Positions 1-64,000 of a stretch of 64,000 bases of DNA are shown here, piece after piece; within the stretch, counting starts at the first letter, position 1, and every line of letters begins with the position of its first letter. A program made the translations under genes and the position numbers. This DNA is from Demequinaceae bacterium (GTDB lineage Bacteria; Actinomycetota; Actinomycetes; Actinomycetales; Demequinaceae): the NCBI GenBank assembly GCA_016933155.1, contig JAFGBM010000005.1, positions 1-64,000 on the forward strand. The letters are read 5' to 3'. Under the pieces are notes generated by a model. The model was not told where the DNA came from. It did no database searches and worked only from the letters and a program-made list of their open reading frames with translations.

Positions 1-1
1 G

Positions 2-973
2 ACGGCCCGGATCCAGTACCTCAACGGAAGCACGTGGACGACGTTCGGTCCGATCATCACCCTCACGGGTGGGACGGGGCATGTGACCTGGAATCCGGGG
101 ACGTCGGAGTTCACGTATCGGTTCATCTACGGCAGCACCGTGTCGGATACGTTCACGGTGGGGATCCTGGCCCCGACTGTGACGGGTGTTCCGGATGAGG
201 CGGTGATTCCGCCGATGACTCCTGCGGGGGCGACGGTGACCGTGGATCCGGCCCCCACGGGTGGTACCGCCAGACTTCAATACCTGAACGGGAGCACGTG
301 GACGACGTTCGGTCCCATCATCACCCTGACCGGTGGAACCGGTCACGTGACCTGGAATCCGGGGACGTCGGAGTTCACGTATCGGTTCATCTACGGCAGC
401 ACCGTGTCGGATACGTTCACGGTGGGGATTGAGTCCCCGACGGTGACGGGTACTCCTGATGCCCTGACGATTCCGCCGATGACTCCTGCGGGGGCGACGG
501 TGACGGTGGATCCGGCTCCCACGGGTGGTACCGCCAGACTTCAATACCTGAATGGGAGCACGTGGACGACGTTCGGTCCGGTCATCACCCTCGTCGATGG
601 GACGGGTCACGTGACGTGGAACCCGGGGACGTCGGAGTTCACGTATCGGTTCATCTACGGGAGCACGGTGTCGGATACGTTCACGGTGGGGATTCTGGCC
701 CCGACGGTGACCGGGACCCCCGACGCGGCCGAGATACCGGCGATGACTCCCGCGGGAGCGACCGTCACCGTCGATCCCGCCCCCACGACGGGCACGGCCC
801 GGATCCAGTACCTCAACAGGGGAATATGGACGACTTTCGGTCCGGTGATCACCCTCGTCAATGGGACGGGTCACGTGATATGGAACCCGGGGAAGTCGAC
901 CTTCACCTACCGGTTCGTCTACGGGAGTACCGTTTCCGAGACCTTCGTCGTCACCATGATCCCAACAGCCTGA
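2..973 (+). CDS. C-terminal part of a repetitive surface/secreted protein (5' end outside window)
   Basis: The reading frame is open from the window edge, so the true start lies upstream. The visible protein consists almost entirely of an 88-residue unit rich in Thr, Gly, Val and Pro with no Cys. Landmarks in each unit are TVTVDPAPTGG, QYLNGSTWTTFGP, GHVTWNPGTSEFTYRF and GSTVSDTFTV. Two complete units and flanking partial ones are visible; the last is the most diverged. Alternating hydrophobic/Thr residues suggest a beta-sandwich (Ig-like) stalk, which is inference. The protein ends abruptly with FVVTMIPTA, with no LPXTG motif or terminal membrane helix, so if it is anchored this must be done elsewhere. 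I do not recognise a specific family. It converges on purU with a 14-bp gap. Confidence 0.75.
   Translation, partial: TARIQYLNGSTWTTFGPIITLTGGTGHVTWNPGTSEFTYRFIYGSTVSDTFTVGILAPTVTGVPDEAVIPPMTPAGATVTVDPAPTGGTARLQYLNGSTWTTFGPIITLTGGTGHVTWNPGTSEFTYRFIYGSTVSDTFTVGIESPTVTGTPDALTIPPMTPAGATVTVDPAPTGGTARLQYLNGSTWTTFGPVITLVDGTGHVTWNPGTSEFTYRFIYGSTVSDTFTVGILAPTVTGTPDAAEIPAMTPAGATVTVDPAPTTGTARIQYLNRGIWTTFGPVITLVNGTGHVIWNPGKSTFTYRFVYGSTVSETFVVTMIPTA
2..973 (+). repeat. 264-bp tandem coding repeat
   Basis: The equivalent GTG codon of the GHVTWNP/GHVIWNP motif recurs at 83, 347, 611 and 875, exactly 264 bp apart. Units are nearly identical in DNA, including long identical stretches around the WNPGTSEFTYRF segment. 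Such identity points to recent unequal recombination or gene conversion. The number of upstream copies cannot be seen. Confidence 0.95.
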
Positions 974-987
974 ACCCTCCTCCAGGC

Positions 988-1890
988 TTAACGGAACACG
1001 ATCGTCCGGTGGCCGTTGAGCAGTATCCGGTGCTCGGCGTGCCACCGCACGGCCCTGGACAGAGCCCGCCGCTCGAGATCGGCACCGGTCGCCGCCAGGG
1101 CCTCAGGCGCGAAGGTGTGGTCCACGCGCTCGACGTCCTGCTCGATGATCGGCCCCTCATCGAGGTCGCTCGTCACATAGTGCGCCGTCGCCCCGATGAG
1201 TTTGACCCCCCGGTCGTGAGCCTGAAGATACGGCCGTGCACCCTTGAAGGAGGGCAGGAACGAGTGGTGGATGTTGATCGCCCGCCCCGAGAGGCGTTCG
1301 CACAACTCCGGGGAAAGGATCTGCATGTACCGGGCGAGGACGACCAGTTCCACGTCGAGGTCATCGACCAGACCGATCAGGGCGACCTCCGACTCTGCCT
1401 TGCTGTCGCGGGTCACGGGGATGTGGTGGAAGGCCTTCCCGTAGAAGGTTGTCAGGTCCTTGAGGTTATCGTGATTTCCGACCACCCCAACGATCTCGAT
1501 CGGCAGCGTCCCCTCTCGTTCACGGAACAGGAGGTCGTTCACGCAGTGCGCCGAAGTCGAAACAAGAACGAGGGTCCGCATCGGCCGTCCGGAGACGTCG
1601 AGGCTCCACTCCATCGAAAAACGCTCGGCCAAGGGTGCGAGGGCCGCGGCAATCTCGTTCCGAGGCGCGGGAGACGTCACCTCGACCCGCATGAAGAAGA
1701 GCCCGGTGTCGGGATCCCCAAACTGCTGGGACTCCGTGATGTTCCCGCCGTGCTCGGCGAGGACTCCGGTCACGGCATGGACGATGCCGGGCCCGTCGGG
1801 GCAGGACAGGCTCAGAACCCAGGCCGTTCCCTCCGTCGCAAGTGTGGACACGAGCCCAGGGTAGTCCGAGAAGGGCCGAAAACCTGACAC
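988..1890 (-). CDS. purU: formyltetrahydrofolate deformylase
   Basis: PurU hydrolyses 10-formyl-THF to formate and THF, balancing the one-carbon pool and supplying formate for PurT-type purine synthesis. An N-terminal ACT domain (about residues 23-105, beginning VLSLSCPDGPGIV) is followed by a formyltransferase domain. That domain shows the catalytic Asn/His segment INIHHSFLPSFKGARPY near residue 205 and the Asp loop SDLDEGPIIEQD. The 300-residue length is close to the family norm. The start is a GTG only 9 bp from the divergent acetyltransferase start, with no clear Shine-Dalgarno site, so a later start is possible. It lies next to a glyA-folD unit of the same pathway. Confidence 0.93.
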   Translation of the reverse strand: MSGFRPFSDYPGLVSTLATEGTAWVLSLSCPDGPGIVHAVTGVLAEHGGNITESQQFGDPDTGLFFMRVEVTSPAPRNEIAAALAPLAERFSMEWSLDVSGRPMRTLVLVSTSAHCVNDLLFREREGTLPIEIVGVVGNHDNLKDLTTFYGKAFHHIPVTRDSKAESEVALIGLVDDLDVELVVLARYMQILSPELCERLSGRAINIHHSFLPSFKGARPYLQAHDRGVKLIGATAHYVTSDLDEGPIIEQDVERVDHTFAPEALAATGADLERRALSRAVRWHAEHRILLNGHRTIVFR

Positions 1891-1899
1891 GATAGACCC

Positions 1900-2430
1900 A
1901 TGAATGAGGATGACGACGTCCGGATCGACCGCGTCGGCGTCGAGGACGTCGGCGAATTGCTGACGCTGAGAAGGGCCGCGTTTGTCACCGAGGCGCAGTT
2001 ATACAACGATCCCAACCTGCCCGCCCTCACCCAGACGCTTGAGGAGCTCCAGGCCGACCTGGAGTCCCCCGAGGTCATCACCCTGGGGGCGTGGAGGGGT
2101 CACCGCATGGTCGGCACCATCCGCGTCGGCATCGAAGGGGACAAGGCCAACCTTGGGCGCCTCGCCGTCGCCCCCGACCTTCAGGGCCACGGCATCGGCA
2201 CCAAGTTGCTCTTCGCCATCCTGGGGTACCTGCCGGAGACCATCAAGGAGGTCTGGGTCTTCACTGGCCAGAACTCCAAGCACAACATCTCCCTGTACAA
2301 CGAGGCGGGGTATGAGCACCAGTTCGACAAGGTCTTCGGTGACCTCACTTACGCCTACCTCCGCAAGGTTCTCGAGGCCGGCAACATCGTCGACGACGAC
2401 GACGAATCGGTGGCCCAGGGCGAGAACTGA
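1900..2430 (+). CDS. GNAT-family N-acetyltransferase
   Basis: A single GNAT domain of 176 residues. The acetyl-CoA binding motif A reads LGRLAVAPDLQGHGIGTKLL (about residues 83-102), matching the family's Q/RxxGxG/A signature, and the C-terminal NISLYNEAGYE segment fits motif B. The substrate cannot be told from sequence. The tail is acidic (DDDDES). A CACGAT hexamer lies 6 nt before the ATG, suggesting a leaderless transcript; this hexamer overlaps the start codon of the divergent purU. It ends just before the promoter of the riboswitch-controlled glyA operon. Confidence 0.85.
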   Translation: MNEDDDVRIDRVGVEDVGELLTLRRAAFVTEAQLYNDPNLPALTQTLEELQADLESPEVITLGAWRGHRMVGTIRVGIEGDKANLGRLAVAPDLQGHGIGTKLLFAILGYLPETIKEVWVFTGQNSKHNISLYNEAGYEHQFDKVFGDLTYAYLRKVLEAGNIVDDDDESVAQGEN

Positions 2431-2456
2431 CGCCGGGCGGGAACTACCGGTAGACT
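2427..2456 (+). promoter_or_regulatory. promoter of the glyA-folD transcript
   Basis: CTGACG (2427-2432) and TAGACT (2451-2456) are separated by 18 bp and fit a sigma-70 -35/-10 pair. Transcription would begin near 2463, exactly where the ZTP aptamer starts. Confidence 0.6.
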
Positions 2457-2461
2457 GGCTC

Positions 2462-2531
2462 CATCGCGACTGGCGTCGTGGGTCACCACAGGGAAGCGAT
2501 GAGATTCGACTGATGGTCGTCCGCCTGGGCC
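2462..2531 (+). promoter_or_regulatory. ZTP (pfl) riboswitch aptamer
   Basis: The conserved elements of the pfl RNA occur in order: CGCGACTGGCG (2465-2475), ACCACAGGGAAGCGATG (2485-2501) and the hallmark CCGCCTGGGC (2521-2530) of the 3' pseudoknot strand. ZTP/ZMP riboswitches sense purine-pathway stalling caused by 10-formyl-THF shortage and usually activate glyA, folD or purH-type genes, which fits the next two genes. Downstream, GGCGGC/GCCGCC (2556-2570) can form a hairpin, and GCCCAG (2568-2573) is complementary to the CTGGGC of the aptamer, giving a plausible expression platform close to the glyA ribosome-binding site. Confidence 0.88.
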
Positions 2532-2586
2532 ATAGAGTCACCGGAATAGACACCCGGCGGCCAGGCCGCCCAGAGCGAGGGACGAG

Positions 2587-3879
2587 ATGACCATTAACCC
2601 CAACCCCACCTCCGACGTCATGAACGCCTCCCTTCGGGACCTCGATCCCGAGATCGCCGCCGTCCTCGACGGGGAGCTCGGTCGTCAGCGCGGCACCCTC
2701 GAGATGATCGCCTCCGAGAATTTCGTCCCGAGGGCCGTGCTTCAGGCCCAGGGCAGCGTCCTGACGAACAAGTACGCCGAAGGGTACCCAGGCAGGCGTT
2801 ACTACGGCGGATGCGAACAGGTCGACATCGCCGAAAACCTGGCCATCGAGAGGGCCAAGTCCCTCTTCAAGGCCGGATACGCCAACGTTCAGCCGCATTC
2901 CGGCGCCACCGCGAATGCCGCCGTGTATCACGCCCTCATCAAGCCTGGCGACAAAGTCCTGGGCCTGTCCCTCGCCCACGGCGGACACCTGACCCACGGG
3001 ATGAAGATCAATTTCTCGGGCCGCCTCTACGAGGTATCGTCCTACGGCGTCGACGACACGACCCATCGGATCGACATGGACCAAGTGCGGGAGACGGCCC
3101 TCGCCGAGCGGCCCGCCCTCATCATCGCCGGCTGGTCCGCTTACCCCCGGCACCTGGACTTCGCGGCGTTCCGGGCGATCGCGGACGAGGTGGGGGCGAT
3201 CCTCTTCACCGACATGGCGCATTTCGCCGGGCTGGTCGCGGCAGGCCTTCACCCCTCGCCTATCCCAGATTCCGACGTCGTCTCGTCGACGGTGCACAAG
3301 ACCCTCGCAGGCCCCCGCTCCGGCCTCATCCTGTCGAGGGACACGACCCACGAGAAGGCGCTCAACTCGGCCGTCTTCCCCGGTCAGCAGGGAGGCCCCC
3401 TCATGCACGTCATCGCCGCGAAAGCCGTCGCGTTCAAGGTCGCCGCTGGGGAAGAGTACGTGAGACGGCAGGAAAGGACCCTGGAAGGGGCGAAAATCCT
3501 CGCCGACAGGCTTATGGCCAAGGACGTATCCGACGCCGGTGTGTCCGTCCTGACGGGCGGCACGGATGTGCACCTCGTCCTCGTCGACCTCCGCAATTCC
3601 CCCCTCGACGGAAAGCAGACACAGGAGCTCCTCGAGGAGTGCGGCATCACCTGCAACCGGAATGCCGTCCCCAACGACCCCAGGCCTCCGATGGTCACCT
3701 CGGGCGTGCGGCTCGGCACGCCGGCGCTCGCGACCCGGGGCTTCGGGGCCGAGCAGTTCGCCGAGGCTGCGGACATCATCGCGACGGCCCTCAAGGGAGG
3801 GGCGGACGTCGCGGAGCTTCGGACGCGGGTCGACAAACTGACGATCGACTTCCCCTTATACCCCGGCCTGAGCCAGTAG
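2587..3879 (+). CDS. glyA: serine hydroxymethyltransferase
   Basis: GlyA interconverts serine + THF and glycine + 5,10-methylene-THF using PLP. Family landmarks are [10 protein letters not shown], the [10 protein letters not shown] loop, the HSGA motif and the PLP-lysine segment [13 protein letters not shown] with Lys238. The 430-residue length is typical. The ATG follows GAGCGAGGGACGAG, which provides a Shine-Dalgarno site and is the likely target of the upstream ZTP riboswitch. It is first in an operon with folD, 10 bp downstream. Confidence 0.97.
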
Positions 3880-3889
3880 GGGAGGCGAC

Positions 3890-4786
3890 ATGACCGCGCA
3901 GGTCCTCGACGGCAAGGCGGTGGCGGCGGCGATCAAGGCCGAACTCAAGGAGAGGGTCGCAGCCTTGGCGGAGAAGGGAATCACTCCCGGACTCGGGACG
4001 CTGCTCGTCGGGGATGATCCGGGCTCCACCTGGTATGTCAATGGCAAGCACTCCGATTGTGCGGAAGTGGGCATCGCCTCGATCCGTGAGGCCCTGCCAG
4101 CGTCTGCCTCCGAAGCGGACGTCGTGGCCACGGTGGCGAGGCTCAACTCGGATCCGGCCTGCACGGGTTTCATCGTCCAACTCCCCCTCCCCGAGGGGGT
4201 CTCGACCAACCGCATCCTCGAACTCGTCGACCCGGACAAGGACGCGGATGGGTTGCACCCGACCAATCTCGGGAGGCTCGTCCTCAGGGTCAGCGAGACC
4301 ATCTCGTCCCCGTTGCCCTGCACCCCGAGGGGGATAGTCGAGTTGATTGAACGACACGGGGTACCGCTCCGGGGCGCCGACATCGTCGTCATCGGACGGG
4401 GCACAACCGTCGGCCGGAGCATCGGGCTCCTCCTCACCCGCAAGGCTGTCAACGCCACCGTCACCTTGTGCCACACAGGAACGAAGGACTTGGCGGAGCA
4501 CACCCGCCGGGCCGACGTCGTCATCGCCGCGGCCGGGGTCCCCGGCATCGTCGGGGCCGACATGGTGAGGCCGGGTGTCGTCCTCATCGACGTCGGGGTG
4601 AGCAGGGTGACGGATTCCGATACGGGGAAGAGCATCATCGCGGGCGATATCGACGAAGCAGCCCGGGAGCACGCCTCATGGTTCTCGCCCAATCCGGGGG
4701 GCGTGGGCCCTATGACGAGGGCCATGCTGCTCGAGAACGTCGTGGAGATGGCGGAACGCCAGGCGTCCTCCCAGGGCGTGGCTTGA
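3890..4786 (+). CDS. folD: bifunctional methylene-THF dehydrogenase/cyclohydrolase
   Basis: FolD converts 5,10-methylene-THF to 10-formyl-THF through an NADP-linked dehydrogenase and a cyclohydrolase. The catalytic Tyr-x3-Lys occurs in TWYVNGKHS, the substrate loop in GFIVQLPLP, the Rossmann segment in [14 protein letters not shown] near residue 165, and the C-terminal signature in [16 protein letters not shown]. Its 298-residue length is normal. A GGGGAGG site precedes the ATG. It is co-transcribed with glyA under the ZTP riboswitch and its stop codon overlaps the next gene's TTG start. Confidence 0.96.
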
Positions 4787-5601
4787 CGAGTCCCGACCCG
4801 GGGGCCATCTCCGTCGCGACGGTCAACGTCAACGGGGTGCGGGCTGCTCTCCGCAAGGGCATGGAGGATTGGCTGGCGGGGTGCGGCGCCGATGTCGTCT
4901 GCCTCCAGGAGGTGAGGGCCCCTCGTGAGGTGACAGAAGCCGCCTTCCCCGACTGGCACATCGCCCAGGATGTATGCCAGATTGCCGGACGGGCTGGGGT
5001 GGCGCTCCTTTCGCGCCTTCCCCTCGAGGATGTGACTATCGGCCTGCCCGGCCACGAGGAAACGGGGAGGCTCTCCCACACCGGACGTTGGGTGGAGGCG
5101 ACCGTCGCGCGGGATGGGGTGTCACGGCGAATCGTCTCGGTCTATGTCCATTCAGGAGAGGCGGGAACACCGAAGATGGACGACAAATACGAATTCCTCG
5201 ATCTCATGACGACACGCATGGACGAGCTTGCGGCCGATGGGGGACGGACGGTCGTCGCGGGAGACATCAACATCGCACACACCACGTCGGACATCAGGAA
5301 CTGGCGAGGGAATCTCAAGTCCGCAGGGTTCCTCCCGGAGGAGCGGGCGTACCTGGACCGCTGGCTGGCCTCGGGGTGGGTCGACGTCCACCGCGCGCTC
5401 GCGGGGGATTGCGACGGCCCCTACACCTGGTGGAGTCAACGGGGGCAGGCCTTCGACAACGACACCGGTTGGCGCCTCGACTACCAGATCGCGACCCCGG
5501 GCATGGCCTCGAACGTCCGGACCGCCCGGGTCGACCGCGCGCCGGCGTGGGAGGCCCGATGGAGCGACCACGCGCCCCTGGTCGTTGAGTACGGCCGATG
5601 A
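4783..5601 (+). CDS. xth: exodeoxyribonuclease III / AP endonuclease (EEP family)
   Basis: This Mg-dependent nuclease acts at abasic sites and 3' blocked ends in base-excision repair. The EEP motifs are complete: [10 protein letters not shown], the metal Glu in LQEVRA, the active-site Tyr region [14 protein letters not shown] and the terminal [10 protein letters not shown]. The most upstream plausible start is TTG overlapping the folD stop as TTGA, giving 272 residues and translational coupling; no good ATG or GTG lies before the first conserved strand. Its placement behind folD would put it under the same riboswitch, though it has no obvious link to folate. Confidence 0.88.
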
Positions 5602-5632
5602 TCGAGGGCAGCCCCGGCTGGGACACGAGGAA

Positions 5633-6856
5633 CTAGGACACGAGAAAACCGGGCCGCTCCATACCGGCATCCATGAAACTCTGATCGATGAGGCGAGCCG
5701 TAGCGTCCATCTGGGTGCGTCGGACGAGGGCGATGGCCGCGCCCCCGAAGCCTCCCCCGACGAGACGGGCGCCCAACGCCCCGCTCGTCCAAGCGGCGTT
5801 GACGGCGAGGTCGAGTTCGGCGCAACTGACCTCGAAATCGACGGCGAGCGAAGTGTGCGAGCGGTAGATCTGCCTGCCGATATCGACGAACCGTTCGTGC
5901 GCGGGGGCCGTTCCCGCCAGTTCCTCCGACACCAGGCGGACCCGCTCGATCTCACTGACGACGTGACGGGCGCGCTTCTTCAGGACCTCCTCGGATAGTC
6001 CCTCGACCCGGCGGAGGCCATGGGGGTCGTCCGCGACCTCCCGGAGGCTCTGTACCCCGAGGGCTTTCGAGGCCTGTTGGCACTCGTCGTACCGCTGGGC
6101 ATACCGCCCATCGGTCAGGCGGTGGCGCTTAGGGGTGACGATGACCAGGAGGGCGAGACCATAGTCGGGGAAGTAGAGGGGGGTCGGCCGGAAGGTGGGG
6201 GGCGAGGTAGAGAAATCGATCTCGATGGCCGAGCCTTCGCGGCAGAACAACGAGGTGTACTGGTCGAGGCCTCCGGTCGGAGTCTTCGCCATGAGGTTCT
6301 CGGCGTCCATGGCCGCCTCGGCGAGTTCGATGTGCCTTTCATCGGAGTCGAGGGCGAGGCGCCAAAGGGCATTGACGGCCATGGCGGTGGAGCAGGTCAG
6401 GGCAGCCGAGGAGGCGAGCCCGGCCCCGATGGGGATGCTCGAGGAGAAGGCCAAGTTCAGCCCCGGCCCGTCGTAACCCCGCTCGCGAAGCGCCCAGACC
6501 AGTCCGGCGGGGTAGGCGGGCCACCCATCGGTCGATTCGGGGGTGATGTCGTCCATGGGGCCTTGCCACCTTTTCCCAGGTCCGACAATGTCTTCGCCGC
6601 CGGACGAGACGATGACGAGATCGTCGTCGTCCCTAACCGAGGCGGCCACGAAAGTGCGGTGACGGATGATGGTCGGAAGCGCGAGTCCGAAGTTGTAGTC
6701 CGTGTGTTCGCCGATGAGGTTGACGCGCCCGGGGGCGGACCATACCCCGGCCGCCGCCTCCCCGAAGTGATCCGCGAAGCACTGCTGCGCTCTGGCCTCC
6801 CCCGAGGCACGCGCCCAGGGTTCGTACCACCGGGGCTCGGGGCTGGATGCGTTCAT
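5633..6856 (-). CDS. galK: galactokinase
   Basis: GHMP-family kinase phosphorylating galactose at C1 in the Leloir pathway. Motif 1 is GRVNLIGEHTDYNFG near residue 47, the phosphate-binding loop is IGAGLASSAALTCS near residue 147, and motif 3 is LVGGGFGGAAIAL near residue 370. I place the start at ATG 6856, giving 407 residues; two further in-frame ATGs at 6865 and 6868 are possible but have no better ribosome site. No galT or galE is visible here, so it is an isolated galK. It converges on xth. Confidence 0.92.
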   Translation of the reverse strand: MNASSPEPRWYEPWARASGEARAQQCFADHFGEAAAGVWSAPGRVNLIGEHTDYNFGLALPTIIRHRTFVAASVRDDDDLVIVSSGGEDIVGPGKRWQGPMDDITPESTDGWPAYPAGLVWALRERGYDGPGLNLAFSSSIPIGAGLASSAALTCSTAMAVNALWRLALDSDERHIELAEAAMDAENLMAKTPTGGLDQYTSLFCREGSAIEIDFSTSPPTFRPTPLYFPDYGLALLVIVTPKRHRLTDGRYAQRYDECQQASKALGVQSLREVADDPHGLRRVEGLSEEVLKKRARHVVSEIERVRLVSEELAGTAPAHERFVDIGRQIYRSHTSLAVDFEVSCAELDLAVNAAWTSGALGARLVGGGFGGAAIALVRRTQMDATARLIDQSFMDAGMERPGFLVS

Positions 6857-6894
6857 CGCTCTCATCATCGCAGGGGGGTGCCCCGCCCGCCAGG

Positions 6895-6944
6895 GTGACG
6901 AAAGATGTCCCAAATGCGATGATGGCCCTGTCCCCGACTGGGGA
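6895..6944 (+). promoter_or_regulatory. promoter and leader hairpin of the first small membrane protein
   Basis: GTGACG (6895-6900) and GATGAT (6918-6923) are 17 bp apart. The leader hairpin TCCCC/GGGGA (6931-6944) follows. The same arrangement (GTGACC, 17 bp, CATGAT, then a CCCC/GGGG hairpin) precedes the second small gene, so the element looks duplicated. Confidence 0.5.
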
Positions 6945-6966
6945 CCCGAGCGAAAGGGATTACATT

Positions 6967-7374
6967 ATGGCCGACAAGGTGCAGACCGTCTCGTTCCTGG
7001 AGACTCTCCGCAAGAACCGTGCGGGTGCGCTCCTGACCGGATTGATCGTGACCGTTGCGGTAGCCCTCATCCTCAGCGCTGCGGTGCCGGATGACATCAA
7101 TTCCATGATCGCTATCCTCCTCATCGTCCTGCTCGCGCTCGCCATCGGTTTCGCCGTTAAGGTCACCTCACCGAAGCAGGATGTCCCGATGGTGTTCACC
7201 GCCGGGGGACTCGCCGCGATAGGGGTTCCTATCCTTTTCGGCGCGGGAACGCATGGGATCGCCTTCGACGACGCCATTCTGTACGCCCTTGGAGACGAGT
7301 ACCTATCTGTCGGTTCGGCTCTTGCGGCCATCGTGGCGATCACCGTCGCGGTCTGGGGTCCCCGCTCGAAGTAG
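6967..7374 (+). CDS. small four-helix membrane protein, unknown function
   Basis: A 135-residue protein with a short charged N-terminus (MADKVQTVSFLETLRKNR) and four predicted membrane helices at about residues 20-41, 47-66, 74-95 and 113-130. The start is the ATG after AAAGGGATTACATT; upstream in-frame codons lie inside the galK region and are unlikely. I do not recognise a family. It shares size, four-helix topology and a related promoter/leader with the following gene, and the same topology with two more small proteins beyond mrp. Either a duplicated stress-membrane family or a lineage-specific one would fit. Confidence 0.75.
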   Translation: MADKVQTVSFLETLRKNRAGALLTGLIVTVAVALILSAAVPDDINSMIAILLIVLLALAIGFAVKVTSPKQDVPMVFTAGGLAAIGVPILFGAGTHGIAFDDAILYALGDEYLSVGSALAAIVAITVAVWGPRSK

Positions 7375-7410
7375 GGGCGGATACTAGCCGACACGCGGCA
7401 CGAAATACAC

Positions 7411-7440
7411 CGTGACCTTTTCGTGACCTTCTGCCATGAT
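7411..7440 (+). promoter_or_regulatory. promoter with a 9-bp direct repeat
   Basis: CGTGACCTT occurs at 7411-7419 and again at 7422-7430, an 11-bp period (one helical turn). The first copy supplies a -35 element (GTGACC 7412-7417), 17 bp from CATGAT (7435-7440). The geometry suits a response regulator dimer; GTGAC-N6-GTGAC resembles sites described for MtrA, which is inference. Confidence 0.5.
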
Positions 7441-7488
7441 GGGGCCGTGCCCCGAAAGACGGGGTTACACGATCAAAGGAGATTTCAC

Positions 7489-7926
7489 ATGGCGAAAGCG
7501 GAGAAGAAGGTTCTTGGCCTTCTCCCCAGGTCTGTTGCCACCACGCTGGTTCTAGGCCTTCTTGCGGCCTTCCTGCTCGCCTGGGCTTGGTCCTATGTCA
7601 TGGCCCAGGGCTTCAGCGACGACGCTTGGGTCCAGATCCTCGAGTGGATCGTTCTCGCGGTCCTCATTGGAGCCGTTGTCGGACTTCTTGCGAACAACGA
7701 CAAGCCCGTGACCCTCTGGATCGCAGCCGGTCTGACGGTCGTTGCCGTTGTGATCACCCAGGCCCTTGAGGGATACGCCGCCTATGGCTTCGACTCGGCG
7801 GTGTTGGCTTCCTTCGGCGAAGAGGCCTTCGGGCTCTCGGTGAAGATCGGGGCTGTCTTGCTCGGCATCATTGCTGCGGCGGCTGCGGCCTCCGCTTCGA
7901 GGTCGAAGGACATGCTCGCCAAGTAG
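7489..7926 (+). CDS. small four-helix membrane protein, unknown function
   Basis: A 145-residue protein beginning MAKAEKKVLGLLPRS, with four predicted helices at about residues 16-37, 50-68, 75-94 and 117-136. A strong AAAGGAG site lies 6 nt before the ATG. Loops are acidic and a lysine-containing tail (SRSKDMLAK) closes the protein. It is followed at once by a strong terminator. It is probably a paralogue of the preceding gene by topology and shared promoter layout; sequence identity between the two proteins is low by eye. Confidence 0.75.
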   Translation: MAKAEKKVLGLLPRSVATTLVLGLLAAFLLAWAWSYVMAQGFSDDAWVQILEWIVLAVLIGAVVGLLANNDKPVTLWIAAGLTVVAVVITQALEGYAAYGFDSAVLASFGEEAFGLSVKIGAVLLGIIAAAAAASASRSKDMLAK

Positions 7927-7942
7927 CCTGTTCGAGTATGAG

Positions 7943-7976
7943 GCGGGGCGTCCGAAAGGGCGCCCCGCTTTCGTTT
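7943..7976 (+). terminator. rho-independent terminator
   Basis: GCGGGGCGTCC and GGGCGCCCCGC form an 11-bp stem with one wobble pair and a GAAA tetraloop, followed by TTTCGTTT. It ends the small membrane protein transcript before the convergent mrp gene. Confidence 0.9.
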
Positions 7977-8015
7977 GCCCTTGGGGTATCCGTGACGCGG
8001 GTGGAAGCGAAACGC

Positions 8016-9137
8016 CTAGGAGGAATCGACCTTGAGGGGCCGCCCGGCGAGCCCCCTCTTCCGGGCGCCGAGGGTCTTGGCGATCCCGGTCAGTGCTATC
8101 GCCGCGGCCGATTCGGGATGCGCGACAACCACGGGCGTCCCGGCGTCCCCCGCCTCCCTCGTCGCGACATCGAGGGGGACCTGGCCGAGGAGGGACACGG
8201 GCATTCCGAGGGCCTCGGAGAGGCGGTCAGCAACCTGGGCCCCGCCCCCGGAGCCGAAGAGCTCCAGGCGCGACCCGTCGGCCTGCTCGAGCCAGGCCAT
8301 GTTCTCGATGACCCCGGCGACCGACTGCTGGGTCTGGAGGGCGATGGCTCCCGCCCGTTCGGCGACTTCGGCTGCGGCGGCCTGAGGCGTGGTGACGACG
8401 ACGATCTCCGAGTGGGGGAGCAGTTGGGCGACGGAAATGGCCACGTCGCCCGTCCCGGGGGGAAGATCGAGGAGGAGCACGTCCAGGTCTCCCCAGAAGA
8501 CGTCGGCGAGGAACTGCTCGATCGCCCGGTGGAGCATCGGCCCCCGCCATACGACCGGCGTCCCCTCGGGGACGAACATCCCGATCGAAACGGCCTTGAC
8601 CCCGTGGGCGACCGGGGGGAGGAGCATCTCGTCGATCCGGGTGGGCTGGGTCGTGGTCCCGAGCATCCGGGGAATGCTGAATCCGAAGATGTCCGCATCG
8701 AGGACCCCGACCTTGAGCCCCTCCCGTGCCATCGCGACAGCCAGGTTGACCGTCACCGTCGACTTGCCCACGCCACCCTTGCCGGAGGCGATGGCGTAGA
8801 CCTTGGTCAAGTTCCCGGGTTGAGTGAAGGGGATGACGGCCTCCGGCTTGCCTCCCCGCAGCTGGCTGCGAAGGGCCTCCCGCTGGTCCTCCGTCATCGC
8901 GCCGAGTTCGACCTCGACGTTGGTCACGCCCTCAACCCCGCCGACCGCTGCTTCGACGTCGGCCTGGATCCTCCCCTTGAGGGGGCAGCCGGCGATGGTG
9001 AGGTCGATTCCGATGACGACCCGTCCGGCGTCGTCGACGGACACGGATCGGACCATTCCGAGTTCGGTTATCGGTCGGTTGATCTCGGGATCGATGACGG
9101 TGGCGAGGGCTTGGCGAATGGCGTCTTCGGTAGGCAT
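8016..9137 (-). CDS. mrp: Mrp/NBP35-family iron-sulfur carrier ATPase
   Basis: Mrp proteins are P-loop ATPases that bind and deliver Fe-S clusters. The N-terminus is a MIP18/DUF59 domain (about residues 1-85, with TIAGCPLK), followed by a ParA-like domain with SGKGGVGKST near residue 121 and a Walker B region LLLDLPPGTGD. Where many homologues carry the cluster-binding CxxC (after ENM), this protein has ENMAWLEQADGSRLELFG with no cysteine. TACTAT lies 7 nt before the ATG, indicating a leaderless start. In mycobacteria mrp lies near the MgtE-N/CBS gene found here 2 kb away. Confidence 0.93.
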   Translation of the reverse strand: MPTEDAIRQALATVIDPEINRPITELGMVRSVSVDDAGRVVIGIDLTIAGCPLKGRIQADVEAAVGGVEGVTNVEVELGAMTEDQREALRSQLRGGKPEAVIPFTQPGNLTKVYAIASGKGGVGKSTVTVNLAVAMAREGLKVGVLDADIFGFSIPRMLGTTTQPTRIDEMLLPPVAHGVKAVSIGMFVPEGTPVVWRGPMLHRAIEQFLADVFWGDLDVLLLDLPPGTGDVAISVAQLLPHSEIVVVTTPQAAAAEVAERAGAIALQTQQSVAGVIENMAWLEQADGSRLELFGSGGGAQVADRLSEALGMPVSLLGQVPLDVATREAGDAGTPVVVAHPESAAAIALTGIAKTLGARKRGLAGRPLKVDSS

Positions 9138-9244
9138 GGGTCCAATAGTAGGCGGACGGGCCTTCCTCGCGTAAACGACCTCGATGCACTAGGTTCGGCG
9201 TAACGGCGACATCGGGGAGCCGCGGGTTCAAAGGAGAACATCGA

Positions 9245-9688
9245 ATGACGGAAAGCAGCATGGAAGTCGAAAACAAGCCCAACTGGGTCGTAGGCATCCT
9301 GGCGGCCATCGGTGCCGGCCTGATCGGTGGGATCGCCTATGCCGCGGTTATGGCGTACACAGAGAATGAAATCGGGTATCTCGCCATCGTCATCGGATTG
9401 CTCGTGGGCTTCGCACTGGTGAAGTTCGGGAAGGTTTCCAACATAGCCGCAGGCATTGTTGCCGCCGTTCTCGCCTTGGTGATCTGGTTCTTCTCGATCG
9501 AGGTGGGAACGGCTTGGTATGCGGCCACCGAGGGCTGGGGATTCTTCGACTTCCTGAAGGAAGAGCTGAAGAACACCGACGAACTCATCAGGGTGTACTT
9601 CGAGGAGGATGTCAAGTCGTACCTCTTCGCCGCTCTCGCGGCCGTGCCGGCATTCTGGATCGCCGGAGGGCTTCGAAACAGAAACTAG
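9245..9688 (+). CDS. small four-helix membrane protein, unknown function
   Basis: A 147-residue protein with an acidic N-terminus and four predicted helices (about residues 14-37, 43-62, 66-86 and 124-141). The third and fourth are separated by an acidic, amphipathic stretch (FLKEELKNTDELIRVYFEE). An AAAGGAG site lies 8 nt before the ATG. It aligns by eye with the next gene: both start with NW plus a Gly/Ala-rich helix, then a short acidic loop, a second helix ending VKFGKVSN versus VAKIENNA, and a late IRxxF segment. The function is unknown. Confidence 0.75.
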   Translation: MTESSMEVENKPNWVVGILAAIGAGLIGGIAYAAVMAYTENEIGYLAIVIGLLVGFALVKFGKVSNIAAGIVAAVLALVIWFFSIEVGTAWYAATEGWGFFDFLKEELKNTDELIRVYFEEDVKSYLFAALAAVPAFWIAGGLRNRN

Positions 9689-9705
9689 TCTCACTGTCTG
9701 TCACG

Positions 9706-9745
9706 AGTCGGCGCTGTCCCTATGGGGACAGCGCCGACTTTCTCT
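9706..9745 (+). terminator. rho-independent terminator
   Basis: A perfect 15-bp stem (9706-9720 with 9725-9739) has a TATG loop and a TTCTCT tail. It separates two paralogous membrane protein genes, so the downstream copy must have its own promoter; TTCACG (9766-9771) and TACCCT (9789-9794) are 17 bp apart and could serve. Confidence 0.92.
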
Positions 9746-9828
9746 GCTCGTTTGGAGGCGTCTTCTTCACGTCCTGGGTCGTCCCCGATACCCTTGAGCC
9801 ACGTTCGACCCTACCGAAGGAGACGAAG

Positions 9829-10311
9829 ATTATTAGGCCCTCCCGGGCTTGGTCCGCTCCGCACCCCGATGCGGTCATCGAGTCCGTGAAAACGAACTGG
9901 TTCTTGACGACGGCGGCGGGCTTGGGAGCGGGCCTCGTTGCCACCGCCTTCTACTCCCTCATCTCTTCTTGGGGCGACGATCAACTCCAATTCCTCATCG
10001 TCGGGATTGGGATGGCGATCGGAGCGGTCGTCTTCGCGGTCGCCAAGATCGAGAACAACGCCACCGGCTGGCTCGCGTTGGCGATCACCATCGCCTTGCT
10101 TCCCGTCGCCATATACCTGGGTCAGATCTGTTTTTCACTGGGGAGTCTGGGGAAGGCCGTTTCTCACCTCGGTGATTTCGATCCATCGGTTGAGTTTCGG
10201 ATTTTCTTCCGCGACCTTCTGAGCTTCGTCTGGGTCCTCCTCGGCCTCGCCTTGGCCTATTTCATCGGGTCGGGGAAAGCCAAGGAGTGGAACAACAACT
10301 CGAGCCGGTGA
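9829..10311 (+). CDS. small four-helix membrane protein, paralogue of the preceding gene; possible ATT start
   Basis: A membrane protein with four predicted helices, sharing with its neighbour the NW-helix opening, the acidic loop after helix 1 and the IRIFF segment before the last helix. No ATG, GTG or TTG is well placed at the expected start. A strong GAAGGAG site is followed 6 nt later by ATT ATT, so initiation at ATT 9829 (160 residues) is suggested by the leader. The nearest standard alternative is GTG 9886 (141 residues), which has no Shine-Dalgarno site but fits the shared NW motif. A substituted start codon or a sequencing error cannot be excluded. Confidence 0.6.
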   Translation: MIRPSRAWSAPHPDAVIESVKTNWFLTTAAGLGAGLVATAFYSLISSWGDDQLQFLIVGIGMAIGAVVFAVAKIENNATGWLALAITIALLPVAIYLGQICFSLGSLGKAVSHLGDFDPSVEFRIFFRDLLSFVWVLLGLALAYFIGSGKAKEWNNNSSR

Positions 10312-10361
10312 CGCGCCGTCGAACGCGAGGACGAATGAGCGACCCCCAAGCCCGCCCAGGC

Positions 10362-10871
10362 TCACGATCCCTGCGGTTCGTCCGTGTCCGAGCCTGCGGC
10401 GCCCTCGGCGATGCGGAGATCCTCGAGCAGGGCCCGGAGTTCGGAGCGGACGAAATCCCTCGTGGCGGTCTCGCTCACCGCGAGGCGCAGGGCGGCCACC
10501 TCCCTGGCCAGGTACTCGGTGTCCGCGAGGGAGCGCTCCGTTCGTTGGCGATCCTGCTCCGCCGACACGCGGTCGCGATCATCCTGCCTGTTCTGCGCGA
10601 GGAGGATGAGGGGGGCTGCGTATGAGGCCTGGAGGGAGAGCATGAGAGTCAAGGCGATGAATCCGTTGACCCAATGATCGAAACGCAGGTGGTCGGGGGC
10701 CAGGGTGTTCCAGCCGATCCAGAAGAGGACGAACACGGTCAGGTAGAGGAGGAAGCGGGGGGTCCCGATGAAACGCGCGATCCCCTCCGAGATCCTCCCG
10801 AACCGGTCGGGGGAGCGCCGTCGACGGGCGAATCGCCCCCGCCCGCGTGGACGATCGAGACGGTCAGCCAC
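10362..10871 (-). CDS. DUF1003 family membrane protein
   Basis: A 169-residue protein with an Arg-rich N-terminus, two predicted helices (FLLYLTVFVLFWIGWN and GFIALTLMLSLQASYAAPLI) and a long Gln/Arg/Glu-rich coiled-coil tail. This is the architecture of DUF1003, whose members often sit beside MgtE-N/CBS proteins in actinobacteria. The biochemical role is unknown; a link with divalent metal handling is only suggested by context. Its GTG start lies inside the end of the upstream gene (8-nt overlap), so the two are translationally coupled. Confidence 0.85.
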   Translation of the reverse strand: MADRLDRPRGRGRFARRRRSPDRFGRISEGIARFIGTPRFLLYLTVFVLFWIGWNTLAPDHLRFDHWVNGFIALTLMLSLQASYAAPLILLAQNRQDDRDRVSAEQDRQRTERSLADTEYLAREVAALRLAVSETATRDFVRSELRALLEDLRIAEGAAGSDTDEPQGS

Positions 10872-12144
10872 GGGCCTTCACCGCCCTCGTCGCCCCATCG
10901 TCGCTCCCGCGCCAATCCTCGGGGAGCAGGTGGTCGAGGACGTCATCGGCCGAGATGACACCGAGGAGGCGTCCGTCCTCGTCCACCACGGGGGCCGCCA
11001 CCAGGTCATAGGTGGCCATACGGCGGGAGACCTCGCTCAGGTGGTCCGTGGCGGCGAGGGGCGGGATGGTCGGGTCGACGAAGCCGCCGATCGGATCGCG
11101 TGGGGCCTCCCTCAGAAGTCGCTGGATGTGGACGAGTCCCAGGTAGCGCCCCGTGGGGGTCTCCAAGGGAGGCCGGACCACGAAAACCATCGAGGCGAGG
11201 GATGGGGTGACCTTCTCGTCTCGTACCAGGGCGAGGGCGGTCGCGACCGTCGCCTCGGGGCCGACGATCACGGGTTCGGTGGTCATGAGGCCACCGGCGA
11301 CATCGTCGGCGTATTCCAGAAGCTGGCGGACGTTTCTGGTGGCCTCCGGCTCCATGAGTTTCAACAGTTTCTCGGCCTCCCTCTTGGGCAGGTCCCCGAG
11401 GAGGTCGGCGGCGTCATCGGGTTCCATGGCCTCGAGGACGTCGGCCGCGCGCTCCCGGCGCAGGGTCGACAGCATGGCGACCTGGTCGTCCTCGGGGAGC
11501 TCCTCCAAGACATCGGCGAGCCTTTCGTCGTCGAGGGCGGCGGCGATTTCGGCGCCCCGTTCCGGAGTCATCTCCTGGAGGACGGCGGCGAGTTCGGCCG
11601 GCTTGTAGTCGGCGAACGATTGCAGGACCAATTCGGCCCCCTGGATCTCCTCCCGCTCTCCAAGCCCCTCGATGTCGTCCAGGGAGACCACCACGGCAGG
11701 GGCGCGGCGACGGAGCCCCAGGGGCCCCTTCCTGGGGTTGTGAAGCCTGACGGAAAGCAAGGTGACCGTCCACACTCTTGTTCGGGTCCGTTCGATGGCC
11801 AGGTCCTCGATGAGGGCGTCTCCCGATCCGTCCTTCATCGTCACGCATTGTTCGAGAACCTCGGCGACGGCGAGTTTCTCTGTCGCTCGGGCGTGGAATC
11901 GCCGGAGGTTCACCAGCCCGGTGCAGATGATCTGACCGGCCGCGATCGACGTCACCCGTGTCAGGGGAAGGAAGACCCTGCGGCGACCGCCGACCTCGAT
12001 GACGAAACCGACGGCGGTCGGGGCGCCCTTCGCACGGAAAAGGAGCACGACATCCCTGACCCGTCCGACGGGGTCGCCAAGGGGATCGAAGACGGTCGTC
12101 CCGACCAGACGCGCGACATAGACGCGCTCACCCTGGGTGCTCAC
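10864..12144 (-). CDS. PRC-barrel / MgtE-N / CBS domain cytosolic protein
   Basis: The 426-residue protein has an N-terminal PRC-barrel-like region (VYVARLVGTTVFDPLGDPVG). A MgtE intracellular N domain follows, a superhelix with repeated motifs such as LAAVLQEMTPE, LADVLEELPEDD and AADLLGDLPKREA. Two CBS motifs end the protein (GLMTTEPVIVGPEATV and VAAPVVDEDGRLLGVIS). There is no MgtE membrane channel domain, so it is not a transporter; the family is thought to sense Mg2+ or nucleotides. TAGGCT lies 6 nt before the GTG start, pointing to a leaderless mRNA. It is co-transcribed with the DUF1003 gene. Confidence 0.9.
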   Translation of the reverse strand: MSTQGERVYVARLVGTTVFDPLGDPVGRVRDVVLLFRAKGAPTAVGFVIEVGGRRRVFLPLTRVTSIAAGQIICTGLVNLRRFHARATEKLAVAEVLEQCVTMKDGSGDALIEDLAIERTRTRVWTVTLLSVRLHNPRKGPLGLRRRAPAVVVSLDDIEGLGEREEIQGAELVLQSFADYKPAELAAVLQEMTPERGAEIAAALDDERLADVLEELPEDDQVAMLSTLRRERAADVLEAMEPDDAADLLGDLPKREAEKLLKLMEPEATRNVRQLLEYADDVAGGLMTTEPVIVGPEATVATALALVRDEKVTPSLASMVFVVRPPLETPTGRYLGLVHIQRLLREAPRDPIGGFVDPTIPPLAATDHLSEVSRRMATYDLVAAPVVDEDGRLLGVISADDVLDHLLPEDWRGSDDGATRAVKARG

Positions 12145-12192
12145 AAGCCAAGCCTAGCCGCGGCCAAAGGCAATATGACGGAAGGCGAGGCT

Positions 12193-13584
12193 CTAGGCTC
12201 GGGGCCTCCGAAGGCTCAGCATCCAAGCCTCGATGTCGTCGGGCCTCCTGGGAAGGGCGGCCGAAAGGTTCTCCACGCCATCGGCCGTCACGAGGGCATC
12301 GTCCTCGATCCGGATCCCGATCCCCCGAAACTCCGGGGGGACGGCCAGGTCGTCCTCCTTGAAATACAGCCCCGGCTCGATGGTGAAGAGCATCCCCGGC
12401 AGGAAGGGCCCATCCAGGTAGACATCCCTCTTCACGGCTGAGCAGTCGTGGACGTCGAGGCCGAGGTGGTGGCTCGTCGAGTGGACCATCCACCTGCGGT
12501 AGAGGGCGGCCTTGGGATCCTTCGAGGGAGGGACAATGCCCCATTCGCTCAGGCGGAGTTCGATGACACCCATGGCGGCGGCGTGGACCTCTCGCAGCGT
12601 GGCTCCCGGCCGGACGACGGCGAAGGCGGCATCGGCCGCCTCGAGGACGACGTCGTAGACCTTCCTCTGGGCCCGGGTGAAGGTTCCCGAGACGGGCAGC
12701 GTCCTTGTCAGGTCTGCCGTGTACAGGCTCTCGACCTCCACGCCGGCATCGAGGAGGAGGAGGTCTCCCTCGCGCACCGGGCCGTCGTTCGCGATCCAAT
12801 GGAGCGTGGTGGCGTGAGGCCCGGCCGCGGCGATGGTCTCATACCCGATGCCGTTGCCCTCCTCCCTGGCGTGCCCGTCGAAGACCGATTCGACGACCCT
12901 TTCCCCCCGTCGATGGGCGATCGCCCTCGGCAGTTCGCGGACCACCCGCTCGAAGCCGGTGACGGTGGCCGCGATGGCCCTCCTCATCTCGGCGGTCTCG
13001 TAGTCATCCTTGACCATCCGCGCCTCGGAGAGGGCTCGCGCGACGGGTCGGGTGGGTTGGCTCCCGAGGCGGATCCCGGGCGGCAGATCGGCAAGATCCC
13101 GGGTTGTGAGGCCTGTCATGGCTTCGAACTCCCTGAGGCCGGGACGGCGTCCGATCCAGAACTCCCCCCGTCGGGGGTCGGAGTAGAATCCCTCGCCTTC
13201 CCGGCGCACGGGGGGCAGGACGTAGAGGGTGGAGTCGTGTCCGGAGGCCGAGGGCTCCATGACGAGGACGGCTTCGGGCTCGAAATCCGAGCCCAAGCCC
13301 GTCAGGTAGGAGAAGTCCGAGCGGGGGCGGAACCTGAAATCCGTGTCATTGGAGCGGGGCAGGAGTCCGCCCGCAGGGACGACGATGCGGACGGTCGGGA
13401 ATCGGGCCGACAGCCGGGCTCGCCGTTCCCGGGCGTAGGAAGCGGCCTTGAGGCGCGGGGGTAGGCCGCCTTCTGGCTTTGCCCACCGCTTGGTGATGAA
13501 GTCCCGGAACTCCTTCGAGCCGGGTTGTTGGGCACGCGCGGTATTCGTCGTGCCCTTGTCCGAAGCCCTCGCCGTATCGTCCAC
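12193..13584 (-). CDS. pepP: Xaa-Pro aminopeptidase (aminopeptidase P, M24B)
   Basis: A dinuclear metallopeptidase that removes N-terminal residues preceding proline. The AMP_N domain comes first (RLSARFPTVRIVVPAGG, RSDFSYLTG), then the pita-bread catalytic domain. Metal ligands are visible: Asp in LLLDAGVEVES, Asp in YTADLTRTL, His in SHHLGLDVHD, Glu in TIEPGLYF and Glu in IRIEDDALVT. I chose GTG 13584 (463 residues) because a CACGAT hexamer lies exactly 6 nt upstream. A longer reading would overlap the divergent PHP gene. Confidence 0.92.
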   Translation of the reverse strand: MDDTARASDKGTTNTARAQQPGSKEFRDFITKRWAKPEGGLPPRLKAASYARERRARLSARFPTVRIVVPAGGLLPRSNDTDFRFRPRSDFSYLTGLGSDFEPEAVLVMEPSASGHDSTLYVLPPVRREGEGFYSDPRRGEFWIGRRPGLREFEAMTGLTTRDLADLPPGIRLGSQPTRPVARALSEARMVKDDYETAEMRRAIAATVTGFERVVRELPRAIAHRRGERVVESVFDGHAREEGNGIGYETIAAAGPHATTLHWIANDGPVREGDLLLLDAGVEVESLYTADLTRTLPVSGTFTRAQRKVYDVVLEAADAAFAVVRPGATLREVHAAAMGVIELRLSEWGIVPPSKDPKAALYRRWMVHSTSHHLGLDVHDCSAVKRDVYLDGPFLPGMLFTIEPGLYFKEDDLAVPPEFRGIGIRIEDDALVTADGVENLSAALPRRPDDIEAWMLSLRRPRA

Positions 13585-13648
13585 GCGACTATCGTGGCAC
13601 GATACTGGACTGGCCGGTTTGCGGGTGGCGTCGGCGTAGTCTAGCCAG

Positions 13649-14470
13649 GTGCGCATCGATCCCCACACCCATTCGACCGCATCGGATGGCACGGAGTCCC
13701 CGGCCGAGGTGATGCGATCGGCGGCCGAGGCCGGGCTGGACGTCATCGGCCTATCGGACCATGACACCACCCAGGGGTGGCCCGAGGCCGCTGTCGAGGC
13801 CGCGGATCTGGGTCTCGAGTTCGTTCCAGGGGTGGAGGTGTCCTGTCAGCGCGCGGGGCGGAGCATCCACCTCCTCGTCCTATGGCCGTCGGGGGAGGAC
13901 CCGGACTTCCTGGCGATGATCGAGCGAACCAGGGTCGCCAGGGTCGACCGGGCTCGTCAGATCGTCGCCCTCTTGTCCGAGGATTATGAGCTCGATTGGG
14001 ATCGGGTGGCCTTGAGGGCCGAGAACGCGGAAACCATCGGGAGGCCTCATATCGCGGACGCCCTCGTCGACATCGGAGCCGTGTCGGACCGGGACGAGGC
14101 CTTTGTCTCCTTGCTCGGGACGCACTCGCCCTACTACCGGCCCCACTACGCCCCGGAGATCGCCGACGCCCTCGCCGTCGTGCGTGCGGCCGGGGGGGTG
14201 CCGATCCTCGCCCACCCCGGTGCGGAAGGCCGAACCTTGGTCTCGGACGATGTCATCACCGATCTCGCTGCCCGGGGTTTGGTGGGACTGGAGATCGACC
14301 ATCGGGATCATTCGGAGGCCCAGAAAGCCCGGCTTGCCGGGCTCGCCCAGCGCCTACGTCTGATCCGAACGGGTGCGAGCGACTACCACGGCTCGGGGAA
14401 GAAGAACCGCCTGGGGGAGAACCTCACATCCCCGGAGGCCTTCGAGGCCCTCCGGGAGGTCCGGGGATGA
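13649..14470 (+). CDS. PHP-domain phosphoesterase (RNase AM / TrpH-like)
   Basis: A 273-residue PHP protein with the metal motifs DPHTHSTASDG at the N-terminus, GLSDHDTT, PGVEVSC, ILAHPG and the terminal GASDYHG. Relatives are 3',5'-nucleoside bisphosphate phosphatases and 5'-3' exoribonucleases acting on short RNA; the exact substrate here is inference. TAGTCT lies 6 nt before the GTG start, so the gene appears leaderless. Its stop overlaps the next start as ATGA, suggesting a two-gene operon with the acyltransferase. Confidence 0.9.
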   Translation: MRIDPHTHSTASDGTESPAEVMRSAAEAGLDVIGLSDHDTTQGWPEAAVEAADLGLEFVPGVEVSCQRAGRSIHLLVLWPSGEDPDFLAMIERTRVARVDRARQIVALLSEDYELDWDRVALRAENAETIGRPHIADALVDIGAVSDRDEAFVSLLGTHSPYYRPHYAPEIADALAVVRAAGGVPILAHPGAEGRTLVSDDVITDLAARGLVGLEIDHRDHSEAQKARLAGLAQRLRLIRTGASDYHGSGKKNRLGENLTSPEAFEALREVRG

Positions 14471-16599
14471 CAACGGTCACGGATTCTGTCACCCATGATG
14501 GTCGAGCGGCTCGTCCGGCTCGATCGTCGGCACGGGCCGATATCCAAGCGCTCAGGGCTCTCGCGGTTCTATCCGTTCTTGCCTATCACGGGCTGGATTC
14601 GGGTTTGCGCGGTGGATTCATCGGCGTTGATGTCTTCTTTGTGATCTCGGGTTTTCTCATCGGCGGGGGATTGGTTCGGGAGCTTCTCCGCAGTGGAGGA
14701 ATCCGGCTCTCGGCGTTCTATGCACGCCGGGCGCGACGGATCCTTCCCATGGCGCTGCTGGCCTCTGCCGCAACGCTCATCGGATCACTCGTGTGGGCAA
14801 GTCCGGCGAGGATGCTCTTGTGGGGTCAACCGCTGGCGGCCAGTTCGATCGTGAAAGATGGCATTGCCTCGACTGTCTATTTGCCCAATGTGTGGTTCGC
14901 CGCGCAACAGCGAGACTACCTTGCTGATGATGCGGTCTCCCCGTTCCTGCATTTCTGGTCCCTTGGGATCGAGGAGCAGTTCTACTTCGTCGTCCCGGTT
15001 GCGCTTGCGCTGGCCTGGCTCATCACGAAACGCTCCCTCCGAAACCTGACATGGGCCATCGGGGTTTTCACCGCAGCCTCGCTCGTTTTCGGGGCCTTCC
15101 TCACGAGGTCCGATCCCACGCTTGCCTACTTCCACCCCGCGACGCGAGCCTGGGAACTCGGGGCGGGAGTGTTGGTGGCGATCGCCGTCGAGGCAGGGAG
15201 GATTCCCAGCCGGATGCTGTCCATTCATGCGGGGCGTTTCCTTGCGGCACTCGTACTCGCAGCTGTTCTCATCTGGGCTCCGTGGGAATCGGAATGGCCT
15301 GGATGGGCGGCGACTATCCCTGTTGGGGCGACGGCTTTGCTTCTGTGGCTTGGCTCAGTTAAGGGGGCCTCCGATGGCTGGTGGGGAATCCGACCCATTC
15401 AGAGAATCGGAGACTGGTCATATTCGCTCTATCTCTGGCATTGGCCCCTGCTGGTGCTGGCACCCCTCGCCCTTGAGCGCGACTTACGCACTCATGAGGC
15501 CGTCGTGCTCATGGCGGGCGCCATTGTCCTGTCAGGGTTTTCCTATCGGCTGGTCGAACAACCCTTCCGCAGGTCTTCCGTCAAGACTGCCCACGACCGA
15601 GGGAGGATCTTCAAAGCCTCTGGGATCGGTATTGTCTTGACCCTGCTCGTTGCGGGCGGCGTGGCGGTTGTCGCCGAGCGGGCGACAGCATCGTCGGAAC
15701 CTTGGAGCCGACCCTACGTCGTTCCATTCGTCTACCCCACGCCTCACGGCACTCCGACGCCTACGGGCACTGAACCCCCGGTGATCCCGGAGCCGGTATT
15801 CGCCGAGGTCCTCCCCGGCAATATCCGACCGGCTCTGACCGATGCGTCGAATGACAGGCCTAGGGGTTATAGCGACGGATGCATTAGGTACAGGGGGGAG
15901 GAAGACATCCCTGAGCATTGTCTCCATGGATCGGGTGAGAGGCCGATCGTCGCGGTCTTCGGGGACTCGCATGCTGTTCAGTGGCTTGAGCCCTTCGCTC
16001 ACAAGGCCGATTCGGGAGAAATCTCCGTCTTGAGTCTGACCGCCAGCGCCTGCCCTCCGATGTATCTCGATATGGCTCGGGAGGAGGGCACGTGGCGGCC
16101 GCACTGCGACGCATGGCGTACCGCGGCGTTGGCGGAGATCGACAAGTATCAACCCGACGTCCTGATTGTCTCCGTGGCAGGCTGGTACCTCCTCGACGAC
16201 GAGAGTGATCGCATCGGGACGTACACCAGCAACCTCAGGGAGATGCTGCGATCTCTACCGTCCACGACCGAAGTGGTGTTCGTCTCCGATACCCCCCGTT
16301 TCGCCGATAGTCGGCTGACATGTGTGGCGAACCACCCGACAGAACTCTCTCGATGCGGGGCTCCCATTGCCGAGGTGCTCGATCTCGAACTCGCTGAAGC
16401 GATGAGGGAGGTCGTCCTCGAGGAGGGAGGCACCTACCTGGACATGACCCCATACATCTGCTCCTCAACAACCTGCGGAGTCGTCCAGGGAGATGTGCTC
16501 ATGTATTGGGATGCCCAGCACCTGACGGTGACCTTCGTCATGGAACTTGCTCCGGTGCTTCTGCATGCTGCGGGTTTGGACGAAGTTCTCGACGGGTGA
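14467..16599 (+). CDS. membrane O-acyltransferase with C-terminal SGNH domain (OafA/OatA type)
   Basis: The 710-residue protein combines an acyltransferase-3 membrane domain (about residues 20-390, roughly ten helices; DIQALRALAVLSVLAYHG, GGFIGVDVFFVISGFLI, SPFLHFWSLGIEEQFYF) with an extracytoplasmic SGNH hydrolase-like domain. That domain shows VAVFGDSHAVQW with the nucleophile Ser and WDAQHLT with the Asp-x-x-His pair, joined by a Pro/Thr-rich linker. Such proteins transfer acetyl groups across the membrane onto peptidoglycan, teichoic acids or polysaccharides. The substrate cannot be told. It overlaps the PHP gene by 4 nt. Confidence 0.92.
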   Translation: MTTVTDSVTHDGRAARPARSSARADIQALRALAVLSVLAYHGLDSGLRGGFIGVDVFFVISGFLIGGGLVRELLRSGGIRLSAFYARRARRILPMALLASAATLIGSLVWASPARMLLWGQPLAASSIVKDGIASTVYLPNVWFAAQQRDYLADDAVSPFLHFWSLGIEEQFYFVVPVALALAWLITKRSLRNLTWAIGVFTAASLVFGAFLTRSDPTLAYFHPATRAWELGAGVLVAIAVEAGRIPSRMLSIHAGRFLAALVLAAVLIWAPWESEWPGWAATIPVGATALLLWLGSVKGASDGWWGIRPIQRIGDWSYSLYLWHWPLLVLAPLALERDLRTHEAVVLMAGAIVLSGFSYRLVEQPFRRSSVKTAHDRGRIFKASGIGIVLTLLVAGGVAVVAERATASSEPWSRPYVVPFVYPTPHGTPTPTGTEPPVIPEPVFAEVLPGNIRPALTDASNDRPRGYSDGCIRYRGEEDIPEHCLHGSGERPIVAVFGDSHAVQWLEPFAHKADSGEISVLSLTASACPPMYLDMAREEGTWRPHCDAWRTAALAEIDKYQPDVLIVSVAGWYLLDDESDRIGTYTSNLREMLRSLPSTTEVVFVSDTPRFADSRLTCVANHPTELSRCGAPIAEVLDLELAEAMREVVLEEGGTYLDMTPYICSSTTCGVVQGDVLMYWDAQHLTVTFVMELAPVLLHAAGLDEVLDG

Positions 16600-16606
16600 G
16601 AGAGTC

Positions 16607-18142
16607 CTAGGCCGCTGGTCCGGGGTTCGGCCGAGATCCTCCGGATCGGCGGCGAGGACGCTTCTTCCCCGAACGGCCCTCTCCGGCGAGTGGGGCCGAT
16701 CGGGGCTTCGTTTCCCGGTCGGAATGCTGAGCCCGCGGTGGACGGCCGGTTCCGCTTCCGCCCGATCCGCGGCCGCCCGATCCGCGGCCGCGACCCTGAC
16801 CCCCGGAGCCCGAGCGGCCCCGGCCTGAGCCGCCGCGGTCCTTGTGTCCCGTTTCGCCGAGGTCCTCGAGGGTTTCGGCCTCCAGGCCGGCCCGGGTCCT
16901 GGCGGCTTTGGGAAGGGTTCCTGTCGTTCCCTCGGGGATGTTGAGTTCGGCGTAGAGATGCGGGGAGTTCGAGTAGGTCTCTTCCGGTTCGGGATATCCG
17001 AGGTCCAGGGTCTTGTCGATCAGACCCCAGCGAGGAAGGTCATCCCAGTCCACGAAGGTGACGGCCGTTCCCGTCTTCCCTGCCCGTCCCGTCCTGCCCG
17101 TGCGGTGAAGATAAGTCTTGTCGTCCTCAGGGCACTGGTAGTTGACGACATGGGTGATGTCGTCCACGTCGATCCCCCTGGCCGCAACATCGGTGGCGAC
17201 GAGCACGTCGATCTTCCCGGACCGGAAGGCCCGGAGGGCCTGCTCGCGTGCGCCCTGTCCCAGGTCCCCGTGGAGGGAACCGGAGGCGAAACCCCTGCTG
17301 GCCAAGTCGTCCGCCACCCTGGCCGCCGTCCGCTTGGTGCGGGCGAAGACGAGGGTCAATCCACGATCCTTCGACTGAAGGATGCGGGCGAGCACCTCGA
17401 CCTTGTCGAGCGCGTGGGCCCGGTACACGAACTGGCTGATGGCCTTGACCGTCGCTCCGGTGTCCTCCGGGTCGGCCGCTCGGATGTGGGTCGGCTGGGT
17501 CATGTAGCGACGGGCGAGGGTGACGACGGCGCCGGGCATCGTTGCGGAGAAGAGCATCGTATGCCGGGCTGCAGGGGTTGCTCCGAGTAGGCGCTCCACA
17601 TCCGGAAGGAATCCCAGGTCGAGCATCTCGTCAGCCTCGTCCAGGACGACTGTGCGGGCGTGTCTGAGGTCGAGCTTTCCCTGCTTCATGAGGTCGATCA
17701 TCCGGCCGGGGGTGCCGACCACGACCTCGACCCCACGGATGAGGGCCTCGACCTGGGGTTCATAGGCCCGGCCGCCGTACACCTGGAGGATGCGGACGGA
17801 GCGGCGGGACGAGGCGACGCCAAGGTCGCCGGCGACCTGGACGGCCAGTTCCCTGGTTGGGGCGACGACGAGCGCCTGGGGTTTTCCGGGATTCTCGATA
17901 GCGTCCCAACCCGGCTCTCCCGGGGCCACGACGTGCTCGAGCAGTGGGATGCCGAAGCCGAGGGTCTTGCCGGTTCCGGTCTTGGCCTGGCCGATGATGT
18001 CGTGGCTGGCCAACCCGATCGGGAGGGTCATCTCCTGGATGGGAAAGGGGGTGGTGATCCCGGCCTCGGCGAGGGCTTCGACGATGGCGGGTCGGACGCC
18101 GAAGTCGGCGAAAGTCTGCACTGGCGCGTGCTGGGCTGTCAT
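16607..18142 (-). CDS. rhlE: DEAD-box RNA helicase with RGG-like tail
   Basis: All helicase motifs are visible: TPFPIQEMTLP (Q motif), AKTGTGKT (Walker A), PTRELA, VLDEADEMLD, FSATMP, VATDVAARGID and HRTGRTGRAGKTG. The C-terminus is a long low-complexity Gly/Arg/Ser tail (about 70 residues) likely to bind RNA. The underlying DNA has a 14-bp CGATCCGCGGCCGC direct repeat. I start at ATG 18142 (511 residues), 9 nt after AGGGA; an upstream in-frame GTG at 18169 adds 9 residues. The ~200-bp leader up to gluconokinase may hold cold-shock-type regulation, but nothing definite is visible. Confidence 0.92.
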   Translation of the reverse strand: MTAQHAPVQTFADFGVRPAIVEALAEAGITTPFPIQEMTLPIGLASHDIIGQAKTGTGKTLGFGIPLLEHVVAPGEPGWDAIENPGKPQALVVAPTRELAVQVAGDLGVASSRRSVRILQVYGGRAYEPQVEALIRGVEVVVGTPGRMIDLMKQGKLDLRHARTVVLDEADEMLDLGFLPDVERLLGATPAARHTMLFSATMPGAVVTLARRYMTQPTHIRAADPEDTGATVKAISQFVYRAHALDKVEVLARILQSKDRGLTLVFARTKRTAARVADDLASRGFASGSLHGDLGQGAREQALRAFRSGKIDVLVATDVAARGIDVDDITHVVNYQCPEDDKTYLHRTGRTGRAGKTGTAVTFVDWDDLPRWGLIDKTLDLGYPEPEETYSNSPHLYAELNIPEGTTGTLPKAARTRAGLEAETLEDLGETGHKDRGGSGRGRSGSGGQGRGRGSGGRGSGGSGTGRPPRAQHSDRETKPRSAPLAGEGRSGKKRPRRRSGGSRPNPGPAA

Positions 18143-18340
18143 GGAATTGGTCCCTAGATTCGGTGGCACTCGACATCCGGTGATGCTGAGCGCCTGTACG
18201 GCGGGCAGCCGATCGCGAATCCACCGCGGCCTTTGCCGCTTATCACATGACGACCGGGCAACCTTGTTCCTGTCATTCTACCGGCACCGAATCTCTTCCG
18301 AGGCGGCCTTGGTCCCGGGTGTCGCCCTTAGGCTGGAATC

Positions 18341-18853
18341 ATGGCGAGAGCAGTCGTGATGGGCGTGACGGCCTGCGGGAAGACCACCGTCGGGACCCTC
18401 CTTGCGAAGGCCCTAGGCGTCCCCTTCTTCGATGGCGACCTGTTCCACTCCGAGGAGAACGTGGAGAAGATGTCCTCCGGCGTCCCCCTCACGGACGAGG
18501 ACCGATGGCCGTGGCTTGCGGATGTAGCGGACTGGCTGGCGTCCCAGCCTGCGGGGGTGATCGCCTGCTCCGCGCTCAAACGGTCCTATCGTGACGCGAT
18601 CAGGGCTGTGGTGCCCGATGCGGTCTTCGTTCATCTGTCCGTCACCGAGGAGGCGGTCGTGCCGCGGGTGGAGGAGCGCCGCGCGCGAGACGTCGTAAAT
18701 GGGCAAATAGGGCCCGGTATTCTTGTCTCGCAATTCGCCACCCTCGAGCCCCTCTCATCTGACGAAAGGGGTATCGCGATCGAGGTCAACGATACTTCTG
18801 CCGAGCGGGCGTGCGCAGCGGCCCAGGCGTGGATCGAGGCGGATGTCGGCTAG
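18341..18853 (+). CDS. gntK: gluconokinase
   Basis: A 170-residue P-loop kinase phosphorylating gluconate to 6-phosphogluconate. It has the GntK hallmarks MGVTACGKTTVG (Walker A), FDGDLFHSEENVEKM, GVPLTDEDRWPWL, ACSALKRSYRD and the FATLEPL segment near the end. The Walker A loop reads TACGKTT where many homologues have SGSGKST, with the catalytic Lys-Thr kept. TAGGCT lies 6 nt before the ATG, so it is probably leaderless. It converges on DUF3107, sharing a CTAG that contains both stop codons. Confidence 0.92.
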   Translation: MARAVVMGVTACGKTTVGTLLAKALGVPFFDGDLFHSEENVEKMSSGVPLTDEDRWPWLADVADWLASQPAGVIACSALKRSYRDAIRAVVPDAVFVHLSVTEEAVVPRVEERRARDVVNGQIGPGILVSQFATLEPLSSDERGIAIEVNDTSAERACAAAQAWIEADVG

Positions 18854-19068
18854 TCGCCGAACCCGACCCTCCTTTTCTCCTCCGTCCCGATCTCGACGTA
18901 GCCGATCGCCGCCGTGGGCACGATCACCTTCCCACCCTTGGCCTGGGTGAGTTCGAGGACCGTGCCCGCAAGGGCCTCGCTGATGACCTTCGTCAGTTCT
19001 TCGGTCGATAGGACGCTCTCCAGGGTGATTTCCCGTGAGATGTTCTGGACGCCGATCCTGATCTCCAT
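18850..19068 (-). CDS. DUF3107 family protein
   Basis: A 72-residue protein (MEIRIGVQNISREITLES to VEIGTEEKRRVGFGD) that matches the actinobacterial ATP-binding-annotated DUF3107 family over its whole length. GGAGG lies 5 nt before the ATG, which fixes the start. In mycobacteria the homologue lies between the RhlE helicase and DUF3152 genes, as here. The function is unknown. It is divergent from DUF3152. Confidence 0.9.
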   Translation of the reverse strand: MEIRIGVQNISREITLESVLSTEELTKVISEALAGTVLELTQAKGGKVIVPTAAIGYVEIGTEEKRRVGFGD

Positions 19069-19116
19069 GGTGCCTCCGATTCCAGCTGGTTTCGCATCAC
19101 GAACTATCGTAGGGGC

Positions 19117-20031
19117 ATGGCCCTCGGCTCGCCCCGCGCGATCCCCCTTCAGGGGAGGAAGCTCCCCGACCGCCGAGGCATGGTCATCATCGTCGTCGGA
19201 GCCTTCGTCGTCGGGATCATTGCCGGAGGGATGACCACGCTGGTGTCGCGGTGGGTAGCCCATCCCGACCCGGGCCCATCCTCCTCAGCTGATGCCACGC
19301 CCGTGCCGACATCCGGTCCGATCATCCCCGTCGATCTCTATCCCCCGATCACGAGAGAGCTCGACACCGACGATTTCGTCGCGGGCCTGAGCGGCCTCGA
19401 CATCGTCGCCTTAGGTGAGGGCACGTTGGCCGTGGTGCCCGGGGTCAGTCAGCCGGAGGGCGAGGGGCCGACCCACTGGATTCGGGTCGAGGTTGAGGAC
19501 GGTCTTCCTCTCACCCTCGATGCGCTCGGGGTCTACGTCCTCACCGTTCTCAACGACGAGAGGGGATGGGGGGCTCACGGAAGGATGACCTTCGCCAGGA
19601 CCGATGGTGCCGCCGAGATTCGGATCATCTTCGCCAGCCCCGTGACGGCCTCCTCGCTCTGTCCGCGACCCCACGAGGCCGCCGTGGTGGACACCGGGCC
19701 GGTGGAGCCGGTATTCGACCCCAATCCCACCCCGGAGCCGTCTGCATCCCCGTCGCCCACGGGGAGTGCGTTTCCCGAGTTGGCGCCTTCCTGTGCGGAG
19801 GAGGGGATGGTCGTCATCGATGCCTATAGGTGGGCCGCCGGACTGGAGTCCTTCGGCGAGGACCGGATCAACGCCCGGGTCTACCTGCTCAACCACTTCC
19901 TGGGCCACGTGCTCGGGGTGCCCGACACCACCTGTTCGACGGAGGGAGAGAGGGCATCCGTCATGGTCGATCACGAATTCGACATCGATCCCTGCCTCCC
20001 GGGGTCGTGGCCGAACCCCGTGACGTTCTGA
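19117..20031 (+). CDS. DUF3152 family membrane-anchored protein, metallopeptidase-like but lacking the catalytic Glu
   Basis: The 304-residue protein has one N-terminal membrane anchor (VIIVVGAFVVGIIAGGMTTL), a Pro/Ser linker and an extracytoplasmic DUF3152 domain. Family members usually show an NHExGHxLG zinc-peptidase motif. Here the corresponding segment reads YLLNHFLGHVLGVPD (His260 and His264), with Phe261 in the Glu position. Two Cys pairs (SLCPRP...PSCAEE and DTTCSTE...DPCLPG) may form disulfides. TATCGT lies 6 nt before the ATG, indicating a leaderless start. Activity as a peptidase is doubtful; a binding role is possible. Confidence 0.85.
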   Translation: MALGSPRAIPLQGRKLPDRRGMVIIVVGAFVVGIIAGGMTTLVSRWVAHPDPGPSSSADATPVPTSGPIIPVDLYPPITRELDTDDFVAGLSGLDIVALGEGTLAVVPGVSQPEGEGPTHWIRVEVEDGLPLTLDALGVYVLTVLNDERGWGAHGRMTFARTDGAAEIRIIFASPVTASSLCPRPHEAAVVDTGPVEPVFDPNPTPEPSASPSPTGSAFPELAPSCAEEGMVVIDAYRWAAGLESFGEDRINARVYLLNHFLGHVLGVPDTTCSTEGERASVMVDHEFDIDPCLPGSWPNPVTF

Positions 20032-20082
20032 CACGGCGATGCGGGACCGAGGGGTGTCGCATCCAAGTGGTGGGATGAAGCC

Positions 20083-23000
20083 ATGACCCGAATCGTCCTC
20101 GGTTCGCTCCGGAGGGGGCCTCCGGAGCCGGAGCCGGATGCGCATCAGTCGAGGGTCGTCGCCCATGTCGCGGGGCACCCGGGGGAGTACGCCCTCGTCG
20201 TCGGGCTTCCCGGAAGCGGAAAGTCGACGCTTGCGGTCGCCCTCGCGGTCGATGCCGTCCACGGGCGGGGAATCCCTTCCGACGCCGTCTTGGTCCTCAC
20301 TCCGACGCGGCAGGCCGCGGAGAGCCTCAGGGACCGGGTAGCCGGGGCGATCGGTCGGCCGACCGGAGGGGCCGTCGTGCGGAGCGCTGCCTCCCTCGGG
20401 TGGTCCATCCTCAGGGCGGCGGCAATCGAAGCGGATGAGCCTCCCCCGATGCTCGTGACCGGAGCCGAACAGGACGAGATCCTTCGCGACCTATTGGCCG
20501 GACACCGAGTCGGCCGCGTTCCGGGGCCGTCATGGGAGGGCATCGTCGTTCCCGAGGCGACGTCTCTTGCGGGGTTTCGTCACGAGCTGCGGGACCTCGT
20601 CATGCGGGCGGAAGAGGCGGACCTCGGCCCCGAGGATCTCCGAGCCCTGGGGGAGGAGTGCGGGCGTCCGGAGTGGATCGCAGCTGCCTCGGTCTTAGAG
20701 GAATACGAGCGGAACCTCGGCCTTCGTCGAATGGCCATGGATCAGGGGGCCCGATACGATCCGGCGGGGATGGTTTCGGCAGCAGCCGACACCCTTGCCG
20801 GGTGGGGCAGGAGTCCCGGCCGGCCATCATGGGATCTGGTGATCGTCGACGACGCCCAAGACGCGACACGCGCGACATGGAGACTCGTCCGGACCATGGC
20901 GGGGGCGGGGGCGCAGATCGTCCTCCTGGGCAATGCTGACGAGGCCGTTCAAGGGTTCAGGGGAGCCGCCCCCCACGTCCTCGCCGGGGCGGTCCTAGCC
21001 GAGCCGGACGGCCTGGGTGCGACGGTCCTGAAGCTTGGTGAGTCCCATCGGCAGGCTGAGGGGCTCGCGGCGATCTCGGGAAGGATCGCCGAACGCATCG
21101 GGACGTCTCTGGGACTGTCCGCGAGGGTACCTCCTCGGAGGCAGGCCGACTCGGAGGGGTCTCTGGTCGACGTGATCGTCTCGACCGACGCCGTCCAGGA
21201 GGCGAGGGCCCTCGCGGCCGTGCTGCGCGACGCCCATCGGGAGGGCGTTCCGTGGTCAAGCGTGGCCGTGATCGCGAGGACGAGGGATCGCGCGCGCGAG
21301 GTTCGATCGGGACTTGTCGCTGAGGGGGTGCCCTGTGCGAGCCTGGGGGAGGGCACGGCCCTCCATCGCGAGCCCGCCGTCAGCGTGCTCCTCCGCTTGG
21401 CGAGGGCCTCCCTGGGGGAGGCTTGGACCGCCGAGGCGATCGAAGGCGTCCTTTGTTCTCGGGCGATCGGCCTCGACGCGTCTTCCATTCGACGGCTTCG
21501 GCGACATCTCATTCGCGAGGAGCGCTCCGGAGGGGGTTCGAGGTCCGGGGGTGTACTGCTTGTCGATGCGCTGGCCGATCCGGCTGCCTTGGCGACCGTC
21601 CCGGGGAGGGAGGCGACTCGTGCCGCCCTGGCCGCGCGGGCCGTGTCCGACGGCCGGACAGCCTTGGGCGAGGGTGCGACGGCAGGGGGCATCCTCTGGG
21701 CGATCTGGAAAAGGCTGGGTGTCGCGGAATCGTGGAGGACCGCGGCCATCGAGGGCTCCCTTACCGACGATGCCGATCTCGACGCCGTCATGGCGCTCTT
21801 CGAGGCGGCCAATCGGCATGCGGAGCGGCTTCCTGATGCGCCACCGGAATCGTTCTTCGACTACATCGAGGCCCAGGGCTTCGCCGTCGACACCCTGGCG
21901 GCGAAGGGTTCGCTGGGTGAGGCGGTATCCATCGAGACCCCCGTCTCCGCGGCGGGGCGGGAGTGGGAAGTGGTGGCCATCGCCGGCCTCGACGAGGGGC
22001 GGTGGCCGAACCTGAGGCTGAGGGATTCCGTCTTCGGATCGGTTGCCTTGTCGGAGGTCCTTTCCGGGCGTCTGCCCGCGGCCCCGCTGCCGGCAAACCT
22101 CCTGGCGGAGGCTTCCCACGCGGCTCGCGTCGATGTCCTCGCCGACGAGACGCGTGCCTTCTACGTGGCGTTCACTCGGGCTCGCATCCGGGTCATCGCC
22201 CTCGCCAGGGAAGGGGAGGAGGAACGTCCTTCGCGGTACCTCTCCTGGATCGACGGGCCGGGTGTCCGCCGCCGGATGGCGAGCGAGGTCAGGGGACTGT
22301 CCAGCCTCCGCGAGGCGGTTGTCGTCCTCCGTTCCGAGGCCGCTGCCCTTCCCCCGGAGGAACGGCTCGGCCACGTCGCCATGCTCGCCCGCCTGGCCCG
22401 CGCCGGGGTGGAGGGAGCGGATCCCGGCACCTGGCACGGTGTCCTCGAGTTGTCCACGGAGAAGCCCCTCTGGTTTGAAGACGAGGTGGTCCGGGTGTCG
22501 CCCTCGAGGGTCGAGAGCATCGAGTCCTGTCCCCTGAGGGCCGTGCTGCACTCGGCCGGGGGCTCCCGCGAGTCTGGCCTGGCGCAAAGGCTGGGGCTTC
22601 TCATCCACGCCATGGCGGCCGCGAACCCGAGGGGTTCGATGGAGGAGTATGGCGACGCTTTGCTTGAGGCCTGGCCCGAATTCGGCCTTCCCGAGAACTG
22701 GCTGGGGGACCGGGAGCGTGAACGGGCGGACCGCATGGTCGAGCGTCTCGCCGACTACGTCTCTCGGGCCAGGGACGAGGGCTGGGAGGTTGAAACCGAG
22801 CAGCCGTTTTCCGTCCAGGTCGACCGGGCCCTCCTCTCCGGTCGGGCGGATCGGCTTCACATCAAGGATGGAGCGGCCAGGATCGTCGATCTCAAGACCT
22901 CGAAATACGCCATCAGCAAGGAGGCTGCCCAAGACAACGCCCAGTTGGCGATGTATCAGGTGGCGGCGGCGTGCGGGGGCTTTCCGGGGGTCACGGGCAC

Positions 23001-23217
23001 CCAAGGAGCCGAGCTGGTCTATCTCGGTTCCGCGGGGGACCCTGTCCGGACCCAGGATCCGATCAACCGGGACGAGGCCGTGCATCGGCTGGGGGAGATT
23101 GCGGGGCAACTGTCCAGGGCAACCTTCGATGCCGTGGTGGGCGACGACTGCCGGTATTGTCCGGTCAAGCGCTCCTGCCCGGCGTGGCCCGAGGGGGATC
23201 AGGTGAGCGGATCGTGA
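20083..23217 (+). CDS. adnA: AdnA-like helicase-nuclease subunit with Fe-S cluster motif
   Basis: One half of the actinobacterial AdnAB motor that resects double-strand breaks. A UvrD-like helicase domain has GLPGSGKST near residue 46 and a Walker B reading VIVDDAQD. The C-terminal RecB-family nuclease shows GRADRLHI (Asp923) and IVDLKTSK (Asp936, Lys938). Four cysteines, Cys816 in SIESCPLR and Cys1023, Cys1026 and Cys1032 in DCRYCPVKRSC, match the AddB/AdnA Fe-S arrangement. The ATG follows GGGATGAAGCC. GTGA overlap couples it to the adnB-like gene. Confidence 0.93.
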   Translation: MTRIVLGSLRRGPPEPEPDAHQSRVVAHVAGHPGEYALVVGLPGSGKSTLAVALAVDAVHGRGIPSDAVLVLTPTRQAAESLRDRVAGAIGRPTGGAVVRSAASLGWSILRAAAIEADEPPPMLVTGAEQDEILRDLLAGHRVGRVPGPSWEGIVVPEATSLAGFRHELRDLVMRAEEADLGPEDLRALGEECGRPEWIAAASVLEEYERNLGLRRMAMDQGARYDPAGMVSAAADTLAGWGRSPGRPSWDLVIVDDAQDATRATWRLVRTMAGAGAQIVLLGNADEAVQGFRGAAPHVLAGAVLAEPDGLGATVLKLGESHRQAEGLAAISGRIAERIGTSLGLSARVPPRRQADSEGSLVDVIVSTDAVQEARALAAVLRDAHREGVPWSSVAVIARTRDRAREVRSGLVAEGVPCASLGEGTALHREPAVSVLLRLARASLGEAWTAEAIEGVLCSRAIGLDASSIRRLRRHLIREERSGGGSRSGGVLLVDALADPAALATVPGREATRAALAARAVSDGRTALGEGATAGGILWAIWKRLGVAESWRTAAIEGSLTDDADLDAVMALFEAANRHAERLPDAPPESFFDYIEAQGFAVDTLAAKGSLGEAVSIETPVSAAGREWEVVAIAGLDEGRWPNLRLRDSVFGSVALSEVLSGRLPAAPLPANLLAEASHAARVDVLADETRAFYVAFTRARIRVIALAREGEEERPSRYLSWIDGPGVRRRMASEVRGLSSLREAVVVLRSEAAALPPEERLGHVAMLARLARAGVEGADPGTWHGVLELSTEKPLWFEDEVVRVSPSRVESIESCPLRAVLHSAGGSRESGLAQRLGLLIHAMAAANPRGSMEEYGDALLEAWPEFGLPENWLGDRERERADRMVERLADYVSRARDEGWEVETEQPFSVQVDRALLSGRADRLHIKDGAARIVDLKTSKYAISKEAAQDNAQLAMYQVAAACGGFPGVTGTQGAELVYLGSAGDPVRTQDPINRDEAVHRLGEIAGQLSRATFDAVVGDDCRYCPVKRSCPAWPEGDQVSGS

Positions 23218-26200
23218 CAACAAGCGAGGCGGACATAGACCTCGGGCGGGTCCGAGGGAAGAAACGTTCCCCACAGGAACTTGTCGTCCTCGGGGGTTCC
23301 GAGGATCGCCTGACCGATGAGCAGGTGGCCATCGTCTCCGCCCCCATCGAGCCGAGCCTGGTGGTAGCCGGGGCGGGCTCCGGCAAGACCGAGACCCTCT
23401 CCCTTCGATTCGTCTATCTTCTCGACCATGCCCGGGATCTTTTCGGACGCCACCTCTCCCCGGACGAGATCCTGTGCTTGACCTTCACGAAGAAGGCCGC
23501 GGGGGAGATCGCCGAAAGGGTCGCTGGGCGCATCGACAGGGTTTTCGGTCCCGATGCCGACCGTCCCCCTCCGGCCGTCTCGACCTACAACTCCTACGCC
23601 GCCGGGCTCGTCGCCGAGCATGGACTCAGGGTCGGCGTGGACCCCGAGTCCCGTGTCTTGACGAAGGCCTCCCTGTGGCAGATGGCTGCCCGGGTGGCGG
23701 AGACCTGGGAGGAAGGCCTCGAATTCGAAGGAAACCTCGCGTCGGCCGCTGCCGCGATCACGTCCCTTGCCTCGTCCCTGGCGGACCACGGGGTGACCAC
23801 GGAGGAGTTTTCCGGTTTCCTCCAACGCATCGTCGAGGAGGCCGAGGGGCTTCCTCTCGGCCCGAGGGCTCGGAGCGATGCCAAACGGGCCGCTTTGGCC
23901 TCGTCGCTCCGGTCACGGGCCAGCCTCGCGGCCCTCGTGGACGGATTCCGCGCAGCCAAGCGTGGGGCGTCCTCCCTCGATTTCTCGGATCAGATCGCGA
24001 TCGCCATCGAACTGACCCGATTGCCCGCCGTCCAGTTCCAGGAACGGGCTCGGTTCAGGGCAGTCCTGCTCGACGAGTACCAGGACACCTCTCCCGGGCA
24101 GTTGGACCTCTTCGTGAACCTCTTCGGAGCCGGACACCCCGTGATGGCCGTGGGCGATCCCCTCCAGGCCATATACGGTTTCCGCGGGGCGAGCGAGGCC
24201 GCGCTGGACCGGTTCATCGAGCGGTTCGGGATCGAGGGCGGCAGGCGGATGACGCTCTCGGTTTCCTGGAGGAACTCGGCCGACGTCTTGCGAGCCGCGA
24301 ACGCAGCGACGGAGGGACTTCGCGCGTCGTCGAGGGTCCAGGTGCCTGTCCTGAGGTCCCGGTCCGAGGAAACCGGGATCGTCGAGTCCCCCCGGAGGTT
24401 TCCCTCCGTCAGCGCCCATGTCTATCGCGACCTGGAAGCGGAGGCCGCCGGTCTGGCCTCGTTCATCACCGAGCGCAGGGCCGCCCTCATCGAGACGGGG
24501 GCGACTGGCGTGGAATGCGCCGTCCTGTGCCGGGCCCGCCGGTTCTTCCCGGTCATCGTGAACGCCCTGAAGTCAGCCGGAATCGACTACCAGGTCGTCG
24601 GATTAGGGGGACTGCTCGACACCCCCGTCGTCGTCGACCTCGTTGCGCTTCTTCAGGTGGCTCATGACCCCAGCAGGGGGGATTCCCTCATGCGCCTGTT
24701 GACCTCCGAGAGGGTTGCCCTGGGGATCAGGGATATCGCCGCCCTGGGCGAGTGGGCAGAGGAGGCGGCGGGATCCCGGGAGGACCGTGAGGTCGAGGCC
24801 AGCATCGTCGATGCGATCGAGGAGCTTCCCCCCCTGGAATGGGTATCGCGCGACGGACGGGTCCTGACGGATACCGCGCGGACGAGGCTCGACGTCCTGA
24901 GGAAGACCATCTCCACGATCAGGGTGCACACCCACTTGCCTCTTCCCGAGCTCGTTCAATTCACGGCGCGATCCTGGAACCTGGACATCGAGGCGAGGGT
25001 CTCTCGGGCAGATGGGACAGGAGACGAGGCGATTCACGCGCTCATCGAGGCGGCCAGGGGATTCTCCTCCGGGGAGGATCACGCGACCCTGGGGGCATTC
25101 CTGTCCTGGCTCGAGGCCGCGAGCGAGTACGAGGACGGCCTGGACACCCCCGTGGAGGAACCGAGGAAGGGCGCGGTCCAGGTGCAGACCATCCATGCGG
25201 CCAAGGGCATGGAGTGGGACATCGTGGCCGTCCCCGGGCTTGTCGACGGCGTCTTCCCCAAGGTCGACGTCTCGGGCGACGGGGACGACCCGACCTATCG
25301 ATCCTCAGCATGGCTGACGGGGGCGGGGGTCCTGCCCTGGCCGCTCCGGCGCGACCGCGATCGGCTGCCGTTGTGGGAATGGAAGGGGGCGGGCGACTTC
25401 AAGCAACTGGAGGCCCGTCAGAACGACTTCCGGTTGGCGGCGGGGCAACATGCGATCGAGGAGGAGCGGAGGCTGTTCTACGTGGCCGTCACTCGGGCGA
25501 GGAGCGACATCCTCCTCACGGCCTCCCCCCGTCCGGAGGCGAGGAAGCCCCGCCCCGTTTCGGTTTTCCTGCGGGACCTCGTACGCCGGGGCGTCGTCGT
25601 CCTGGAGTCCCGGTTGGATCACGACGGCGAGGACGGCACGGCATCGCGGCGCATGAGGTGGCCCGGGGAGCCGACCCCGTCCCAGGGTGTCCGCCGACGC
25701 CTCGCCGCGGAGGTGCTCGCCTCCGTCGCGGATGGCCCGAGCCCGGCGGGGCTGGCGCTTCCGTACGCCCAGGAGATCGAGGACCTGCTCGCCGAAGCCC
25801 AGGAGCCCGAGGCGGACGTCTGGGGCCCCGTCCACCTGTCGAGCACCGACCTTGTCAGGCTCTCCCGAGACAGGGAGGCCTTTGCTCTTGCCCGCAGGAG
25901 GCCTATGCCTACCCAACCGACCGCGGTGGCCCGCCGGGGCGACGCACTCCACGCCTGGGTTGAAAGGTATTTCCGGGTCCCGACGCTCATCGATCCGGAC
26001 GAACCCCTCATCGAGCCGGAGGACGGGGTTCGGGACGGACTCGACCTCGGGGTCCTGCAGTCCCGGTTCCTCGCAAGTGAGTGGTCACGACGGCTCCCGC
26101 AGGCGGTCGAGGCCGATGTCGAGGTCCCCATCGAGGGATGCGTCCTCCGCTGCCGGATCGACGCGGTTTTCCCGCCGGGCGCCGGCCTTGACCGGGTCAC

Positions 26201-26420
26201 GGTCGTCGACTGGAAGACGGGACGGCCTCCGAAAGACCAGAAGGAGCGGGCCTCGCGCGAGGTGCAGTTGGCCGTGTATCGCCTTGCCTGGGCGGCGTGG
26301 AAGGGCCTTCCGATCGAGGAGGTGGACGCCGCCTTCTTCTACGTCGAATCCGGCGAGACGGTGCGTCCGCAACGACTCCTGGGGCGGGAAGGCCTGCTTG
26401 CGTTGATCCGCGGAGACTAG
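23214..26420 (+). CDS. adnB: AdnB-like helicase-nuclease subunit
   Basis: The partner of AdnA, 1068 residues. The motor has GAGSGKTE with Lys58, LTFTKKAA, LLDEYQDTSPGQ, GDPLQAIYGFRGA, IHAAKGMEWD and VAVTRAR, a complete superfamily 1A set. The C-terminal nuclease domain has CRIDAVF (Asp983) and VVDWKTG (Asp999, Lys1001), without the Fe-S cysteines of AdnA. The GTG start overlaps the adnA stop. It converges on the phosphotransferase-like gene with a shared CTAG stop pair. Confidence 0.95.
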   Translation: MTTSEADIDLGRVRGKKRSPQELVVLGGSEDRLTDEQVAIVSAPIEPSLVVAGAGSGKTETLSLRFVYLLDHARDLFGRHLSPDEILCLTFTKKAAGEIAERVAGRIDRVFGPDADRPPPAVSTYNSYAAGLVAEHGLRVGVDPESRVLTKASLWQMAARVAETWEEGLEFEGNLASAAAAITSLASSLADHGVTTEEFSGFLQRIVEEAEGLPLGPRARSDAKRAALASSLRSRASLAALVDGFRAAKRGASSLDFSDQIAIAIELTRLPAVQFQERARFRAVLLDEYQDTSPGQLDLFVNLFGAGHPVMAVGDPLQAIYGFRGASEAALDRFIERFGIEGGRRMTLSVSWRNSADVLRAANAATEGLRASSRVQVPVLRSRSEETGIVESPRRFPSVSAHVYRDLEAEAAGLASFITERRAALIETGATGVECAVLCRARRFFPVIVNALKSAGIDYQVVGLGGLLDTPVVVDLVALLQVAHDPSRGDSLMRLLTSERVALGIRDIAALGEWAEEAAGSREDREVEASIVDAIEELPPLEWVSRDGRVLTDTARTRLDVLRKTISTIRVHTHLPLPELVQFTARSWNLDIEARVSRADGTGDEAIHALIEAARGFSSGEDHATLGAFLSWLEAASEYEDGLDTPVEEPRKGAVQVQTIHAAKGMEWDIVAVPGLVDGVFPKVDVSGDGDDPTYRSSAWLTGAGVLPWPLRRDRDRLPLWEWKGAGDFKQLEARQNDFRLAAGQHAIEEERRLFYVAVTRARSDILLTASPRPEARKPRPVSVFLRDLVRRGVVVLESRLDHDGEDGTASRRMRWPGEPTPSQGVRRRLAAEVLASVADGPSPAGLALPYAQEIEDLLAEAQEPEADVWGPVHLSSTDLVRLSRDREAFALARRRPMPTQPTAVARRGDALHAWVERYFRVPTLIDPDEPLIEPEDGVRDGLDLGVLQSRFLASEWSRRLPQAVEADVEVPIEGCVLRCRIDAVFPPGAGLDRVTVVDWKTGRPPKDQKERASREVQLAVYRLAWAAWKGLPIEEVDAAFFYVESGETVRPQRLLGREGLLALIRGD

Positions 26421-27343
26421 AGTTCGCCCGACTCCTCCAGGAGGGTCTCGAGGTCGGAGAGCATCCCCTCCGCGTCCCGCACGATGTCGGAACTGTCGGT
26501 CCGAACCCCGTGCATGAGCCAGCGGGCGAGCGCGAACTCGCTCGCCAGCGAGGCCCTATCCGTCAGGTGGGGGTCGAGCAGTTCCTTACGTCCGCTCAGG
26601 TAGGCCCCGAGGACGGTCTCGAAGACGTCCGGGGGGGCGGCGACGATGAGCCAGGCAAGGTCGTCGGCCGGATCCGCCACCCGCGCGTCAGCCCAACCGA
26701 TGACACCGGTGACCGCTCCGTCCGTCACGATCAACTGGTGCTCGGCAAGGCCGCCATGGACGACCGTCGGCTCGAACCTCCACCACGAGAGATTCTCCAG
26801 ACGTTCCTCCCACCTCCCGGACAGGCGGGGAGGAATCTTCCCCGTCTGGGCCGCGGCATCCAGCTCCGCAAGCCTCCGTTGGCGATAGGTCTCGGGGGTG
26901 TACGAGGGTAGGCCGGCATCCTCGATGACGGAGACGGGAAGCTCGTGGACCTGGGCGACGGCTCGTCCGAGGGCCGAAGACAGGGCCTGCCCAGGTTCAA
27001 GAGCCGCGAGGTTCAGGCGCTTCCCGCGGATCTCCTCGTAGACGACGGCCCTTCCGCCCTCCTTGAGGGGGGCCGTCCCCACCGGGCGGGGCACATCGAA
27101 GGAGAGGTCCCCCGCGTCGCACGCTTCGGCGAGAAAGGCGAGCAGGCCGAGTTCGGCCTCCAGGGCGGCCCCAGCCGCAGGCCTCCGGGGCGCCCGCACC
27201 GTCCATCTCTTACCGGTTGGGTCGACGACCGTGACGACATCGAAATCGGCATCCGCGTTGGGGCTTCTCAGGACGTCGTAGATGTCGATCTCGGGCACGG
27301 CGACGGTCGCGAGGGCCGCCAGGGCGAGTGGAGAGTGGGACAC
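26417..27343 (-). CDS. aminoglycoside/macrolide phosphotransferase-fold protein with degenerate active site
   Basis: A 308-residue APH-family protein: VVYEEIRGKRLNL forms the hinge region, then the catalytic loop and metal loop. The catalytic loop reads VVHGGLAEHQLIV where the family has HGDxxxxN, and the metal loop reads VIGWADARVADPADDLAWL where IDW/DFG Asp is expected. Thus the catalytic Asp, the loop Asn and the metal Asp all appear replaced, suggesting a pseudokinase unless this subfamily uses other residues. The start is GTG 27343, with TACCGT 7 nt upstream. It is divergent from nudC with a 69-bp gap. Confidence 0.82.
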   Translation of the reverse strand: MSHSPLALAALATVAVPEIDIYDVLRSPNADADFDVVTVVDPTGKRWTVRAPRRPAAGAALEAELGLLAFLAEACDAGDLSFDVPRPVGTAPLKEGGRAVVYEEIRGKRLNLAALEPGQALSSALGRAVAQVHELPVSVIEDAGLPSYTPETYRQRRLAELDAAAQTGKIPPRLSGRWEERLENLSWWRFEPTVVHGGLAEHQLIVTDGAVTGVIGWADARVADPADDLAWLIVAAPPDVFETVLGAYLSGRKELLDPHLTDRASLASEFALARWLMHGVRTDSSDIVRDAEGMLSDLETLLEESGEL

Positions 27344-27412
27344 GAACCTCACGGTAGAACGAAATGGGGCATTCGCGCCATGGGCACCCCTCATGTGACG
27401 TAGCGTGGGGTG

Positions 27413-28312
27413 ATGCGTTTCGCCCATATCCCGGATTCTCCTTCCCTGCTCGACCGCGCCTCCGATCGGCGGGAGAAGGTCGATCCGACCACCGCGGACG
27501 CGGTCGTGGCCTCGGCGGGAGCCGTCCTCATGGATGCCGGACGGCTGGTCGTGGTCCCAGCCGGGGGGCGTGCCTCGACGTCGTCCTCGGTCTACCTGGG
27601 CTCCTTTCGGGGCCGGGATATCCTCGCGATCGAGGCCGAGCCGGGGCTGGTCGAGGCCTCGGGTGGGACACTTGTTCCCCTGAGGGAGGCGTTCTCCGGC
27701 CTCCCCCGGGACCCGGAGGGGGCGGCGGAGCTCGAACTCGCCGTGGTGGCCGTGGCGATGATCGAGTGGCAATCCAGGAACCGTTTCTGCGCGCGATGCG
27801 GGAACCCGACCGAGCCCAAGAACGGCGGATGGATGCGCCTGTGCGTCACCGAGGGCCACGAGCACTATCCCCGGACGGATCCGGCGGTCATCGTCGCCAT
27901 CACGGACGAGTCCGATCGGCTTCTCCTGGCCCACGTGGGCTACCACACGGCCGGCAGATACTCCCACCTGGCGGGCTACGTCGAGCCCGGGGAATCCCTG
28001 GAGCAGGCGGCCCATCGGGAGATCGCGGAAGAGGCGTCCCTCCGGTTGGAGGGACTCGAGTTCGTCGGGAGCCAGCCCTGGCCGTTCCCGGCATCGATCA
28101 TGGTGGCCTTCCGAGCCCGCGCGGCCTCGGCCGATCTCAAGGTCGACGGCGTCGAGGTGACCGACGCCTTCTGGGTCACCCGATCCGACCTCAAGGAACG
28201 CCTCGCCCATCGGTCGATCCGACTGGCGTCCCCCGGGACAATCGCCCGGACGCTCATCCACGAATGGTACGGCGGGAACCCGATGGAGGACGCGGGTGTC
28301 GCCGACGCATGA
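27413..28312 (+). CDS. nudC: NAD(H) pyrophosphatase / NAD-cap removing Nudix hydrolase
   Basis: The 299-residue protein carries the NudC zinc ribbon (FCARCGNPTEP...LCVTEGHEHYPRTDPAVI), in which the fourth ligand is His-containing as is usual in actinobacteria. The Nudix box GYVEPGESLEQAAHREIAEE and the NudC signature SQPWPFPASIM follow. It hydrolyses NADH to NMNH and AMP and can decap NAD-RNA. TAGCGT lies 6 nt before ATG 27413, so I prefer this start over the GTG one codon earlier. The adnAB-nudC-uvrD2 neighbourhood is conserved in actinobacteria. Confidence 0.95.
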   Translation: MRFAHIPDSPSLLDRASDRREKVDPTTADAVVASAGAVLMDAGRLVVVPAGGRASTSSSVYLGSFRGRDILAIEAEPGLVEASGGTLVPLREAFSGLPRDPEGAAELELAVVAVAMIEWQSRNRFCARCGNPTEPKNGGWMRLCVTEGHEHYPRTDPAVIVAITDESDRLLLAHVGYHTAGRYSHLAGYVEPGESLEQAAHREIAEEASLRLEGLEFVGSQPWPFPASIMVAFRARAASADLKVDGVEVTDAFWVTRSDLKERLAHRSIRLASPGTIARTLIHEWYGGNPMEDAGVADA

Positions 28313-28325
28313 CATCATCCCTTCT

Positions 28326-30290
28326 GTGACCCCGGACGGCATCCTCGATTCCCTCGATCCCGAACAGAGGGAGGTCGCGACGACGCTCCACGGGCCGGTC
28401 TGCGTGCTGGCGGGGGCCGGAACGGGAAAGACCAGGGCCATCACCCATCGCATCGCATACGGGGTCAGGGTGAACGCCTACGACCCCAGGTCCATCCTGG
28501 CGGTGACCTTCACGACGAGGGCCGCCAGCGAAATGCGGGACAGGCTCCGTCGCCTCGGGGTGCCAGGTGTCACCGCCCGGACCTTTCATTCCGCGGCACT
28601 CCGGCAATTGCGGTACTTCTGGCCCGAGGTCGTCGGGGGGCGATTGCCCGCCATCGTCGCCCAGAAGGCTTTCCTCGTCGGACGGGCTGCCAAATCCATT
28701 GGTCTCTCGATCGATCGCCTGGCGGTCCGCGACCTAGCATCCGAGATCGAATGGGCCAAGGTATCCCTCATCGCGCCCCAGGATTACCCCACCGTCGCCC
28801 CGGCCCGGGGTCGTCCCCTTCCGGCGGGCCTGGCCTACGAGGTCGTGGCGGACGTCATGCTCGGCTACGAGGAGGCCAAGACGGCGGACGTCTCCCTCGA
28901 TTTCGAAGACATCCTGTTGGTCCTTGCGGACGTGTTGGGGCGGAACCGTGAAGTGGCCGCAGCCTTGAGGAGTCAGTATCGGCATTTCGTCGTCGACGAA
29001 TATCAGGACGTCTCTCCCCTCCAGCAGCTCCTCCTCGAGGGTTGGCTCGGGGGCAGGGACGATCTCTGCGTGGTCGGCGATCCCGCTCAGACCATCTACT
29101 CCTTTGCCGGCGCCACGCCGTCCTTCCTCCTCGGATTCCAGGTCGAGTATCCCCACGCGGCCCTCGTCCGCCTCGTGCGCGACTACCGGTCGACTCCTCA
29201 GATCGTGCACCTGGCGAATACCCTCAACGGCGGCGGGGGGGAGACCATCCGGCTCGTGGCCCAGCGCGCCTCGGGGGCAGAGGTGTCCTTCAGGGTGTTC
29301 GGGGACGATATGGCCGAGGCCGCCGGTATCGCCGACCTGGCGGCCTCGTTGATCTCATCCGGCGTCCCCGCGTCCGAGATCGCCGTCCTGTACCGGACGA
29401 ATGGACAGTCGGAGGCCTTCGAGGAGGCGCTGACGGCAAGGGGGATCGGGTACGTCGTCAGGGGCGGAACCCGGTTCTTCGAGCGGGAGGAGATTCGGAG
29501 GGCGGTGCTGAGCCTCAGGGCGGCGGCGGTGGTCGTCGGCGACGGCGACGTTCCGACCTTGGTCAGGGAAGCGCTTGTCGACTGCGGATGGTCGGAGGAG
29601 GCGCCAGCCGAAAGGGGGGCTGTTCGGGAGCGGTGGGATTCTCTTCAGGCGGTCGTGGGGCTTGCCGACGGATGGGGGGGCGACCTGAAGGGGTTCGTCG
29701 CCGATCTCGAGGAGCGGGCTGAGGCTCAGCACGCTCCCACGGTCGACGGGGTGTCTCTGACGACCCTTCACGCCGCCAAGGGCCTCGAATGGGACGCGGT
29801 GTTCATTGCCGGGCTTTCGGATGGGTTGGTCCCCATCTCGCTCGCCGATACTGAGGAGGCCCTCGCCGAGGAGAAGAGGCTCCTGTACGTCGGCGTGACC
29901 CGGGCCAGGACTCACCTCGTCCTCTCCTACTCTCGGGCGAGGAAGGAGGGCGGGCGTTCGATCCGCAAGCCGACGAGGTTCCTCGCCCGGCGCTGGCCGG
30001 ACGTTCGACGGGCGTCGCCGGCACCGAGGAAGACGGCTGCCGCCGACCTCTCCGCCCCTGATCTCCGGCTGTTCGAGGAGTTGAAGGCCTGGCGCCTGGC
30101 TCATGCGGAGGCGGAGGCCAAACCCGCCTTCACCGTCCTGGTTGATACGAGCCTGGCCGAGATCGCCTTGAGGCGGCCCCGAACCCTGGGGGAACTCGCG
30201 ACGGTCCGGGGCATCGGCCCATCGAAGTTGGACCGATACGGTCGGGAGATCTTGGACCTCGTGGCCTCGGACTCCCTTCGGGCCCGCTAG
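28326..30290 (+). CDS. uvrD2: UvrD2-type superfamily 1 helicase with HRDC-like end
   Basis: A 654-residue 3'-5' DNA helicase. Visible motifs are GAGTGKT (Lys35), VTFTTRAA, VVDEYQDVSPLQ, VGDPAQTIYSFAGA, TLHAAKGLEWD and VGVTRART. An HRDC-like terminal domain follows (PRTLGELATVRGIGPSKLDRYG). In mycobacterial UvrD2 a tetracysteine motif connects the motor and the HRDC domain; this protein has no cysteine in that segment. GTG 28326 is preferred, while GTG 28296 inside nudC is an alternative. Its stop shares a CTAG with the convergent ThiF-like gene. Confidence 0.92.
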   Translation: MTPDGILDSLDPEQREVATTLHGPVCVLAGAGTGKTRAITHRIAYGVRVNAYDPRSILAVTFTTRAASEMRDRLRRLGVPGVTARTFHSAALRQLRYFWPEVVGGRLPAIVAQKAFLVGRAAKSIGLSIDRLAVRDLASEIEWAKVSLIAPQDYPTVAPARGRPLPAGLAYEVVADVMLGYEEAKTADVSLDFEDILLVLADVLGRNREVAAALRSQYRHFVVDEYQDVSPLQQLLLEGWLGGRDDLCVVGDPAQTIYSFAGATPSFLLGFQVEYPHAALVRLVRDYRSTPQIVHLANTLNGGGGETIRLVAQRASGAEVSFRVFGDDMAEAAGIADLAASLISSGVPASEIAVLYRTNGQSEAFEEALTARGIGYVVRGGTRFFEREEIRRAVLSLRAAAVVVGDGDVPTLVREALVDCGWSEEAPAERGAVRERWDSLQAVVGLADGWGGDLKGFVADLEERAEAQHAPTVDGVSLTTLHAAKGLEWDAVFIAGLSDGLVPISLADTEEALAEEKRLLYVGVTRARTHLVLSYSRARKEGGRSIRKPTRFLARRWPDVRRASPAPRKTAAADLSAPDLRLFEELKAWRLAHAEAEAKPAFTVLVDTSLAEIALRRPRTLGELATVRGIGPSKLDRYGREILDLVASDSLRAR

Positions 30291-31237
30291 GGCGGAGCCC
30301 AGGCGTCCCGGGGCTCATTCCGGCTCTCCACCAGTCGGGCCCCGATCCCGGGTGGGTCCGACGGGGGCGCCGCACCGCATCCGCAGGCGGGATGGGCGGC
30401 GCAGGATTCCGCCGAGGCGGCTGTCCCCTCAAAGGGGATCCGCCATCTCTGGGCCGAGGGGGCGGTCCCATCGACGTGCGCGAGGATCTCCTTCAGGGCG
30501 ATTCCTGCGGCCATGAGAGAGGCCGCGGGCGGCGCCTCCAAGCCGGCGTCCCTCCGGGGATCTCCGAACTGGAGGGCGATCCGGGGCCACCAGGGCTCCC
30601 GTTCGGTCCTGAACATCCCGAGGCACGTCTCGCAAGGGGTTGCCCCGGGAACGATCAACGGACCGACCGTGATCCCCCCCTCGTCCGTCACGATATCGAG
30701 GTGGGGTACGTCCCGGGCCGTGAGCTGCCTCGCGAGCACGATGTCGGTGGCACCGTGGGCACACAACACCTCGAGGGAGGCGTGTTCCTCCCTCTCCGCC
30801 ATCCGAATCGTCGGTTCGACCTCTCGGATGAGTCGATTCAGCGAAGCGGCATCACCCCGGTGGGGGAAACCGGGACCGATGGCCGCCAGTTGGCGCGGCC
30901 TCGGATCGACGATGGAGAGGGCGGAGATCCCTCCGAGGGCCAGGCCGATGGCGAGCCATCCCGTGATGGGGCCGACCCCATGGACTCGGATGAGGGAGCG
31001 GGCGCGACCGGGGCTGGGTTCGGAGGGCACCAGGACGCCGTGCCGGTCGAGGGCCTCGATCACCTTGCCATGGGCTGCCCTCTCGGCGCGTGACAACCCC
31101 ACGCGTCGTCCCTCAAGCGAAGCGAGGAAGGCTCCCTCCTCGTCCGATAATCCGTCGAAGACAAGAGGCTCGGCGAGCCCGACCTGGATGCGGCCGGCCT
31201 CCCTCACGAGGATCGGAACCCCCGGTTTCAGGTGCAT
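30287..31237 (-). CDS. ThiF/E1-like adenylyltransferase-fold protein (TOMM cyclodehydratase-like)
   Basis: The 316-residue protein has a winged-helix-like N-terminus (PILVREAGRIQVGL, LSRAERAAHGKVIEALDRHGVL) resembling RiPP precursor recognition domains. An E1-like Rossmann segment follows (LIRVHGVGPITGWLAIGLAL, LSIVDPR). Two cysteine pairs, PCETCLGM and CGCG near the C-terminus, could bind zinc. Many actinobacteria carry such a protein beside uvrD2, annotated as bacteriocin cyclodehydratase-like. No precursor peptide, YcaO or dehydrogenase is nearby, so a RiPP role is unsupported. CACGAT lies 6 nt before ATG 31237, suggesting a leaderless start. Confidence 0.78.
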   Translation of the reverse strand: MHLKPGVPILVREAGRIQVGLAEPLVFDGLSDEEGAFLASLEGRRVGLSRAERAAHGKVIEALDRHGVLVPSEPSPGRARSLIRVHGVGPITGWLAIGLALGGISALSIVDPRPRQLAAIGPGFPHRGDAASLNRLIREVEPTIRMAEREEHASLEVLCAHGATDIVLARQLTARDVPHLDIVTDEGGITVGPLIVPGATPCETCLGMFRTEREPWWPRIALQFGDPRRDAGLEAPPAASLMAAGIALKEILAHVDGTAPSAQRWRIPFEGTAASAESCAAHPACGCGAAPPSDPPGIGARLVESRNEPRDAWAPP

Positions 31238-31283
31238 TCCGTCATCGTGGCAGAGCCCCGCGCCGAGAGGGCTCTTTCCACAG

Positions 31284-31314
31284 GAAAAACGAGGGCGGGC
31301 CGAAGCCCGCCCTC
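31284..31314 (-). terminator. rho-independent terminator
   Basis: Read on the minus strand, GAGGGCGGGC and GCCCGCCCTC form a perfect 10-bp stem with a TTCG tetraloop, followed by GTTTTTCC. It ends the DUF5679 transcript before the ThiF-like gene. Confidence 0.93.
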
Positions 31315-31331
31315 GATGCAAACGCCAGTTC

Positions 31332-31493
31332 CTAGGCCTTGGCCTTCGGAAGGATGCGGGTCATTTTGGTCCCGCAGTTGGGACAGCTGCCCTTCGCCAT
31401 CCGGCGACCGTTGGTCGTCGTGATCTCGCCGACGGACTGGACCGTCGTCTTGCACTTGAGGCAGTAGAAATCGCCCTCGTACTTGTCTTCCAT
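31332..31493 (-). CDS. DUF5679 small zinc-ribbon protein
   Basis: A 53-residue protein with two CxxC pairs, YCLKCKTT and CPNCGTKM, spaced by about 23 residues, forming a predicted zinc ribbon. The Lys-rich end reads ILPKAKA. Length and motif agree with DUF5679, a family of tiny actinobacterial proteins often found near uvrD2. A strong terminator follows within 20 bp, supporting a real monocistronic gene. The function is unknown; nucleic-acid binding is plausible. Confidence 0.88.
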   Translation of the reverse strand: MEDKYEGDFYCLKCKTTVQSVGEITTTNGRRMAKGSCPNCGTKMTRILPKAKA

Positions 31494-31592
31494 GGATTCT
31501 CCCATCTTGCTTCGGCGGGACGCACGGCGCCTGCCCTCCAGCCCCGATGGACCGTTGACCCCAAGGCTACGTCCCCCCTAGGACAATTTGGC

Positions 31593-32948
31593 TCAAGCGG
31601 GAGGGTTCGTGTCGTCGGAGTCGTCCTCCCCCGTCCCAGATTCTGGGTGCGAGAGGAGTTCGCGGAGCTCGCGATCGACCTCGTCGCCCCCGTCCCCGCG
31701 CATCCTCGACGCGATCCATGAGGTGGGATCCTCGAGATCCCCGGCGGTGGGGAGGAGGTCCGGATGGGACCAGACGTCGTCGCGTCCAGCGGGGCCGGCC
31801 TGTGCGGTCAAGGCGCTCCACAACTGGCGGGCCTCCCGGAGGCGGCGCGGCCGAAGGTCGAGGCCGAGGAGGGTGGCAAAGGTGTGTTCCGCCGGGCCCC
31901 CGGCCGCGCGCCTTCTGCGGACCATCTCCTCGAGTGATCTCAGGTGAGGGAGGTGGGGGGTGGCGGCCTCTTCAACGACCTCCTCGACCCATCCTTCGAT
32001 GAGGGCGAGGAACGTCTCGATGGATTCGAGGGTTTCCACCTGCTCGGCGCTGTGGTTGCTGGCGAAGATGCCCCGGCTGAGTGCCCGCTGAAGCTTGGCC
32101 GGGTCTCCCGCGCCAGCCTCCCGCACCACGCGGTCCAGGGCCTCGGGATCGATCGAAATCCCCTTGGCGTATCGCTCGATGGCGGAATGGAGTTGTCCCG
32201 CAAGCCATGGGGCATGGAGGAACAGCCTCACGTGGGCGCACTCCCTCAAGGCGATATAGGCCCGGACCTCGCCGGGGGGGATGTCGAGGCCGTCGGAGAA
32301 CTCGGAGATGGATCGGGGGATGAGGGTGACCCGGGCTTCCGGGGTCAGGAGGAGGCCGAGATCCGTCCCTCCGAAGGCTTCTCGCGCGAGAGCCCCCGCC
32401 GCCTGGCCCATGTGCATCCCGCATACAGTCGGGCTGACCTGGTTCACCAGGGCGTTCTCCCCCACGCCCTCTCCTCCGATGAGGTCCGCCAGGGCTTTCG
32501 AGACGGAGACGGCAACAGGGCCGGCGAGGTGCCTCCAGGTGGGAAGCGTCGCCTCGATCCACTCGGCGTGGCTCCACACCCGTGGCGTGCTCGTGGCGGG
32601 AGAAAAGTCGGTTGCGGCGTCGAGCCAGAGTTCGGCCTCGGTCACGGACCTCCTATGCTCATCGGCTGCGGCGGCGGTCACGGTCGGGTCTCCGCCCTGG
32701 ATGGCCACACCCCTCGCCACTTCCTGGGCGAGAGCCCAGTTGACGTCCTGGCCTTGGGATTGCTCCATGAGCGATCGCAATTGGGCGACCACGTGTTCCA
32801 GCATCCCCGGCACGCTCGTCATCCCCGATTCGGCCGCCAACCGGTCCGGATCGAGGCCCATGTGCCGCATCTCATCGAGGGCCTCTTTGGCACGATCGCC
32901 GAAGATCTCCCGCAAGAGTTCCATCCACCTCGACTCGTCGTCGGCCAC
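31593..32948 (-). CDS. DUF2342 family protein, annotated zinc-dependent metalloprotease
   Basis: The 451-residue protein matches the actinobacterial DUF2342 family, whose gene lies divergently from the PDZ/Lon gene also in mycobacteria. Landmarks are GENALVNQVSPTVCGMHMGQ, LLLTPEARVTLIPRSI and the helix ALRECAHVRLFLHAPWL. That helix holds a RECAH segment where a classical HExxH would be, so zinc peptidase activity is not evident from this motif. A Gln/Gly-rich N-terminus precedes it. The GTG start follows GGAGGACCG; ATG 32924 is an alternative. The C-terminus is acidic. Confidence 0.85.
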   Translation of the reverse strand: MADDESRWMELLREIFGDRAKEALDEMRHMGLDPDRLAAESGMTSVPGMLEHVVAQLRSLMEQSQGQDVNWALAQEVARGVAIQGGDPTVTAAAADEHRRSVTEAELWLDAATDFSPATSTPRVWSHAEWIEATLPTWRHLAGPVAVSVSKALADLIGGEGVGENALVNQVSPTVCGMHMGQAAGALAREAFGGTDLGLLLTPEARVTLIPRSISEFSDGLDIPPGEVRAYIALRECAHVRLFLHAPWLAGQLHSAIERYAKGISIDPEALDRVVREAGAGDPAKLQRALSRGIFASNHSAEQVETLESIETFLALIEGWVEEVVEEAATPHLPHLRSLEEMVRRRRAAGGPAEHTFATLLGLDLRPRRLREARQLWSALTAQAGPAGRDDVWSHPDLLPTAGDLEDPTSWIASRMRGDGGDEVDRELRELLSHPESGTGEDDSDDTNPPA

Positions 32949-32996
32949 CGGTCCTCCAACCCTGGTCTGCCCCTTCACGGTACGCCAGAAACGAAG

Positions 32997-34124
32997 ATGG
33001 CTACGGCAGCGTTCGCCATCAGCGATGATGGAACGGTGACCGATCCTTTCCGTGTGCCCGATCAGCCCATTGCCCCGCCGTCCGGCGTCGAGCCGCTTCC
33101 TCCCGGTCCCCGTTCGATCGTCCTGTCTCTGAGTGCGATGGTCACGGCCATGCTGGTCGCCATCCTCACCCTCCTCCCGCTTCCATACGTCATTGACAAA
33201 CCGGGTCCGACCTTCGACATGTTCAGCGACACGAGCGGCACCACCCTGCTCCACATCGACGGTGTCGAGACGTACCCGCCTTCGGGCGAACTGAGGCTGA
33301 CGACGGTGGCCGTTCAGGGGGGTCCGGACGCGCGTCCGAGTTTCGGGGCGGTCCTGAGGGCCTGGCTCTCTCCGACGGCGACCATTCTCCCGGAGTTGTC
33401 CTACTCCTCGGAGGATGGCTCGATTCAGCAACAGTGGGTCACCTCGCAGGAGATGGCCATGGTAGCGGCCCTGACGCATCAGAAGATCGACGTTCCCGTC
33501 GTCGTCACCATCGTGGGGATCGAAGCGGATTCGAACGCCCTGGGCTTCTTCGAGGAGGGTGATGTCATCGTTTCCGTCAATGGCATCGAGGTGGAAGTCT
33601 ATGAGGACCTCGACGGGGCCTTCGATGACCTCACCCCCGGGGATCCCGTGACCGTTGTGGTCTCGCGGATCGGAGGGGAGGAGACGGCGACCTTCGACAC
33701 GGTTGACAACGGCAACGGTCGCGCGGTCATGGGCATCTGGGTCGATCCCGAGTTCTTCTTTCCCTTCGACATGTCCATCGGCATCGACAACGTCGGCGGC
33801 CCGAGCGGAGGGGCCATGTTCGCCCTGGGGATCATCGACCTCCTCACCCCCGAAAACGAGCTCCAGGGGGAGAAGGTCGCGGGGACGGGCACGATCGACT
33901 TGAGGGGTGACATCGGGCCGATCGGGGGGATCTGGCTGAAGATGGAGGGGGCGGCCCAGGCCGGCTCGGAGTGGTTCCTTGCCCCCGCATCCAACTGTCC
34001 GTCGGTCCGGGGGAACATCCCGGATGGCCTGACCGTTGTGGCCGTATCGACCCTCGACGAGGCATACGACGCCCTGGTCGCTATCGGGGAGGGGAATGCC
34101 TCCTCGCTGCCATCCTGTGCGTGA
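32997..34124 (+). CDS. membrane-anchored PDZ and Lon-type (S16) protease
   Basis: The 375-residue protein has one N-terminal membrane helix (about residues 40-60, VLSLSAMVTAMLVAILTLLP), a PDZ domain (NALGFFEEGDVIVSVNGIEV) and an S16 catalytic domain. The Ser/Lys dyad is visible: Ser270 in GGPSGGAM and Lys315 in GGIWLKMEGAAQAG. The protease domain faces outside the membrane. Substrates are unknown, but homologues are conserved next to UPF0182 genes. The start at ATG 32997 has a weak ribosome site; a GTG about 13 codons in is possible. Confidence 0.9.
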   Translation: MATAAFAISDDGTVTDPFRVPDQPIAPPSGVEPLPPGPRSIVLSLSAMVTAMLVAILTLLPLPYVIDKPGPTFDMFSDTSGTTLLHIDGVETYPPSGELRLTTVAVQGGPDARPSFGAVLRAWLSPTATILPELSYSSEDGSIQQQWVTSQEMAMVAALTHQKIDVPVVVTIVGIEADSNALGFFEEGDVIVSVNGIEVEVYEDLDGAFDDLTPGDPVTVVVSRIGGEETATFDTVDNGNGRAVMGIWVDPEFFFPFDMSIGIDNVGGPSGGAMFALGIIDLLTPENELQGEKVAGTGTIDLRGDIGPIGGIWLKMEGAAQAGSEWFLAPASNCPSVRGNIPDGLTVVAVSTLDEAYDALVAIGEGNASSLPSCA

Positions 34125-34177
34125 GTGTGCAAGGCTAGGGTCATCGATCCCAATCACAGTAGGAGAGGACGACCGAC

Positions 34178-37078
34178 GTGACATTCGATGAGAAGGACGC
34201 CAGGCCCACGCCGAGGGGCATCCCCGTGCCCCGCCGACGCCCGGCATGGATGATCGCCCTGACGGCTGTCTTCGCCGCCATCGTCGCGATCGTCGTCATC
34301 GGCAACCTCTGGACCGAATGGGCATGGTTCCGGCACCTGGGCTACTCGGGGGTGTGGAAGACGGCCTGGACGACCAGGTTGATCCTGTTCTTGGTTTTCG
34401 GAGTCTTTGCCGGGCTGGCCGTGTGGCTGACACTTTGGCTGGCCAAGCGCGCGAGGCCCAAGACGGCTTCCCGACCCCGATCCACCCTCGATGCCTATCG
34501 TGAGCAACTGCAACCCGTCGAAAGGCTCGTGACCATATCCCTTCCCCTGGTCATAGGACTCATCGCCGGGATCGCGGTGGCATCCAAGTGGGACACCATG
34601 CTCGCCTGGCGGCACCAGGTGCCCTTCGGGATGGAGGATCCGCAGTTCGGAATGGACCTGTCGTTCTACATCTTCACCCTTCCCGGGGTCTCCGTCCTCG
34701 TCGACTTCGCCCTGGGGATCGCCATCGTGTGCGCCGTCCTGTCGGCCTTCGTCCATCTCCTCTACGGAGCGATCACTTCGGGGGGGAGGGCGTTCGCGGC
34801 CTCCAAGCTGGCTCGGATCCAGTTGTCGATCCTCGGCGCGATGGTGATGGTGTTGATCGGAATCAAGATCTGGCTCGGACGGTTTGCTCTTCTCACGAAC
34901 GCGGGCGACACCTTCGACGGGGCCGACTATGCCGACATCAACGCCTCCATTCCGGCCCGGAGCATCCTGGCCGGGATCTCGCTCGTCGTCGCTTTGATGT
35001 TCCTGTCGGTCATCCTCAAACCCGACTGGAGGGTGCCCTTCATCGGGGTGACCCTGATGGTGGTTGCAGGCTTGGTCGTGGGGGGCCTCTATCCGGCCAT
35101 GATCCAGCGGTTCAAGGTCGACCCGAACGCCCAGGAGCTCGAGGCGCCGTACATCCAGAGGAACATCGACGCCACCCTCGTGGCCTTCGGCATCGATGAC
35201 GTTGAGGTGACGACCTACGACGCCAAGACCCAGGCTCTTCCCGATGCCCTCAGGGCGGATGCCCAGACGACGGCATCCATCCGCATCCTCGACCCGAACA
35301 TCGTGTCCCCCGCCTTCCAGCAACTCCAACAGAACAAGCAGTACTACGACTTTCCCGACACCCTCTCCGTCGATCGGTACCTGATCGACGGGGAACTGAA
35401 CGACACCGTCATCGCGGTCCGGGAACTCAACCTCGCCGGCCTCTCCAACGAGAACCGCACATGGATCAACGACCGGACGGTCTTCACCCACGGGTTCGGT
35501 GTCGTGGCCGCCTACGGCAACAGGACCAATTCGGATGGACAGCCGACCTTCTTCGAGGGGGGCATCCCGTCCACGGGTGAACTCGGCGCCTACGAGCCCA
35601 GGATCTACTTCGGGCCCGGCCTGCCGGACTATTCGATCGTCGGGGCTCCGGAGGGGACGATTCCCTGGGAGCTCGACTACCCGGATGACACATCCGTGAA
35701 CGGCCAGGTCAACACGACTTATGCGGGCGACGGCGGCCCGGGGGTGGGCAGCGTCCTGGCCAAACTGATGTTCTGGGTGCGTTTCGGGGACGAGGAGATG
35801 CTCTTCTCCGATCGGGTGACTTCGGAATCCCAGGTGCTGTACTACCGGGATCCTGTCGAGAGGGTCAAGAAGGTCGCGCCCTACCTCATCCTCGACCCGA
35901 ACGTCTACCCGGTTGTGGTCGACGGCCGTGTCCTGTGGGTGGTCGACGGTTTCACCACGACGGATCACTATCCCTATTCGGATCGCCTGGGCCTCCTTCG
36001 CGCCGACGGGACGCACTACGACCTCACCTATGTGCGGAACTCCGTCAAGGCCACCGTCGACGCCTACGACGGAACGGTCACCCTGTACGTCTGGGATGCC
36101 GAGGATCCGATCCTCCAGACCTGGGCGAAGGTGTACCCCGGCACCCTCGCACCGATGTCGGAGATCTCTGCAGAACTCATGTCTCACCTCCGGTACCCGG
36201 ATCTGCTCTTCCAGATCCAGAGGGAGCAACTCGCCACTTATCACGTGACGGATGCCCAGTCGTTCTACTCCGGACAGGATTTCTGGCGCATCCCGGATGA
36301 CCCGACGTCGGCCACCTCTTCGGGGTTGAGGTTCCAGCCCCCGTACTACCTGACCCTCCAGATGCCCGGCCAGGAAGAACCGACTTTCTCCATGATGTCG
36401 GTGTACATCCCGGGGGGGAACACGAACCGGAACGTCCTGACGGGCTATCTGGCCGTGAACTCCGAGACGGGGAGGGTCGCGGGGACCCCGGATTCCGACT
36501 ACGGAACCCTTCGCCTGCTCGAACTCCCGCGGGACTCGACGGTTCCCGGCCCGGGCCAGGTTCAGAACGCCTTCAACTCCGACCCGGAAGCTCAGAAGGT
36601 GCTCAACCTGCTCCGGCAGGGGGAGACGAACGTGCTGAGTGGAAATCTGCTGACCCTTCCGGTCGGCGGTGGACTCCTCTATGTGCAGCCGGTCTATGTG
36701 CAGAGCTCGACGGGCACCCAGTACCCGCTTCTCCGCAAGGTGTTCGTCGCCTTCGGCGATTCAGTGGGATTCGGTGACACCCTCGATGAGGCCCTCGACC
36801 AGGTCTTCGGCCGGGCAGCGACTCCCGATCCCGACCCCAGCCCGACGGGTGGGGAGGAGCCGGTGGAGCCAACCGAGACTTCGGAGGCACGAGCGGCGCT
36901 CCAGATGGCCCTCCTGGAGGCCAAGCAGGCGATAGAGGACGGTCAGGCCGCCCTCGCCGAGGGTGACTTCGCGGCCTACGGCGAGGCTCAGGATCGGCTC
37001 GAGGAGGCGCTCGACGCCGCCATCGAGGCGGAGGCCCTGATCGTCGAGGCCGAGTCCTCGAACGGGGACTCGGCTTAG
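34178..37078 (+). CDS. UPF0182 family large membrane protein
   Basis: The 966-residue protein has about seven N-terminal helices (MIALTAVFAAIVAIVVIGNLW to MVVAGLVVGGLYPAMIQRF). A large extracytoplasmic region follows, with hallmark segments such as PYIQRNIDATLVAFG, GFGVVAAYGNRT and PYLILDPNVYPVVVDGRVLW. It ends in a Glu/Ala-rich amphipathic helix, rich in acidic residues, after a PTGGEEPVEPTET linker. AGGAGAGGA precedes the GTG. Function is unknown in this family. Its position after the PDZ/Lon gene is conserved in actinobacteria. Confidence 0.93.
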   Translation: MTFDEKDARPTPRGIPVPRRRPAWMIALTAVFAAIVAIVVIGNLWTEWAWFRHLGYSGVWKTAWTTRLILFLVFGVFAGLAVWLTLWLAKRARPKTASRPRSTLDAYREQLQPVERLVTISLPLVIGLIAGIAVASKWDTMLAWRHQVPFGMEDPQFGMDLSFYIFTLPGVSVLVDFALGIAIVCAVLSAFVHLLYGAITSGGRAFAASKLARIQLSILGAMVMVLIGIKIWLGRFALLTNAGDTFDGADYADINASIPARSILAGISLVVALMFLSVILKPDWRVPFIGVTLMVVAGLVVGGLYPAMIQRFKVDPNAQELEAPYIQRNIDATLVAFGIDDVEVTTYDAKTQALPDALRADAQTTASIRILDPNIVSPAFQQLQQNKQYYDFPDTLSVDRYLIDGELNDTVIAVRELNLAGLSNENRTWINDRTVFTHGFGVVAAYGNRTNSDGQPTFFEGGIPSTGELGAYEPRIYFGPGLPDYSIVGAPEGTIPWELDYPDDTSVNGQVNTTYAGDGGPGVGSVLAKLMFWVRFGDEEMLFSDRVTSESQVLYYRDPVERVKKVAPYLILDPNVYPVVVDGRVLWVVDGFTTTDHYPYSDRLGLLRADGTHYDLTYVRNSVKATVDAYDGTVTLYVWDAEDPILQTWAKVYPGTLAPMSEISAELMSHLRYPDLLFQIQREQLATYHVTDAQSFYSGQDFWRIPDDPTSATSSGLRFQPPYYLTLQMPGQEEPTFSMMSVYIPGGNTNRNVLTGYLAVNSETGRVAGTPDSDYGTLRLLELPRDSTVPGPGQVQNAFNSDPEAQKVLNLLRQGETNVLSGNLLTLPVGGGLLYVQPVYVQSSTGTQYPLLRKVFVAFGDSVGFGDTLDEALDQVFGRAATPDPDPSPTGGEEPVEPTETSEARAALQMALLEAKQAIEDGQAALAEGDFAAYGEAQDRLEEALDAAIEAEALIVEAESSNGDSA

Positions 37079-37109
37079 GCTCCGGGGGCCGCTACCCTAG
37101 ACCCCAGGT

Positions 37110-37138
37110 TTGGCGGCCCCTTCGGATACGGGTAGAAT
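37110..37138 (+). promoter_or_regulatory. promoter of the initiator tRNA
   Basis: TTGGCG (37110-37115) and TAGAAT (37133-37138) are separated by exactly 17 bp, with the tRNA 5' end 14 nt after the -10. This is the clearest sigma-70 promoter in the window. Confidence 0.75.
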
Positions 37139-37151
37139 GGTCTATTGCCGA

Positions 37152-37225
37152 CGCGGGGTGGAGCAGTTCGGTAGCTCGCCGGGCTCATAACCCGGAGGTC
37201 GCAGGTTCAAATCCTGTCCCCGCTA
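37152..37225 (+). tRNA. initiator tRNA-fMet (CAT)
   Basis: A 74-nt cloverleaf. The acceptor strands CGCGGGG and CCCCGCT leave position 1:72 unpaired (C1/U72) as in actinobacterial initiators. The anticodon arm CCGGG-CTCATAA-CCCGG has the three consecutive G:C pairs of fMet tRNAs and a CAT anticodon. The T-arm is GCAGG-TTCAAAT-CCTGT. CCA is not encoded. Confidence 0.97.
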
Positions 37226-37229
37226 CGAA

Positions 37230-37256
37230 CGAAGGGCCCCCATCGGGGGCCCTTCG
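37230..37256 (+). terminator. hairpin terminator after tRNA-fMet, possibly bidirectional
   Basis: CGAAGGGCCCCC and GGGGGCCCTTCG form a 12-bp stem with an ATC loop. The T tail is weak on the plus strand (CCACTTTA), but the hairpin sits exactly between the tRNA and the convergent ABC operon end. Confidence 0.75.
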
Positions 37257-37271
37257 CCACTTTAGGGGGCG

Positions 37272-38018
37272 CTACTGCCGCGCTACCTCGCCCCATTCGG
37301 TCGCGGTCGCCCGGGTCCCCATCTGCTGATTGTCGACCGCGACCCTCTGGCCGTCGGATAGCCGGATTTCCTCGTCCGCAAGATCGATGAGGGTCTGGTC
37401 GTGGGTGGAGATGATGGCGGTCATGCCCTGTTCGCGGATGACCTGGCTGAGGAGGGCCATGATCGCATTTCCCGTGTCGGCGTCGAGTTGGCCGGTCGGC
37501 TCGTCGGCGATGAGGAGACGCGGATCGTTCGCGAGGGCACGCGCGATCGCCACTCGTTGCTGCTGCCCGCCGCTCAGCTCCGATGGCCTCTGGTTCATGT
37601 GTTTGGCGAGCCCGACCAGGTCAAGGAGCTCCTTGACCCGGCGGTCGCGGACGGAGGTCCGAACTTTCCTGAGACGCATGGGCAGCCCGACGTTCTCGGC
37701 GGCCGAAAGCATCGGCACCAGCCCGAAGGTCTGGAAGACGAAGGAGACCTTGTCTCGGCGGAGGGCGGTGCGTCGACGTTCTCCGAGCTTGGTGACGGTG
37801 ATGTCATCGACGACGATGGTTCCCTCGCTCGGCCGATCGAGGCCGCCGATGCAGTTGAGCATCGTCGTCTTTCCCGATCCCGAACGCCCCACGAGCGCGA
37901 CGAGGCGACCGCGGGGGATGACGAAACTGACGTCGTTGAGGGCGGTGACACGGGCGTGGCCGACACCGTAGTGCTTGGTAACGTGGTCGGCGACGACCAT
38001 CGGAGTGACGTCGGTCAT
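37272..38018 (-). CDS. ABC transporter ATPase (LolD/MacB type)
   Basis: A 248-residue ATPase with GRSGSGKTT (Walker A), the Q loop at FVFQTFGLVPML, LSGGQQQRVAIARAL (signature), LLIADEPTGQLD (Walker B) and ISTHD (H loop). Family members drive FtsX-type permeases in lipoprotein/peptide export or mechanical signalling rather than classical import. It is the last gene of a four-gene operon; its ATG overlaps the stop of the preceding ATPase as ATGA. Confidence 0.93.
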   Translation of the reverse strand: MTDVTPMVVADHVTKHYGVGHARVTALNDVSFVIPRGRLVALVGRSGSGKTTMLNCIGGLDRPSEGTIVVDDITVTKLGERRRTALRRDKVSFVFQTFGLVPMLSAAENVGLPMRLRKVRTSVRDRRVKELLDLVGLAKHMNQRPSELSGGQQQRVAIARALANDPRLLIADEPTGQLDADTGNAIMALLSQVIREQGMTAIISTHDQTLIDLADEEIRLSDGQRVAVDNQQMGTRATATEWGEVARQ

Positions 38019-39247
38019 TGTTCCCCTCCTTCATCGGGGGTGCCCTTGGGGCGGGAGGCGGTTGGCGGCGGAACTCGTGGGGTGTAGGGGTTGGCACCTT
38101 CGGGGGCTTCGGCCTCGTGGGCCATGCCGGCGAGAGGATGTCCGGCGGATGCCTGTTGCTCGGGGGAGGGTCTCTCAGGTGCGGCCTGGAAGTGGAGATG
38201 GGGGGCATCCGAGGGGGCGGGGAAGGCCGGGGAGCCGTCAGTTGTGGGTGGGGCGGGGGGACGGACGATCGGCGGAGGATTGGCGGCCTCGACGGGGTTG
38301 GGCTGCGGGATCGCGGTCGGGTGGGGCTTCGGGCGGTGAGGGGTCCCGTCGGCCCATACCCCGATGTGATCGGGCTCGAGTTCGAGCCGGACCCTGTCCT
38401 TGAGTCCCAGGGTCTTCCGATACTCCTTCGGGAGCTGCATCCGACCCGCGCGGTCGAGCACCGCATACTCTTCGGCGATGACCTCCGTCACGCCCTCCGC
38501 GGTGATGCGGGTCCGGCGGACGACCTCGGAGGAGGTGCGTCCGTCCCGGATGGCGACGGTGCGCTGAACCTGACCCGATACGGTCGAGTCATGGGTGACG
38601 ACGACGACGGCGGCGCCGAGGTCTCGATTGGCGGCTCGGAGGGCTTCGAAGACGTCGTCCCCCGTCGCCGAGTCGAGTTCCCCCGTCGGTTCATCGGCGA
38701 AGAGGACCTGGGGTCGGTTGGCCAGGGCGACGGCGATGGCGACACGTTGTTGTTCTCCTCCGGACAACTGGCCGGGCCGACGGTTGGCCATGTGGCCCAT
38801 GTTCATGGCGTCGAGCAACTCGTTCGCCCGCTTGCGCCTGGTGGTGGAGCCGATGCCTGCGAAGGCCATGGGGAGCATGACGTTCTCGCGAGCGTTGAGG
38901 TAGGGCAGGAGATTCCTGCCGGTCTGCTGCCAGACGAAGCCCACGACCGTGCGCCGGTAGGTGAGGCGATCGGCGTGGGACATCCTGAGCAGGTCCCATC
39001 CGGCGACCCGGGCCGCCCCTGCAGTCGGCACGTCGAGCCCCGAGAGCACATTCAGGAGGGTGCTCTTCCCGGATCCGGACTGGCCGACGATCGCGACCAT
39101 CTCGCCGGCCTCGACCAGCAGGTCGAGGCCCTGAAGGGCCTGGACCTCGATGTTCTCGACCTGGTAGATGCGGACCAGGTTGTCGCAGACGATCAGCGCA
39201 TCGGCGCCGTATTCGACGGTGGGCGCGGTGAGTGTCTCGGTCATCAT
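38015..39247 (-). CDS. ABC transporter ATPase with AbrB-like domain and Pro-rich tail
   Basis: Residues 1-240 form a MacB-type ATPase (GQSGSGKST, LSGGEQQRVAIAVAL, VLFADEPTGELD, VVTHD). About residues 255-295 form a swapped-hairpin AbrB/SpoVT-like segment (EYAVLDRAGRMQLPKEYRKTLG, then LKDRVRLELEPDHIGVW). The last ~110 residues are Pro-rich and probably disordered. The AbrB-like domain usually binds DNA or mediates dimerisation; its role on an ATPase is unknown. Two consecutive ATGs start the gene just after the permease stop, overlapping an AAGGGGG site. Confidence 0.88.
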   Translation of the reverse strand: MMTETLTAPTVEYGADALIVCDNLVRIYQVENIEVQALQGLDLLVEAGEMVAIVGQSGSGKSTLLNVLSGLDVPTAGAARVAGWDLLRMSHADRLTYRRTVVGFVWQQTGRNLLPYLNARENVMLPMAFAGIGSTTRRKRANELLDAMNMGHMANRRPGQLSGGEQQRVAIAVALANRPQVLFADEPTGELDSATGDDVFEALRAANRDLGAAVVVVTHDSTVSGQVQRTVAIRDGRTSSEVVRRTRITAEGVTEVIAEEYAVLDRAGRMQLPKEYRKTLGLKDRVRLELEPDHIGVWADGTPHRPKPHPTAIPQPNPVEAANPPPIVRPPAPPTTDGSPAFPAPSDAPHLHFQAAPERPSPEQQASAGHPLAGMAHEAEAPEGANPYTPRVPPPTASRPKGTPDEGGEQ

Positions 39248-39253
39248 TCCCCC

Positions 39254-42130
39254 TTAGCGGGTGTCTCCTAGACGTAGGACTTCGGACAGTTTGTCCCGGC
39301 GATGCGCGGCGACCTCTGCGGCAACGGCGGTGAACAGCAGGGCCAGGACACCGGTCGCCACAGCTAGGAGGAAACCGGTATCGGCCTGGAGCGGTGGGGT
39401 CGAAACGCCCCCGGCGAGGATCTCGAGTCCCAGGGTTTCCCCCAGAAGGACGAGGATGGCCAGGCCGGCTGCCGTCCCCCCTGCGACGGCGGCAAGGGCG
39501 AGGGGCGCGAGTTCTGTGAGCGCGAGCCACCATCCGTATCGACTCGACATGCCCTGGGTCCTGAACATCGACAGCGCGAGACCGCGCTGCCGAACCCCTT
39601 CCAGGACGGTGACGAGGAGGCCGATGGCGGCGAGGATCCCCACCGTGACGACCGCCGTCGCCATGACGAGCGCGACTCCGCCGATCAAGGCGGAATCGCG
39701 GACGCCCTCCAGCCAGCCCGCCCTGGAGCTCACGCTCGAGGGATCGATTCCCAGGGCGAGGACGGCCTCCTCGGCCCCGTCGCCGGCGACGAACGTCAGG
39801 TTGTATTCGATGGGGGCGTCATGCTCACGGGCAAGAAGGGCATCGACGGGCAGGATGAGGAAGGGGCCCTCCGCCCAGCCGTTCGGCACGGACACGGCAT
39901 CTCCGATGACGGTGAAGTCGTTGTAGTGGGAGCCGATGTACACCTCACGGGTATCGGTGAAATCGAAGACGCGGTACGACGCGCTGAGGAGGGCGGGGAG
40001 GTCGTCCCCCGGGCTAGTGTCCTCTCCGGCCTCGATGAGGGCCCGGAGGTCATCCGGAACGACAAGCCCGATCGATTCGATCATCTCGACATAGTCCTCG
40101 TCGACCGCGAGAACATGCACCCTGGTGTTCGTTTGGCCGATGCCGACGCTGATGAACGGCATGGAGACGATACGGGAGACCGTCAATCCGTCAGCCTCAA
40201 GGGAGGCCACCGCGGTGTCGTCGAGGCCGGACTCGATCCGGACCTCCCCTCCCACTCTTTCCCATGAGGCTTGATCCTGCCCGTTTCGAATGGTCGATAC
40301 CAGGAGGCCTCCCGAGACGGCGATGGAGACGGCTAGGGAGAGGCTCAGGAGGGGAAGGGCGGCGATCCTTCCACGGGCCTTCGCCAAGGTGATGATTCCC
40401 GCCACGCCACGGGTGCGCTTGGCAAGAACCTGGACGAGAGCCATGGGAATGGGGTACAGGCGCAGCACGATGACAGTGACACCCAAGGCGAGGAGGATGG
40501 GCGCGGCCGCGAGGAACGGATCGACCCCGGAGGTCCGCATCTGAAGGACCCCGCGACCCCGGAGGGTGACGACGGAGGCGATGGCGAGGACGACGGCCAG
40601 GGTTTCCAGTGTCAGACGCTTGGCGGCCTTGGCTCGGGCGATCCTCGCCCGATCCCGCCTGTTTGCGGGGATCCGTCGGCTCGTCCACAGCCTCCTGGCC
40701 GTGATGACGCCGAGAATCGGCAGGGCGGTGGAAGACACCAGCACGACGAGGATGAGCAGACCCGCCCCGAAGGACGAGCCTCCGGTGATGGCAGCCGCCC
40801 CGACGTAGCCCACGGTCACGCCCACGACGGTGAAGGCTACGGACTCGATCGCGAGGCGGCCTGCGATGGAGGCCACGGAGGCCCCCCTCGCGCGTTCGAG
40901 CGCGATGTCGGATTCTCGCCTGCTCAGCAGCAACCGCGCCATGAGCGCGACGACGACCGCGGCCACCGCAATCACCCCGGCCACGGTGACGGACATCTGG
41001 GCCAGGGCAGCCTTGGCGCGGTACGGATAGGCCTCGAGTGCGGGACCGAGCCCCGACGTCATCTGCACCGAGACGTCGGGTGCAGGGATGATCGTGTTGG
41101 CCGTGCCTTCGAGTGTTTTCAGGGTCGATGCGATGTCTTTGGCGCCCTGAAGGGTCAAGCCCTCGGAGCCGACATGGAGGATGACCGTTCCGTCGAAGGG
41201 CTGCTCGAAGCCGCTCGCCAGGGCGCTCGCGGTCGAGGTGCTGACCACGATCGTGCCACGCCGGTATACCGGACGCCCGGGTGTGTCGATGGTCAGGCCC
41301 TGAAGGGCCTCGGGCATGGACGCCCAGGCGGGATCGCCGGGGTTGGATGCCTCGACGATGCCGACGATGAGGATGTACACCCTGCTTTGCGCGATGTTCT
41401 GGACCTGGAGGACCGATCCGAGTTCGACCTCGAGGGCGGAGGCGACGCTCTCGGTGATCGCGACCTCGATGATCTCGTAGTCCGAGCCCGTGCCGGGGTA
41501 TTGATTCTCGCCTGGAGTATTCGATTCGCTCGGAGCCGTGGCGTCCACGGGGAGCCGCCCCTCGACGAGGGTCCATTCCACGTCGTTCGACATTGCGAAT
41601 TGCACCACCGTGCTCAATCGCGAGTCCCACAGTTCGGGATGGTCTGACGGCTTGATCGCCTCGTAGTCATGAGTGTCGACGTCCTGACCGGGTTCGATCA
41701 CGCTGACGACGCTCTGCTGCCGCGAAAGGACGTATCCGGTGTAGCCCTCGACGATCGGCGAGATCACCCCGGGAAGGTTCCTGGATGCCCCCTCCGCGTA
41801 GCCGGCAAAACCCTCGGGAGAGGTCCCCCGGATGGAGTTGACGTTGTCCCCCGTGACATTGCCGACAGGGAAGGTGACAACGATGTCCGCGTCGTCGCCG
41901 ATGGCATCGATCGCGTCCCTCGCACCATCATCGAGGGTGTCGAGGACGAGTCGAGGTCCCGCGAGGGCGAGCATGGAGGCAAGGGCGACGATGACGATCG
42001 AGGCGACGAGCGGTCCACGGTCTCGCCAAGCCCGGCGACGAACGAGCAGGAGGGACGAACCGAGAAGACGGGCTCCGCCTCGCGGACCCTGGGGGGCCGC
42101 GGGGGTGACGTCGATGGTCTCGATGATCAC
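39254..42130 (-). CDS. FtsX/MacB-like ABC permease (second)
   Basis: The 958-residue permease has an N-terminal helix (LVASIVIVALASMLALAG), a large extracytoplasmic domain, a cluster of helices (SVTVAGVIAVAAVVVALMARLL, FGAGLLILVVLVSSTALPIL and others), a second extracellular domain, and a final FtsX-like helix bundle (ALIGGVALVMATAVVTVGIL to LLAVATGVLALLFTAVAAEV). The duplicated-core design matches actinobacterial efflux permeases. Its GTG start lies one base after the stop of the upstream permease, so the two are tightly coupled. Confidence 0.88.
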   Translation of the reverse strand: MIIETIDVTPAAPQGPRGGARLLGSSLLLVRRRAWRDRGPLVASIVIVALASMLALAGPRLVLDTLDDGARDAIDAIGDDADIVVTFPVGNVTGDNVNSIRGTSPEGFAGYAEGASRNLPGVISPIVEGYTGYVLSRQQSVVSVIEPGQDVDTHDYEAIKPSDHPELWDSRLSTVVQFAMSNDVEWTLVEGRLPVDATAPSESNTPGENQYPGTGSDYEIIEVAITESVASALEVELGSVLQVQNIAQSRVYILIVGIVEASNPGDPAWASMPEALQGLTIDTPGRPVYRRGTIVVSTSTASALASGFEQPFDGTVILHVGSEGLTLQGAKDIASTLKTLEGTANTIIPAPDVSVQMTSGLGPALEAYPYRAKAALAQMSVTVAGVIAVAAVVVALMARLLLSRRESDIALERARGASVASIAGRLAIESVAFTVVGVTVGYVGAAAITGGSSFGAGLLILVVLVSSTALPILGVITARRLWTSRRIPANRRDRARIARAKAAKRLTLETLAVVLAIASVVTLRGRGVLQMRTSGVDPFLAAAPILLALGVTVIVLRLYPIPMALVQVLAKRTRGVAGIITLAKARGRIAALPLLSLSLAVSIAVSGGLLVSTIRNGQDQASWERVGGEVRIESGLDDTAVASLEADGLTVSRIVSMPFISVGIGQTNTRVHVLAVDEDYVEMIESIGLVVPDDLRALIEAGEDTSPGDDLPALLSASYRVFDFTDTREVYIGSHYNDFTVIGDAVSVPNGWAEGPFLILPVDALLAREHDAPIEYNLTFVAGDGAEEAVLALGIDPSSVSSRAGWLEGVRDSALIGGVALVMATAVVTVGILAAIGLLVTVLEGVRQRGLALSMFRTQGMSSRYGWWLALTELAPLALAAVAGGTAAGLAILVLLGETLGLEILAGGVSTPPLQADTGFLLAVATGVLALLFTAVAAEVAAHRRDKLSEVLRLGDTR

Positions 42131-42131
42131 G

Positions 42132-45100
42132 TCAGCCCTCCACCCTGAGGAGGGCCGCCGGATTGATCCGACGGACGAGGAGGGAAACCAGGAACACGAC
42201 GATGGCCAGCACGGCGGCGACCTCGGCGGCCAGGAGCCCGATGTTCCCCCAGGGGATGTCGACGATCACCCCGGGGACGGGGGGACGGCCATCGGGCCCG
42301 ACGGAGATGAGGGGCGCGACCAGGTAGCCGAGTGCGATGCCGAGGACCAGTCCGAAGAAGGTCCCGAGGATGGCGAGGAGGAGGCTCTCAGCAGACACCA
42401 GCCGGGTGAGAGCGCTTCTGGCCAAGCCGACGGCCCGGAGTTGGGCGAATTCCAGTTCCCGGGCCCTGACCGTGACGACGGTGTGGACGGCGAAGCCCAG
42501 GGCCGCGAGGACGATCGCGGCCGCCGTGACGAGCCACAGGGCGGCCTGGATCCCCACTCGCAGGGGATCGTCTTGGAGGCTGTGGACGGTGTCCAACCGG
42601 GTCGACGTCGTGGCATCCAGGGGAAGGGCATCCAGATATCGTGCCGTGTTCTCTTGGGGCACATCCGTCCACCAGCCCGTCACGCCGGGAGAGGGCGCCC
42701 CTCCCTGCATAAGCATGATCTGGAGGTCATCATAATTCGCCACGAGGGTGGGATTCCTGGGGGATCCGCCCGGCATCAACGGGACGGAGCCGACGAAGTG
42801 GACCGTGAAGACGGCGTTGTTGATCTCGACGGTGGCACGATCGCCGACGCTCAGACCCAATTGGGTGAGGACGGCTTGGTTCGCCACGACGGGGAGTTCC
42901 GCGACGAAGGGGAAGGCCCCCTGGGATATCGAAATCGTCCTGCTGAACAGCGTGGTCGACGGCACTTCCATCTGGATGTGAACCTGGTCTCCCTTGGTGT
43001 TCAGCGACGGTCCGATGACCCCCTCGGCCCGTCCGTACCATGAGACGTCCGCGGGGATCTCGGCGGCCACAGCGTCGTATTGGGGTTGGACCCCGGGCAC
43101 GGGGACGGGGGGTTGGGCGATGAGGGACGACACCCCGTCGATGGACAGTTCGAGTTCGAGTTCGCCTTCCCTGGCGATCTCGCCGCGGTCATTCTCGACG
43201 CCTGGAGAGATGAACCACAGGGTCTGCAGGCCGACGATCGAGGACGACGAGGCGAGAGTGACGCCAGTTGGCAGCATCGCCTGGATCGTGCGTTCCTCTC
43301 CGTCTATGGGGAGGGTTCCCCCGTCGAGGCTCGTGAAGGTCCCGTTTGAGTCTCGAACGAGCAGGCGGAGCCTCACCACCAGGCCGGCGAGGTCGGTTTC
43401 CGATGAGGTCAGGGTGAGGGTGAACTGGACCCCGTCGGGGTCACCGGGCAGGGGGATGCCCACCGTCTCCGTCGTGTCGCCCTTCGTGAGGGCCTCCGCG
43501 ATCGTCGAGCCTCCCTCCGATCCGACTCGTCCGTCGGTGTAGGCGGTGAGCCCGTCGTCCGTCGTGGCCACGAGGTGGACGGAGCGTCCGTTGATCCCCT
43601 GACCGGACCGACCCTCTTGAAGCGAGGTCGTCATCTCCCCGTCCCGCTCGAAGACCGGTGCCGCCGCCGCCCCAAGTTGGGCATTGTTCACCGCGGCGTA
43701 CTGTTCGAGGGGGTCCATATCGAGGTCGGAGACCTCGACATCGGCGGGGTGGAGGAAGCTCGCTTGGTCCTCCTGGGAGGTTCTCCAGGTGGTGAGGAAC
43801 GACATGGAGAATGACCCGACCGAAACGGCAAGCGTGAGAAGGAGGATCGCGGAGACGGCTCGCGCCGAGCGTCGGCCGACCTCCCACGCCGCGAGCGGCC
43901 CAACCGCATGCCGGCCCCGGGACGCTATCCCTTCAAGGAATTTCGAGGCCGCAGGGATGAGGCGCATACAGACGAGGGCCCCGGCAAGCAGGGCGAGGGC
44001 GGGGCCGGAAGCGAGCACGGGATCGACGCGGGCGACGCCGCCCGTGGTCATGATGGGGGATTGGTATCCCCGAAGCTGAAGGTACGCCAGGACGGCGAGG
44101 GCGACGAGGGCGAAGTCGAGGCCGGAGCGCTGGAGGGAGGTCGCTCGGCTCGGGCGGGAGCGGGCCTGCTCACCCTCGACGAAGGTGACCCCGCGCTTCA
44201 AGAGGGGCGCCACCAGGATGATGAGGAGGGCGACGCCGACGACCCCTGAGACGATCCACACCGATGAGGGCAGGCCGGGGTCCCTGTCCATCCCCGCCGA
44301 CTTCATGGGGCCGACTCCGGCAATCAAGCGGTACGCCCTATTGGCGAGCAGGGGGCCCGCGACCGTCGTGAGGGTGGACAGGACGACAGCCTCGATCACG
44401 CCGAGGCGGAACAACTGCCGACCCGAGGCCCCGCGCGCGGTCATGAGGTGCTGTTCGGCGTGGCGTCGTTCCGCCATCAGGCGTGACGTCTGTCCAAGGG
44501 CTGCGATCGCGAGAACGAGCAGCAGGAGCCCGGTGACCAAGACGCTCGACCGGGTGACGGCGAGGGAGCCGAGCACCTTGCCCAGAGTGGAGTCGGATTG
44601 GGTGAAGACGTCCACCGTGCTGGCTTTGGCTCCGACGGCGATCGTCGTGGACAAGTCGATGTCCTCCACCCCGTCGATGATGTCGCCCACGTCCACAAGG
44701 GTCGCCTCGGAGAAGTCCGGGAGGTAGTCGACGGTCAGCGTGGAGACGTCGAGGCCGTCGATGACGTCTCTCGTGATGAACAGGGGGCCGAACCCATCGG
44801 CCGTCAGCCGCCCGCCGCTCAAGGGAACGGCAAAGTCGGGCACGTAGCCCAGGCCGTTGTTGGGATCGAAACGCCAGAAGTCGGCCTCGGGGTCCCGGGC
44901 CTGATAGGCCCCCACGATCTCAAGGGTCAGCGCGTCTGCCCGTCGGCCGTAGGGGAAGACCTCCACCTCGTCTCCGATCGCGAGGGAGAGATCCTCCAGA
45001 AGGTCGATGGGGATCGAGGCCTCGATCGTCGATCCTGGAATGTCGGCCGGCCAGCGGCCCTCGCTGAGGACGGCGTTCTCCTCGACCCCGTCCTGGTACA

Positions 45101-45455
45101 CGAAGTACCCGAGGGCGAGAGGTCTGTCCTCTCGAGGGATGCCGAGGACCTTTCCCTGAATGCGGATCTGAGTCTCGAATGGCACGTCTCCGAAGAATTC
45201 TTCTGCCGCGGACGCGGAGCCCGAGATGATCTCCTCGGGGCTGGCGTTGGGCGAAAACGAGTGGGTCACCCGGATGTCGGCGTCCGGGGCGTTCGTCAAC
45301 GCTTCTCGGGCGGCGAACCGTTCCGTCGCGGAACTGAGGAGGAAGAGGCTGGAGAGCATGGTCGACGACAGGACCGACACGAGAAGGACGATGCTGAGCA
45401 GGGCCCACTGAACACGGGACCTTCGCACGGTGAGCCGGATCCGCCACGGCCTCAC
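42132..45455 (-). CDS. FtsX/MacB-like ABC permease (first)
   Basis: The 1107-residue protein has an N-terminal helix (WALLSIVLLVSVLSSTMLSSLFLL), a large outer domain, helices around GLLLLVLAIAALGQTSRLM and IVSGVVGVALLIILVAPLLK, a second outer domain and a C-terminal bundle (LWLVTAAAIVLAALGFAVHTV, LLLAILGTFFGLVLGIALGYL, LLAAEVAAVLAIVVFLVSLL). It probably pairs with the next permease as a heterodimer. The GTG start is preceded by GGAAGGA. A direct-repeat operator lies about 110 bp upstream. Confidence 0.88.
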   Translation of the reverse strand: MRPWRIRLTVRRSRVQWALLSIVLLVSVLSSTMLSSLFLLSSATERFAAREALTNAPDADIRVTHSFSPNASPEEIISGSASAAEEFFGDVPFETQIRIQGKVLGIPREDRPLALGYFVYQDGVEENAVLSEGRWPADIPGSTIEASIPIDLLEDLSLAIGDEVEVFPYGRRADALTLEIVGAYQARDPEADFWRFDPNNGLGYVPDFAVPLSGGRLTADGFGPLFITRDVIDGLDVSTLTVDYLPDFSEATLVDVGDIIDGVEDIDLSTTIAVGAKASTVDVFTQSDSTLGKVLGSLAVTRSSVLVTGLLLLVLAIAALGQTSRLMAERRHAEQHLMTARGASGRQLFRLGVIEAVVLSTLTTVAGPLLANRAYRLIAGVGPMKSAGMDRDPGLPSSVWIVSGVVGVALLIILVAPLLKRGVTFVEGEQARSRPSRATSLQRSGLDFALVALAVLAYLQLRGYQSPIMTTGGVARVDPVLASGPALALLAGALVCMRLIPAASKFLEGIASRGRHAVGPLAAWEVGRRSARAVSAILLLTLAVSVGSFSMSFLTTWRTSQEDQASFLHPADVEVSDLDMDPLEQYAAVNNAQLGAAAAPVFERDGEMTTSLQEGRSGQGINGRSVHLVATTDDGLTAYTDGRVGSEGGSTIAEALTKGDTTETVGIPLPGDPDGVQFTLTLTSSETDLAGLVVRLRLLVRDSNGTFTSLDGGTLPIDGEERTIQAMLPTGVTLASSSSIVGLQTLWFISPGVENDRGEIAREGELELELSIDGVSSLIAQPPVPVPGVQPQYDAVAAEIPADVSWYGRAEGVIGPSLNTKGDQVHIQMEVPSTTLFSRTISISQGAFPFVAELPVVANQAVLTQLGLSVGDRATVEINNAVFTVHFVGSVPLMPGGSPRNPTLVANYDDLQIMLMQGGAPSPGVTGWWTDVPQENTARYLDALPLDATTSTRLDTVHSLQDDPLRVGIQAALWLVTAAAIVLAALGFAVHTVVTVRARELEFAQLRAVGLARSALTRLVSAESLLLAILGTFFGLVLGIALGYLVAPLISVGPDGRPPVPGVIVDIPWGNIGLLAAEVAAVLAIVVFLVSLLVRRINPAALLRVEG

Positions 45456-45561
45456 GGGTTTTCCTTCCGCTCAGGGGAGATGCAGACCCGCCTGTCGTGG
45501 GTCCGTGCCATCCTCCCACGGTGGCAGGACCCGGCGGTACTCGGAACCAAGACGCCAGAGG

Positions 45562-45578
45562 GTTACCGAATCGTTACC
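45562..45578 (-). promoter_or_regulatory. direct-repeat operator upstream of the ABC operon
   Basis: On the minus strand GGTAAC occurs twice with an 11-bp period (GGTAACGATTCGGTAAC). The GTAAC-N6-GTAAC layout fits a response-regulator dimer and resembles MtrA-type sites; the factor assignment is inference. It sits between DUF2505 and the first permease, upstream of the operon. Confidence 0.45.
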
Positions 45579-45602
45579 AGGCCGGGTGGAGGCGGGCCGC
45601 CT

Positions 45603-46112
45603 TCAGGCCCTGGCGAGCCAGGCATCGGCTGCGACGAGTTCCTTCTCGATGGCCTCGGCGAGGGAGTCGATGATCGCCTGGGTGACCAGACCCGCAAGGA
45701 AGGGCATGTGAACCGAGACGGTTCCCCTGAGGGTGAGTTCCGTACTGTCCCCTCGGGCGGCGAGGCGGATGGTCCCGGCCGCTCGCGCGGGGACCCCCAC
45801 GATGTCGATGGCGAAGGTCCCCTCGCGGACGCCCTCACCGGGGGGTTCCCACGCCTCCGAGTACCTGACGGTGACGGACGAACCCAGGAAGGGCCGGAAC
45901 TCCGGTTGGAGGCCGTCCGTTGCCATGGTCCGGCGGATCGCTACAGTGAAGGCCGTCCCGGCGTCCCCGTCGACTATCGCGTCGCATTCGGATGCCCCGA
46001 CGGCGAGGCCCCGTTCGTGGGCGAAATCCGCGTTCGCATACATGGCGGCGACCCGCTCGATCGGCGCATCGAAGGCATGATCGGCGACGAGGTCGGCCTT
46101 TCCTTCTGGCAT
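45603..46112 (-). CDS. DUF2505 family protein (START-like fold)
   Basis: The 169-residue protein matches the actinobacterial DUF2505 family, with an N-terminal FDAPIERVAAMYAN helix-strand segment, VAIRRTM, VRYSEAWE and a closing amphipathic helix (IIDSLAEAIEKELVAADAWL). The fold is of the SRPBCC/START type that binds hydrophobic ligands; no ligand is known. TATTCT lies 7 nt before the ATG, suggesting a leaderless start. It is divergent from pdtaS with a 42-bp gap. Confidence 0.85.
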   Translation of the reverse strand: MPEGKADLVADHAFDAPIERVAAMYANADFAHERGLAVGASECDAIVDGDAGTAFTVAIRRTMATDGLQPEFRPFLGSSVTVRYSEAWEPPGEGVREGTFAIDIVGVPARAAGTIRLAARGDSTELTLRGTVSVHMPFLAGLVTQAIIDSLAEAIEKELVAADAWLARA

Positions 46113-46154
46113 GCCTGCAAGAATACCCGGGGAATGCTGCCCTAGTCTGGTTTC

Positions 46155-47597
46155 ATGGCGACCTTGCGGGAGCGGGCGGAACGCCACGGCCCGATGTCGG
46201 ACGCTGAGGCGGAGTGGCTGACGCTTCTCGCCTCCGATTGGCAGATCATCGCCGACCTCTCTTTCGCCGACCTCGTCATGTGGCGTCGGGTGGAGGCCGG
46301 CTTCGTCGCCATCGCCCAATGCCGACCCCAGACAGGGCCGACCGTGCATCAGGACGATGTCGTCGGGGCCTTCGCCCCTGCGGGTAAGGTCGCCACCCTT
46401 CAGCGGGCCCTCGACGAGATGACTCTGGTGGCGACCCGAGAGCCCCGGTGGGACGAGCACTACGCGGTCAGGGAGGATGCCCTTCCCGTCGTCATGGACG
46501 GGGTGGCCATCGCACTTCTGACCCGAGAGGTATCTCAAGCCGTCTCCCGGAGTTCGAGCCGACTCGAGCTCAACCACAAGGGTGCTGCGGAGGACATCAT
46601 CGGGATGATCATCCGGGGGGAGTTCCCGATGCTCACCTCGGTCCAGGGTCCCAGGAGGGGGGCTCCGCGCGTCGGGGACGGGATCATCCGGCTCGACGAC
46701 CAGGGCCATGTCACCTATGCCAGTCCGAACGCCCTCTCGTGCTTCCATCGCCTGGGGGTCACGGGGACGATCGTCGGCCGATCATTGCCCCGCATCACCA
46801 GCGAGGTCATTTCCAACAAGGGGACCATCGATGAGACCTTGGCCATGGTGGTCATGGGCAGGGCGGCCTGGCGGACCGACCTCGAGGCAAATGGGGGATG
46901 CCTCTCCCTCCGGGCGATACCGACCCTCGTCAAGGGGGTGAGGACGGGGGCCCTGCTCCTGGTTCGTGACGTCTCGGAACTCCGTCGTCGGGAAAGGGAG
47001 CTCATCACCAAGGACGCGACCATCAGGGAGATCCATCATCGGGTCAAGAACAACCTTCAGACGGTGGCGGCCCTGCTCCGGCTTCAGAGTCGGCGGCTCG
47101 AGGCCCCGGAGGCCAAGGCCGCGCTCGCGGAGGCCATGCGCCGGGTGTCGACGATCGCGCTTGTTCACGAGACCCTGTCCGGCACCCTGGATGAGCTCGT
47201 GAACTTCGATGATCTCGTGGTCAGGAGCGTTCGGATGATCGCGGATGTCGCTACGGCCGACGTGAGGGTCAAGATCGTTCGGGAGGGAGACTTCGGCCTC
47301 ATCCCGGCCTCGGTGGCGTCTTCGCTCGCCCTAGTGGTGACGGAACTGGTCACCAATGCGGTCGAGCACGGCTTCACGGGCAGATCGAGCGGGACGGTGA
47401 CCATCAGGGCGGAACGAGACGGTGAGGCCCTTCACGCCGTCATCGCGGATGACGGGGTGGGGATTCGATCCAAGCCATCCGGCTTGGGGGCACAGATCGT
47501 GACGACCCTCATCGAGAACGAACTCGGCGGGCAACTGGAGTGGCGATCCGTGGACCAGGGTAGCGAGGTCGACATCCGGATCAATGTCCGCATCTAG
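46155..47597 (+). CDS. pdtaS: PdtaS-type soluble histidine kinase
   Basis: The 480-residue cytosolic sensor has an N-terminal GAF-like domain (about residues 10-150), a PAS domain (GIIRLDDQGHVTYASPNALS), a HisKA_2 dimerisation domain with REIHHRVKNNLQTV (His294/His295, the latter the likely phosphoacceptor) and an HATPase_c domain (ELVTNAVEHGF, ADDGVGI, GLGAQIVTTLI). PdtaS signals to the antiterminator PdtaR, which is not in this window. TAGTCT lies 6 nt before the ATG, indicating a leaderless start. The pairing with whiB1 is conserved in mycobacteria. Confidence 0.94.
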   Translation: MATLRERAERHGPMSDAEAEWLTLLASDWQIIADLSFADLVMWRRVEAGFVAIAQCRPQTGPTVHQDDVVGAFAPAGKVATLQRALDEMTLVATREPRWDEHYAVREDALPVVMDGVAIALLTREVSQAVSRSSSRLELNHKGAAEDIIGMIIRGEFPMLTSVQGPRRGAPRVGDGIIRLDDQGHVTYASPNALSCFHRLGVTGTIVGRSLPRITSEVISNKGTIDETLAMVVMGRAAWRTDLEANGGCLSLRAIPTLVKGVRTGALLLVRDVSELRRRERELITKDATIREIHHRVKNNLQTVAALLRLQSRRLEAPEAKAALAEAMRRVSTIALVHETLSGTLDELVNFDDLVVRSVRMIADVATADVRVKIVREGDFGLIPASVASSLALVVTELVTNAVEHGFTGRSSGTVTIRAERDGEALHAVIADDGVGIRSKPSGLGAQIVTTLIENELGGQLEWRSVDQGSEVDIRINVRI

Positions 47598-47614
47598 GGC
47601 GGACGACGGACGAG

Positions 47615-47869
47615 TTACTTGGCGGCGCGTCGGGCTCGGGCGGCCCGGCGCTTGAGCGAGCGGCGCTCGTCCTCGGACAGGCCCCCCCACACCCCGGAAT
47701 CCTGGTTGTGCTCCATAGCCCAGACCAGGCAGACCTCACGAACCGTGCAAGACGAACAGACGGCACGGGCACGCTCGAGTTGTTCGAGCGCCGGTCCGGT
47801 GTTGCCGATCGGGAAGAACAGCTCCGGGTCGTCAACATCTAGGCATGCAGCGCGATCGCGCCATTCCAT
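47615..47869 (-). CDS. whiB1: WhiB1-type Fe-S transcriptional regulator
   Basis: An 84-residue WhiB protein. The four cluster ligands are Cys9, Cys37, Cys40 and Cys46 (RAACLD; VCSSCTVREVC), followed by the GVWGGLSEDERR turn and a basic KRRAARARRAAK tail for DNA binding. Length and context opposite pdtaS indicate WhiB1, an essential NO-sensing regulator in mycobacteria that binds sigma-A region 4. AAGGAG lies 6 nt before the ATG, so unlike many genes here it has a leader. Confidence 0.94.
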   Translation of the reverse strand: MEWRDRAACLDVDDPELFFPIGNTGPALEQLERARAVCSSCTVREVCLVWAMEHNQDSGVWGGLSEDERRSLKRRAARARRAAK

Positions 47870-48003
47870 GGTGTACTCCTTGATTGCAGGTTTGAGGACG
47901 GTCTCACCATTGAGGGAGAGGTGTGGAGACATGCTCTCAAACCTCGATTTCCCAGGTTCTCATGGTTATCGAGAGATGACAAGGGTCTTTCGTAACGTTT
48001 TGA

Positions 48004-51000
48004 TCAAGGGCTGTCGTGGGCACCAGGGGCTTCCACGAGTTGGGCGGCGAGGGCCGATCCGTCCCTGATGACGAGGACCCGGCGGATCGGGGGCCTGGGG
48101 TCGATGAGGCCGTCCAACTCCCCCCGATAGCACTCACGGGCGAGGCGTTCCGTCGGCTCGGCCATGATGATCGTGCCCTCGTCGCGAAAGCCCCGGGCTC
48201 TCGCCAGGGGGCTCTCGATGGACTCGAGGTCGAGGGAGAGTCCCTCACGCGAAGCGCAGGCTCGAAGGGAGGCCTCGACCGCCTCCCTGGTCGGCCCTGG
48301 CGGGGACACAAGGAGGACGGGGCGCGAAGGGTCGACCGCGAGGGGACCCGCACGGTCGCCTCCTACCCCGATCACGAGGCCGTCTCCTCGGGGGAGGTCG
48401 GCGGGATTGACCCGAAGGGGAAGGGGATTCACGAGCGGCTCGTCGAGCCTGGCCGACTCTCGACCGACCTGGATTTCACACCAGCGGCCCTCGGCGCCGA
48501 AGCGGGCACGACCGGGAAGAGGAGCGAGGCCGTGGAGCTCCCTGGGCATGGGCCATGCCGCATCGTCGATGGCGTCGCCCCCGGCGAAGACGAGGAACGC
48601 GACCGCGTGGGACGCCAGCCGCTGGGCGCCTGCCTTGGGAAGGGCGACGGCGAGCGGGGCGCCGGAATAGGCGAGAGCGATCAGATGGTCGACCGGGGCA
48701 CCGCGGTCGACGTCCGCCAGAAGCGTCAGCGCCCTCTGGGCGTCGTCGACCAGCAGGAGGGCGTTCGGGGTGCGAGGGCAGAGCAGGATTGTTCGGGCGG
48801 CCTCCCGGGGGTCCGAGGGAAGCCACACGGGTCGGAAGCCCTCCGAACGAGCCTGGGCGGCGATCAGCTTGAGGGCCGTCGTACGACCAGATCGGGGCGG
48901 ACCGGTGATGAGGAGGAGTCCTGAACGGGGATCCCAGCGCACATCCGGCTGTCGGCGTTCCGACGGGACGTCGCCTCGGCCCAGCCACAGGCCAGGCGGG
49001 CGGTTCGAGGTCTCGACCGTAGGGTTGGCGGCTTCACCGAGATCGTGGGGAAGGGGGTCGAGCCATAGGGGGGCGGCCCTCGCATGGCCAGACCAGCGCC
49101 GTATCGCCGAGGCGGCCATGTCACGGGCCGCGACGGACAGGTCGTCCTCCTCGCCCCAGCATCGGATCCTCGGGGTGGGAACGACACAGGGCAGGGCGAC
49201 CTGAAGGGTGGTTCGCTGGGTGCCGGTCACGGCCATGGCTCGCCCGGGGACGTCGGCGGGGAATTCGGCGACATCGGATGTTCCGACGAGGTCGCGGGAT
49301 TCGGAGTCCGTCACGACTCGAAGCGCGAAGGTCGTCCCCATGTTCGCCCGGATTTCGGGCGTGACTGCACCGGCGGGGCGTTGGGTCGCCAGGATCAGGT
49401 GGAGCCCGAGGGAACGCCCCTGGGCTGCGAGGCGGGCGAGGTCCGGCAGGAAGTCCCGATACTGCGCCGCGACCTCCTGGTACTCGTCGGCGACGACGAG
49501 CAACCGGGGAGGCGCCCCGCCTGAGGTCTCCCACTCCCGGAAGGACGACAGGCCCTTCTCGGCGAGCGCGCCCTTGCGATCGGACAGCTCGCGGGACAGG
49601 GCTTTGAGGGCGCGCCGGGCGAGGTGGGGATCGAGGTCCGTGAGAAGACCCCTGACGTGGGGAAGGTCGGCACAGGTCCGGACGCCCGCTCCCCCTTTGA
49701 AGTCGATGAGGGCGACGCCGAGGTCATCGGGCGAATGCCGGAGGGTCAGGCCGAGGATGAGCGTCTCGAGAAGGGCGGACTTGCCCGATCCCGTGGTTCC
49801 GGCGACGAGGACGTGAGGTCCGTGCGCGTCCAGGTCGAGGACATAGGGGCCGGAGGCCGTCATCCCGAGGGGCACACGTAGCGTGCGGTTTTGCTCGGGG
49901 CTCGCAGGGGGGGACGCCACATCCGCCCAGCGGACCCTTCGAGGGAGGCTCCCTCTCCCGGATGCCCCGGCCAGGGATCGAGCAAGGGCCTCGGCCTCGG
50001 CCTCGGCCAATCCCAAGGGCGGCAGGCGAGAGACCTTTCCCTTGAGCCACAGGATCCCGCCATCTGACCGGATCTCCGCCCTGGCGTCGCACCACGAGGG
50101 CGCGGGCCCCTCGATGACGAACGCCACCTCCAGGCCTCCTGGGGGGGCATCGGGAAGCCAATCCATCCAGGGCTCGTGCCAGCCGTCCGCCCGGAGCCGG
50201 AAGCCGAGAGTCAAGGCGAGGGCACGGGCGAACGCCCGGGCCGGTTCGGGCCGTCCAAGGACGGCGATACTCCGAGGGGGGTCGGTCGACCAGGCACGAC
50301 GGGATGTCGACAGGAGCGAGGGAAGGGCCGCGAGGTCCCAAGGGAGGCGACGTCTGCGCGGTCGGATGAGCCCGAGGGAGTGGGCAAGGTAGGCGGGATA
50401 GGCCAAGCCGAGGGCTGCGAGATACCACCGTCCCGTCATGGCCGCGACCATGATCCCGCTGATGACGGAGCCCGCGAGGGGGGCCAGCCGGGAGGCGGGA
50501 TCCGATGCTTGAGGGGTAGGGTCGATGGTCGGGCAAGGCTCGACCGCCTCCGTCCCATCATCGTCGAGAACCGCGACGAGGGACGAGCCCACGGACAGGA
50601 TGTCCCCTCCCTTGAGTTCCCGGGATCGTCCGATCGCATGGGGCGACCCCCCTCGCCACACCGTCGTCCCATTGCACGAACCGAGGTCGGACACGGCAAG
50701 GGCGGGGCCCGCCTGGACGGCTGCGTGGGTCCGTGAGACGGCTGGGTCCGCGAGGGATAGGTCTGCCCCCTCTCCTCGCCCGACGATGGTTCCCTTCGGC
50801 CCGACGAAGGCCCGTCTTCCGGATTGGGGGCCCGCGATGACGAGGAGGGTGCGTCCCCTCGGAGGCGCGCAGGGCAGGCCCGGGTCAGGGGTGAGTCGTG
50901 CCCCCTCAAGCAGGGGCCACGTCCCGGCGGAGTGGCGAGGGTCGAGGGCGATATCCCCGCACCAGACCGAGGAACCCAAGGGCACCCCGAGGGACCGGGC

Positions 51001-51075
51001 AGCCGCCGCAATCTCCAGCACGCTCGTGCCAGTGGCCACCGCAAGGTCCAGGTCGTCTCCGATGGTGATCTTCAC
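48004..51075 (-). CDS. orphan EssC/EccC-like FHA-FtsK/SpoIIIE ATPase
   Basis: The 1023-residue protein has a ubiquitin-like N-terminus, an FHA domain (GTIVGRGEGADLSLADPAVSRTHAAV, here cited in parts: GRGEGADL, SRTH, NGTTV), two helices near residues 195-235, and three ATPase modules. The first is canonical (AGTTGSGKSALLETLI near residue 428; LLVVADEYQE). The second keeps GPPRSGRTT and LLLVDDAQ. The third lacks a P-loop Lys (VSPPGPTREAV). This is the type VII secretion motor architecture, yet no WXG100, EccB, EccD, EccE or mycosin is nearby. CACGAT lies 6 nt before the GTG. Confidence 0.85.
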   Translation of the reverse strand: MKITIGDDLDLAVATGTSVLEIAAAARSLGVPLGSSVWCGDIALDPRHSAGTWPLLEGARLTPDPGLPCAPPRGRTLLVIAGPQSGRRAFVGPKGTIVGRGEGADLSLADPAVSRTHAAVQAGPALAVSDLGSCNGTTVWRGGSPHAIGRSRELKGGDILSVGSSLVAVLDDDGTEAVEPCPTIDPTPQASDPASRLAPLAGSVISGIMVAAMTGRWYLAALGLAYPAYLAHSLGLIRPRRRRLPWDLAALPSLLSTSRRAWSTDPPRSIAVLGRPEPARAFARALALTLGFRLRADGWHEPWMDWLPDAPPGGLEVAFVIEGPAPSWCDARAEIRSDGGILWLKGKVSRLPPLGLAEAEAEALARSLAGASGRGSLPRRVRWADVASPPASPEQNRTLRVPLGMTASGPYVLDLDAHGPHVLVAGTTGSGKSALLETLILGLTLRHSPDDLGVALIDFKGGAGVRTCADLPHVRGLLTDLDPHLARRALKALSRELSDRKGALAEKGLSSFREWETSGGAPPRLLVVADEYQEVAAQYRDFLPDLARLAAQGRSLGLHLILATQRPAGAVTPEIRANMGTTFALRVVTDSESRDLVGTSDVAEFPADVPGRAMAVTGTQRTTLQVALPCVVPTPRIRCWGEEDDLSVAARDMAASAIRRWSGHARAAPLWLDPLPHDLGEAANPTVETSNRPPGLWLGRGDVPSERRQPDVRWDPRSGLLLITGPPRSGRTTALKLIAAQARSEGFRPVWLPSDPREAARTILLCPRTPNALLLVDDAQRALTLLADVDRGAPVDHLIALAYSGAPLAVALPKAGAQRLASHAVAFLVFAGGDAIDDAAWPMPRELHGLAPLPGRARFGAEGRWCEIQVGRESARLDEPLVNPLPLRVNPADLPRGDGLVIGVGGDRAGPLAVDPSRPVLLVSPPGPTREAVEASLRACASREGLSLDLESIESPLARARGFRDEGTIIMAEPTERLARECYRGELDGLIDPRPPIRRVLVIRDGSALAAQLVEAPGAHDSP

Positions 51076-51083
51076 CGTATGAT

Positions 51084-51113
51084 CGTGGCGCGCCCCCAGG
51101 GGGGCGCGCCACG
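51084..51113 (-). terminator. strong hairpin after the mannanase gene, overlapping the next promoter
   Basis: CGTGGCGCGCCCCC pairs perfectly with its complement over about 13-14 bp. There is no U-run, so intrinsic termination is uncertain. Its foot contains the CACGAT -10-like hexamer of the downstream FtsK-like gene. Confidence 0.6.
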
Positions 51114-51145
51114 AGTCGCGATTGCCTGTGGAGAAACCCCGGCCT

Positions 51146-52741
51146 TTAAGAACTCGCCGCGAGGACGAGGACGGTGGCCCTGATGGCGTCCGTGGTTCGC
51201 CCGGTGCTGTCCGAAACGGTGTACTCGATTTTCGCCGTCCCCTCCTGATCCGGAAGGGGTGTGAAGGTCAGCACTCCGTCTACGACCTCGAAGGTGCCGA
51301 GCTCGTGTTCCAAAATGGATTGCACCCCGCTCGCCGCAGGATCGAGGTCGATCGACGCCGGATCGAGAACTGCGTCCCCGAACGCGAGGTCGTTGTCCAG
51401 TATCGCGAGCGAGGCGGAGGTGTTCGGACGGATCGTGACAATGTCCGAGTCTCCGATAGGGCCGAACTCGTTCCAGTCGGTCCCGAGCTGGACGTGGCTG
51501 TTCCAGTTGGAGACGAGTTGGCATACGGCGCCGGGGCAGTACACGACGAAACCGTCGTGGTCGAGGGGGGTGAAGCCAGGGTTTGTCGGTTGCATCATCC
51601 AGAAATTGGTGCCGTCGCCTCCGTTCTCATAAAACGCTTCGAGCCACATGTTGAACACGGGAAGCCGGGTCGGCTTTCCCCGCCATCCGTATTCGCCGAT
51701 GTAGAAAGGCTTGCCCGCCTCATTGGCGAGGTCGGCGTGCCGTTCGATCCACCAGACTCCCCACTCGGCCCAGTCGTCCGTTGGCTCCTCCGGGTTCCAG
51801 TGGTCCGGATAGATGTGGATCCCGTGGATGTCGATGTTGTCAAGGGCGGTGATGGCCACAGGGTCGCCGCTCTCCTGGCAATTGACGAGCCAGGAGCCGT
51901 TCCCCGGGGTGTCGCACAGGAAGCCCTCCGACCCGAAGGAGATCAGGTGGTTCGGGTCGATGGAGCGGACGTAGTCGGACATCTCCTCGACCCAGGGCAC
52001 GATCGTCGAGGTCCGGCAATCCACGCTCGACAGGTAGGGACCGGACTCGGAGCAGCGCATCTCGTTGGCGAGTTCCCAGGCCATGATCGTCGGATCGTCC
52101 TTGTACTTGACACCCGTGATCGTGTTCGTGCGATTCAGGATGTGGCTGACCCACGCCTTGTACCAGTCCTTGATCGTCTCGTCGTTGATGAAGTCGTCAT
52201 GCCAGACTCCTCCCGCCCATTGGACGTACTGGTCCATGCCGCCGAAACTCGTCCAGTTGTTGACGAGGGGCAGGATGAGCTTGATGCCGTGTTCCTGGGC
52301 CGAGTAGACGACGTAGTCGAGTTTCTCGAGACCGGAGGGGCCGTCGTTGTAGCCCGGCGCGCCGGTCTCGGGATCGAAGTACTGGAACCACGTCCCCTTG
52401 TTGGCGATCTCGACACCTCCCGTTCCGTCCTCCGTCGCCACGTCGTAGAACGCCCAGGTTCGGAGGACGTTGAATCCGAAGTCGTTCATACGGGTGAAGT
52501 AGGCGTCCACCGTCACCGGCTGCCCGAACATCAACTCGTAGGTGTTCGTGCTCGCGTAGTAGAAGGGCTCGCCGTCGAGCATGAGGTGGTCGCCTTCTCG
52601 GGTGACGAATTCCGACCCGGGGCCGTCTCCCCCCGATTGGAGGATGGCGATCGTCGCGGCGGCGGCGACGGCGGCGCCCAGAAGGACCCCCCCGATGATC
52701 TTGTTCCGTGGACTCTTCGCGGCGATGGATGCCTGTGCCAT
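51146..52741 (-). CDS. membrane-anchored or secreted GH5-family beta-mannanase
   Basis: The 531-residue protein has an N-terminal signal-anchor (KIIGGVLLGAAVAAAATIAIL) and a GH5_7-like catalytic domain. The acid/base Glu227 is in MAWELANEMRC and the nucleophile Glu350 in FYIGEYGW; substrate-loop aromatics are plentiful. About 90 C-terminal residues form an Ig/cadherin-like beta domain of the tandem-95 type (SLAILDNDLAFGDA, GVLTFTPLPDQEGTAKIEYTV). It likely cleaves external mannan or glucomannan. GAAGGA lies 5 nt before the ATG. Substrate assignment is from family resemblance only. Confidence 0.85.
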   Translation of the reverse strand: MAQASIAAKSPRNKIIGGVLLGAAVAAAATIAILQSGGDGPGSEFVTREGDHLMLDGEPFYYASTNTYELMFGQPVTVDAYFTRMNDFGFNVLRTWAFYDVATEDGTGGVEIANKGTWFQYFDPETGAPGYNDGPSGLEKLDYVVYSAQEHGIKLILPLVNNWTSFGGMDQYVQWAGGVWHDDFINDETIKDWYKAWVSHILNRTNTITGVKYKDDPTIMAWELANEMRCSESGPYLSSVDCRTSTIVPWVEEMSDYVRSIDPNHLISFGSEGFLCDTPGNGSWLVNCQESGDPVAITALDNIDIHGIHIYPDHWNPEEPTDDWAEWGVWWIERHADLANEAGKPFYIGEYGWRGKPTRLPVFNMWLEAFYENGGDGTNFWMMQPTNPGFTPLDHDGFVVYCPGAVCQLVSNWNSHVQLGTDWNEFGPIGDSDIVTIRPNTSASLAILDNDLAFGDAVLDPASIDLDPAASGVQSILEHELGTFEVVDGVLTFTPLPDQEGTAKIEYTVSDSTGRTTDAIRATVLVLAASS

Positions 52742-52811
52742 GTCGTTCCTTCGTTGCGGCCGGAGCCGGCGTCAGTGCCGGTGGGGCCAAGTCTAGCGCC
52801 GAATCGAATCG

Positions 52812-55370
52812 TTACGAGGCTCGGGGTTCGGATACGAACTCGACGGAACCGTCGGGGAGGACATCGCCGATATACCAGTGGTACCGCAGGACGCCCACTT
52901 GGATGGGGAGGCTGAGGAGCGACCCGGAGGAGTATCGTGCGGTCGCCTCGAAGGTTGGAACCGTCGGCTCGGTCGTCCAGGGGATGTACTCGGGTTTCTG
53001 GGTGAGGACGACCGGCGCCGCCTCCCAAGTCGAGGACACCGCCTGAAGGCTGTTGGCGTCGATTCCCCCCTGAACCAGAACGACGGGGACATCGCACGCG
53101 ACCCTGATCGTCCCGAAGTGGCTCGTCGTCCCCACGAGAATGACGGGGCGTCCGTCGGTGTATTCGCAAAGGGTCTCGATCTGGCTTCGGGCGCCCGCCT
53201 GCTCGCGAAGGTAGAGGGCGCTCGTGGGAGCGATGGGGGTGACGGTGACACCGGGGGCGTAGGCCCACCAGGCGATCATAGGGAGGAAGGCGATGCCAGC
53301 CGCGACGATGATCGATGCCACGTACGCCCTCCGGGCCTCGAGGTGCCGATGGAACCATTTCGCGAGCCAGACCCAGGCGATGGCCGCCGCGATCACGAGT
53401 CCCGTGACCCCGGACCCGTAGAGGCGCCGGATGGCCCAAACCTGGTCGGGCACGATGGACGGACGGAACAGGTACAGGAAGGTGGGGGCGAGGAAGGCTC
53501 CGAGGGGCACGGCCCACGCTCGATTCTCCGAGGCCCATTTCCACGCCATGATGGCGAATCCCGCGACCCCCAGGGCGAGGAGGGGCCAGGTGAGGTAGTA
53601 ACTCATCCAGGTTACGGTGGACTCGGCATAGGTCCGCGATGCGTCGACGGGCACCCCGGCAGTCTCCTGCAGGTACTCGATGTAGTCGGGGACCCTCGAC
53701 GACCCGTGCACCGTCGTCCACAGCGGGCGGGTCGCGAGGACGACGAAGGCGGCCGTGACCCCTCCGGCGGCCAGCCAGGGCAGGACTCTCGATGGGGCGG
53801 GGCCGTCGGAACCGGCGGGATCATCCGAGCCAAGGGTGTCGTCGGTTCCGGGGGGGTGGTCAACGGGGTTCGGGCTGCTCAACGAGGTGGCGAGGAGGCA
53901 GACGAGGGCGGCGACGAGAGCCGCGCACGTCAGCAGCAGGTATCCGTGAAGCAACTGCCCGGCCTCGTCGGAGAGTCGGTCGAGGTAGGCCTTGCTCCAC
54001 CTCCCGAGAGCCGCGTAACCGGCCGCCACCATCGCGGCCTGGACCAGGGCGAATACGACTAGGGTCCGACTCCTTCGGCGAAGGCTCCACTGTCGGGAGC
54101 CCAGTAGCGCGATCGATACGCCCGCAAGCAGGCCGACAGCATAGGCCGCTCCATCGATCCTGGCGAAGACGATCAGGCCCGAGGAGACCGCCGCAACGAT
54201 GACCGGCCCCGCCCGACCTTCCTTGATCCCGCGCCAGGCCCAGGCGATGGCGGCGAGCAGGAGGAGCATGGTGAGGGGCTCGGTGTAGGCGGCCCTCGAC
54301 AGCCATATGTGGGAAACGGTCAGCGAGACCCCCAGGGCGGGCACGAGGGCTGCGACCGGGCTCATCACCTCCCTCGCCAGGACGTAGACGGCGATGAGTC
54401 CGATCGCCCCGATGATCAGGTTGGCCGTCAGAACTCCCGTGGTGCCCCCGGCCCAGCCCCCGACGGCAATGAGGGCAGGAAGGAGTTTGGCCCCTTGTGC
54501 CTGGATGACGTCGCCGTTGACGGTCCAGGCCTCCCCCTGGTCCGGGCGAGCGAGGTGATACTCGGCCGATGCCTCGATCGTGCCCCCGGTGAAGATATCG
54601 GGAGAGGAATGGTCGACGAGCCACATCCCCGTCAGGGTGAGGAATCCCGGGTCACGGCGGACGATGAGGTACTCCGCGACGAAGGGAAGGTTGACCATGA
54701 TCCACGCGGCGACCCCGGTGAGGAGCAGGCCGGAACCCTGGGCTATGGAGGCGCTGGGCCGACGGGTGGGGAGGATGAGCCAACCCGCGGCCGCGAGGGC
54801 GGCGGCGAGGGGCAGGACGGTCCAGGGCCGGAAAGCCCCGAGGGTGACGGTAACGGCGCAGGCCGCGGCGAGGGAAACCGTGACGAGAAGGATCCTGTCC
54901 GGGGCAGAGCAGAGCGCCCGGAAGAGGCGGGCATGCAACTGGGCGGGGTCCGTGAAGACGTACCGGTGATACCCGATGTATCGCGTGACGGTCCCGATCC
55001 CGATTCCGATGATGGCCGCGATGTTCGCGGGTACCGCCTCTCTGAGCCCCAGGACATAGGCCGTGAAGGCGACGGTTCCGACGGGGATGAGGAGGGCCAC
55101 GACGTTGATGAAGGCGAAGACGACGAGTTCGTCTAGAGGGCGACCGGTGCGTCGTTCCCTGAAGGTCCACATGCGATTGCCGACCCAGGCGACGACGGTG
55201 GCGATGGCGGCCGAGACGATCTTGGCCGTCACGATCCGATCCGCGAGCGGGGCGTGGGCTCCGTAATGGAGCAGGTTGAAGAGTCCTAGGTCGACGACGA
55301 ACGCCAGGCCTCCGACGACGCCGAACTTCACTAGTTCGGATCGACGGTCACGCCACCATACAACGGCCAC
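52812..55370 (-). CDS. fusion of a GtrA flippase-like domain and a GT-C membrane glycosyltransferase
   Basis: Residues ~10-140 are a four-helix GtrA domain (FGVVGGLAFVVDLGLFNLL, AWVGNRMWTF, YIGYHRYVF), normally a stand-alone protein that helps translocate polyprenyl-linked sugars. The remaining ~700 residues form a GT39/PMT-like enzyme with about ten more helices and an extracytoplasmic C-terminal domain. Loops include DHSSPDIFTG and SRAAYTEPLT. A fusion would couple sugar flipping and transfer. TAGGCT lies 6 nt before the GTG start. In mycobacteria a single GtrA gene is found beside purK-purE. Confidence 0.85.
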   Translation of the reverse strand: MAVVWWRDRRSELVKFGVVGGLAFVVDLGLFNLLHYGAHAPLADRIVTAKIVSAAIATVVAWVGNRMWTFRERRTGRPLDELVVFAFINVVALLIPVGTVAFTAYVLGLREAVPANIAAIIGIGIGTVTRYIGYHRYVFTDPAQLHARLFRALCSAPDRILLVTVSLAAACAVTVTLGAFRPWTVLPLAAALAAAGWLILPTRRPSASIAQGSGLLLTGVAAWIMVNLPFVAEYLIVRRDPGFLTLTGMWLVDHSSPDIFTGGTIEASAEYHLARPDQGEAWTVNGDVIQAQGAKLLPALIAVGGWAGGTTGVLTANLIIGAIGLIAVYVLAREVMSPVAALVPALGVSLTVSHIWLSRAAYTEPLTMLLLLAAIAWAWRGIKEGRAGPVIVAAVSSGLIVFARIDGAAYAVGLLAGVSIALLGSRQWSLRRRSRTLVVFALVQAAMVAAGYAALGRWSKAYLDRLSDEAGQLLHGYLLLTCAALVAALVCLLATSLSSPNPVDHPPGTDDTLGSDDPAGSDGPAPSRVLPWLAAGGVTAAFVVLATRPLWTTVHGSSRVPDYIEYLQETAGVPVDASRTYAESTVTWMSYYLTWPLLALGVAGFAIMAWKWASENRAWAVPLGAFLAPTFLYLFRPSIVPDQVWAIRRLYGSGVTGLVIAAAIAWVWLAKWFHRHLEARRAYVASIIVAAGIAFLPMIAWWAYAPGVTVTPIAPTSALYLREQAGARSQIETLCEYTDGRPVILVGTTSHFGTIRVACDVPVVLVQGGIDANSLQAVSSTWEAAPVVLTQKPEYIPWTTEPTVPTFEATARYSSGSLLSLPIQVGVLRYHWYIGDVLPDGSVEFVSEPRAS

Positions 55371-55452
55371 GCCGTGAGCCTAACGGCTTCACCCGGGTTT
55401 TGTGGACGGGCTCGGCCTGAGCCTGCGGGTATCGTGGGGGGCGGAGGTTGCG

Positions 55453-55959
55453 ATGGCGGAGAAAGAACCCCTCGTGGGGATCATCATGGGGTCGGATTCC
55501 GACTGGCCGATCATGAAGGACGCGGCTGAGGCCCTGGACGACATGGGCGTGCCGCATGAGGCGAGGGTTCTCTCGGCCCACCGGATGCCCGATGACACGC
55601 TCGACTATGCACGCTCGGCTGCCGAACGGGGGGTCAGGGTCATCATCGCGGGGGCCGGTGGGGCGGCCCACCTGCCTGGGATCGTCGCCGCCGTCACCCC
55701 CCTCCCTGTGGTCGGCGTCCCGATCCCCCTCAAGCAGCTCGACGGGCTGGACTCCCTCCTGAGCATCGTGCAGATGCCCTCGGGAGTGCCCGTCGCGACA
55801 GTCTCCATCGGCGGGGCCAGGAACGCAGGGCTGCTGGCGGCCCGGATCCTCGGAGCCGGAAGCGATGAGCATGCGGCCGAGATGCGGGATCGGATCGCAT
55901 CCTTTCAGTCTGCGCTGACCGAAGCCGCGAAGATGAAGGGGAAGAGCCTTCCGAAGTAG
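55453..55959 (+). CDS. purE: N5-carboxyaminoimidazole ribonucleotide mutase, class I
   Basis: The 168-residue enzyme of purine synthesis has [23 protein letters not shown] and [14 protein letters not shown], the last indicating class I PurE, which normally needs PurK. GGAGG lies 5 nt before the ATG, with TATCGT (55429-55434) as a possible -10. purK, usually between gtrA and purE in actinobacteria, is not here; purE is directly divergent from the GtrA fusion. Confidence 0.95.
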
Positions 55960-55978
55960 CGCGCCCGATCTGGACGGG

Positions 55979-57211
55979 CTAGCCGACGGTGCAGGCGCCT
56001 AGGATGTCGATGGTCTCGCCGGATGCCGGATCCGTGCCCGTTGAGGACGAAGGGGCCGGAACTGGAGCCGCATCGCTCATGTCGGCCACCGAATTCCCCG
56101 AGATGGGCTGGTCGTTCCTGATGGCCGCGAAGAGGGCATCGGCCGATGACGAGAAGACCAGGGTGTTGGGATCCTCCGGATTGGTTCTGGTGGGGACGGT
56201 CGTGAAGACGATGTTGGCTTTGTCGATGTCCCGAAGGCTCCACGCGAGTCCGATGAGGAAGTCGAGTTCCCTCATGTTGGGGCTCACGGTCATCGAATCC
56301 GCAGCCGCCTCGAAAAGATCCGTCAACTGTGTGGGGTGAAGGAAGAGGTTCTGCGAGAGGGCGACCTCGAAGACCTTTCCCACGAGTTCCTGCTGGCGTT
56401 TGATGCGGTACAGGTCGTTTCCATTGGGTCCGTACATCGCCTCGAAGGCCTTCCTGTCCGCCGAGCTGGTGAATTCCATCGTCCGGGCCCGCGCCCAGGC
56501 CACGGCCGCCCATCCTCCGAGGATCTGGGGGCCCGCCTCGAGCTTGAGCCCGGCTTTGGGGGAGGATACGTCGAAGGGGATGCACATGGGGACACCGCCC
56601 AGGACGTTGATGATGTTCTGGACGCCCACGAAGTCGACGACGATGTATTCGCTGATGTAGATGTCCGTGAGGGACTGGACGGTCTTGATGGTGCAGGCGG
56701 CGGCGTCGCCGACGACGCCCTTCATCCCACCGATGTAGAAGGCCCGGTTGAACCGGGTGGTCTCGGGGTAGGTGCTCGAGCCGTCGCTGCGTTCGCAGCC
56801 CGGAAGCCGGACGACCGAATCGCGGGGAATCGAGATGAGTTCGATCCTCGTTCGATCGGCGGAGATGTGCATGAGGATCGTCGTGTCGTTGTTCATCTCC
56901 GTGGAGGAGCCGTTGGCCCCTCCGATGGCGGCATTCGCGCCGACCCTCGTGTCGGATCCCATGAGGAGGATGTTGATCCACTGGCCCTTGACCTCGTCCG
57001 TCGGGGGGGGAGGTGGGTCGGGAAGGTCGGGTCCGAGGAGGAGGGTGACGTCCTGGTAATGGACCTGCTCAAGGGCGCCAGCGGCGCTGAAGTAGATATA
57101 CGACGGCACGAAGGCGACGGCGCCGATGACGAGGGCGAGCACCCCGGCCAGGACCCCGTGATCGCGGGATCTGACGGCATGGCGCTTGGGTCCGAGGTGC
57201 ATCCTGCTCAC
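55979..57211 (-). CDS. LytR-CpsA-Psr (LCP) family cell-wall glycopolymer ligase
   Basis: The protein (about 410 residues from GTG 57211) has one membrane helix (VLAGVLALVIGAVAFVPSYIYF) and an extracytoplasmic LCP domain. Motifs are NILLMGSDTR, NDTTILMHISADRTRIELIS, IPRDSVVRLPG, RFNRAFYIGG and the RARTMEFTSSADRKAFEAMYG region with the RxxxxxxxDxxR-type signature. LCP enzymes attach undecaprenyl-linked polymers to peptidoglycan. An unusual leader mini-ORF overlaps this GTG. ATG 57202 and a longer reading from 57334 are alternatives. It converges on purE. Confidence 0.9.
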   Translation of the reverse strand: MSRMHLGPKRHAVRSRDHGVLAGVLALVIGAVAFVPSYIYFSAAGALEQVHYQDVTLLLGPDLPDPPPPPTDEVKGQWINILLMGSDTRVGANAAIGGANGSSTEMNNDTTILMHISADRTRIELISIPRDSVVRLPGCERSDGSSTYPETTRFNRAFYIGGMKGVVGDAAACTIKTVQSLTDIYISEYIVVDFVGVQNIINVLGGVPMCIPFDVSSPKAGLKLEAGPQILGGWAAVAWARARTMEFTSSADRKAFEAMYGPNGNDLYRIKRQQELVGKVFEVALSQNLFLHPTQLTDLFEAAADSMTVSPNMRELDFLIGLAWSLRDIDKANIVFTTVPTRTNPEDPNTLVFSSSADALFAAIRNDQPISGNSVADMSDAAPVPAPSSSTGTDPASGETIDILGACTVG

Positions 57212-57289
57212 GGGCGGGCCCTGGAAATCGTCGTCATCTCTCCCTCTTGGTATGGGTTCCCATTGTAGATCCGGTCTGGGACTCCTCAA
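57208..57289 (-). promoter_or_regulatory. LCP gene promoter and leader mini-ORF
   Basis: TTGAGG (57284-57289) and TACAAT (57262-57267) are 16 bp apart on the minus strand. The implied transcript has AGAGGGAGAG in front of ATG 57237, which opens a 9-codon ORF (MTTISRARP) whose TGA overlaps the LCP GTG start (GTGA). Translation of the LCP gene may depend on coupling to this mini-ORF. Confidence 0.6.
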
Positions 57290-57389
57290 ATCCAACGCTC
57301 CACGGCCGTGAGACGTTGCCCTCGCGTGCCTCACTGCCTTTGTTCCCCCGTGGGTCTAGGCTTGCGCGCCCGTCCGGGTTGTGGTCAAC

Positions 57390-57434
57390 TTGACGGGATA
57401 GGGATTACACGGATGTAATTCTGCCGAGGCAGAA
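57390..57434 (+). promoter_or_regulatory. whiB2 promoter with two adjoining palindromes
   Basis: TTGACG (57390-57395) and TGTAAT (57414-57419) are 18 bp apart. The perfect palindrome ATTACACGGATGTAAT (57404-57419) covers the -10, and TTCTGCCGAGGCAGAA (57419-57434) follows directly, covering the likely transcription start. Both look like operator sites; the TTACAC half-site resembles a BldD half-site, but the spacing is one base too long. Confidence 0.6.
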
Positions 57435-57459
57435 AACTCAAGCGGTGACGGGAGACCTG

Positions 57460-57777
57460 ATGTGGAACGTCCTTGACGGGCCGATCTCCTCGGATGCGGG
57501 GAGGACGGCTCCGGCCCTTGCGACGGTCATCAGCATCTTCGCTGCGATCGACGAGGGTCCGTTGGGCTGGCAGGAGCGTGCGCTGTGCGCCCAGACGGAC
57601 CCCGAAGCCTTCTTTCCTGAGAAGGGTGGGTCGACCCGGGAGGCGAAGAAGGTGTGCACTTCGTGCGAGGTGCGCAGTGAGTGCCTGGACTATGCACTGG
57701 CCAACGATGAGAGATTCGGAATCTGGGGTGGCCTGTCCGAGCGTGAACGCCGCAGACTCAAGCGGCGAGCGGTCTAG
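57460..57777 (+). CDS. whiB2: WhiB2/WhmD-type Fe-S transcriptional regulator
   Basis: A 105-residue WhiB protein with cluster ligands in ALCAQTD, VCTSCEVRSEC, the FGIWGGLSERERRRLKRR turn and basic tail. The N-terminal extension and context (upstream of a GT2-DUF5719-DUF3499-manB cluster) fit WhiB2/WhmD, which controls septation. GGGAGA lies 4 nt before ATG 57460; GTG 57445 would add 5 residues. The promoter carries two palindromic operators. Confidence 0.92.
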   Translation: MWNVLDGPISSDAGRTAPALATVISIFAAIDEGPLGWQERALCAQTDPEAFFPEKGGSTREAKKVCTSCEVRSECLDYALANDERFGIWGGLSERERRRLKRRAV

Positions 57778-57797
57778 CCGCCTGCTCGGCGGATTCG

Positions 57798-60700
57798 ATG
57801 AGCGCTGACGGCCCGATCGTTCGCGCGATCGTCGTGACCACCGGTCGCGTCGGTTTTCTCTCCGAGACCCTCTCAGCCCTTGCGGCCCAGGATCAGCGGA
57901 TCGATGCCTGGCACCTGGTTGTCGTCGGCGGCTCTCGATCCGATGGCCGCGAACTCGGGATTCCTCCCGGCCTGGGGATTCCCGTGACCACCGTCGAGGC
58001 GTCGACATTCGGTGAGGCCGTCGATGCCCTCCTCCGGGAACACCCCGGGCAGGACGAGTGGCTGTGGCTCCTTCACGACGACTCGGCCCCCCACAAGACG
58101 TGCCTGTCCCGGCTCCTCGCCGTCACCCGCAGACGCCGGACCGCAGGCGTCGTCGGCCCGGCCCAGGTCCGTTGGGAGGATCCCACCCGACTCGTCAGCG
58201 TCGGCATCACGGTGTCCAGGAATGGAAGACGACTCAACGTCGTCGACGAGGACGACATCGACCAGGGGCAGCACGAGGGCCGAGAGGACGTGCTCGCCGT
58301 GGGGCTGGCCGGGGCCCTCGTTCGGCGGGACGTGTGGGCGAGGCTCGGGGGGACGGATCCCGCGTATGGGGTTTTCGGCGATTCGACGGATTTCTGCCGA
58401 CGGGTCTGGCGTTCGGGACACGATGTCGTCGTCGCCCCGCGAGCCAGGGTGCGGCATGCCCAAGCGACCCTTCTCGGCCGAGTCGACGATGCTCGGCGGA
58501 GCGAGGGACGGCGGAGCCATTCCCGGGTGCGAGCCTCGGAGTGGTATCACGCCCTGGCATGGGCACGGCCCTGGGCTATCCCCCTGCTCCTGCTCTGGGC
58601 CGGTCTATCGAGCCTCGGACGAGCCCTAGTGCGGGTCGCGGCCGGTGAGCCTCGCCTGGCGATCGCAGATCTGGCGGTCCCCCCCACCTTGGCGACCAGG
58701 ATGCGTTCCCTTCGCCGTTCACGGGCTGCCATCAGGAGGGCGGGCACGACTCCCGTCGAGCGTCGCCTCCTGGCGAAGCTCATAGATGTCATCGGCTACA
58801 TCCGCACCAGGGAATTCGGGTTGTACGAGGCTTGGCGGGCAGAGAATCGTCCCAACGACGTGCAGAGGAAGGAACTCGCCCGACTCCGGGTCAGGCGGAG
58901 ATGGACCTTCGCAGTCGTCGCCCTCCTGCTCCTCGCGTTGTCGGTAGCCTTGTACGGAACCTGGATCGCCCCCTTGGTCAGGGGGGATATGCTCGCAGGT
59001 TCCGCGCTCGGGGTCACAGATGTCTCGACAGGAGACCTCTGGAAGCGTTCGTGGACCGGATGGAGCGACACGGGCCTCGGGGGAGGAGCGGTGGACGGCT
59101 CGTTTGCGGCCCTCATGATTCCCTTCTCCCTGTGTGGGGGCCTGGCGATGGGGGTCGGCTTCCTCCTCGTGCTCAGCCCCCTCCTCGCGGGGGTGGCCGG
59201 GTGGTTAGCCGCGGGGGCGGCGACCCGGTCCCTCTCCGCCAGGGCCATCGCAGCGATCGCCTGGGGGACGTGGCCGACGCTGACATCGTCGGTCGCGGAC
59301 GGTCGGGTGGGGAGCGTCCTCGCACATATCCTCCTTCCCCTTCTGGCTCTTGCGCTCGCCAGGGCTTCCTCCCTGTTCCGTCGGGATGTGCTCGGGCAGG
59401 GGGAGGAGTTTCCCAGGGGACGCATCGGTTCGCCCGCGGCGGGTGCGGCAGCCGCCGTGCTCCTGGTCGCCGTGACCGTCGCTGCTCCGATCCTCCTTGC
59501 CCCCCTCCTCCTGGCAATCGTGGCTTTGGTCATCGTCGGCAAGGGGCATCGGCGGAGGCTGGCGTTCCTGGCGATTCCCGCGCTCGTCGTCCAGGGACCG
59601 GTGTTGTGGCAGACGTGGATCCATCGGGGAGAAACCCGATGGTGGTCTCTGCTCGTGAGGGAACCGGGTCCCGCGCTTTCCTCGGAGCCCGTCAGCGGTT
59701 GGGACCTCCTCTGGGGAATCGGCGAGTCGCCTCCGGCGTGGCCGGCGGCGACGGAGACCGGGAACCTCATCCTCACCTACCTGGTCGGTGTCGTCCTGGT
59801 CGCCGCGGCCGCCCTGGCGCTGGCCAGCGGACACTCGCTTATGGCGACGAGGTTGGGGTGGTGCGTCGCGTCCGGGGGGCTCGCCACCGCGATTATCGCC
59901 CAGCGGACCATCGCAGTTGAGGCGGCCCCGGATGGATCGGCGGCGGCGAACGGCTGGCCGGGTCCCGGGCTGTCCCTCCTCGCCCTTGGTCTGATGATGG
60001 CGGTGATAGCGGCGTCCGGCACACCGCGTCGGCCGCCGGGTGCGGCCTCGGGTCGCACGACCCTGACGATCGTCATGGCGGGTGTCCTCACGATTCAGGT
60101 CGCGGCGACCGCCTGGCCGGGACGGGACTTCGGTGGCGATGTCCATCTGACACCAACGTCCGTCCTGCCCCTGGTCGCCGACCTCGAGCGATCCAGTCAG
60201 CCCGCGACGCGGGTGCTCCTCCTCCGGTCGCTCGACGACGGCACGGTGTCCTACACGGTCCTGGCCTCCGATGGAGACTCTTCCCTGCTTGGCCGGGCCC
60301 ATCTTGCGGCGGACGGAAGCTGGCCGACCGGGGGGCACGATGTCGGAGACGTCTCCTTCTTCGGCCCGACCGTCGCCACTCTTGCCGGGTCGGGGGGGGA
60401 CGCCGGGACCCTCCTCAAGGATTGGGGGATAGGGGTGGTGGTCGTTGCACCGGATTCGGAGGCACTCGTCGGCCCGCTGCTCCTTGTCCCCGACCTAGCC
60501 CTCATCGGCGCCTCCGACCTCGGGGTGTCGTGGGAGGTGCTTCCGGGCTCAGCGTCCGGGGGGATGCCGAAGGTTTCCCGAACCTGGCTCGAAGAGCCCG
60601 ACGGGGACCGACTTCCGCTTCCGTCCGAGCCCACCGGGGTGAAGACACCGATCTCCTCCGGACACCCAGACCGGGTGCTCATCCTGGCGGTTCCGTTCGA

Positions 60701-60920
60701 TTCCCGGTGGTGGGCGACGCTCAACGGCCATGACTTGAACCCTGTGGAGGTCGATGGGCGCCAGGGCTTCGAGGTCGGGGGAGTCTCGGGAAGCCTGAGG
60801 GTGGGATATTTCGACGCCGCCTATCGGGCGTGGTGGATACTCGGTCTCGTTGCGATCGCGTGGGCCCTCATCGGAGCCATTCCGCTGAGAGACCGCGCCT
60901 ACGGGAAGAGGCGTCGATGA
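57798..60920 (+). CDS. GT2-family glycosyltransferase with large membrane and outer domains
   Basis: The 1040-residue protein begins with a cytosolic GT2 domain (about residues 1-230; VTTGRVGFLSETLSAL, LLHDDSAPHKTCL with the DxD-like HDDSAP, and FGDSTDFCRRVW). About ten helices follow, then an extracytoplasmic C-terminal domain ending with a final helix (WWILGLVAIAWALIGAI). It belongs to the actinobacterial glycosyltransferases found after whiB2, thought to act in cell-envelope polysaccharide formation. It overlaps the next gene as ATGA. Confidence 0.9.
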   Translation: MSADGPIVRAIVVTTGRVGFLSETLSALAAQDQRIDAWHLVVVGGSRSDGRELGIPPGLGIPVTTVEASTFGEAVDALLREHPGQDEWLWLLHDDSAPHKTCLSRLLAVTRRRRTAGVVGPAQVRWEDPTRLVSVGITVSRNGRRLNVVDEDDIDQGQHEGREDVLAVGLAGALVRRDVWARLGGTDPAYGVFGDSTDFCRRVWRSGHDVVVAPRARVRHAQATLLGRVDDARRSEGRRSHSRVRASEWYHALAWARPWAIPLLLLWAGLSSLGRALVRVAAGEPRLAIADLAVPPTLATRMRSLRRSRAAIRRAGTTPVERRLLAKLIDVIGYIRTREFGLYEAWRAENRPNDVQRKELARLRVRRRWTFAVVALLLLALSVALYGTWIAPLVRGDMLAGSALGVTDVSTGDLWKRSWTGWSDTGLGGGAVDGSFAALMIPFSLCGGLAMGVGFLLVLSPLLAGVAGWLAAGAATRSLSARAIAAIAWGTWPTLTSSVADGRVGSVLAHILLPLLALALARASSLFRRDVLGQGEEFPRGRIGSPAAGAAAAVLLVAVTVAAPILLAPLLLAIVALVIVGKGHRRRLAFLAIPALVVQGPVLWQTWIHRGETRWWSLLVREPGPALSSEPVSGWDLLWGIGESPPAWPAATETGNLILTYLVGVVLVAAAALALASGHSLMATRLGWCVASGGLATAIIAQRTIAVEAAPDGSAAANGWPGPGLSLLALGLMMAVIAASGTPRRPPGAASGRTTLTIVMAGVLTIQVAATAWPGRDFGGDVHLTPTSVLPLVADLERSSQPATRVLLLRSLDDGTVSYTVLASDGDSSLLGRAHLAADGSWPTGGHDVGDVSFFGPTVATLAGSGGDAGTLLKDWGIGVVVVAPDSEALVGPLLLVPDLALIGASDLGVSWEVLPGSASGGMPKVSRTWLEEPDGDRLPLPSEPTGVKTPISSGHPDRVLILAVPFDSRWWATLNGHDLNPVEVDGRQGFEVGGVSGSLRVGYFDAAYRAWWILGLVAIAWALIGAIPLRDRAYGKRRR

Positions 60921-62245
60921 TCCGCCCCGTCACCGGGATCCTCGCCCTCGGGGCGGCTCTGGCCATCGCGGCGTTCTTCGACCCGCTCCCGGAGGAGCCG
61001 GTCGTCCGCACCCCCACGACCATGGATGTCGTTCCGACGGATCTTCCCATCGGATGCTGGGGGTGGATGGTCCTGCCCGTCGGCGAGGCGGGGGAGGGCG
61101 ACGGGGGGCTCGCTCCCGGGGCAAGCGACGTCCTCAGGACCATGATCGTCTCCGATGAGCGGGAAATCGATCCCGTCGGGTTTGGGTTCATGAGCGACGC
61201 CGTCATCGGGGTGCAGGTGGAAAGGGTCGGCCACGGAGACCTCTCGGGACTGGCGGCCGCAACCTGTTCCAGGCCGGCGAAGGATGCCTGGCTCGTGGGC
61301 GGCTCGACCCGGCTGGGGTCGAGCGCCAGGCTTGTCCTCGTCAACCCTTCCGATGTGACGACGGAGGTTGTCGCGACCGTCTACGGCCCCACGGGCCAGG
61401 TCGATCAGACGATCATCGTTTCGATGGGGGCGGAGACGTCGGAATCGATCCTCATCGAAGGTGTCGCCGCCGAACTCGCGACCCTCGTCGTCCACGTCGA
61501 GGCCGACGGCGCCGGGGTTGTTGCAGCCATTCAGGATTCGAGGCTCAATGGATTCCTGCCGGCGGGAAGCGAATGGGTGGTGGCGGGGGCTGCCCCGTCC
61601 ACGCGGCTGGTGATCCCGGCCGTCGGCCCTGGAGATCCCGAGGGAATCGATGGATCGGCCACCATACGCCTCATGGCGCCGGAGGGGGCGACGGCCTCCC
61701 TCACCTTGATCAGTGACGCCGGGGTTCAGCCTTGGCCGGGGGTGAGGAACATGCGGCTGGAGGCTGGGATACCCATCGATATCGACGTGCCGGCCTCGTT
61801 GAGGTCGGTCGTGATCGTCGAGGCCGATCAGCCGGTCGTCGCCGCAGCGATCACTCGGAAGGGTCGAGTTCCGGACGAGGGCCTGGAGGGTGACATCGCC
61901 CGCGATATCACCTGGGTGGCCGGTCAGGATCCCCGCATCGGATCGCTCCTCACCGCAACCATGCCGCCGTACACGGTCACCGTCGTGGCGTACGCGGACG
62001 CCCAAACCGTCTTCCGGGTTCGGGATGCCGACACCGGGACCCTCTATGCGGAAGCGCTCATGGGGGCCGGGACGATGGCGGAGATCCCCCTCGATGCGGA
62101 TCCCGGTACGCTTCTCGCGATCGAGGGCGAGGCGTCCTGGGTGCTGATCATCGAGGACCTTGACTTCCGGACGGCGGTTCAGCCGGTCGATACCCGAGAC
62201 AACCCCGTGTCCATCTCGGCGATTCCGGGGTTTTACGTCCCCTGA
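60917..62245 (+). CDS. DUF5719 family exported protein
   Basis: The 442-residue protein has an N-terminal signal or anchor helix (ILALGAALAIAAFF) and repeated beta-rich modules with RLVLVNPSDVTTEV and IRLMAPEGATASLTL segments. This is the DUF5719 layout always found next to the GT2 gene in actinobacteria. One cysteine occurs early (IGCWGW) and another in ATCSRPA. No enzyme motif is visible; a scaffold for the glycosyltransferase is plausible. The ATG overlaps the GT2 stop. Confidence 0.88.
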   Translation: MIRPVTGILALGAALAIAAFFDPLPEEPVVRTPTTMDVVPTDLPIGCWGWMVLPVGEAGEGDGGLAPGASDVLRTMIVSDEREIDPVGFGFMSDAVIGVQVERVGHGDLSGLAAATCSRPAKDAWLVGGSTRLGSSARLVLVNPSDVTTEVVATVYGPTGQVDQTIIVSMGAETSESILIEGVAAELATLVVHVEADGAGVVAAIQDSRLNGFLPAGSEWVVAGAAPSTRLVIPAVGPGDPEGIDGSATIRLMAPEGATASLTLISDAGVQPWPGVRNMRLEAGIPIDIDVPASLRSVVIVEADQPVVAAAITRKGRVPDEGLEGDIARDITWVAGQDPRIGSLLTATMPPYTVTVVAYADAQTVFRVRDADTGTLYAEALMGAGTMAEIPLDADPGTLLAIEGEASWVLIIEDLDFRTAVQPVDTRDNPVSISAIPGFYVP

Positions 62246-62316
62246 CCGACCCAAGCGTGGCCGGTCGACGGCGTGGTGCCGAGGGATGGGTTTGGGGCGG
62301 GGGTAACGTCCCGAAC

Positions 62317-62670
62317 GTGACGACCATGCGTCGGTGTTCCAAGACCCCCTGTGGCCGACCGGCCGTGGCGACCCTCACCTATGTCTATGCGGACTCCTGC
62401 GTCGTCGTCGGCGCGCTCTCCCACCACGCGGAACCGCACTCCTACGACCTGTGCGCGCATCATGCCGAAGTCTTCACGGCTCCACGGGGATGGGACATCG
62501 TGCACCTCCATCAGGAGTACGCCACCCTTCCGCCGTCACCCGACGACATCGACGCCCTGGCCAGGGCGGTTCGCGAGGCCGGTCGCCCCCAGGTCGAGGA
62601 GGACCACCCGACCGCAACCCCCGAACCGCCACGCCGCGGCCATCTCCGCGTGGTGTCCAGGGAGGCGTGA
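62317..62670 (+). CDS. DUF3499 family protein
   Basis: The 117-residue protein matches the actinobacterial DUF3499 family (MRRCSKTPCGRPAVATLTYVY, EPHSYDLCAHHAE, PRGWDIVHL), with Cys and His residues arranged like a small zinc site. TAACGT lies 7 nt before GTG 62317, so I prefer it over ATG 62326 that would drop three residues. The C-terminus is Pro-rich and variable. A metallopeptidase gene often found in this cluster is absent. Confidence 0.9.
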   Translation: MTTMRRCSKTPCGRPAVATLTYVYADSCVVVGALSHHAEPHSYDLCAHHAEVFTAPRGWDIVHLHQEYATLPPSPDDIDALARAVREAGRPQVEEDHPTATPEPPRRGHLRVVSREA

Positions 62671-62689
62671 CGCCGACTACGGTAGTGGC

Positions 62690-64000
62690 GTGAGCGATTC
62701 CCCCGATCTTTCCGACCTCATCAAGTCCTACGATGTCCGAGGCGTATGGGGCAAGGACCTCACCGCCGATGTCACCCGGGCCATCGGGGCGGCCTTCGCC
62801 GATGTCGTCGTCCGGTCCGACGGTGCGAGGACCGTCGTCATCGGACGGGACATGAGGGATTCCGGCCCCGCCCTGGCCGACGCCTTCGCCTCCGGCCTCG
62901 CCGACCGGGGCATCGACGCCATCCGCATCGGACTCTGTTCGACGGATGGCCTGTATCACGCCTCAGGGGTTCTCGACCTCCCGGGGGCGATGATCACCGC
63001 CAGCCACAATCCCGCCGAATACAACGGGATCAAACTTTGTCGCTCGCGGGCGAGGGCCGTCGGGGAGAACACGGGGTTGGGGGAGGTCCGGGCCTTAGCC
63101 GGACGATACGTCGCGGAGGGCATCCCCATCGAGGAGAACCGGGGGTCGGGCAGCGAACGAGACATGCTTGTCGAGTACGGATCTTTCCTCCGCTCGCTCG
63201 TCGATCTTTCGGCAATCCGGCCCCTCAAGGTCGTCGTGGACGCCGCGAACGCGATGGGCGGATACACGGTCCCCGCGGCCCTGGGCGAGGAGGCCGGGCT
63301 TTCCCCTCTTCCGCTCACTATCGTCCCGCTGTACTTCGAACTCGACGGGACGTTCCCCAATCACGAGGCGAATCCGCTTCAGGAGGAAAACCTCCGCGAC
63401 CTCCAAGCGGCTGTCCGGGAGCACAGCGCCGACATTGGCCTGGCCTTCGACGGGGATGCCGATCGGTGTTTCGTCGTCGACGAACGCGGCGAGATCGTCA
63501 AGCCCTCGACGATCACGGCGCTGATCGGGGTCCGCGAGACCCTCCGGGAGAAGCGGGCAGGCCGCACCCCGACCGTCATCTACAACCTCATCTCCTCGAG
63601 AGCCGTCCCCGAGGCGCTTACCCTGGCCGGGGCCACACCTGTGCGCTCAAGGGTCGGGCATTCCTTCATCAAGGCCGACATGGCCCGGCTCGATGCCGTG
63701 TTCGGCGGCGAGCACTCCGCCCACTACTACTTCCGGGACTTCTTCTTCGCGGACTCCGGGATGCTGGCCGCCCTTCACGTCCTCGCCGCGCTCGGCGGGC
63801 AGGGCCGAGTCCTCTCGGAGCTCCTCGCCGAGTACGACCCCTACGTCGCCTCAGGGGAGATCAACTCCGCCGTGGCCTCCGCCGATGCGGCCATCGAGAG
63901 GGTGAGGAAGGCCTTCGCCACGCCCGAGACCGAGGAGGATCTCCTCGACGGGCTGACCGTGAGCCACTGGAGCGCCGAACCCCGCTGGTGGTTCAATGTG
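62690..64000 (+). CDS. manB: phosphomannomutase/phosphoglucomutase (3' end outside window)
   Basis: At least 437 codons of an alpha-D-phosphohexomutase are visible and open at the window edge. The phosphoserine loop TASHNPAEYNG has Ser105, the Mg site FDGDADRCFVV spans Asp254 to Arg259, and the sugar loop GGEHSAHYYF is present. It interconverts Man-6-P and Man-1-P (or the glucose forms), feeding GDP-mannose for envelope glycans. TACGGT lies 6 nt before the GTG start. Its neighbours whiB2, GT2, DUF5719 and DUF3499 match the conserved actinobacterial order. Confidence 0.95.
   Translation, partial: MSDSPDLSDLIKSYDVRGVWGKDLTADVTRAIGAAFADVVVRSDGARTVVIGRDMRDSGPALADAFASGLADRGIDAIRIGLCSTDGLYHASGVLDLPGAMITASHNPAEYNGIKLCRSRARAVGENTGLGEVRALAGRYVAEGIPIEENRGSGSERDMLVEYGSFLRSLVDLSAIRPLKVVVDAANAMGGYTVPAALGEEAGLSPLPLTIVPLYFELDGTFPNHEANPLQEENLRDLQAAVREHSADIGLAFDGDADRCFVVDERGEIVKPSTITALIGVRETLREKRAGRTPTVIYNLISSRAVPEALTLAGATPVRSRVGHSFIKADMARLDAVFGGEHSAHYYFRDFFFADSGMLAALHVLAALGGQGRVLSELLAEYDPYVASGEINSAVASADAAIERVRKAFATPETEEDLLDGLTVSHWSAEPRWWFNV

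Follow-up and report, generated by a model that had tools for sequence, protein, structure and literature searches.

The stretch of DNA analysed here (the window) comprises 64,000 nucleotides from a Demequinaceae bacterium with a genome of 1.89 Mb in 15 contigs. On its minus strand, from 45455 to 37272, four genes form a tight run in the order permease 2, permease 1, ATPase A and ATPase B, and the stop codon of ATPase A overlaps the start of ATPase B by 4 nt (ATGA). The genes and the parts of ATPase A are the following.

42132-45455, minus strand: permease 2, 1107 aa, FtsX-type (Pfam FtsX and hydropathy; 9 hydrophobic segments)
39254-42130, minus strand: permease 1, 958 aa, FtsX-type (Pfam FtsX and hydropathy; 10 hydrophobic segments)
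38015-39247, minus strand: ATPase A, a 410-aa LolD/MacB-type ABC ATPase with an AbrB/MraZ-like domain and a Pro-rich tail
38540-39196, minus strand: ABC ATPase core of ATPase A, residues ~18-236 (Pfam, NCBIfam, AF2, VIA)
38474-38539, minus strand: linker, a long beta-hairpin region joining core to domain, residues ~237-258 (AF2 strands)
38348-38473, minus strand: AbrB/MraZ-superfamily domain (EEYAVLDRAGRMQLPKEYRKTLGLKDRVRLELEPDHIGVWAD), residues ~259-300, assigned by profile comparison, shuffles and conservation
38018-38347, minus strand: Pro/Ala-rich tail, residues ~301-410 (composition, tail lengths of relatives)
37272-38018, minus strand: ATPase B, a 248-aa partner ABC ATPase without the AbrB/MraZ-like domain

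Considering the FtsX matches and the number of hydrophobic segments, each of the permeases may be a double-length unit. The core of ATPase A is of the LolD/MacB class and stands beside FtsX permeases. Pfam ABC_tran matches a complete core (residues 38-188, 1e-32), and the motifs can be recognized by eye: Walker A (GQSGSGKST), the signature (LSGGEQQ), Walker B with the D-loop (FADEPTGELD) and the H-loop (THD). LolD and MacB provide the best NCBIfam rows, with TIGR02211 (LolD) at 4.4e-64 and 216 bits, below its equivalog cut-off of 307.75 bits, and MJ0796 and MacB are the top structural rows in VIA (Z 29). In the full-length AF2 model (pLDDT 88 overall) the blocks over residues 11-260 reach 85-98, and the linker is predicted to form strands 237-248 and 254-263. 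Among the best 80 of 168 relatives, the closest named ones are an actinobacterial MAG and Demequina. The system is like the LolD/MacB/FtsE type ABC ATPases (type VII systems) in its ATPase core and in the FtsX-type permeases alongside. However, LolD and FtsE end after the ATPase core, whereas ATPase A has an extra C-terminal domain and its permeases comprise 958 and 1107 residues.

The long Pro-rich tail that the sequence-only reading had described after this extra domain is indeed there, with 29 prolines within residues 306-410. It is not conserved: ~105 residues long here, it ranges from 52 to 148 in four relatives (L018-L021), and the remaining domain-bearing relatives compared have 0-63. 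Some Chloroflexota ATPases (L164, L165) end in long Pro-rich tails of a different sequence. The tail looks like a disordered addition.

Three further proteins were given putative identities by eye: a PdtaS-type sensor histidine kinase of 480 aa near the operon at 46155-47597 (plus strand), a WhiB-type iron-sulphur regulator of 105 aa at 47615-47932 (minus) and a 1023-aa protein with FHA and FtsK/SpoIIIE-type (EccC/EssC-like) ATPase features at 48004-51075 (minus).

Kinship of the C-terminal domain

An AbrB-like segment behind the ATPase core had been proposed from the letters alone for 38340-38500, a span that corresponds to residues ~250-303 and that includes DRAGRMQLPKEYRKTLG (residues 265-281). 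The profile search with the AbrB and MraZ families that had been suggested as a check bore this out: the matches of single sequences were real but remained below threshold, and the comparison of profiles was clear. A 73-aa segment of ATPase A matched TIGR01439 (AbrB) at 2.8e-5 (23.7 bits, cut-off 28.3), MraZ (PF02381) at 0.0017 (18.8 bits, cut-off 23) and MazE (PF04014) at 0.0094 (16.3 bits, cut-off 24.7). A 68-aa segment also stayed below the curated cut-offs, with 18.9/23 bits for PF02381, 16.5/24.7 for PF04014 and 24.0/28.3 for TIGR01439. The domain of the best relative matched MraZ with an E-value of 8.6e-5 and may reach the curated cut-off. When 34 domain sequences, including that of the window, were compared with Pfam at E<=0.05, 22 matched MraZ and 3 MazE; with NCBIfam, 23 of the same set hit a single MraZ model and 3 hit the AbrB model.

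In the profile-profile comparison (hhalign) the ABC-fused domain scored 94.2% against MraZ and 94.1% against MazE/AbrB, where the MraZ and MazE profiles scored 95.5% against each other as a yardstick. TOBE_2 reached 13.6% over 24 columns in this small test, in which single values are noisy (MazE against TOBE_2 gave 54%). After shuffling of the columns none of 100 shuffles scored as high as the real profile, neither against MraZ (38.0, best shuffle 18.6) nor against MazE (35.7, best shuffle 21.5). The real TOBE_2 score of 18.5 also exceeded all of its 100 shuffles (best 14.6), and therefore the shuffles alone are no proof of kinship and it is the size of the gap that counts. A profile search of the PDB sequences yielded 8 matches at E<=1. 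The first four were MraZ proteins (E 0.045-0.16), of which the second half was aligned without gaps, and the other four were three SRP GTPases and one adenylate cyclase.

By these comparisons of sequence, residues ~259-300 of ATPase A are confirmed to represent a genuine AbrB/MraZ-superfamily domain. A chance resemblance is ruled out by the profile comparison together with the column shuffles. A TOBE-like domain is ruled out as well, given the low TOBE_2 value and given that Pfam yielded only MraZ and MazE for the segment alone (E<=1). The domain is thus not an ordinary ATPase regulatory domain devoid of AbrB similarity, as the similarity to AbrB/MraZ is real and that to TOBE_2 is weak. The NIL domain of MetN was absent from the same Pfam rows, and MetN rows are found among the structural matches of ATPase A with an rmsd of 3.3-3.6.

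The likeness to the C-terminal half of MraZ (PF02381) extends over a gapless alignment of 39 columns with 28% identity, and includes the pattern D-x-x-G-R-x-x-x-P as well as a last strand that closes with W. The domain is not MraZ itself, however: MraZ is a stand-alone DNA-binding protein of two halves, whereas the ABC-fused domain is usually one half on an ABC ATPase and has mostly lost the equivalent of R23. Likewise, it matches the profile of the AbrB/MazE/SpoVT family (PF04014, TIGR01439) at 94% over 38 columns, but the ABC-fused domains do not conserve three of the four DNA-binding arginines of AbrB.

The structural models add little to this. In the domain region of the full-length AF2 model, where the pLDDT drops to 64-79, a helix (274-280) and two strands (285-290 and 295-299) are predicted, and the order of the elements (strands 237-248 and 254-263, helix, two strands) is compatible with an AbrB half-barrel. 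Modelled alone as a single chain the domain reached a pLDDT of 72 and a pTM of 0.47. With this model Foldseek gave nothing at E<=0.001, MraZ appearing at rank 5 with E 1.6, and VIA gave three MraZ rows (Z 2.0-2.6) amid unrelated folds of equal Z. Structure searches with a model of such low confidence are uninformative, and so is the absence of AbrB entries beyond MraZ among the matches listed.

The domain is well conserved. The mean column identity in 39 sequences was 0.78 for the domain, 0.74 for the ATPase core and 0.48 for the linker (residues 241-258), where the figure for the domain is biased because the patterns used in the scan for relatives included TEVIAEEY and EPDHIGVW, from linker and domain. 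The positions D265, R269, Q271, L272, P273, V286 and D293 are invariant in all 39, and the EPDHIGVW segment is strongly conserved, with the same search bias. For this set (A1, A2) the best 80 of 168 loci were taken as relatives, of which four without a domain match (L094-L097) were dropped and 76 kept; the 84 sequences that passed formed 40 clusters at 85% identity, L014 was left out and the sequence of the window replaces L001.

Distribution, origin and gene order

A search with the segment gave matches in 15 of 296 Actinomycetota genomes at E<=0.01. Eight of these were strong (E<=2.6e-14), the genome of the window included. The seven weak ones comprised an ABC ATPase (L014), L015, and five matches located in small reading frames (90-161 aa), three of which overlap matches to the MraZ or MazE family. 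The domain profile, at E<=1e-4, had matches in 98 of the 301 genomes sampled around a Chloroflexota centre and in 8 of the 299 sampled around a Bacillota centre, centre genomes included; both phylum names are taken from the named records of these centres. Thirty loci and seven further places were inspected for the Chloroflexota, and all loci opened (30/30 in Chloroflexota, 8/8 in Bacillota) encode ABC ATPases of the ATPase A type. On the basis of these matches the fusion is real and widespread and present in three phyla; an oddity local to the host genome is ruled out by the matches in relatives and in other phyla.

A search with the ATPase core only, free of any bias towards the domain, matched 106 of 246 genomes at E<=1e-50, and the best 30 loci were opened. 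The best seven (E<=2.5e-84) all carry the domain. Of the 23 that follow, 16 lack the domain, three are matched by the domain profile (E<=0.01) and four look degenerate; two of these four have a profile E of 0.17 and 1.3, and the other two were judged by eye only. In a tree of 84 ATPase cores, from which the domain columns were excluded, the 49 rows with a domain or a degenerate form are all set apart by a single branch (SH-aLRT 92) and need one change, or three when the five rows labelled degenerate are left out. The rows of this tree were chosen by hand, the method was quick, the support of 92 was not starred and the branch of L014 is long. Moreover, the labels were given by eye: L107, L108, L110, L112 and L123 count as degenerate, while the equally degenerate L105 and L106 are among the 44 domain rows. 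Within the sampling of this tree, the domain would have been gained once by the ATPase A family.

The degenerate forms at the C-termini of ATPases (L105-L108, L110, L112 and L123; e.g. VVGPTGSLHLP in L105) lack the D and in many cases the R of the GR motif, whereas the proline is retained; in the four copies read by regular expression the D is lost in four and the R in three, and the proline is kept. At the other extreme, two copies of the domain occur in one chain in four proteins (L166, L167, L168 and L169) from three genomes of the Chloroflexota sample, and in 4/4 of these the GR of the second copy corresponds to GL or GM in the first, which thus lacks the arginine. The regular expression used for the reading picked up 7 of 8 copies in the tandem proteins (one misplaced, in L168) and 4 of the 7 degenerate ones. 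MraZ likewise has two halves per chain, and the asymmetry of the tandem copies is reminiscent of the MraZ halves. The tandem copies suggest that a complete barrel matters, whether within or between chains.

The AbrB/MraZ-like domain is usually found beside giant FtsX-type permeases. Considering the loci with upstream room, among which many show <=1.5 kb there, a same-strand FtsX-type permease is present in 36/36 Streptomycetaceae and 30/32 other named records (best 80 of 168 relatives), and in 22/29 loci of the Chloroflexota, 6/8 of the Bacillota and 3/7 of the Actinomycetota sample. The association with a second ATPase is less general. A domain-free ATPase on the same strand adjoins A in 30 of the 32 named-record loci outside the Streptomycetaceae that have downstream room (best 80 of 168 relatives), in 29/30 Chloroflexota and in 6/7 Actinomycetota sample loci. 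It does so in only 1 of the 7 Bacillota loci with downstream room, another locus (L128, no room) having one upstream, and in none of the 39 Streptomycetaceae loci (best 80 of 168 relatives). Because A often stands without an adjacent B, the domain goes with ATPase A and not with the pair. A B-like ATPase of >200 bits anywhere in the locus was found in 1/39 named Streptomycetaceae (L081) and in both loci of genome G023, which we grouped with the Streptomycetaceae (3/41 together). In L007, from G023, the B-like ATPase is close to A but in convergent orientation (1752-2528, minus strand), and in L081, from Streptomyces longisporoflavus, it lies further downstream of A (7408-8988, plus strand). 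These placements suggest rearranged operons.

The DNA-binding surface

The residue register of AbrB used below was set with the AbrB sequence, for which the D-x-x-G-R and P columns served as anchors. According to PMC5222340, the N-terminal domain of AbrB needs R8, R15, R23 and R24 for DNA binding. In the 39 ABC-fused domains these four positions are basic in 0, 39, 4 and 2 sequences, respectively, and the set is thus not kept in the ABC family; the R24 position is acidic in 22/39 and the E12 position is basic in 36/39. In 30 stand-alone MazE/AbrB domains (30/30 loci) the corresponding numbers are 23, 20, 25 and 20. For MraZ they are 0, 29, 26 and 5 in 29 halves, first and second halves mixed, from 29 of 30 loci (L193, with a stop in the match, was left out), and the R24 position is acidic in 19/29. 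Among the wider copies, read by regular expression with one of the 30 Chloroflexota rows oddly placed, none of those from the Chloroflexota is basic at R8 or R23 and all 30 are acidic at R24, and the eight Bacillota copies are basic at R8 in 0, at R23 in 5 and at R24 in 0.

Loss of R8 and R24 is weak evidence, because MraZ, which lacks R8 and mostly R24, has been solved together with its promoter (title of entry 9r4j). The loss of R23 appears a better sign of lost DNA binding, since 26/29 MraZ halves are basic there, yet the residue is kept in 5/8 Bacillota copies. The copy in ATPase A is basic at three of the four AbrB positions (R269, R277 and K278), the most among the 39 sequences. In the relatives the fold's arginine surface of the AbrB type is largely gone, with the ATPase A copy as an exception. 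Net charge was dropped as an argument against DNA binding, as the means for the ABC-fused domain (-0.7), MraZ (+0.1) and MazE (-1.3) do not separate the three sets; another segment had earlier given 0 to -6.

The role of the domain

The best explanation, to which we assign a probability of about 0.58, is that a DNA-binding fold was recruited as a dimerisation or regulatory module on a LolD/MacB-type ATPase. An ATPase of the A family, working with giant FtsX-type permeases, would have acquired an AbrB/MraZ half-barrel at its C-terminus. Two copies of the domain would swap hairpins, a trait of paired half-domains, and so build a single barrel next to the nucleotide-binding sites, and this barrel may keep the two ATPase subunits together or limit their opening and closing. 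It would normally lie between two A subunits, and within one chain in the tandem-copy proteins, as in MraZ. The C-terminal domains of MalK, ModC and MetN do a comparable job with other folds. The TOBE domain of MalK and ModC and the NIL/ACT domain of MetN are likewise attached C-terminally to the ATPase and are able to pair between subunits, a likeness in working; the fold of the former differs from that of the ATPase A domain by the TOBE_2 comparison.

We favour a dimerisation module because of the kinship, the loss of most AbrB contacts, the conservation and the single origin. The loci in which A has no adjacent B (39/39 Streptomycetaceae and 6/7 Bacillota) fit a pair of two A subunits, where B may sit elsewhere in the genome. 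Nevertheless, the tandem copies argue against a clamp that acts strictly between subunits, the weak domain model, the structure searches and the uninformative net charge count against a dimerisation module, and the retention of R269, R277 and K278 counts against a loss of DNA binding in ATPase A itself. Of the two functions offered in the sequence-only reading, dimerisation control fits better and direct transcriptional feedback is unlikely, as most AbrB arginine positions are lost in the family; ATPase A itself, basic at three of the four, may still bind DNA.

A serious rival, with a modest chance of being right, is that the docking partner of the domain is ATPase B, the cytoplasmic loops of the permease or another protein, and not a second copy of itself. 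The frequent adjacency of a domain-bearing A and a domain-free ATPase (29/30 Chloroflexota, 30/32 non-Streptomycetaceae and 6/7 Actinomycetota loci), the 4-nt overlap of A and B in the window and the strong, if search-biased, conservation of EPDHIGVW would all be in line with such a contact. It is at odds with the Streptomycetaceae and Bacillota, where an adjacent same-strand partner occurs in 0/39 and 1/7 loci, and with the dimeric nature of the AbrB fold in the members known so far.

Transcriptional feedback would imply that the domain binds DNA and that the ATPase, tethered to the membrane, regulates its own operon or others, which we consider improbable. The kinship with AbrB/MraZ is real, the R15 position is kept in 39/39 copies, the E12 position is basic in 36/39 and ATPase A holds three of the four basic positions. 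On the other hand, the R8 position is basic in 0/39, 0/30 and 0/8 of the copies from the three sets, the R24 position is mostly acidic, most copies from Actinomycetota and Chloroflexota have lost R23, and an ATPase bound to the membrane would need access to the DNA. The operator of the MraZ type is a TGGG triple repeat, and AbrB-type sites are degenerate. With one mismatch allowed no such triple repeat was found in the 64-kb window (0.78 expected by chance), and there were no repeats of at least 10 bases in 45440-45640, upstream of the operon; considering the degeneracy of AbrB sites this is weak evidence against feedback. In a variant limited to the lineage of the window, which we regard as highly improbable, the domain would still bind DNA and the ATPase would double as a transcription factor, an ATP-driven rearrangement of the dimer being read at the promoter. 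If DNA binding were true, a transporter would be wired directly to transcription.

That the domain is a passive remnant of an old fusion with little function left is very doubtful: there are degenerate versions in distant relatives, and 16 of the best 30 core matches lack the domain, but in column identity it is on a par with the catalytic core, seven of its positions are invariant in 39 sequences and it is kept in three phyla.

A few folds are known to serve as C-terminal dimerisation and regulatory domains on ABC ATPases. If the dimerisation reading is true, ATPase A and its relatives provide a clear case of a regulator fold recruited for mechanics in FtsX-type machines of three phyla, and the domain offers a single deletable module for probing the control of ATPase pairing. 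For annotation it implies the caution that domain-bearing ABC ATPases should not be called regulators. In the literature searched, by titles and opening lines of abstracts, there was no description of an AbrB/MraZ-ABC ATPase fusion; databases may already list the architecture. The systems SCO3110-3111 and SCO3089-3090 of Streptomyces coelicolor, bacitracin-related ABC systems (PMC3123327), were considered as possible orthologues and set aside, as orthology could not be shown.

As to MraZ proper, G023 and G031 are the only two of 41 sampled genomes without an MraZ match (E<=1e-6), and both carry the fused ATPase, a pattern too small to mean anything; the host genome has the fused ATPase as well as MraZ, the separate match to which lies on C13.
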